Assembly: GCA_030065775.1 (NCBI GenBank)
Contig: JASJDL010000009.1
Location: forward strand, 1 to 32,047
Direction of reading: 5' to 3'
Length of the DNA: 32,047 bases
Origin: Flavobacteriaceae bacterium
GTDB lineage: Bacteria; Bacteroidota; Bacteroidia; Flavobacteriales; Flavobacteriaceae
A program made the translations under genes and the position numbers. Positions 1 through 32,047 of this stretch are shown piece after piece. The notes below the pieces were generated by a model. It did not search any database and had not been told where the DNA came from. It saw only the letters and a program-made list of their open reading frames with translations. How positions within the stretch are numbered: the stretch's first letter is position 1; each line of letters starts with the position of its first letter.

Positions 1-1
1 C

Positions 2-1081
2 GATGAGGTATTTGGCAGGATAAATAGCAAAAGTTACGTGCAATTGTCGCCTTCTTCCTTCGATATTGAAAATGACGCCCAATTCGATTCAATCGAACTT
101 GTCTTAAAATATGATAAGTACTTCTATAATGATACCATACCTGCCCAGGAATTTAAAGTTTTTGAGGTCGATCAGACTATTGAGCCAGACGAAGGTAACT
201 ACTATAACACTACAAATTTTAGGTATAAAGATGCGCCAATTGCTCTGAAAGAATTTTTACCTAAAATCAATAAAGTAGATTCTTTAGTAATTAAAATAGC
301 TGACTCGTATGGCAGATCGCTGTTTACTAAGTTTATAGAAAATGAGATTAATAATGAAGATGAGTTTTTAGATGATTTCAAGGGCTTACTAGTCGAAGGT
401 ACCAGGGAAACTAATACGACCATTTTGGGCTTTTCTCTCGATAGCTACATGAGAATGTATTATAGTTTAGATAATGAAATCGAAGCTGACGGGCGCGTCT
501 TAGATTTCTCATTCAATGCAGGGAATACCTTTAATAACATTAGCAGTAACAAATCAACCACCTACTTCGAATCAATCGATGACCAAGAAGATTATTTATC
601 CAGTGATGAGGCAGATGAACTCAGTTTTATACAATCAGGTATCGGAATTGTCACCAGAATAGATATTCCAAACATAAATGCGTTAAACAATATTCAAGGC
701 CAGGGAAGCATTCTTGATGCCAAGCTGAAAATGACTTTAAAACGAAACTCATCGACCAATAATTTATTTACTGATGGCAACTTACTAGCCTTTATTATTG
801 ACAGAAAATCAAATGTATTGGCAGACCTTACTTTTGACGGATCTGTACCGGTTACAAGTGTTATCGAAATTTCGGACTCTGAATTTGACGCTGATACTTA
901 TGTAATGGATATGATGAGTTTTATTGACCTAAAGCAACAAGAGACAAATGAACCTTTCTTTCTCGCTATTTATCCCGAAGAGTTTACATCTTCAGTAAAT
1001 CGATATGTCCTAAATGGTAATGAAGCTGAGGACAATCTACGATTAAAATTAGAATTGATTTATGCGATATATGATGAGTAA
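2..1081 (+). CDS. DUF4270 domain-containing (lipo)protein, 5'-truncated by window edge
   Basis: Frame stays open upstream of the listed GTG at 38 to the window edge (DEVFGRINSKSYVQLSPSSFDIENDAQFDSIELVLKYDKYFYND...); sequence style matches DUF4270 proteins; stop TAA 1079-1081. Confidence 0.75.
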   Translation, partial: DEVFGRINSKSYVQLSPSSFDIENDAQFDSIELVLKYDKYFYNDTIPAQEFKVFEVDQTIEPDEGNYYNTTNFRYKDAPIALKEFLPKINKVDSLVIKIADSYGRSLFTKFIENEINNEDEFLDDFKGLLVEGTRETNTTILGFSLDSYMRMYYSLDNEIEADGRVLDFSFNAGNTFNNISSNKSTTYFESIDDQEDYLSSDEADELSFIQSGIGIVTRIDIPNINALNNIQGQGSILDAKLKMTLKRNSSTNNLFTDGNLLAFIIDRKSNVLADLTFDGSVPVTSVIEISDSEFDADTYVMDMMSFIDLKQQETNEPFFLAIYPEEFTSSVNRYVLNGNEAEDNLRLKLELIYAIYDE

Positions 1082-2306
1082 TCTACTAATTTACGGTGCG
1101 TTACTAATTATTTGTAGTGTAAAAACCGCGACGGCGCAATCGAATAATCTATCAAGCTCTCCATATTCATTATTCGGATTGGGCGTACCCAGTGATATTA
1201 GTGTTGGTAAAACGAATGCTTTCGGTAAGTCAGGACTCGCTTTACCATTCGAGAACTCCATAAATGGCTTAAATCCTGCCGCTTATGGGGGCATACTTTC
1301 TAATAGATTTCTCTATGATTTAGGAGCAAAATTCGAAACCGAAACGCTCATTGAAGACGGCAATGAAGAAGGCCAGGTCAATGGAAATTTCTCAAATATT
1401 GCGATTGCATTTCCCATAACAAGAAGATCAGGACTTGGTATTACACTTATACCGTTCACCAATGTGGGCTACGAAGTGTTAGGAATTGAATCATCTATCA
1501 ACGGCTCTTCAGAATCATTTCTTGCTAATATTACCGGTTCGGGCGGACTTAATGATTTAAAATTAAATTATGGGCATTCATTTAGTAAAAAGCTTAGGCT
1601 GGGCTTAGGTATTTCATATTTATTTGGAAAAATAGAGGAAGAAGAAATCGACTTGATTGGGGGTAGTTTGTTGAGCATTCGTGAAGAGAGCTATTATAAT
1701 GGATTTCGGTTTACACCCGGATTTCAATATGACCTTACCAAGAACATTTCTATTGGAGGTATTGTAAATTTACCGTCTGAACTCGATGGAAGTCAAACCA
1801 GAACGGTAGCTGTCAACGCCTTAGAACCTGAAGAAAGCGAAAGTGAATTAGACGCCTTTAAATTACCGCTGGAAGCGAGCTTAGGTGTCTATGTAAGATT
1901 TAATGAAAAGTTGTCTTTTACTTTAGATTATAAGCGAAGCTTTTGGGATGAAACCGATCAAAACGATCAAATTGGTGATTTTGTGGATCAAGATTTTGTT
2001 GGTTTAGGTTTGGAATATACTCCAAAAGTAAAGGGATTGGCCTATTGGCAACGTATCAACTATCGATTAGGCTTTAATTATGATAATGGAAACTTAGTAA
2101 TAGATGGTAACAAAATAAGCAATACAGCTATCAATTTTGGTTTCGGGCTCCCGATCAGCGAAAGAAATAATTCAATGTTAAACCTGCACTATTCATATGG
2201 CCAAAGAGGATTAGTTTCCAATGGCCTTATCAAAGAGAATTACCATATTCTGACGTTCAACATAAGCCTTGAAGACCTCTGGTTCGTAAAAAGAAAACTA
2301 AATTAA
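1074..2306 (+). CDS. Outer membrane protein encoded beside DUF4270 (putative beta-barrel)
   Basis: ORF; likely start ATG 1074 (or 1071) giving signal peptide MSNLLIYGALLIICSVKTATAQ; SSPYSLFGLGVPSD...NGLNPAAYGG start and alternating beta-strand pattern; overlaps upstream stop by 8 nt. Confidence 0.7.
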   Translation: MSNLLIYGALLIICSVKTATAQSNNLSSSPYSLFGLGVPSDISVGKTNAFGKSGLALPFENSINGLNPAAYGGILSNRFLYDLGAKFETETLIEDGNEEGQVNGNFSNIAIAFPITRRSGLGITLIPFTNVGYEVLGIESSINGSSESFLANITGSGGLNDLKLNYGHSFSKKLRLGLGISYLFGKIEEEEIDLIGGSLLSIREESYYNGFRFTPGFQYDLTKNISIGGIVNLPSELDGSQTRTVAVNALEPEESESELDAFKLPLEASLGVYVRFNEKLSFTLDYKRSFWDETDQNDQIGDFVDQDFVGLGLEYTPKVKGLAYWQRINYRLGFNYDNGNLVIDGNKISNTAINFGFGLPISERNNSMLNLHYSYGQRGLVSNGLIKENYHILTFNISLEDLWFVKRKLN

Positions 2307-2398
2307 ATGACCTTATACGATCATTTTTTCGGTCGAATCAATACTTTTTAATGTAAATTAAACGTTAACTTAATGTAAATTAATTGTAAATATATTTA

Positions 2399-2406
2399 TA
2401 TATTTG
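2399..2406 (+). promoter_or_regulatory. Bacteroidota-type -7 box TATATTTG
   Basis: Matches TAnnTTTG, 5 nt upstream of an ATG at 2412; preceded by phased TGTAAAT boxes. Confidence 0.4.
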
Positions 2407-2411
2407 TGTAA

Positions 2412-2534
2412 ATGAAGCCGGTATATGCGGATCGTAGCACAAATAAAAAAAGTTATTCGCTCTATTATGAAGAAGCCTTCTCAGCTGATGAAATGGTTAA
2501 GGTTATATGCTTTAAAGTGCCGAAGAGGATATGA
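2412..2534 (+). CDS. Putative 40-aa small ORF
   Basis: MKPVYADRSTNKKSYSLYYEEAFSADEMVKVICFKVPKRI*, just downstream of a TAnnTTTG box; below the ORF-track length cutoff. Confidence 0.3.
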   Translation: MKPVYADRSTNKKSYSLYYEEAFSADEMVKVICFKVPKRI

Positions 2535-2572
2535 AATGCCTTATAGATCATAACTGAAACAATAAATCGATA

Positions 2573-2602
2573 AAAAAAAGCCTGCGTGAGCAGGCTTTTT
2601 AT
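2573..2602 (-). terminator. Intrinsic terminator (potentially bidirectional)
   Basis: aaaaaaaaGCCTGC gtga GCAGGCttttt immediately 3' of the minus-strand OMP gene. Confidence 0.75.
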
Positions 2603-2604
2603 AG

Positions 2605-3093
2605 TTAGAATTGATAACGTAAGCCGAGTGCTATATCCAAATCGAGGTCATTGTCGCCGAAATCATTGATCAAACCAAATTCTGGTCTAAAATCTATAGA
2701 AATCAACAAGGGGATGTCAAAGTCGTACTCTACGCCTATGTTACCATTAGCGTTTACGAATAAACCATCATCGCCGTCAAAATTATCTCTTGCTATATCT
2801 ATGGAGCCAATACCTGCCCCGAAACCGGCGTACCAGTTAAAATTACCATCGATGTTCCAAACCCATTGGTAGATACCTGACAGTTTCCAGGCATCGTAAT
2901 TTTTATTGTCTCGAAAACCGAGATCAAATTCGAGCCTGTTATTATTCTTAATACTTTTTTGATAGGAGATTTCAACTCCAAAACCATCATTGTCACCTGT
3001 TCTAATGCCTAAGGCATGTGACGAAATATCCTGGGCTTGAGTGTAAGTTAGAAATCCGAGTAGCAGTAAAGCCGTAAAAATTAGTTTCTTCAT
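2605..3093 (-). CDS. Outer-membrane beta-barrel protein
   Basis: Likely start ATG 3093 (MKKLIFTALLLLGFLTYTQAQ signal peptide) rather than 3141; amphipathic strands; C-terminal LGLRYQF with terminal Phe. Confidence 0.7.
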   Translation of the reverse strand: MKKLIFTALLLLGFLTYTQAQDISSHALGIRTGDNDGFGVEISYQKSIKNNNRLEFDLGFRDNKNYDAWKLSGIYQWVWNIDGNFNWYAGFGAGIGSIDIARDNFDGDDGLFVNANGNIGVEYDFDIPLLISIDFRPEFGLINDFGDNDLDLDIALGLRYQF

Positions 3094-3292
3094 AAGTAAC
3101 ATTTTAAATAGATATATTTTTTTAAGAAAATGTATTTGCAATTACTATGCCTAAGATACTTTTTTGTAAACAATCCTGTTTATTTCGACTAAGCATTCGG
3201 ACAGAAAAATACCCATTTATTAGGTATTATTTCCGTTTATTATTGAATTATTAAAAGTTATTAATGAAGCTTTTAATCCATAAAAAATACTA

Positions 3293-3300
3293 TAAATTTG
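3293..3300 (+). promoter_or_regulatory. -7 box TAAATTTG upstream of trxB
   Basis: Exact TAnnTTTG match, 21 bp upstream of ATG 3322. Confidence 0.5.
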
Positions 3301-3321
3301 CCACTTAAAATTTAAAAAAAT

Positions 3322-4272
3322 ATGTCAGAAAATATAGAACGTGTAAAATGCTTAATTATAGGCTCTGGGCCTGCAGGGTATAGCGCAGCGGTATATGCTG
3401 CCAGGGCTGATTTACATCCAGTAATGTATACCGGCTTGGAGCCTGGAGGTCAGCTAACTACAACCACGGAAGTCGATAATTATCTAGGATATCCTGACGG
3501 TGTTGACGGGACGGCAATGACCGAAGACTTTAAAAAACAAGCCGAGCGATTCAATACAGATGTTCGTTTTGGTTTAGTGACAAAAGTGGAATTGAGCGAT
3601 AAAGTTGGCGGTATTCATAAAGTGATTGTCGATGGCACGAAAGAGATAGAAGCCGAAACTGTTATTATTTCAACGGGTGCGACAGCAAAATATTTAGGTT
3701 TGGAGAGTGAAGAGCGATTAAAAGGAGGTGGAGTCTCTGCGTGTGCGACCTGCGATGGCTTTTTCTACAAAGGCCAGGAAGTGGTCGTTGTAGGTGGCGG
3801 TGATACGGCTGCTGAAGAAGCAACTTTTTTAGCTAAATTATGTACAAAGGTAACGATGCTAGTACGTAGAGATGTGATGCGCGCTTCTAAAGCCATGCAG
3901 CATCGAGTTAATGGCACCGAGAACCTGGAAGTACTATACAACACTGAATTGGAAGAAGTATTAGGAGATACTGTTGTAGAAGGCGTTCGCGTTGTGAACA
4001 ATCAAACAGGCGAAAAGCATGAGATTCCTGTAACCGGTGTATTTATCGCTATAGGTCATAAACCAAATACAGACCTATTCAAAGGTGTTTTAGACATGGA
4101 TGATGTCGGTTATATCATTACTAAAGGAAAATCCACAAAAACCAACTTACCGGGTGTTTTTGCTTCGGGTGATGTACAAGATAAAGAGTACAGACAAGCT
4201 ATTACCGCAGCTGGAACCGGTTGTATGGCGGCCTTGGATGCTGAACGTTACCTGGCTGCTCTTGAAGGATAA
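3322..4272 (+). CDS. trxB: Thioredoxin-disulfide reductase
   Basis: FAD GxGPAGYSAAVYAAR motif, redox CATC (SACATCDGFFYKG), NADPH GGGDTAAEEA, C-terminal ASGDVQDKEYRQAITAAGTGCMAALDAERYL. Confidence 0.97.
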   Translation: MSENIERVKCLIIGSGPAGYSAAVYAARADLHPVMYTGLEPGGQLTTTTEVDNYLGYPDGVDGTAMTEDFKKQAERFNTDVRFGLVTKVELSDKVGGIHKVIVDGTKEIEAETVIISTGATAKYLGLESEERLKGGGVSACATCDGFFYKGQEVVVVGGGDTAAEEATFLAKLCTKVTMLVRRDVMRASKAMQHRVNGTENLEVLYNTELEEVLGDTVVEGVRVVNNQTGEKHEIPVTGVFIAIGHKPNTDLFKGVLDMDDVGYIITKGKSTKTNLPGVFASGDVQDKEYRQAITAAGTGCMAALDAERYLAALEG

Positions 4273-4294
4273 TAACTTAATATTGATTTAATAA

Positions 4295-4326
4295 AAATGC
4301 CTCCCATTTTGGAGGCATTTTTTTTG
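4295..4326. terminator. Bidirectional intrinsic terminator between convergent genes
   Basis: aaaaATGCCTCC cattt tGGAGGCATtttttttt between trxB(+) and the 4328-5002(-) gene. Confidence 0.85.
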
Positions 4327-4327
4327 G

Positions 4328-5002
4328 TTAGTTTTTAGTCAGTCGTTTACCATGATAAGGGCAATAAGACCATGACCCGTCATGTAACTGTTCGTCGATC
4401 GGACATTTTTTAGGTTTTAACAAAGACCCCAATGGTAATTGCCATTGAAACTGTTCATCACTTAATTTTACTGTGAACTTTTCTTTATTCTTTGCGTTTA
4501 CGATTTTTTCCATTGGATTATTAACCTTCTGAAATAGGAAGAAGTGCATATTTTCACCCAATTTACCTAACATATTTGCTAAAACCGGCTTCATAATGGT
4601 AATCAGGCGTTTCGTATTCAAATCGATTTGATCTTCGGTAAGTGGCGAAAACTCTTCCTGCAAATCATTTATAACCTTGAGCTTATTGAAAATGGCTTCC
4701 TCACTGATATAATGTATATTCCCGTCGGCATCGATAGTTCCATCAATTGTGGCAACCATAGTATATTTTTCGAATTCATTTAGCATAGCATTGGCGTCCA
4801 TCTCGGGTATGGATTCATCTTGTGAAAAAACAGCTTCCCAGAAATCCGTGGGAATCCACCATACCAATCTCATTTTATCTGGTGAATCAGATAGTTGCTG
4901 TGTTTCTTCTGTCAACTTGTTGATATTCACCTTAAAATCTTGGGCTAGAAGTGTCCCCGAAAGGGAAAAAATCAAAAACAGAATCGTAATTTTTTTGTGC
5001 AT
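4328..5002 (-). CDS. Secreted hypothetical protein with C-terminal Cys/His motif
   Basis: Signal peptide MHKKITILFLIFSLSGTLLAQ; C-terminus KPKKCPIDEQLHDGSWSYCPYHGKRLTKN. Confidence 0.65.
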   Translation of the reverse strand: MHKKITILFLIFSLSGTLLAQDFKVNINKLTEETQQLSDSPDKMRLVWWIPTDFWEAVFSQDESIPEMDANAMLNEFEKYTMVATIDGTIDADGNIHYISEEAIFNKLKVINDLQEEFSPLTEDQIDLNTKRLITIMKPVLANMLGKLGENMHFFLFQKVNNPMEKIVNAKNKEKFTVKLSDEQFQWQLPLGSLLKPKKCPIDEQLHDGSWSYCPYHGKRLTKN

Positions 5003-5067
5003 TGTAGGATAAATTATCCTTTTATAACTGCATTTTACCCAGTTTTAGTGTAAAACTTCAATTTTTT

Positions 5068-5098
5068 TATAAAAAAGGCTGCCTTTTTCAAGACAGCC
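5068..5098 (-). terminator. Intrinsic terminator of the DUF2807 gene
   Basis: On the minus strand: GGCTGtcttgaaaaaggCAGCCtttttt. Confidence 0.6.
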
Positions 5099-5144
5099 GC
5101 CATTTAACAAAAAAATGGAAAAAACAACTCAATTTTAAATACTG

Positions 5145-5852
5145 TTAGCCTCTTACGTCTCCGCCAGAAGAACTATTTTTTCTTATTTTCTTTGGATTTC
5201 CGACATATTTTATATCACCACCACTCGTGGCATTGGCGTCTAATTCTTCAGTGACATTTACTGAAATATCTGCCCCACTGGTTACCCGAGCTTCACAGGT
5301 TTTTGCTTCCAAACCAGAAGCCTGGAGGTCACTGCCACTTGTAGACTTTGCAACAAAATGATCAGCCGTTCCCTCTATACGTGCATCTGAGCCACTAGTT
5401 GTTGAACATGTTAGGTTTACTACATCGACTATCAAACGCACATCTGCCCCACTTGTAACCGAAACCTTTAGGTCATCAGTTTCCAGCGTATTTTCAGACC
5501 TAAGTTCGGCACCACTATTAACGCGTATTTCATTAACCTTTTCGGCGTTCAAATACACTTTTTTTCTTTTAGCGCTCCAAATGTTTTCATCAGCATAAAT
5601 TTTTAGGACTCCGTCTTCTACTTCAGTCTGAATGATATCATGTAGATTTTCATCAGCCTCCAGTTTTAACGAAGTGCTATTACCCATTGTGAGATATACA
5701 TCGATGCCGTTGCTCACACGGATCGCTTCAAAGTCTGAGGAAATACTGCGAGTTGCGGTCTTAACGATTCGGTTTCCCTTTACGCCACCAATCATACACG
5801 AGGTGGTCAAAAAAAGGACGATTACTGCTGAAATTTTAGTGAATGTTTTCAT
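5145..5852 (-). CDS. DUF2807 / head GIN domain lipoprotein
   Basis: Lipobox (LFLTTSC), FEAIRVSNGIDVYLTMGNS start typical of DUF2807, repeated SG[ASG]D rungs. Confidence 0.85.
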   Translation of the reverse strand: MKTFTKISAVIVLFLTTSCMIGGVKGNRIVKTATRSISSDFEAIRVSNGIDVYLTMGNSTSLKLEADENLHDIIQTEVEDGVLKIYADENIWSAKRKKVYLNAEKVNEIRVNSGAELRSENTLETDDLKVSVTSGADVRLIVDVVNLTCSTTSGSDARIEGTADHFVAKSTSGSDLQASGLEAKTCEARVTSGADISVNVTEELDANATSGGDIKYVGNPKKIRKNSSSGGDVRG

Positions 5853-5912
5853 TTGTTGTTTTTATTTTAATTGTTGATAATGGTTGATTCTTGGTGTTGG
5901 TTAATTTTTACT

Positions 5913-5920
5913 CAAATCTA
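5913..5920 (-). promoter_or_regulatory. -7 box TAGATTTG upstream of DUF2807 gene
   Basis: Reverse complement of caaatcta; TAnnTTTG match ~60 bp upstream of the ATG. Confidence 0.4.
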
Positions 5921-5985
5921 TGGTCATTTTGGTTTCCTTTCAATTCAAACACGATGAACTGTCAGCTTTAAGTGATGAAATGTAA

Positions 5986-6444
5986 TTAATGAAGACTTAC
6001 CACTTTGGAAATCTCCCAATCGTCATTTTTTTGCCTCCAAAAGACTATGAATTTAGAGGGCTGGGATACACTTTTTTCAATCAGGTTACGGAATTTATGA
6101 TAGCCAATCGCTACAATTCCATAATTCGGTATTTTGTACATTTCCATGCTGCCCTCGACCAGTTCCCTATTTACTCTGCCACAAATATTTTTTTCTATGG
6201 CTAGAATAAGATCTTTCTTAGAGGTTTCCAGACCACCTATATCATGGAAGAACTCAATATCTTCAGCATAAAAAGAAGCGTGTTTCTCCAGTTTTTTAGG
6301 GTCTTCACAATTATTATATGCTTCGAACAGCACCGTATCTAGGCCAACGATTGTTTTGTATAGTTCAGTTCCTTTCTCGACTTGTGCGAAAGAATTGATA
6401 GATAGCCCAACGATCATTAAAAATGTATATAATTTCTTCACCAT
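5986..6444 (-). CDS. SnoaL/DUF4440-like (NTF2-fold) secreted protein
   Basis: Signal peptide; ASFYAEDIEFFHDIGGLETSKKDLILAIEKN and KFIVFWRQKNDDWEISKVVSLH are typical of DUF4440/SnoaL-like proteins. Confidence 0.65.
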   Translation of the reverse strand: MVKKLYTFLMIVGLSINSFAQVEKGTELYKTIVGLDTVLFEAYNNCEDPKKLEKHASFYAEDIEFFHDIGGLETSKKDLILAIEKNICGRVNRELVEGSMEMYKIPNYGIVAIGYHKFRNLIEKSVSQPSKFIVFWRQKNDDWEISKVVSLH

Positions 6445-6500
6445 TGAAAATTTAGGTTCTAATTATTATGACGATTTTTTTGCTTTTAGGGTTTCAAAAA

Positions 6501-8288
6501 TTAGTTGATTCTGACTCCGTTCTCATCAACTTTAACTTCTGCCTTTTCACCATCATCGTTGATCTTAATTTCAAGACCGTCTTCATCGAGGTTCACTTTT
6601 ACGCCGTCTTTTTCTTCATCTTCGGTATTCCAATCATCATTTTTACAGTCTAAACATTCCAGGCCTTCATCAGTCATTTTGAAATAATGTTCAGGCATAT
6701 CTCTTCTATACATATCATTCGTAGTCTCTATCCACCCTAAGAAACTTCGGGTCGACTCATCTATATAAATCACTTGGCCAACCGGTATGTACATGGTTAC
6801 GCGTACATCTTGATTCCTGTAGGGTTCTTTATCATCTAACAGCAAGTATCCATCGAACGAAATGGTAGTTCCTAGCTGCTTGAAATCATACTGGATTTCT
6901 TCTGCATTCTGTTTGGCGACCAACCGGGTTCGGCCACTCGCTTCTTTTCTTATTTTAACATATGCATTTGCACTATCTGTTTCTTTAAAATACAGGGTGA
7001 CGTCGTTAGAATAGAGCTTGCGATTGTCATTTTCATCAATCACTCTGCTGAATCCAGAGCGATGCCTGAATGAGAAATAATTTGAAAGGTTCTCATTGTC
7101 CTGCATCTTCACAGACAAGGTATCTAGAGGTGTCGTTACATAATCTTTTGTTTCTATGACGTGTGCGTCTCGAGCAAATTCGGCGCCATGTTTCACTCCA
7201 ATAAAGATGGCAGATAATAACGCTATTAACCATATTCCTAATAAGACGAACTTGGCGGTTCTACTTAGAATTTGTGATTTTCCTGAAATGATAAATAGGC
7301 CCAGGAAAAATAACATTAAGAAAGGTATTCCTACCAGTACTAGCATTAAGAGTGACAACACCCATATTGGAACATTTGTTACATTCTGGAAAACAAAATC
7401 GTCATCAAACATCCAGTCGGCACCCATAAAGTCAACGGTACCGGCAGTGAATAAACCAACTACCAGGGCGATGAGTGTAGATACTGCAACAATAATTAGG
7501 ATCACTCCGATAAATTTACCAATGATGGCAAAAAAGGTGACTATAATTTTACCAATTACATCAATGAATTCCTGAATACCTGATTGCCCGCGTTTATCCC
7601 TTCTTCGTTCCCTCTTTTTTTTTAATGAGTCAGAAACATTCTCATAGCCTTCCTTAACGGCTCCGGTAACATCATCAACGGCATCTTTGACACGTGCAGA
7701 AGCATCTTCAAACTCGGCACGAACGCGCTTTTCTATGTTGGTTATGGTTACAGGCTCACCCTCCATTTGTAATTTTTCTGCGGTGGTTCTTGCTTCAGGT
7801 AATAAGATCCATAAGATGATATAGAGTAAGAATCCGAACCCAAAACCAAATGCGGCTATAAGCCAGGCAATTCGAATCCAGATCACATCTACATCAAAAT
7901 AATAAGCGATACCAGACGATACGCCGCCTAGGAACTTATCCTCGCCATCACGAAACAAACGCCTTCTGGAAGCTCTTTCACCTCTATATGTTCTTCTGGT
8001 CTCTTCTGAAAACAATTCTTCATCAACCATATAATCTTCGGGCTGCCCCATCACCGAAATGATCTCATCAATATCATTTTCACTTACAACCTGGCGCGGA
8101 TCAGCAACTTTCTCTGATAACAATTCACTGATGCGTTGCTCGATATCGGCAATGATCTCATCTCTACCTTTAGGGTCATCACTTAAAGATCTGCGAATTG
8201 AATCGATATACCTTTTTAATTTTTGATAAGCGGTCTCATCAATGTGAAAAAAGACTCCTCCTAAATTTATGTTTATTGTCTTGTTCAT
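6501..8288 (-). CDS. PspC domain-containing membrane protein
   Basis: RRRLFRDGEDKFLGGVSSGIAYYFDVDVIWIRIAWLIAAFGFGFGFLLYIILWILLPEA is a PspC domain; several TM helices follow. Confidence 0.9.
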   Translation of the reverse strand: MNKTININLGGVFFHIDETAYQKLKRYIDSIRRSLSDDPKGRDEIIADIEQRISELLSEKVADPRQVVSENDIDEIISVMGQPEDYMVDEELFSEETRRTYRGERASRRRLFRDGEDKFLGGVSSGIAYYFDVDVIWIRIAWLIAAFGFGFGFLLYIILWILLPEARTTAEKLQMEGEPVTITNIEKRVRAEFEDASARVKDAVDDVTGAVKEGYENVSDSLKKKRERRRDKRGQSGIQEFIDVIGKIIVTFFAIIGKFIGVILIIVAVSTLIALVVGLFTAGTVDFMGADWMFDDDFVFQNVTNVPIWVLSLLMLVLVGIPFLMLFFLGLFIISGKSQILSRTAKFVLLGIWLIALLSAIFIGVKHGAEFARDAHVIETKDYVTTPLDTLSVKMQDNENLSNYFSFRHRSGFSRVIDENDNRKLYSNDVTLYFKETDSANAYVKIRKEASGRTRLVAKQNAEEIQYDFKQLGTTISFDGYLLLDDKEPYRNQDVRVTMYIPVGQVIYIDESTRSFLGWIETTNDMYRRDMPEHYFKMTDEGLECLDCKNDDWNTEDEEKDGVKVNLDEDGLEIKINDDGEKAEVKVDENGVRIN

Positions 8289-8626
8289 TTTTTTGCTGGT
8301 TTTTTGCTGGTTACAGTTTTTACGGCTCCAACGAGCTCACTCCAAGTTGTATTTAATTCTTTTAAAAATAATTTGCCTGTTTCGGTCAATGCATAATATT
8401 TGCGCGGTGGCCCGGATGTAGATTCTTCCCATCGGTAGCTCAACAAACCTGCATTTTTTAATCGTGTTAACAACGGATATACGGTGCCTTCGACCACGAG
8501 CAGCTTTGCATCTTTTAAATGCGAGAGAATTTCTGAAGTGTAGGCATCACCACCTTCTAAAATGGATAGGATGCAGAACTCTAAAACTCCCTTACGCATT
8601 TGCGCTTTTGTATTCTCTATCTTCAT
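8285..8626 (-). CDS. PadR family transcriptional regulator
   Basis: MRKGVLEFCILSILEGGDAYTSEILSHLKDAKLLVVEGTVYPLLTRLKNAGLLSYRWEESTSGPPRKYYALTETGK is a PadR wHTH; overlaps the PspC start by 4 nt (ATGA). Confidence 0.95.
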   Translation of the reverse strand: MKIENTKAQMRKGVLEFCILSILEGGDAYTSEILSHLKDAKLLVVEGTVYPLLTRLKNAGLLSYRWEESTSGPPRKYYALTETGKLFLKELNTTWSELVGAVKTVTSKKPAKK

Positions 8627-8766
8627 GATACTTGTACTTCTTTTTTAGGGTCTATAAAAATATGGCGACGAATACGTCGACTACATATAAAATTACTTCT
8701 GTTAGTATAGAAATCATAGCTGGGTTGATTTAGTCCGATCTCTGAGGGGTAATCAGCGATACAGAA

Positions 8767-9207
8767 TTATTTAATAAATTTTATGGTTAAAGGATAGCGA
8801 TACACTTCTCCTCTACTTGCTTTTATAGCCGCCACGATCACCAGGATAAATTTGATGAAACTGAGTACAGCTATTAGTGAACCTATGCTTAGTATTCCAA
8901 AAAGGTTATCAAAACCCCAATGGAAATGAAAATCAAAATGATCAAAATCGTCTACATGCCTTAAGTGATTAAAAAAAGAACCAATAGCAAATGGAAACAT
9001 GAACATTCCTAAAATTGTGACATACAATACATAACTAATATTGAAGTTCACGGCTTCTACACCGTTCTCATCCACATAGGCACTTCTGTCCTTATTAACT
9101 GACCATAATATAAGCGGCCCTAAAATGCTTCCAAATGGAAACACAAAACTAAAAAAGGATGATAAATGCGTTAAAAATGCCGTGTTCTTTTCTCTTTGTG
9201 TCAACAT
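8767..9207 (-). CDS. DUF4870 domain-containing membrane protein
   Basis: NTAFLTHLSSFFSFVFPFGSILGPLILWSVNKDRSAYVDENGVEAVNFNISY is the DUF4870 signature. Confidence 0.88.
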   Translation of the reverse strand: MLTQREKNTAFLTHLSSFFSFVFPFGSILGPLILWSVNKDRSAYVDENGVEAVNFNISYVLYVTILGMFMFPFAIGSFFNHLRHVDDFDHFDFHFHWGFDNLFGILSIGSLIAVLSFIKFILVIVAAIKASRGEVYRYPLTIKFIK

Positions 9208-9238
9208 GGTTAAATGATTTTAATAGTACTTGACACTG

Positions 9239-9246
9239 CAAATATA
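9239..9246 (-). promoter_or_regulatory. -7 box TATATTTG upstream of DUF4870-PadR-PspC
   Basis: Reverse complement of caaatata; TAnnTTTG match 32 bp upstream of ATG 9207. Confidence 0.45.
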
Positions 9247-9378
9247 TATATAAAAAACAGTATTATGCAATACAAAGTACTAAAAATTTTTAAAATTTAA
9301 CATTTTTTAACTTTTGTGAATTCTAATTATTTCAATGTATAATTTTGATATTCAATTATTTATTCCTGTTTTATGAAA

Positions 9379-9409
9379 ATAAAAAAGGGTGCAAAAAAAT
9401 TACACCCTC
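9379..9409 (-). terminator. Intrinsic terminator of GH65 gene
   Basis: On the minus strand: GGGTGTaatttttttGCACCCttttttattt. Confidence 0.65.
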
Positions 9410-9432
9410 TTAGTTTCAAAATACTTATTTTA

Positions 9433-11469
9433 CTACTTTTTTCGCTCAAATGTATTTTTGTCAACACCTATTCCGGACATTTTTAGATACCTCCATCGCT
9501 TTGGCAATGAGGTGTCTAATTGCTTGATTCCTTCATCAGTAATATCTAACCCTCCAATACCAAATAGAACCGATTGCAACGTTCCTCCTGCCCCGGTAGC
9601 GAAATATGGATTGGTGCCACCGGCAGTTTCAGCCAAAACACCAAACGGAGGTACTTCGTTGGGTTGGTAACTTTTCTTAAAAAGTTCATAAGCTTTCTCC
9701 GCATCACCTAACCTTGCATACAGTACGGCTAAAATTGCACCACCCATAGCCGGACCATCTGGTGCCAGGCGTGGTTCATAATAGTTCAGGTCTTTACGGA
9801 TGTCTTCTTTTTGTGTCACAACTTTTAAGGGATACGCGAGTAGATTTACGTCGGCCTGCTTGATCATCACACCATCATACGTCTTATTTTCTTTTGTTGT
9901 GCCATCAGGAAATTTCAATATTGGAATATTCGCCGCTACATGATTCCAGTCAGCATTAGGGGTAAGGCCTAAAACTTTGGCAGCTTGAGAGGCGTACCCC
10001 AAGACCGTTTTTACCATACCATTCGTAAATGCATTGTTATCTATATTTTCCTCCCATTCATTGGCACCTATGACATTATTAATATCAAAACTACCTTCAC
10101 CGCTTCGTTCTACTCTACTTGACCAGAAATCTGCTACTTCTTTTAGCACAGGGTAGCCCCGGGTTCTTAGCCATTCTTTATCTTTTGTGACCTGATAGTA
10201 TTTCCAGAAGGCCCATCCTACTGTGGCAGATATATGCTGCTGAAATGGCCCAGTCAATGCCCATACCGGCGTATCTTCAGAACCGTCTTCTGCAGACTCC
10301 CATGGGTACATCGCTCCGTCATAGCCATGAGCAAATGCATTCTCCTGGGCGGCTCCTAAGCGTTCAAATCGATATTCTAATAACGACTTTGCAATCTCAG
10401 GTTGTAAAACCAAAAGTGGTGGGTACATCCATAATTCAGTGTCCCAAAAAACATGGCCATTATATCCTAAGCCAGATAAACCCATTGGTGATAAGGAGTA
10501 CGCCGTGCCCTTTCGTGCAAATGAATATAAATGATATATCGCAGATCGTACTGCGCGCTGTGATTCCAGGTCACCTTCAATTTCGATATCACTTTCCCAT
10601 AGGTCCTTCCAGGCCTTTTGATGTGCATTTAGCAATCTTTCTGTACCTTCAAGTTTTGCAAAAATTGTCAAGCGTTCTGCTTCATTATGCGGATCATTAT
10701 TATGAACCGAGGATAGTGTAGAACCCACCACGGCAAATCTGTACGTCTCCCCTTTTTTGAGTTTTCTTCGAAACTTCATAAGGTGCATGTTGTAATCCCA
10801 ATCTTCATGAATGATCTTGGGTTCATCGCCATGCTTTTCTGGAAAAATAAAAGAGGTACTTGTAGCAACTTTTTTCTTTCCGGGGCTGAAAGCCACCGAG
10901 CTCATTAAAGGTATCAACACATGAGGTCGGTCGATCTCTGAGTATAAATTTCTTACATCCGAAAGATGATTAGGGGCCTCTATATAATTTATCGGTGTTA
11001 TTTCTACATCTTTTTTCGCTTTTATTTCAATAACACTCATAGCGGTATATGGCAGATTTCTTAATGACATTAAATCCTGCTTCACTGAAACCGACTTACC
11101 GACATTATAGGTTGTCGTCAACATTGCTTTCTTCATGTCAAGGGTCTGCGCATAATCAGATATTTCTCTTCTACCAACTCTTTTTCCATCAACTTCAAGA
11201 TGCATATTCATATGACTGAAAGTTTTCAATATATTGCTTACACGTCCTCTCTGATAATAATCGTAAACACCATTAAGGACCACATCTTTAACTTTCATAG
11301 GTTCAGGTGAAGACACCAGGCCTACCATACCGTTGGCGACGGTGATACCATAATAATTCGCAGGGTCAATATTGGAGGCTTGAATATGCCAGGGAGACTT
11401 GGAAAGGTCTTGTGCAACTAAAAAATTCGTAAAGGTAAAAATAACGAGGATGGTTACTACTTTTTTCAT
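9433..11469 (-). CDS. Secreted glycoside hydrolase family 65 protein (hydrolase-type predicted)
   Basis: GLGYNGHVFWDTELWMYPPLLVLQPEIAKSLLEYRFERLGAAQENAFAHGYDGAMYPWESAEDG and VIGANEWEENIDNNAFTN are GH65 motifs; signal peptide from likely start 11469 (MKKVVTILVIFTFTNFLVAQ). Confidence 0.88.
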   Translation of the reverse strand: MKKVVTILVIFTFTNFLVAQDLSKSPWHIQASNIDPANYYGITVANGMVGLVSSPEPMKVKDVVLNGVYDYYQRGRVSNILKTFSHMNMHLEVDGKRVGRREISDYAQTLDMKKAMLTTTYNVGKSVSVKQDLMSLRNLPYTAMSVIEIKAKKDVEITPINYIEAPNHLSDVRNLYSEIDRPHVLIPLMSSVAFSPGKKKVATSTSFIFPEKHGDEPKIIHEDWDYNMHLMKFRRKLKKGETYRFAVVGSTLSSVHNNDPHNEAERLTIFAKLEGTERLLNAHQKAWKDLWESDIEIEGDLESQRAVRSAIYHLYSFARKGTAYSLSPMGLSGLGYNGHVFWDTELWMYPPLLVLQPEIAKSLLEYRFERLGAAQENAFAHGYDGAMYPWESAEDGSEDTPVWALTGPFQQHISATVGWAFWKYYQVTKDKEWLRTRGYPVLKEVADFWSSRVERSGEGSFDINNVIGANEWEENIDNNAFTNGMVKTVLGYASQAAKVLGLTPNADWNHVAANIPILKFPDGTTKENKTYDGVMIKQADVNLLAYPLKVVTQKEDIRKDLNYYEPRLAPDGPAMGGAILAVLYARLGDAEKAYELFKKSYQPNEVPPFGVLAETAGGTNPYFATGAGGTLQSVLFGIGGLDITDEGIKQLDTSLPKRWRYLKMSGIGVDKNTFERKK

Positions 11470-11487
11470 AATTAAGAGATTAGTAGG

Positions 11488-11495
11488 CAAATATA
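11488..11495 (-). promoter_or_regulatory. -7 box TATATTTG for GH65 gene
   Basis: Reverse complement of caaatata in the ~84-bp divergent GH65/GH32 intergenic region. Confidence 0.45.
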
Positions 11496-11553
11496 AATAA
11501 GAAATATGAACCTTATTTTTTTTACTTTTATCCATTCCTGTAAAATTCTAATC

Positions 11554-13125
11554 ATGATACGAAGTATGTTTTTGCTGACGTTTTCGGGGTTGTTGCTATA
11601 TTCATGTACAGAAAAAAAAGAAATCAAGAAGCTTGATAAAGCGCTTGAAGTAAATGAAAGAATCAGTTATAATGAAAGTTACAGACCTCAGTATCATTTT
11701 TCTCCCACAGAGAAGTGGATGAATGATCCAAATGGACTGGTATATCACAAAGGTGTTTATCATTTGTTCTATCAACACTATCCGGAAGACATCGTATGGG
11801 GCCCCATGCACTGGGGGCATGCAATTAGTAACGACTTGATTTCATGGGGGCACAAACCTATTGCGCTATATCCTGATAAACATGGATTAATTTTTTCCGG
11901 TAGCGCTGTCGTTGATAAAAAGAACAGCTCTGGCTTTGGAAGCCTAGAAAATCCTCCCATGGTCGCAATCTTTACCTATCATTTAATGGAAGGTGAAAAA
12001 GCAGGCAGAACTGATTTCCAGACGCAAGGTATAGCTTACAGCTTAGATAATGGTAACACCTGGAAGAAATATGAAAACAACCCGGTTATCGGAAATCCCG
12101 GTATTAAAGACTTTAGAGATCCTAAGGTATTCTGGCATGAGGAATCTAATCAATGGATCATGGCCTTAGTAGCTGGAGATCATGTAAAGTTTTATAATTC
12201 AGAAAATCTAAAAGAGTGGAATTACCTAAGTGATTTCGGCAAAGGCAAAGGCGCCCATGGAGGTGTCTGGGAATGCCCCGACCTGTTTACATTAAAGTCT
12301 GAAAACAGTGATGACGAAAAGTGGGTGCTGCTAGTAAGTATTAACCCAGGAGCCCCCAATGGTGGTTCTGGAACACAATACTTTATTGGAGATTTTGACG
12401 GAAAGACATTCAGAGTTGAACATGATGACGTCAAGTGGTTAGATTATGGTATGGACAATTACGCAGGTATCACCTATAATAACGAACCCAATAATGATCG
12501 TGTCTTTATCGGGTGGATGAGTAATTGGAATTATGCCAGAAATACACCAACTGAGGTTTGGCGTAGTGCCATGACACTACCAAGAAAATTAACATTGACG
12601 AAAGAAGGGTCCGATTATTACGTTAAAGGTAATCCAATAGAGGCTATTGGGCAACTCATTGAAAAATCTGAAGATAACGAAATTATGAGGGTTGCCAACG
12701 AATCGAAATGGATTCTGGAGAAAGATTTTCTAAACGAATCTAAGATTTCATTTACCGCCGATTCGTTACACCATATTGAAATACAATTGACAAATAATAG
12801 CAATGATGCACTTCTTTTGGGAATCGATCCTGAAAAAAATGTAGCTTATATTGACAGAACAAAGTGTGGAAAAACCGGTTTCGAAAAAAGTTTTGCAGCA
12901 GCACGTCATGTGATGCCTCTAAAAATTAGGGACAGCGAAATTTCGATAGAAATTTATCTAGATAGATCGTCTGTCGAGTTTTTTATCAATAATGGTCGCT
13001 ATGTAATGACCAATCAGATTTTTCCAAATGAACCACTTACGTCTATTTCTGTTAGTGGCGATCAGAAACAAGGTATTCGCAATTTCAAGATAGAGCAAAT
13101 TAAATCGATTTGGAATGAAAAGTAA
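11554..13125 (+). CDS. Glycoside hydrolase family 32 lipoprotein (fructan/sucrose hydrolase)
   Basis: WMNDPNG, FRDPKVFW and WECPDLF GH32 motifs; likely start ATG 11554 (MIRSMFLLTFSGLLLYSC lipobox). Confidence 0.93.
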   Translation: MIRSMFLLTFSGLLLYSCTEKKEIKKLDKALEVNERISYNESYRPQYHFSPTEKWMNDPNGLVYHKGVYHLFYQHYPEDIVWGPMHWGHAISNDLISWGHKPIALYPDKHGLIFSGSAVVDKKNSSGFGSLENPPMVAIFTYHLMEGEKAGRTDFQTQGIAYSLDNGNTWKKYENNPVIGNPGIKDFRDPKVFWHEESNQWIMALVAGDHVKFYNSENLKEWNYLSDFGKGKGAHGGVWECPDLFTLKSENSDDEKWVLLVSINPGAPNGGSGTQYFIGDFDGKTFRVEHDDVKWLDYGMDNYAGITYNNEPNNDRVFIGWMSNWNYARNTPTEVWRSAMTLPRKLTLTKEGSDYYVKGNPIEAIGQLIEKSEDNEIMRVANESKWILEKDFLNESKISFTADSLHHIEIQLTNNSNDALLLGIDPEKNVAYIDRTKCGKTGFEKSFAAARHVMPLKIRDSEISIEIYLDRSSVEFFINNGRYVMTNQIFPNEPLTSISVSGDQKQGIRNFKIEQIKSIWNEK

Positions 13126-14461
13126 AACACTTTATTGGTCAATCACGGTTGCCTTGGCAGGATTTTTATTCGGTTTTGATACCGTGGTGATTTCGGGCGC
13201 CAATCAACCCATAAAAGAATTATGGAATACCTCGCCTTTATTTCATGGTACCTTTATTATGTCTATGGCACTTTGGGGAACGGTGTTCGGCGCACTTTTC
13301 GGAGGGCTCCCTTGTGATAGATTCGGAAGAAAAAAAACATTGATTTGGATCGGTATCCTGTACCTGCTATCGGCATTAGGTTCAGCCTTTGCTCCGGATC
13401 CATATACCTTTTCTTTCTTTCGATTTATTGGCGGACTGGGTGTTGGGGCCTCTTCAGTAGCTGCCCCAATTTATATCTCAGAAATCTCATCTGCTGAAAA
13501 GCGGGGAAGATTAGTAGCGCTATACCAATTTAATATCGTCTTCGGAATTTTTATAGCCTTCATTTCTAATTATTTATTAAAAGGTGTTGGAGGTAGCAAT
13601 GATTGGCGATTGATGTTAGGTGTGGAAGCCATTCCTGCCCTTGCCTATTCCTTGATGGTATTGACCGTTCCCAACAGTCCGAGGTGGCTGGCACTCAAAA
13701 AAAGAAATGATGAGGACGCAAAACAGGTATTAAACTTAATATATACGAAACAAAAAGCGCTTGAAAAACTGGCCGAAATAAAAGAAGATTTAGTCAATAA
13801 TCTTAAAGGTGAACGCCTGTTTCAGAAAAAATTTAGCCGTGTGATTTGGTTGGGATTCCTAATCGCATTTTTCAACCAGCTTTCGGGTATCAATTTTGTA
13901 CTGTACTATGCCCCTGAAATTTTAGAGCGATCAGGCCTGGCAGCAAAAGAATCTTTGTTCAGTTCAATTTCCATTGGCGTTGTGAACTTAGTTTTCACCT
14001 TCGTAGGTTTATGGCTGATTGACCGATTAGGAAGAAAACAACTCATTATTATTGGGTCAATTGGATATATTATTAGCCTCGCCATGGTAGGCTGGTCTTT
14101 CTACAGTGGCGCCAGTTCTGGTTTATTACTGTCCTTTATTTTGCTTTTCATAGCGTCTCATGCGATAGGGCAAGGCGCAGTTATTTGGGTTTTTATCTCT
14201 GAAATTTTCCCAAACAACGTAAGAGCTTATGGACAGTCTTTAGGTACCGGAACCCATTGGGTTTTTGCGGCAATAATCACATTAATCACACCTTTATTTC
14301 TAGATAATGATAAAGGAATATTTGCTGAAAATCCTTGGCCAATATTTGTGTTTTTTTCATTTATGATGATACTTCAGTTAATCTGGGCTTTAACCAAGAT
14401 GCCAGAGACAAAAGGCATTTCATTAGAAAAATTAGAAAAACAATTAGTTAAAAATGAATGA
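13115..14461 (+). CDS. MFS transporter, sugar porter family
   Basis: DRFGRKKT, IDRLGRKQ and PETKGISLEKLE signatures; 12 TM pattern; start overlaps GH32 stop by 11 nt. Confidence 0.92.
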   Translation: MKSKTLYWSITVALAGFLFGFDTVVISGANQPIKELWNTSPLFHGTFIMSMALWGTVFGALFGGLPCDRFGRKKTLIWIGILYLLSALGSAFAPDPYTFSFFRFIGGLGVGASSVAAPIYISEISSAEKRGRLVALYQFNIVFGIFIAFISNYLLKGVGGSNDWRLMLGVEAIPALAYSLMVLTVPNSPRWLALKKRNDEDAKQVLNLIYTKQKALEKLAEIKEDLVNNLKGERLFQKKFSRVIWLGFLIAFFNQLSGINFVLYYAPEILERSGLAAKESLFSSISIGVVNLVFTFVGLWLIDRLGRKQLIIIGSIGYIISLAMVGWSFYSGASSGLLLSFILLFIASHAIGQGAVIWVFISEIFPNNVRAYGQSLGTGTHWVFAAIITLITPLFLDNDKGIFAENPWPIFVFFSFMMILQLIWALTKMPETKGISLEKLEKQLVKNE

Positions 14462-15353
14462 TAATCAATCGCTTACCGCCGTATGCTATGGTGAAGTATT
14501 GTGGGATGTTTTTCCTGATCACAAAACCATTGGTGGCGCTCCTTTAAACGTAGCTTTACGTCTAAAATCACTTGGTATAGATACCGCTGTTATCACAAGA
14601 ATTGGTACTGATTCGAATGGTAAAGCGTTAACCGACTATCTTTCAGCCAATGGATTAGATTTATTTAATGTGCAAATTGATAACGAGCATAAAACCGGGA
14701 TCGTGAACGTTGCTTTAAACAATAGCGGTTCTGCCAGCTATGAAATTGAATATCCGGTAGCCTGGGATAAAATTCAATTGACAGAAAGGGCTGTAGAATT
14801 AGTAAAAACATCAGATACTTTTGTTTTTGGAAGTTTGGCTTGTCGTGATAAAATTTCAAAAAATACGCTACTTGAATTACTAGAGTTCGCAAAATTTAAG
14901 GTTTTTGATGTGAATCTTCGCCCACCACATTACTCCTATGAGCTATTATTAGAACTCATGCACAAGGCAGATTTTATAAAGTTAAACGATGAAGAACTAC
15001 TGGAAATCTGCAACCATATGGGTATTTCGGCATCTAACTTAAAAAATAGGATGCAACTTTTGTCGAAGAGAACAAATTCGCGCATTATTTGTTTGACAAA
15101 AGGCAAAAATGGTGCAGCATTATTGGTTGATGGTAGTTATTACGAAAATCAGGGTTATAAGGTTACTGTTGAAGATACCGTTGGAGCAGGTGATTCATTT
15201 TTAGCAACCCTAATTGCAAAACTACTGCAGAAATCGACTCCGGAAATTGCCTTAAATCATGCTTGTGTGGTTGGAGCTCTTGTGGCATCTAAAAAAGGTG
15301 CAAATCCAAAAATTAGCTTGACGGATATTGAGCGAGCAATGTCAAAACAGTGA
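14454..15353 (+). CDS. PfkB family carbohydrate kinase (fructokinase)
   Basis: GEVLWDVFPDHKTIGGAPLNVALRLKSLG and DTVGAGDSFLATLIAKLL PfkB signatures; overlaps MFS by 8 nt; GH32/MFS context suggests fructose. Confidence 0.9.
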   Translation: MNDNQSLTAVCYGEVLWDVFPDHKTIGGAPLNVALRLKSLGIDTAVITRIGTDSNGKALTDYLSANGLDLFNVQIDNEHKTGIVNVALNNSGSASYEIEYPVAWDKIQLTERAVELVKTSDTFVFGSLACRDKISKNTLLELLEFAKFKVFDVNLRPPHYSYELLLELMHKADFIKLNDEELLEICNHMGISASNLKNRMQLLSKRTNSRIICLTKGKNGAALLVDGSYYENQGYKVTVEDTVGAGDSFLATLIAKLLQKSTPEIALNHACVVGALVASKKGANPKISLTDIERAMSKQ

Positions 15354-15373
15354 AAAGAAAAAAAGTAGGGTGA

Positions 15374-15389
15374 ACGAAAACCTTTTCGT
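15374..15389. promoter_or_regulatory. Candidate operator 1: ACGAAAA-CC-TTTTCGT
   Basis: 7-bp perfect inverted arms around a 2-bp centre, upstream of susC. Confidence 0.6.
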
Positions 15390-15404
15390 AATAAAGTTAT
15401 TAAC

Positions 15405-15420
15405 ACGAAATCGATTTCGT
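15405..15420. promoter_or_regulatory. Candidate operator 2: ACGAAATCGATTTCGT
   Basis: Perfect 16-bp palindrome, same outer arms as operator 1, 31 bp centre to centre. Confidence 0.65.
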
Positions 15421-15597
15421 ATGTTCAATAAAATTTAATTTAAAGTTAAATTTTTGTAGTTTCCATCTCGAAAACTTAAGAATTTAATAATTCGACCTCT
15501 AAACAATTGAGTTATTCTTAATTTTAAGGGGTTGATTTTAAACTATCTACATGTGTAAATAGTTTTTAAATTCAAGAATTAACTAATTTAAATAATT

Positions 15598-18594
15598 ATG
15601 AAAGTTAAATTACGCATGCATTTGCTGGCATTATTATGTTTTGCATTATGCTCCAGTGCACTTATTGCACAACAAACCGTAACCGGTACGGTTACAGGTG
15701 AAGACGGACCACTACCCGGTGTAAGCGTCGTTATTAAAGGAACATCTCAGGGTACTGAGACAGATTTTGATGGGCTTTACACCCTCAATAATGTTCCATC
15801 AGACGCTACGTTGGTGTTTAGCTTTATCGGTTACAGAACTACCGAAATAGCAGTTGATGGTAGGTCTCAAATTGATGTGACTCTGGAAGTGGATGCCCAG
15901 GCCTTAGACGAAGTAGTCGTCGTAGGTTACGGTTCTACTACCCGTAAGGAGGTAACAACGGCTGTTACGTCTGTGAGTACGGAAGACTTCAACCAGGGTG
16001 TAATTCAGGAACCTACGCAATTACTGCAAGGTAAGGTAGCCGGTTTGACCATCTACAATAAAGGTGGGGACCCGAATACAGCGGCCACAGTCCGTTTAAG
16101 AGGTCTTTCAACTGTCGGAGGTAACACAGAGCCATTAGTTGTCATTGATGGTGTTCTTGGTCAATCGTTGAGTAATGTTGACCCGGCAGATATTGAAAAC
16201 ATTACCGTTTTAAAGGATGGTTCTGCGGCTGCAATTTATGGTACTCGAGGTTCGAGTGGTGTAATCCTGGTAACTACAAAATCGGGTAAAAGCGGACAAC
16301 CATTCACTGTAAATTATAATGGACAATTCTCTACGGCTTCGATTGCAAATGAAATTGATATTATGAATAGAGATGAGTTTTTGGCCGTTGGAGGTACTGA
16401 CTTAGGAAGTGACACAGACTGGAGAGATGAGGTGACGCGTACCGCCTTTACGCAAGTGCACAATATTGCTGCTATTGGTGGTAGTGATGATGCCAACTAT
16501 CGAGTTTCACTAAATTACAGGGATACAGAAGGTATTTTAGAAAATTCAGGGTTTGAGCAGGTCAACGTGAGAGCGAAATTATCTGGTAAAATTTTAAACG
16601 ATAAATTAAAAATCGATTTTAATTCTGCTTTGACACAACGTGATAGTGACTTTGGATTCAATGAAGCCCTACGTTATGCTGTGTTGTACAACCCAACTGC
16701 CCCAATCTTCGGAGCTGATGCACCTTTCGCATTTAATTCAGATCAATTCGGTGGTTATTTTGAAACGTTAGGTTTATTTGACAGTTTTAACCCTGTTTCA
16801 ATCGCAGAGCAAAATAGAAATACGGGGGCGAGAAGCATTCTAAATTACAGTGTTGATTTAAGATACAACTTCTCGGATGAGTTGTCTGCCCAATTGAGCA
16901 TAGGTCAGCAAAATGAAAAAAATAGAAACAGAGAATACTATCCTACTACTGCCTTCTTTAGAGGAAATGCCTTAAGTCCGTTTAGAAAAGGTTTGGCGCG
17001 ATTCTTTAGCAACGAAATTGAGAATACAACATTAGAATTATTCGGAACCTGGAATAAAACGTTCAGTGATACATTCACACTAAAACTAACCGGTGGTTAT
17101 TCTTGGCAGGAGACAGATTACAATGAGTACTTCTTATCATTAGGTGACTTCCCTCCTGGTGTTAACTTTAACTTTGATGACGCCATCGAAGTCTCACAGG
17201 ATTTGTTAGAAGCAGGACGTGTTCAGGCGAATAGCGGAAGAAATGATGATGACAGAATTATAGCATTCTTTGCGCGTGCTAACGCAACCATAGACGATGC
17301 TATCTATTTGAATGCTTCGGTGAGACGTGAAGGGTCTACAAGATTTGGTTCTGAAAATCAGTGGGGTGTATTCCCTGCCTTCGCAGTGGGTGCCGACTTA
17401 AATAAGTATTTGGAATTAGACAATGTAAACCTGCTTAAGGTAAGACTAGGTTATGGGGTTACTGGTGCAATTCCACCTCAGCAAGGTCTTGCTCAAACAA
17501 CCTTCAATGTGAGTAACGGTTCGAACGGATTCGGATCAGCGTCCACAGGTTTAGGAAGTAGGGCTCCGAATCCCGATTTACAGTGGGAAGAAAAAAGAGA
17601 ATTGAACCTAGGGTTTGAATTTGCTACAGACCGCTTCTCCGCGACACTAGATTTATATAATAGAGACATCGTTGATTTCATTCAATTGGTGAACGTAGAC
17701 GCCGCAGTATTTGGTTTTTCAACACAATGGCAAAATGCGGGTGAGTTAAATACCCAGGGTATAGAGCTGACAGCAAATTATGATCTAGTCAAAAATGATA
17801 AAGTCACCTATAATACAGGTATTGTATTTAACACTTATACCACAAAACTAGAAAAGAATGTTGGTGGTGATAGAACAACAGGTAATTTAGGAGCTCCAGG
17901 CCAGAATGATACGAACGTAATTCTTGTAAGAGAAGGGCAAGAAGTCGGTCAGATTTGGGGACCGGTATTCACAGGTGAGGTTGATGGAGACGGAACTCCA
18001 ATTTTGGCAGACCTCAACGGAGATGGCGTCTTGGTCACTGATCAAGGTAGTGCCTTAGCCGATGATGCTGACTTTGCTGTATTAGGTAAAGGTTTCCCAG
18101 ATTTTGAAATTGGATGGACGAATCAGGTTACTATAGGTAATTGGGATATCAATGCCTTCTTTAGAGGTGCGTTTGGACATAGTTTAGTAAACGCGTTCCG
18201 TGCGTTTTATGAGCCCAGAATTGGATCGCAGTCATCGTATAACTTTATAAATACTGATTTGGCGAGAGATGATATAAGAACAGCGCAATTTAGTTCCTAC
18301 TATGTTGAGAAAGCTGACTTCTTTAGACTAGATAACTTGTCTGTGGGATATAATTTTGATATTAACAATAGTTATATCAAGAACATTAGAGTATCTCTTG
18401 CAGGTCAAAATGTATTTACGATTACAGATTATACCGGTGCAGATCCTGAGCCAGCTTTACAAGATTTTGGTTCGCTCGATAATGCAGGATTTCTCGATAG
18501 AACAAATCCGGATGTGTTAGCACCAGGTATTGACAGACGTTACAACTACTTTGCGTCTCGTACGTTTACGCTTGGTGTAAATATTAACTTTTAA
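15598..18594 (+). CDS. SusC/RagA family TonB-linked outer membrane protein
   Basis: CarboxypepD-like plug GTVTGEDGPLPGVSVVIKGTSQGTETDFDGLYTL, TonB box-like DEVVVVGYGS, LKDGSAAAIYGTRGSSGVILVTTKSG, C-terminal beta-barrel ending INF. Confidence 0.97.
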   Translation: MKVKLRMHLLALLCFALCSSALIAQQTVTGTVTGEDGPLPGVSVVIKGTSQGTETDFDGLYTLNNVPSDATLVFSFIGYRTTEIAVDGRSQIDVTLEVDAQALDEVVVVGYGSTTRKEVTTAVTSVSTEDFNQGVIQEPTQLLQGKVAGLTIYNKGGDPNTAATVRLRGLSTVGGNTEPLVVIDGVLGQSLSNVDPADIENITVLKDGSAAAIYGTRGSSGVILVTTKSGKSGQPFTVNYNGQFSTASIANEIDIMNRDEFLAVGGTDLGSDTDWRDEVTRTAFTQVHNIAAIGGSDDANYRVSLNYRDTEGILENSGFEQVNVRAKLSGKILNDKLKIDFNSALTQRDSDFGFNEALRYAVLYNPTAPIFGADAPFAFNSDQFGGYFETLGLFDSFNPVSIAEQNRNTGARSILNYSVDLRYNFSDELSAQLSIGQQNEKNRNREYYPTTAFFRGNALSPFRKGLARFFSNEIENTTLELFGTWNKTFSDTFTLKLTGGYSWQETDYNEYFLSLGDFPPGVNFNFDDAIEVSQDLLEAGRVQANSGRNDDDRIIAFFARANATIDDAIYLNASVRREGSTRFGSENQWGVFPAFAVGADLNKYLELDNVNLLKVRLGYGVTGAIPPQQGLAQTTFNVSNGSNGFGSASTGLGSRAPNPDLQWEEKRELNLGFEFATDRFSATLDLYNRDIVDFIQLVNVDAAVFGFSTQWQNAGELNTQGIELTANYDLVKNDKVTYNTGIVFNTYTTKLEKNVGGDRTTGNLGAPGQNDTNVILVREGQEVGQIWGPVFTGEVDGDGTPILADLNGDGVLVTDQGSALADDADFAVLGKGFPDFEIGWTNQVTIGNWDINAFFRGAFGHSLVNAFRAFYEPRIGSQSSYNFINTDLARDDIRTAQFSSYYVEKADFFRLDNLSVGYNFDINNSYIKNIRVSLAGQNVFTITDYTGADPEPALQDFGSLDNAGFLDRTNPDVLAPGIDRRYNYFASRTFTLGVNINF

Positions 18595-18611
18595 TTAAAA
18601 ACTTTATAACA

Positions 18612-20231
18612 ATGAAAAGTTTGATAAAATTGACATTCTTATTCAGTATACTATTCTTAGCATATTCATGTACTGATCTAGATGAGGTGTTAGAAGATGA
18701 ATTAACGACGGAGTTCTCCGATCCGGGTGTTGCGGTAATTGAGGGAGCTACTTCTGGAGGAGTTTTTCCACCAGCGGCACTGGTACCATCGTATAATCGA
18801 TTGAGAAACGGTTCTGCAAATCACGGTAGCTATTATTCGGTGCAAACAGTTGCTTCGGATGAGCATGCTATCGGCCAGAAAGGTGGTGACTGGTTTGATG
18901 GAGGTGTTTGGTTACGAATTCATAGGCATACCTATGAATCAGCCAATGGACAAATTAATAATATATGGACCGACGCCTATGGAGGTATCAGCGAAGTAAA
19001 TTTAGCCATTGCAAGCGGTGCATTATCGGCTGCTGAACTTGCGCAGGCGAAAGTGATTCGTGCTTTCTTCTATTGGAGGCTGTTAGATAATTTTGGAAGA
19101 GTGAAATTAGTGACAGAATCGGCCGCTGACCCACCTCAATCGAGTAGAGTTGATGTTTTCAACTTTGTTGAGAGTGAATTACTAGATGCGATTGGAATCG
19201 GCGCTGTTACTGGGAGTATGGATTTATCAGCAAGCCCATTGGGTACTGCGGCGCAGCCGTATATCGTGAACCAATATGGTGCCTTGTCATTTCTAGCGAA
19301 ATTATACTTAAACGCAGAGGTATATACAGGTGTTGCCCGATTCCAGGAAGCTGACTGGGCAGCGAGTTACGTAATAGATAATGGTCCCTACATGTTGAGT
19401 GACGCGAGTATTTCAGTTCCTAACTTGGCGAAAAGGCCAGACGTTGCTTCTGACCCTGATGAGTTAACTGGTTATGCTGCCGCATTTGCTCCGAATAATC
19501 AATTCAACCCTGAAATGATCTGGTCGATTTATTATGATGAGACTTTTCCAAATGATCAACCTCAGATGAACTTTGTACAAATGCACTTGCACTATAGTTC
19601 TCAGTTGACCTATGCTTTAGATGAGCAACCATGGAATGGATATCAGGTATTAGAGGAATTCTACAATAGTTACGAAAACGGTGATGCCAGAAAAACAGCG
19701 AACTTCTTGGTTGGACCGCAATCTGATTTTGGAGGATCGGCTTTATTAGATTTCGCCTCTGATGATCCTGACCTGGTAGTTGATTATACACCAGCTATTA
19801 ATGAATTAGAGCCAAACTCAATTCGTCAAAGCGGTGTTAGACAAAATAAATTCAGTTACCAATTGTTTAGTAGAAGAAGTATGAACAATGATTACCCATT
19901 ATTCAGATTAGGTTATGTTCATTTAATTCGAGCTGAAGCAAGAGCAAGAGAGGCCGGAGACTGGAGTCTGGCTGAACCCGATGTAACTGCTATTAGAGCA
20001 AGAGCAGGATTAGGCGCATTGCCTTCTATTACAGCTGACAGCTTCTTTGATGAATTAGGTAGAGAAATGTTCTTGGAATCTGACCGTAGAACAAGTTTGG
20101 TTCGTTTTGGTAAATATGGTGATGCATGGTGGGAGAAAGCTGCTAGTGCAGACTTTAGAACTGTATTCCCAATTCCTCAGAATCAGATTGATGCTTCCGG
20201 AGGTACTTTAACACAAAACCCAGGATACTAA
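18612..20231 (+). CDS. RagB/SusD family nutrient uptake outer membrane lipoprotein
   Basis: Lipobox (FLAYSC) then acidic TDLDEVLEDE; directly after susC; C-terminal VTAIRARAGLGALPSITADSFFDELGREMFLESDRRTSLVRFGKYGDAWW and FPIPQNQIDASGGTLTQNPGY. Confidence 0.95.
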   Translation: MKSLIKLTFLFSILFLAYSCTDLDEVLEDELTTEFSDPGVAVIEGATSGGVFPPAALVPSYNRLRNGSANHGSYYSVQTVASDEHAIGQKGGDWFDGGVWLRIHRHTYESANGQINNIWTDAYGGISEVNLAIASGALSAAELAQAKVIRAFFYWRLLDNFGRVKLVTESAADPPQSSRVDVFNFVESELLDAIGIGAVTGSMDLSASPLGTAAQPYIVNQYGALSFLAKLYLNAEVYTGVARFQEADWAASYVIDNGPYMLSDASISVPNLAKRPDVASDPDELTGYAAAFAPNNQFNPEMIWSIYYDETFPNDQPQMNFVQMHLHYSSQLTYALDEQPWNGYQVLEEFYNSYENGDARKTANFLVGPQSDFGGSALLDFASDDPDLVVDYTPAINELEPNSIRQSGVRQNKFSYQLFSRRSMNNDYPLFRLGYVHLIRAEARAREAGDWSLAEPDVTAIRARAGLGALPSITADSFFDELGREMFLESDRRTSLVRFGKYGDAWWEKAASADFRTVFPIPQNQIDASGGTLTQNPGY

Positions 20232-20254
20232 ACGAAAGTTTTTTCTATATTTGA

Positions 20255-20286
20255 GGGTTGCTCTACATGAGCAACCCTTTTTTTTT
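20255..20286 (+). terminator. Strong intrinsic terminator after susD
   Basis: GGGTTGCTC tacat GAGCAACCC + T9; 9-bp perfect stem, 5-nt loop. Confidence 0.88.
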
Positions 20287-20287
20287 G

Positions 20288-23200
20288 ATGATGTGCCGAT
20301 TTATAAGTTTATTCATTGTTCTTTTATCAATTTCATGCACTACTAATGAAAATACAGAACAGACCTTGTTTGTACTGAAAGATGCATCAACCGGGATTGA
20401 TTTTAACAATTCATTGACCTATACCGAACGCTTTAACCCATATACCTACAGAAATTTTTACAACGGCGGTGGGGTCGCTATTGGTGACATTAATAATGAT
20501 GGACTCGAAGATATTTTTTTTACCGGAAATCTTGTCGATAATAAATTATATATAAACAAAGGAGATTGGCAATTTGAGGATATTACTAAAACTGCAGGAG
20601 TTTCTTGTCCGAATGTATGGTCGACTGGAGCCACATTCGCAGATGTTAATGGCGATGGTTTTCTCGATATATACGTGTGTAAGTCTGGCCCTCCGGGGGG
20701 AACGAATCGTCATAACGAGCTATTTATAAATAATGGTGACCTTACCTTTACAGAAGCCTCAAAAGAATACGGCTTAGCCATTGAAGGCCTATCAGTTCAC
20801 GCTGCATTCTTCGACTATGACAAGGATGGTGATCTAGACGTCTACATCTTAAATAATTCTATTAAATCTATAGGAAATTTCGACTTGGTAAAAGATCAGC
20901 GCACAATTCCTGATGAAACCGGCAGCGGAAATAAATTCTTAAGAAATGACAATGGTAAATTCATCGATATCACTCAAGATGCTGGTGTATATTCAAGTAA
21001 GATCGGATTCGGACTAGGAATTACACTTGGCGACTTCAATAATGACCACTGGATAGATATTTTTATCTCCAATGATTTTTTTGAAAAAGATTATTTATAT
21101 ATCAATAATAAAAAAGGAGGGTTCACCGAAGAATTAGAAAATCGTTTTGAATCTATCTCCATGGGTGCTATGGGCGCTGATTTTGCCGATCTGGATAACG
21201 ATTTGAATAATGATCTTTTTGTTACAGAAATGCTGCCCAGATCTTTAGAACGGCAAAAAGTGAAAATAGTTTTTGAGTCTTGGGATAAGCAGCAGGTTGC
21301 CAAACGACAAGGCTATTTTAATCAATATTCACGAAATACCCTACAAAGGAATTTAGGAGACGGTTCATTCGTTGAGCTAGGAAGACAGGCCAACGTCTCC
21401 GCTACTGAATGGAGCTGGAGTGCTTTATTATTTGATATGAATAATGATGGAACAAGAGATATTTTCGTCAGTAATGGAATCTATAAGGACTTGTTAGATA
21501 GAGACTACCTAACATATGAAGCAAATGAAGAGACCATACGTAATAGAATAAATAGTGATGAAAAAGAGGTGATCAAAAAGTTAATTGATGCGATGCCCTC
21601 TAAAGCAGTATCAAATGCGGTATATCAAAATAAAGGGAGCTTTGAATTTGAAGAAAAAGCTCTGGAATGGGGCTTGGCCACACCAAGTTTTAGCAATGGA
21701 AGTGCTTATGGTGATCTCGATAATGACGGAGATCTGGATCTGGTCGTTAACAACGTGAACATGCCTTCTTTTATCTATCAAAATAAAACCGATACGCTCT
21801 CGAATAGAAGTATCACTATACAATTAGCCCAGAAAAATAGTAATCCTAGTGCAATTGGTGCAAAAGTTGTGATTTACTATGATGGCCATAAAAAAATATA
21901 TGGTGAAAATTTCACTTCAAAAGGTTTTCAAAGTAGTACACCTTCAAAAATTCACTTTGGGGTTGGTGAAGCGTCTAAAATAGATTCACTCTGGGTTCAA
22001 TGGCCTGATGGCAATTCTTCCTTTCATAGCAATTTAGCAACAAATAGACTGCATACCCTATACTACCCTTCTATCAAAAGCAAAAATGATTTTTTGAATT
22101 CCGGAAAAGACAATCACCAGCTCCAGAAAATAGAAACCATTGCAAATCACACACATGTTGAAAATAAATATATCGATTTTAACAATGAGCGTTTATTACC
22201 TCAAATGTATAGCAACGAAGGGCCCGCATTAGCCTGTGAAGATCTCAATCATGATGGAGTTACGGATTTTTTTATTGGCGGTGCCAAAAATCAGACGGCA
22301 AATCTATTCTTGTCTTCACCACAAGGATATACTAAAATAGATGAGCCATTTCAGAAAGATATCGGCTCAGAAGACGTTGAAGCCACATTTTTTGATGCAG
22401 ATAATGACGGCGACCTCGATCTTTATGTTTGCCATGGAGGTAAAGCCTTTTCACCACACTCTGCTGATCTGCACGATAGTTATTACAGGAATGAAAATAA
22501 TTCTTTTATCAAATCTGAGATAAAATTCCCAAAACCGATCAGTTCGGCTGTAGCAGTAGCCTCAGATTATGACAATGATGGTGACCAAGATCTCTTTGTT
22601 GGCGAACGCTATAAGACGAATTTATATGGACAGCCAGGATCAGGATATTTGCTTCAAAATGACGGAGACGGAAATTTTGAAGTCATAGACATAGAAGCGT
22701 TCAAAAATATAGGCATGATAACCGATGCTGTATGGCTCGATATCAATAAAGATGGCTGGCAAGATCTTATTATTGCTGGAGAATGGATGCCTTTAAAGAT
22801 TTATATAAATGAGCAATCAGAATTTAAAGATAAAACCCTTGAATACGGACTGAAAAATTCATCAGGCCTATGGACCACGATAGCACTAAAAGACATTGAT
22901 AACGACGGAGATCAGGACATCATCGCAGGTAATATCGGATTGAACACATTTTTAGCACCCGAAATGCGAATGTACATCTCTGATTTTGACCAAAACGGAT
23001 TTAAAGAACAGCTAATTTGTAAAAAAATAAATGGCAAGTACTACCCTATTGTTGATAAAGATGAATTGATCTCACAAATTCCTCCCTTAAAGAAGAAGTT
23101 ATTATATTATAAAGACTATGCAAGAGCCGACATCAACGCGATTTTCGGTAAGGAGCGCATAGATAACACCTTTTATTTAGCTGTAAATATGTTGGAAAGT

Positions 23201-23551
23201 ACCATATTTTATAATGAAAATAATAAATTTGAGCCCAGAAAACTACCTTCGGAAGTTCAATATGCTCCCGTTTATGCAATTACATCATCAGATATAGATG
23301 GCGATGGGCAAATAGATTTAATTTTTGGAGGAAATCAATATTTAGTAAAACCGCAATTTGGAAAGTATGATGCTTCAAAAGGATGGTGGGTAAAAGGACC
23401 TTTTCATAAGGACATTTCTGAATATCAGGTGAACACATTAAATATCCGAGGCCAAATAAGGGAATTAAATTGGTTGACACATAACAACAGTAAGATACTA
23501 ATAGTCGCAAAAAATAATGACAAAACAGCATTTTATAAGTACAAGGATTAA
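20288..23551 (+). CDS. FG-GAP/VCBS repeat + ASPIC/UnbV domain lipoprotein (paralog 1)
   Basis: Likely start ATG 20288/20291 (MMCRFISLFIVLLSISC); the TTG at 20258 lies inside the terminator stem. Many DxNxDGxxD repeats; ASPIC/UnbV-like IGAKVVIYYDGHKKIYGENFTSKGFQSSTPSKIHFGVG. Confidence 0.93.
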   Translation: MMCRFISLFIVLLSISCTTNENTEQTLFVLKDASTGIDFNNSLTYTERFNPYTYRNFYNGGGVAIGDINNDGLEDIFFTGNLVDNKLYINKGDWQFEDITKTAGVSCPNVWSTGATFADVNGDGFLDIYVCKSGPPGGTNRHNELFINNGDLTFTEASKEYGLAIEGLSVHAAFFDYDKDGDLDVYILNNSIKSIGNFDLVKDQRTIPDETGSGNKFLRNDNGKFIDITQDAGVYSSKIGFGLGITLGDFNNDHWIDIFISNDFFEKDYLYINNKKGGFTEELENRFESISMGAMGADFADLDNDLNNDLFVTEMLPRSLERQKVKIVFESWDKQQVAKRQGYFNQYSRNTLQRNLGDGSFVELGRQANVSATEWSWSALLFDMNNDGTRDIFVSNGIYKDLLDRDYLTYEANEETIRNRINSDEKEVIKKLIDAMPSKAVSNAVYQNKGSFEFEEKALEWGLATPSFSNGSAYGDLDNDGDLDLVVNNVNMPSFIYQNKTDTLSNRSITIQLAQKNSNPSAIGAKVVIYYDGHKKIYGENFTSKGFQSSTPSKIHFGVGEASKIDSLWVQWPDGNSSFHSNLATNRLHTLYYPSIKSKNDFLNSGKDNHQLQKIETIANHTHVENKYIDFNNERLLPQMYSNEGPALACEDLNHDGVTDFFIGGAKNQTANLFLSSPQGYTKIDEPFQKDIGSEDVEATFFDADNDGDLDLYVCHGGKAFSPHSADLHDSYYRNENNSFIKSEIKFPKPISSAVAVASDYDNDGDQDLFVGERYKTNLYGQPGSGYLLQNDGDGNFEVIDIEAFKNIGMITDAVWLDINKDGWQDLIIAGEWMPLKIYINEQSEFKDKTLEYGLKNSSGLWTTIALKDIDNDGDQDIIAGNIGLNTFLAPEMRMYISDFDQNGFKEQLICKKINGKYYPIVDKDELISQIPPLKKKLLYYKDYARADINAIFGKERIDNTFYLAVNMLESTIFYNENNKFEPRKLPSEVQYAPVYAITSSDIDGDGQIDLIFGGNQYLVKPQFGKYDASKGWWVKGPFHKDISEYQVNTLNIRGQIRELNWLTHNNSKILIVAKNNDKTAFYKYKD

Positions 23552-24131
23552 TTTCAATTTGCTTATTACCTTTGTGCTGACTTTAACTATTATGAATAGT
23601 TGTAAAAAGTCCGCTTATACAGAATTGGTGAGAGCAGAGTTAGCTACAGAGGTCATCAATGATTCTCTCAAATTCGGATTAAAATTAGGAGTCCCTCGTC
23701 AACATTTTTATGACATCTGTTGGCAACTAAATAAAGAACAAAAAGTGAAGCAAGGGCCATTGAATAATTTCGTAGAATACAAGCTTCCAACAAAAAACAA
23801 AGACCGTGTGGAAGAACGAATAACGATGCTTTTCTACGGCATATTTGATGAGGAAAAAATTATGACCGGTCTCGATATGAAATTTTATTTTGATGCCTGG
23901 TCTCCATGGAATAAATCACTACATGCTGACAAGCTCATACCGGTTGTAAAAGACACCTTATTGTCGTGGTACCCTGGAAACAACTTCATTCCAATCACGC
24001 TAAAGAAAAGTGATAAAGAAGTTCTGATTAAAGTAGATGGAAATCGTCGCATACTCATAGAATCTCCCAAGGATAGTAGACAGCTAGATGTCAGAATCGA
24101 TGACCTAAGGTATGTTGAAGGCATTAATTAA
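23517..24131 (+). CDS. Small lipoprotein of unknown function
   Basis: Lipobox (TLTIMNSC); LKFGLKLGVPRQHFYDICWQLNKEQKVKQGPLNNFVEYKLP; overlaps upstream gene end by 35 nt, 12 nt before next ORF. Confidence 0.8.
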   Translation: MTKQHFISTRINFNLLITFVLTLTIMNSCKKSAYTELVRAELATEVINDSLKFGLKLGVPRQHFYDICWQLNKEQKVKQGPLNNFVEYKLPTKNKDRVEERITMLFYGIFDEEKIMTGLDMKFYFDAWSPWNKSLHADKLIPVVKDTLLSWYPGNNFIPITLKKSDKEVLIKVDGNRRILIESPKDSRQLDVRIDDLRYVEGIN

Positions 24132-24143
24132 TCGAATACACGT

Positions 24144-27100
24144 ATGACCTATACTAGACTGATAATTGCTCTTTTAATTGTAGTGAACTTTTCTTGTAAC
24201 AAAGCTCAAGACGAACCTTCTCCAGAAATGTTTAAACTGTTGGACACCTCGGAAACCGGGATCAATTTTCTCAATGAACTTAGTTATAGCGATCAATTCA
24301 ACGTATATAAGTATCGAAATTTTTACAATGGCGGAGGTGTGGCGATTGGTGATATAAATAATGACAGTCTACCCGATCTTTACTTTACAGCCAATCAATC
24401 AAAGAATAGGCTTTACTTAAACAAAGGGAACTTCAAGTTTGAAGATATAACAGACAACTCTAAAACAGCTGGAACCAAGCCCTGGTCTACCGGGGTCTCT
24501 ATGGTCGATATTAATGCCGATGGCTTACTGGACATTTATGTTTGCAATTCTGGTGATATTAATGGAGAGAATAAACAAAATGAACTGTTTATTAATAACG
24601 GTGACCTTACCTTTACTGAAGCAGCAGCAGCATATAATTTAGATGATAAGGGTTTTTCAACACATGCTTCTTTTTTTGACTTTGATAAAGATGGTGATCT
24701 CGATGTCTATATTTTAAATAATTCCTATCAAGCAATTGGCAGCTTTGACCTCAGAAGAAATGAACGGCCTAAAAGAGACCTTTTAGGTGGTGATAAATTA
24801 ATGGAAAATGTTGATGGCAAATTTATAGACATCAGTGAAAAAGCAGGTATCTACGGTAGCGTGGTAGGTTTTGGTCTGGGAGTAACTGTTGGTGATGTTA
24901 ATAATGACGGATGGGAAGATATTTACATCTCCAATGATTTTTTTGAACGAGATTACCTGTATATCAATAATCAGAACGGAACATTCTCAGAGCAACTTGA
25001 AAACCAAATTGCGGCCACAAGTGCGGCCTCGATGGGCGCTGATATGGCGGACATCAATAATGATGGTTATAATGATATTTTTGTAACTGATATGCTACCA
25101 TCTGAATATCAACGTCTTAAAACAGTTACAACATTTGAAGACTGGAACAAATATCAATTAAAGGTCACTAATGGCTACCACCATCAATTCACAAGAAATA
25201 CGCTTCAGTTGAACAACGGCAATAATTCCTTTAGCGAAATAAGTAGATTGAGCGGTGTTGCGGCTTCAGATTGGAGCTGGGGTGCCTTATTCTTTGATAT
25301 GGACAATGATGGTCTCAAAGACCTTTATATCGCTAATGGAATCTACAAAGACCTTACCGATCAAGATTACCTGCAATATATCTCTAATGAAGAAGTCATT
25401 AAATCAATCGTGGCGAATGATAAAGTTGACTACAAACGACTGATCGATATCATCCCATCAAGAAAAGTAAAGAACCATGCATATAAAAACCAGGGAAACT
25501 TACAGTTCGACGTATATGAGGAATCAGGACTATGGACTGAGAGCTTTTCAAATGGCGCCGCTTATGGTGATTTAGATAATGACGGTGACCTCGATCTGGT
25601 AGTTAACAATTTGAATATGGAATCATTTGTTTATGAAAATACTTCTGACCAAAGAAAAAATTCAAATTATATCAAATTAGTATTACAAGGTGAAGGTAAA
25701 AATACAGGCGCTATAGGTGCCAAAGTGGAGGTTCAAAATTCAAATATTAGTGTTGAAAATCAACCTGCAAGAGGTTTTCAGTCCAGCATGGATCCACGAA
25801 TAAATATTGGCATTCCAACGAATGATCCTGTAAATCTAAAAATCACATGGCCATCAGAAAAAGTATCTTTCCTGAATAATATTCAAGTGAATCAAACGAT
25901 CTACCTAAGTGAAAAAGACGCAAAACTTGTGCAACCTGAAGATCGAGATTATAAGACGCCTATCTTCAAGAAAAATTCCCTTAAAATAGATTACAAACAC
26001 CAGGAAAATATCTTTGTAGACTTCCATAGAGATCGTTTACTCAATCATATGTGTAGTACAGAAGGACCAAAACTTTCGATGGCAGATCTAAACAATGACG
26101 GGTTTGAAGAGCTCTTTATTGGAGGTTCTAAGGGAAACCCTGCTCAATTATTTCAAGGAAATGCCACCGGGTTTTCTGAAGTAAGCTCAAGTACTTTTAT
26201 CAAAAATAGCAATTCAGAAGATAGCTCCAGCCTCTTCTTTGATGCTGATGGCGATGGTGATTTAGACCTCTACGTTTGCAGTGGTGGTGTAGAATACTCG
26301 CAATTTGCGGTTGAATTTTTAGACCGGCTTTATATAAACAATGGTGCGGGTGACTTTACCCTCTCTGATCAAAAGCTACCTTCTTTGAATTCATACCATA
26401 GTACTTCAACTGTCACTGCTTCTGATATAGACAATGATGGTGATCTTGATTTATTTGTGGGAGAACGCATTGTCCCATTAAAATACGGGGTTCCAGGTTC
26501 AGGATTCATTTTAGAAAATAATGGTAAGGGTATTTTTACAAACGTTACAGATACCAAAGCCAAAGACCTGATTGATTTAGGAATGATTACCGATGCAACT
26601 TTTGAAGATATAGATAAAGATGGAGATGAAGACCTGATGATTATTGGTGAGTTCATGGGAATTGAGCTTTTTATAAATGATAAAGGCTCATTCAAAAAAC
26701 AAGTTGACAATCCCATTTCTAACTTAAAAGGATGGTGGAATACAATTCATAAATCAGATCTCGATAATGATGGTGATCTTGACTTTATACTAGGAAATCA
26801 TGGGTTGAACAGCAGATTTAAAGCCAGTAATGAAAAGCCTATAACCCTGTATTCGGGCGACTTCGACAACAATGGCTTCATTGACCCCATCCTGACATTC
26901 AGAGCAGTCAATAATAAAGATTATCCTTATGCATTACGGCATAATTTAATCGATCAGATCAAATCTTTAAAAAAGAAATTTCCTGATTATCAGTCGTTCA
27001 AAAATTCTGATATAACCCAAATGTTTGATGAAAAGCAACTTCAGAATAGTAAGGCCTTAGAGGCCAATACGCTTTCTTCAATAATTTTAATTAATAAAGG

Positions 27101-27422
27101 CAATCTGGATTTCGAGGTCAAAGAGCTTCCTTTAGAAGCACAGCTCTCCCCTGTCTATGCCATTGTTACCGATGATTTTGACGGTGATGGCGATCAGGAT
27201 ATAGTTCTTGGCGGAAATCTTTACAGCGTGAAACCCGAAGTCGGTAGATATGATGCCAGTCATGGGGTATATCTTGAAAACCTAGGACAATTCCGTTTTA
27301 AAAATCACAGAGGCGGTAATGGTTTTTCTATAACCGGCGAAGTAAGAGACATAATAATAGATGATAAAAAACTTATTATATCCAGAAACAGGGATTCACT
27401 GGCCATATTTAACTATAAATAG
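24144..27422 (+). CDS. FG-GAP/VCBS repeat + ASPIC/UnbV domain lipoprotein (paralog 2)
   Basis: Lipobox (VVNFSC); [26 protein letters not shown] etc.; ASPIC/UnbV-like [37 protein letters not shown]. Confidence 0.93.
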   Translation: [1092 protein letters not shown]

Positions 27423-27423
27423 C

Positions 27424-30400
27424 ATGCGTAATAGTTATACGTTCTTAGTTGCAGCGGTTGTCATATGTATCTTCTCATGTTCGAAAAAAACCTCCGGACC
27501 TCCGGTTGAAAAGGCTGCAATTTATTTTGAATCACTCCCTGCCGACAGCACCGGCATCCACTTTTCAAATGACCTGTTTTTTAAAGATGATTTGAACATA
27601 ATAGAATTTCTGTATTACTATAATGGCGGCGGTGTCGCCGTAGGGGATATCAATAATGATGGCTTAGACGACATTTACTTCACTTCAAACATGACTAGCG
27701 ATAAGCTGTATTTGAATCTCGGTAATTTTAAGTTCAAAGATATTACTCAAGTCGCAGGTATTTCAACCGATTCAACATGGTCTACAGGTGTCACTATGGA
27801 AGATATCAATAATGATGGATTACTTGATATTTATGTTTCGAAAGTTGGTAATTATAAAGACCTACAAACCAACAATAGGCTCTATATTAATAATGGTGAT
27901 CGAACATTTTCTGAACAAGCATCATCTTATGGCTTAGATTTTTCAGGATTCTCGACGCAGGCCTCTTTTTTTGACTATGATAATGATGGCGATATGGATA
28001 TGTACCTCTTGAATCATGCGGTGCACACCCCAAGAAGTTATGGTGATATTAGAATGCGAAAGGTGAAAGACAGCCTTTCAGGCGATCGACTTTATGAAAA
28101 TAAATTGAATGAAGGTCTGTCGAAATTTCAAGACGTCACCGAATCTGCCGGAATCTATTCCAGCGCTTTAGGTTATGGACTCGCATTAATTACTTCAGAT
28201 GTCAATAAAGATGGATTCATTGATATTTATGTAGGTAATGATTTTCATGAGAATGACTACTTATACATCAATCAGGGAAACGGGTCTTTTCAGGAAGCTA
28301 TCTCCGAATATATAGATCATACGACACGTTTTACTATGGGTATCGATATTTCAGACATTAACAATGATTCAAGACCAGATATTTTTACACTCGATATGAT
28401 GCCTTATGATAAAGAAATATTGCTAAAGTCTAGTGGCGAAGACTCCGATAAGGTAAGTCAGATCAAAAAGAATTTTGGTTTTGAAATGCAATATGCAAGA
28501 AATACCTTGCAAATTCAACGTGAGGATAATTCGTTTGCCGAGTTGGCGCTTATGACAGATACCTATGCTACCGACTGGAGTTGGTCTACACTGATTCAGG
28601 ATTTTGATAATGATGGATTCAAAGATATTTATGTTACAAATGGTATTTACAAAAGACCTAATGATTTAAACTATATCAATTTCCTGAGTAATACAAACTT
28701 CGCCAAATATGATCAAACGAAGCAAAATGAGCTCGAAAAAAAATTGATTGACGAAATGCCTACCATAAATTTGCCGAATAATATTTTTAAGAATAATGGA
28801 AATCTGGGCTTTGAAAGATTGACTGAGAACGCCGGTCAAATCCCGTCCTACTCCAACGGTGCTGCATACAGTGATTTTGATAATGACGGTGATATCGATT
28901 TGGTGGTTAACAATATTAATCAAAAAGCTTTTATTCTAAAAAATGAAAGTGAAAATGTTCAGCAGAATAGTCATGTAGCCCTGGACCTCAAAGGCAATTC
29001 GTTGCTTAAAAATACAAACGGATCAAAAGTTTACCTATATGCCGGTGATCAAGAATATTACCAGGAACTTACGAGTACAAAAGGATACCAATCGAGTTCA
29101 ACACATAAGGTACATATGGGTCTGGGAACTACTTCACAAATTGACTCGGTAAAAATAGTTTGGTTGGATGGTACAGAACAAATTGAGAAACAAGTAAAGA
29201 TCAACCAATTAAATGCGATAGAAAAAAGCTCTGATGCAAGACCAACCTATAGAACAGCTTTCAAAACAGAGAACGAAGCAGAAAGATTTCCCTTTGTACA
29301 TATAGAAAATAATTATATCGATTATGAAAATGAACCGCTGGTTCCTGAAAAACTCTCCACAGAAGGACCTTGTGCTGTATCGGCTGATTTTAATAAAGAT
29401 GGTTTACAGGATTTATTTATTGGAAATGCCAGGTACCAGACACCTGTTCTTTATTTGAAACAACCTAATGGAGACTTCAAAAAACACGTTCAAGATGTTT
29501 TTATCAAAGATGCAATTTATGAAGATGTAGACGTCGAGGTATTTGATATTGAAAATGACGGCGACCTTGACTTATATGTAATGAGTGGTGGTGGTGATAA
29601 GGTAGAAAACGATGCCTATTTAGAAGACCGAATATATATCAATGATGGTCAAGCGAACTTTACAAGGCTAATGAAGCCCTTAATAAAAACCAATGGTGGC
29701 AGTGTTAGCGCTGGAGATTTTGATGGCGACGGCTTTGACGATCTTTTTATCGCCAATCGATCGATTCCCGGGGGCTATGGATTATCACCCTACAGCTACA
29801 TACTTAAAAATAACCAAAACGGTACATTCATTATGGTAAATAAAGTGCCTTTAGGTATGATAACAGATAGCCAATGGATTGATATTAATGGTGATCAACT
29901 ACTTGATTTAGTTGTGGTTGGCGATTGGATGCCTGTCACAGTACTAGTCAATAAAGGTGATCTTAAATTCGAAAATGCCACTAAAGAACTTGGTCTGGAA
30001 AAATCTTCGGGTATGTGGAATGCGGTTGTGGTGCATGATATTGACGCTGATGGAAGACCAGATATCATCGCCGGAAACGCAGGCCTCAATTTGAAATGGA
30101 AAGCATCAAAAGAAAGACCAATAAAACTCTATTTGGACGATTTTGATAATAACCAACAAGTTGACCCCATCATATTCCATGATTTTTATGGTGCGTATGT
30201 TCCCTTTGCTTCTAGAGATCATCTCGTAAGCCAAATGCCTTCACTGAAGAAGAAGTTTTTAAGTTACACCGAATTTGCTAAAATCAAAACTATAGAAGAT
30301 TTGGTGGGCAGTAGTGAAGAAAATATCTTAGAAGTGAAAGAAATCAATGAATTACGTTCTATGGTATATTTAAATACCAATGCCGGGTTTAAAGAACAAC

Positions 30401-30693
30401 CTTTGCCGTTTGAAGCACAACGAAGCTCCATCGAAGATATCGCTATCCATGAAAATGAAAATCAAGAAAGTAAACTCATTTACGTTGGGAACTTTAGAGG
30501 ATATATTAATGAATTAGGACAGAATACCGCAAATTCAGGTGGGGTCTTAACCATAAATAACGGTGCGATTCATCAGGTTATAGACTTGAATGTACCTTCC
30601 AATCTGAACACCAGAAAAATAGTTAAATTAGATAAAAATAGATACCTGGTTCTTGCCAATAACGATAAATCTTATATTTTTGAAACTAATTAA
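27424..30693 (+). CDS. FG-GAP/VCBS repeat + ASPIC/UnbV domain lipoprotein (paralog 3)
   Basis: Likely start ATG 27424 ([19 protein letters not shown]), 1 nt after the upstream stop; [25 protein letters not shown]; ASPIC/UnbV-like [36 protein letters not shown]. Confidence 0.93.
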   Translation: [1089 protein letters not shown]

Positions 30694-30712
30694 TAATCAG
30701 AAAGAACGTATT

Positions 30713-32038
30713 ATGAAGTCAAGAGTTTTATTAGTTGCGTCACTACTTATTTTACTCATAGGGTGTAAAAAAAATGAAGAGTATAAAGCTACGTTAAGTG
30801 ATCCCGAATTGTTTCATTCGGCTGTTAAGAAATTAACAGATGTCATTGTCTACGATATTTTCTCTCCACCGGTGGCGTCACGTGTTTATATGTATCCAAG
30901 TGTGGCGGCATATTCAGTGATGCAACAAGGCAATGCAGACGCGTACCATAGTTTATTTGGTCAACTCAAAGGCTTGGAAGCTATACCCAAGCCTGACTCT
31001 GAAGTCATTAATTTTAATCTTGCGGCGTTTTATGCGCACACTGTCGTAGGAAAACAATTGATTTTTTCGGAAGATAGGATTACGGCTTTTCAGGATGAAA
31101 CCGTTGAAAAATTGAAAGAGCAAGGGGTGCCGAAAGATGTATTAGACGCCTCCTTAGATTATGGCAATAAAGTAGCCCAGCACATCTTAAAATGGTCTAA
31201 AACCGACTTATACGACCAGACCAGAACTTATCCAAAGTATACTATAAAGCAAGAAGATAAATTTTGGAAGCCCACACCTCCAGATTATATGGATGGTATC
31301 GAACCACATTGGAACCAGATTCGTACCGTGGTATTGGATTCTGCAAATCAGTTCCCGCCAATTCCACCCGTTAAGTTTGACTTAACCGAAGGCAGTGAGT
31401 TTCAAAAGCAGTTAATGGAAGTCTACGAAGAAGGGCGTGGTAAAGATGCTGAAAGTAAGGAAATTGCCAGTTTCTGGGATTGTAACCCTTACGTTTCGCA
31501 TCATAAAGGGCATGCTATGTTCGCCACAAAAAAAATTACTCCTGGTGGGCATTGGATAGGTATTACGGCCATATCTACCAGACAGGCAAAGAGTGATTAT
31601 GCAGAAACAATAAACGCCTATGCCAATGTATCGATTGCACTTTTCGATGCTTTTATAAGCTGTTGGGATGAAAAATGGCGAAGCCTTGTAGTGCGACCGG
31701 AAACTTTGATAAATCAGCATATGGACGAAGAATGGGTACCTCTATTACAAACCCCTCCTTTTCCTGAATATACCAGTGGCCATTCGGTGATTTCCCGAGC
31801 TGCTGCCGTGACTCTCACTAATTTGTACGGTGATAATTTTCATTTTAACGATACCACCGAGCTTGAATATGGCTTACCCATGCGTAGTTTTAAATCATTT
31901 ATTCATGCCTCTGAAGAAGCTGCAATTTCAAGGTTATATGGTGGAATCCATTATAGAATGGCAATTGATGAGGGTGTAACACAAGGCCATAAAGTTGGAG
32001 ATTTTATCGTCGCAAATCTTCAGACAAAAAAGGAATAA
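30713..32038 (+). CDS. PAP2-superfamily / vanadium-dependent haloperoxidase-like lipoprotein
   Basis: Likely start ATG 30713 (lipobox LLIGC); KWRSLVVRP = KX6RP, EYTSGHS = SGH, SRLYGGIHY = RX5H: the complete PAP2/haloperoxidase signature. Confidence 0.9.
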   Translation: MKSRVLLVASLLILLIGCKKNEEYKATLSDPELFHSAVKKLTDVIVYDIFSPPVASRVYMYPSVAAYSVMQQGNADAYHSLFGQLKGLEAIPKPDSEVINFNLAAFYAHTVVGKQLIFSEDRITAFQDETVEKLKEQGVPKDVLDASLDYGNKVAQHILKWSKTDLYDQTRTYPKYTIKQEDKFWKPTPPDYMDGIEPHWNQIRTVVLDSANQFPPIPPVKFDLTEGSEFQKQLMEVYEEGRGKDAESKEIASFWDCNPYVSHHKGHAMFATKKITPGGHWIGITAISTRQAKSDYAETINAYANVSIALFDAFISCWDEKWRSLVVRPETLINQHMDEEWVPLLQTPPFPEYTSGHSVISRAAAVTLTNLYGDNFHFNDTTELEYGLPMRSFKSFIHASEEAAISRLYGGIHYRMAIDEGVTQGHKVGDFIVANLQTKKE

Positions 32039-32047
32039 GCTCGTCTT

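Follow-up and report, generated by a model that had tools for sequence, protein, structure and literature searches.

A probable SusCD sugar-uptake locus with CRTAC1-like propeller lipoproteins and a vanadium iodoperoxidase-type enzyme in marine Flavobacteriaceae

The levan and dextran utilisomes of B. theta (PMC7618045) resemble the locus described here in that SusC, SusD, accessory lipoproteins, and a lipoprotein enzyme are encoded in one locus. The utilisome accessory is, however, a surface glycan-binding protein and its enzyme a glycoside hydrolase, whereas our locus encodes three paralogous ASPIC proteins of predicted double-propeller fold together with a haloperoxidase; the utilisome is also a stable complex, which in our system would be a prediction from gene linkage. 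A second counterpart is the BtuB-BtuG vitamin B12 transporter (PMC10404256), in which a beta-propeller surface lipoprotein likewise accompanies a TonB-dependent transporter. BtuG is a single seven-bladed propeller serving as the lid, whereas our locus has a SusD and the propeller proteins are additional to it.

VCBS/ASPIC proteins are usually annotated by their repeats only and, to our knowledge, bacterial iodoperoxidases have so far been studied as isolated enzymes. The solved vanadium iodoperoxidase of Zobellia galactanivorans, zgVIPO1 (PDB 4cit/4usz), is matched by the terminal PAP2/VHPO protein of our locus over the full length (53% identity, 2e-155 with phmmer) and in the vanadate-pocket motifs KX6RP, SGH, and SRX5H, which places our protein in the zgVIPO1 group by sequence, with putative activity on iodide. 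Among the copies surveyed, the nearest one (L101, 87% identical) belongs to a SusC-SusD-SSS-VCBS x3-haloperoxidase locus. No papers tying zgVIPO1 to a SusCD locus were found in the literature searched, and no relevant paper on SusCD with ASPIC/VCBS proteins or haloperoxidases turned up in the open library searched, which is no proof of absence. For our VCBS proteins, CRTAC1 (PDB 9etn) and the UnbV/ASPIC family, which share the FG-GAP propeller and the ASPIC domain, gave the best sequence and fold match (TM 0.69 on CRTAC1); the VCBS proteins differ by an additional predicted propeller behind ASPIC, by their lipid anchor, and by the SusCD-locus setting. Finally, Arenibacter sp. C-21 is, like the source of our locus, a marine flavobacterium with homologs of the Zobellia enzyme, and its iodine uptake needs glucose, oxygen, and calcium, glucose being dispensable if peroxide is supplied (PMC5064120). 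That uptake is described as physiology, and its tie to our locus is one that we infer.

The window, by which we mean the whole stretch of 32,047 nucleotides analysed, carries genes in the order SusC, SusD, VCBS1, orphan lipoprotein (LP), VCBS2, VCBS3, haloperoxidase. The earlier note had described susCD, four lipoprotein genes, and a PAP2/haloperoxidase-like gene on the same strand, with gaps of -35, +12, +1, and +19 nt from 20288 on; all seven genes and these gaps were confirmed.

15598..18594, + strand: susC, TonB-linked outer-membrane transporter (TIGR04056, 636 bits; TIGR04057 signature)
18612..20231, + strand: susD, outer-membrane lid lipoprotein (PF07980, PF14322; lipobox, then the acidic motif C-TDLDE)
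20253..20279, + strand: terminator-like hairpin with a trailing T tract in the susD-VCBS1 gap, probable attenuator (stem of 11 pairs; -20 kcal/mol; z -5.6)
20288..23551, + strand: VCBS1, FG-GAP and ASPIC lipoprotein (Pfam; tree clade "first before LP")
23517..24131, + strand: LP, orphan lipoprotein between VCBS1 and VCBS2 (no Pfam family above cut-off)
24144..27422, + strand: VCBS2, architecture as VCBS1 (Pfam; tree clade "after LP")
27424..30693, + strand: VCBS3, architecture as VCBS1 (Pfam; clade of haloperoxidase-adjacent copies)
30713..32038, + strand: vanadium-haloperoxidase-type lipoprotein, zgVIPO1 group (phmmer 2e-155 to 4cit; KX6RP, SGH, SRX5H)

This block is real and no chance juxtaposition, since three same-genus genomes keep an identical order from the GH32 gene to the haloperoxidase gene and SusC and SusD both occur within 20 kb in 43 of 60 sampled haloperoxidase loci (6.6% expected from SusD density). 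VCBS genes were found in 53 of these 60 loci, against about 3% expected. In the family, the block did not turn out to occur mostly without susCD, the result that the earlier note had named as grounds for abandoning its reading. The contig stops at 32047, shortly past the haloperoxidase gene, and synteny with relatives points to a sugar MFS gene as the next one on its 3' side. Of the family genomes sampled, 177 of 400 (~44%) have a haloperoxidase gene, as do 56 of 395 genomes of the class, with intact motifs in 94 of 96 copies; outside the family, in other families of the class, the gene often stands alone. A scan of named genomes with a single protein as the query returned only 6 loci.

The adjacency of susC and susD, separated by 17 nt and with TIGR04056 and PF07980 above cut-off, identifies a SusCD nutrient-uptake locus. 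Each of VCBS1, VCBS2, and VCBS3 has a lipobox, a single UnbV_ASPIC domain, and 7-8 stretches that scored as FG-GAP_3, and all three belong to the UnbV/ASPIC (CRTAC1-like) family by PF07593 scores of 55-66 bits (cut-off 23.4) beside the FG-GAP repeats. That these proteins form beta-propellers, as the earlier note had proposed, agrees with the predicted propeller-ASPIC-propeller fold, closest to CRTAC1, and with the 9-13 DxDxDG loops per protein; the AF2 model of VCBS2 (pLDDT 90.7, pTM 0.91) had CRTAC1 9etn as its top PDB match. As judged from the tree, the three copies are position-specific paralogs: the VCBS1 clade contains 22 of 22 genes that come first before LP (support 0.97), the VCBS2 clade 22 of 22 that come after LP (0.99), and 49 of 54 haloperoxidase-adjacent copies share one VCBS3 clade of 64, whose support is only 0.65. 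LP (204 aa) gave no Pfam match above cut-off, no fold match in the PDB at E<=0.001 for its AF2 model (pLDDT 89), and no homologues in plasmids, while its 24 aligned family members share an invariant K-x-D-G-x-R motif. All lipoproteins of the block have a lipobox. Acidic residues after it, a hint of surface export, were present in 49/49 SusD proteins, in 54% of VCBS proteins, and in 41% of haloperoxidase proteins against a background of 22%, the latter two being a moderate enrichment only.

The region upstream of susC contains sugar genes and two operator-like sites.

9433..11535, - strand: GH65 kojibiose hydrolase (NF053734, 1118 bits against a cut-off of 800)
11506..13125, + strand: GH32 of beta-fructosidase/sucrase type, order conserved in relatives (PF00251/PF08244)
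13115..14461, + strand: sugar porter MFS (TIGR00879, 348 bits)
14454..15353, + strand: PfkB-family sugar kinase, fructokinase-like (PF00294)
15374..15389, no strand: LacI-type operator-like site 1, ACGAAAACCTTTTCGT, one mismatch
15405..15420, no strand: LacI-type operator-like site 2, ACGAAATCGATTTCGT, perfect palindrome

GH32 and GH65, both matching small-sugar enzymes, are the only carbohydrate-active enzymes close to susCD; GH13, 3-keto-disaccharide hydrolase, and GMC genes lie on contig C129, the probable continuation of the window contig. Recurrent neighbours at the sampled loci were invertase/GH32, GH65, XylA/XylB, a vSGLT-type symporter, sugar symporters, and LacI. Neighbours such as GH32, XylA/XylB, vSGLT, and the fructokinase-like gene suggest mono- and disaccharides as substrates more strongly than the degradation of polysaccharides. 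The two operator-like sites are 31 bp apart, and three relatives (L029, L031, L033) have the same 31-bp pair ahead of their susC. Only three such sites occur in the genome, the third directly upstream of a lacI gene on C129. More broadly, a CG-centred palindrome upstream of susC was present in 24 of 46 haloperoxidase loci compared with 1 of 17 loci without haloperoxidase. Because the hairpin separates susD from VCBS1, susCD and the VCBS-to-haloperoxidase genes probably form two expression tiers. Comparable hairpins followed susD at 39 of 61 SusD-VCBS junctions and 2 of 204 internal junctions, a comparison that is not fully fair since the controls are mostly coding. The single transcript proposed earlier from 20288 on begins past the hairpin and is uncontradicted; it does not extend to susCD.

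We favour, with about even confidence, a reading of the locus as a LacI-controlled SusCD importer of small sugars with CRTAC1-like accessory lipoproteins and a tethered enzyme that processes peroxide and iodide. We infer that an inducing sugar, probably in this case a disaccharide resembling sucrose or kojibiose, would take the LacI-type repressor off both susC operators and that its release would give strong susCD expression, of which the hairpin after susD would pass only a part into the VCBS-LP-VCBS-VCBS-haloperoxidase genes. SusC and SusD would make up the importer, driven by TonB. VCBS1, VCBS2, and VCBS3 would be lipid-anchored double beta-propellers with ASPIC between, accessory capture and docking lipoproteins around SusCD that each have their own place, a role with precedents in accessory lipoproteins docked on SusCD (PMC7618045) and in a TonB transporter whose cap is a beta-propeller lipoprotein (PMC10404256). 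Anchored beside them, the haloperoxidase would oxidise iodide with hydrogen peroxide, so that peroxide met during feeding on algal exudates may be destroyed at the cell surface, yielding reactive iodine that may harm competitors. The arrangement suggests that sugar feeding and the production of reactive iodine are linked. No oxidase making hydrogen peroxide could be assigned to the locus with confidence. In L041, a 567-aa gene that precedes a VCBS-haloperoxidase pair was considered as a glucose oxidase and is a gamma-glutamyltranspeptidase; for the 565-aa GMC gene on C129, a sugar 3-dehydrogenase is likelier than a peroxide producer because the gene is accompanied by a Gluconate_2-dh3 subunit and the 3-keto-disaccharide hydrolase.

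That VCBS proteins work with SusCD, as proposed in the earlier note, holds as a genomic association: 19 of 20 ASPIC genes picked independently, outside haloperoxidase loci, also follow SusC, and SusCD is present in 42 of the 53 VCBS-bearing haloperoxidase loci. At 18 of 20 sampled SusC-SusD-VCBS loci there was no haloperoxidase nearby, and SusC-SusD-VCBS is a more general module than the haloperoxidase-bearing locus. These 18 loci are also what one would expect if the haloperoxidase were an independent passenger, with SusCD-VCBS serving sugar uptake and the two, unlinked physically or mechanistically, co-located only because sugar-rich growth coincides with oxidative stress. This is possible though rather unlikely. 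It gains from the absence of SusCD within 20 kb at 17 of 60 haloperoxidase loci and from sugar genes that split the haloperoxidase from the VCBS block in L104, L119, and L127, but enzyme-adjacent VCBS copies fall mostly in one clade, the VCBS-haloperoxidase pair persists without SusCD (L041, L043), and gaps at haloperoxidase loci are often overlapping or a few bases long. We consider unlikely the further step in which the haloperoxidase would be a structural part of a SusCD-VCBS surface complex that ties the import of sugar to the oxidation of iodide, with loci of this type as the genetic basis of the sugar-, calcium-, and peroxide-dependent iodine uptake measured in marine Flavobacteriaceae.

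It is improbable that the enzyme oxidises iodide for SusCD-VCBS to import an iodinated product or hypoiodite. Such capture would fit Arenibacter C-21, which takes up iodine and has five or more Zobellia-enzyme homologs (PMC5064120), but most sampled SusCD-VCBS loci have no enzyme, the adjoining genes serve sugars, and the linked SSS gene, considered as an iodide symporter, is vSGLT-like (785 bits, against 83 for an iodide cotransporter). The earlier note had left the choice between a redox/halogenating enzyme and a phosphatase. A PAP2-fold phosphatase without vanadate, in a locus that takes in phosphorylated organics and removes their phosphate as the Flavobacterium Pus systems do, is very unlikely: the PAP2 superfamily match and the SusCD systems tied to phosphatases in Flavobacterium (PMC8115612) would allow it, but the full-length match to a solved vanadium iodoperoxidase, together with the motifs, favours the halogenating half of that choice, sugar genes and LacI make up the identified neighbours, and neither the window nor the gene families that recur at the sampled loci yielded an identified phosphatase, phosphodiesterase, or Pho gene. 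We give least credence to the VCBS proteins as adhesins or matrix proteins in a block for attachment to algae, with the enzyme giving a halogenated surface chemistry. Adhesion is a common reading of FG-GAP and integrin-like propellers (PMC2668756), but the genes are placed strictly after SusC-SusD at nearly all loci sampled, and operators of sugar type are present.

A block that joins a sugar importer, three propeller proteins, and an iodoperoxidase-like enzyme is widespread in marine bacteria. By sharing one SusCD locus type, the propeller proteins acquire a likely partner and the haloperoxidase a likely regulator and a likely place in the physiology of the cell. The purpose of iodide oxidation in marine Flavobacteriaceae thereby becomes testable in culturable strains and, with ~44% of sampled family genomes bearing the enzyme, the answer could matter for marine iodine chemistry.

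We found that the haloperoxidase gene closing the contig belongs to a recurrent SusCD-type block. The contig, which the window covers entirely, comes from a draft genome of 2.84 Mb (205 contigs, 80% complete) that, going by its named relatives, groups with uncultured Flavobacteriaceae. The features used below are:

15598-32038, plus strand: seven genes, susC, susD, VCBS1, LP, VCBS2, VCBS3 and the haloperoxidase gene (VCBS, lipoproteins with FG-GAP repeats and a UnbV_ASPIC domain; LP, an orphan lipoprotein of 204 aa)
15374-15389: LacI-type CG-centred palindrome 1, upstream of susC
15405-15420: LacI-type CG-centred palindrome 2, upstream of susC

GH32, sugar porter and PfkB kinase genes lie 5' of susC in the same direction, and a GH65 gene, scoring as a kojibiose hydrolase, is divergent from them. 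The intergenic gaps that an earlier note had given from VCBS1 onward (-35, +12, +1 and +19 nt) were correct on re-check, and known families cover all members except LP. A separate envelope-stress-type cluster occupies 4328-9207 on the minus strand (DUF4870, a PadR regulator, PspC with toast-rack, DUF4440 and head-GIN, DUF2807).

The last protein matched the Zobellia vanadium haloperoxidase (PDB 4cit/4usz) over its full length (2e-155, 53% identity) and carries the PAP2/VHPO motifs KWRSLVVRP at 341, SGH at 375 and SRLYGGIH at 426, all three of which are kept in 94 of 96 collected relatives. Judging from family membership, it would oxidize iodide. The closest relative of the Zobellia enzyme among those surveyed (87% identity) is encoded in a SusC-SusD-SSS-VCBS x3-haloperoxidase locus (L101). 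The window's genome encodes another haloperoxidase-like protein, 27% identical (L046, contig C125, 3989-7677; VCPO_2nd and DUF6851 domains); its gene lies two genes ahead of an eCIS_core gene and close to an AAA ATPase gene, which places it in a contractile-injection-type cluster.

The order GH32-MFS-PfkB-SusC-SusD-VCBS1-LP-VCBS2-VCBS3-haloperoxidase, followed by another MFS gene, is the same in three same-genus genomes. The enzyme was present in 177 of 400 family genomes and, at the level of the class, in 56 of 395. Among 60 haloperoxidase loci drawn from the family matches listed, down the score ranking with long contigs preferred, SusC and SusD occurred together in 43 (41 on the enzyme's strand) and VCBS genes in 53, with at least three copies in 40 and one immediately 5' of the enzyme in 41. 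Chance expectations, derived from SusD and ASPIC gene counts in 25 of these genomes, were about 7% and 3% of loci, respectively. Linkage is looser in other families of the class, where the block is complete at some loci (L149, L151) and many others have the enzyme alone. Directly 3' of the haloperoxidase, about half of the family loci sampled encode a 300-aa protein whose C-terminal domain is GyrI-like and whose N-terminal part has a hydrophobic stretch (L099:18029-18931 and 29 further loci); the window's closest relatives lack it 3' of the enzyme. In L087 and L089, Planctomycete cytochrome C/DUF1549/DUF1553, DUF1501 and NHL/6-bladed propeller genes separate VCBS3 from the haloperoxidase, an unusual insertion for the block.

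When 20 strong ASPIC genes were picked from outside known haloperoxidase loci, SusC lay 5' on the same strand in 19, mostly separated from the ASPIC gene by SusD or by a gene of SusD size, and a further haloperoxidase was found at two of the 20; SusC-SusD-VCBS is thus the general module to which the haloperoxidase is often added. A tree built from 201 VCBS proteins grouped them by operon position, not by genome. All 22 copies before LP fell in a single clade (support 0.97), as did all 22 after it (0.99); the grouping of haloperoxidase-adjacent copies (49 of 54 within one clade of 64) is weaker because its support is only 0.65. Adjacency to the haloperoxidase changed 13 times on the tree, against a mean of 48 after shuffling, and two loci with a VCBS-haloperoxidase pair but no SusCD (L041, L043) have their VCBS in the haloperoxidase-adjacent clade. 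That clade also holds the genome's fourth ASPIC/VCBS gene (L045, contig C153, 6522-9770), which has neither SusCD nor haloperoxidase alongside and adjoins a dehydrogenase E1/transketolase-type gene.

The AlphaFold2 model of VCBS2 was confident (pLDDT 90.7, pTM 0.91), with CRTAC1 as top PDB match (TM 0.69 on CRTAC1); together with Pfam positions, this match gives a predicted layout of propeller, ASPIC domain and second propeller. Each VCBS copy of the window has 9-13 DxDxDG calcium-type loops. The LP model (pLDDT 89) had no significant structural match in the PDB; the protein's invariant residues include Cys68 and a KxDGxR motif.

The susD-VCBS1 interval contains a T-tailed hairpin (-20 kcal/mol, z -5.6), which agrees with strong expression of susCD and weaker expression of the genes 3' of it. 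SusD-VCBS junctions had a comparable hairpin in 39 of 61 cases and internal junctions in 2 of 204, a contrast exaggerated because these internal controls are mostly coding.

The two palindromes are spaced 31 bp, and the 31-bp pair recurs in three same-genus relatives. With up to one mismatch allowed, just three places in the whole genome fit their pattern, and the remaining one is directly 5' of a gene of the lacI family (contig C129). This count is weak by itself, since a reversed-pattern control gave only one place fewer per strand (two versus three). The evidence for operators is therefore their placement and conserved spacing. Similar palindromes lay 5' of susC in 24 of 46 cases in haloperoxidase loci versus 1 of 17 elsewhere (1.6 of all 63 expected from shuffling), and 23 of the 60 haloperoxidase loci contain LacI-family genes. 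The C129 lacI gene is apparently self-regulated.

Recurrent neighbours (a vSGLT-like symporter, xylulokinase, xylose isomerase, a sucrose-type symporter, and GH32, GH65, GH97 and GH100-type genes) point to small sugars, varying from genome to genome. C129 probably continues the chromosome beyond 32047, because it starts with the MFS gene and neighbours found 3' of the haloperoxidase in relatives (54-94% identical). Its content is:

C129 (L188), 1-14884: sugar MFS, NUDIX, sugar-isomerase-like TIM barrel, GMC oxidoreductase with its Gluconate_2-dh3 partner subunit, 3-keto-disaccharide hydrolase, GFO/IDH/MocA oxidoreductase, GH13 enzyme and the lacI gene

A literature search of open papers found no recurring SusCD-VCBS-haloperoxidase combination under probable sugar control. 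We rate the block as a variant of the SusCD kind. In the proposed working, a sugar would lift LacI repression and be brought in by SusCD, with the three propeller lipoproteins aiding capture and docking; this part follows from SusCD biology and from earlier cases of TonB transporters with accessory lipoproteins (PMC7618045, PMC10404256). We infer that the anchored haloperoxidase would use up peroxide at the surface, yielding reactive iodine there. A vanadium iodoperoxidase gene of Zobellia, vIPO3, was upregulated on Ascophyllum versus alginate or maltose (PMC9296495). The nearest physiological parallel to the peroxide and iodine step is iodine uptake in Arenibacter C-21, which depends on glucose, oxygen and calcium (PMC5064120).
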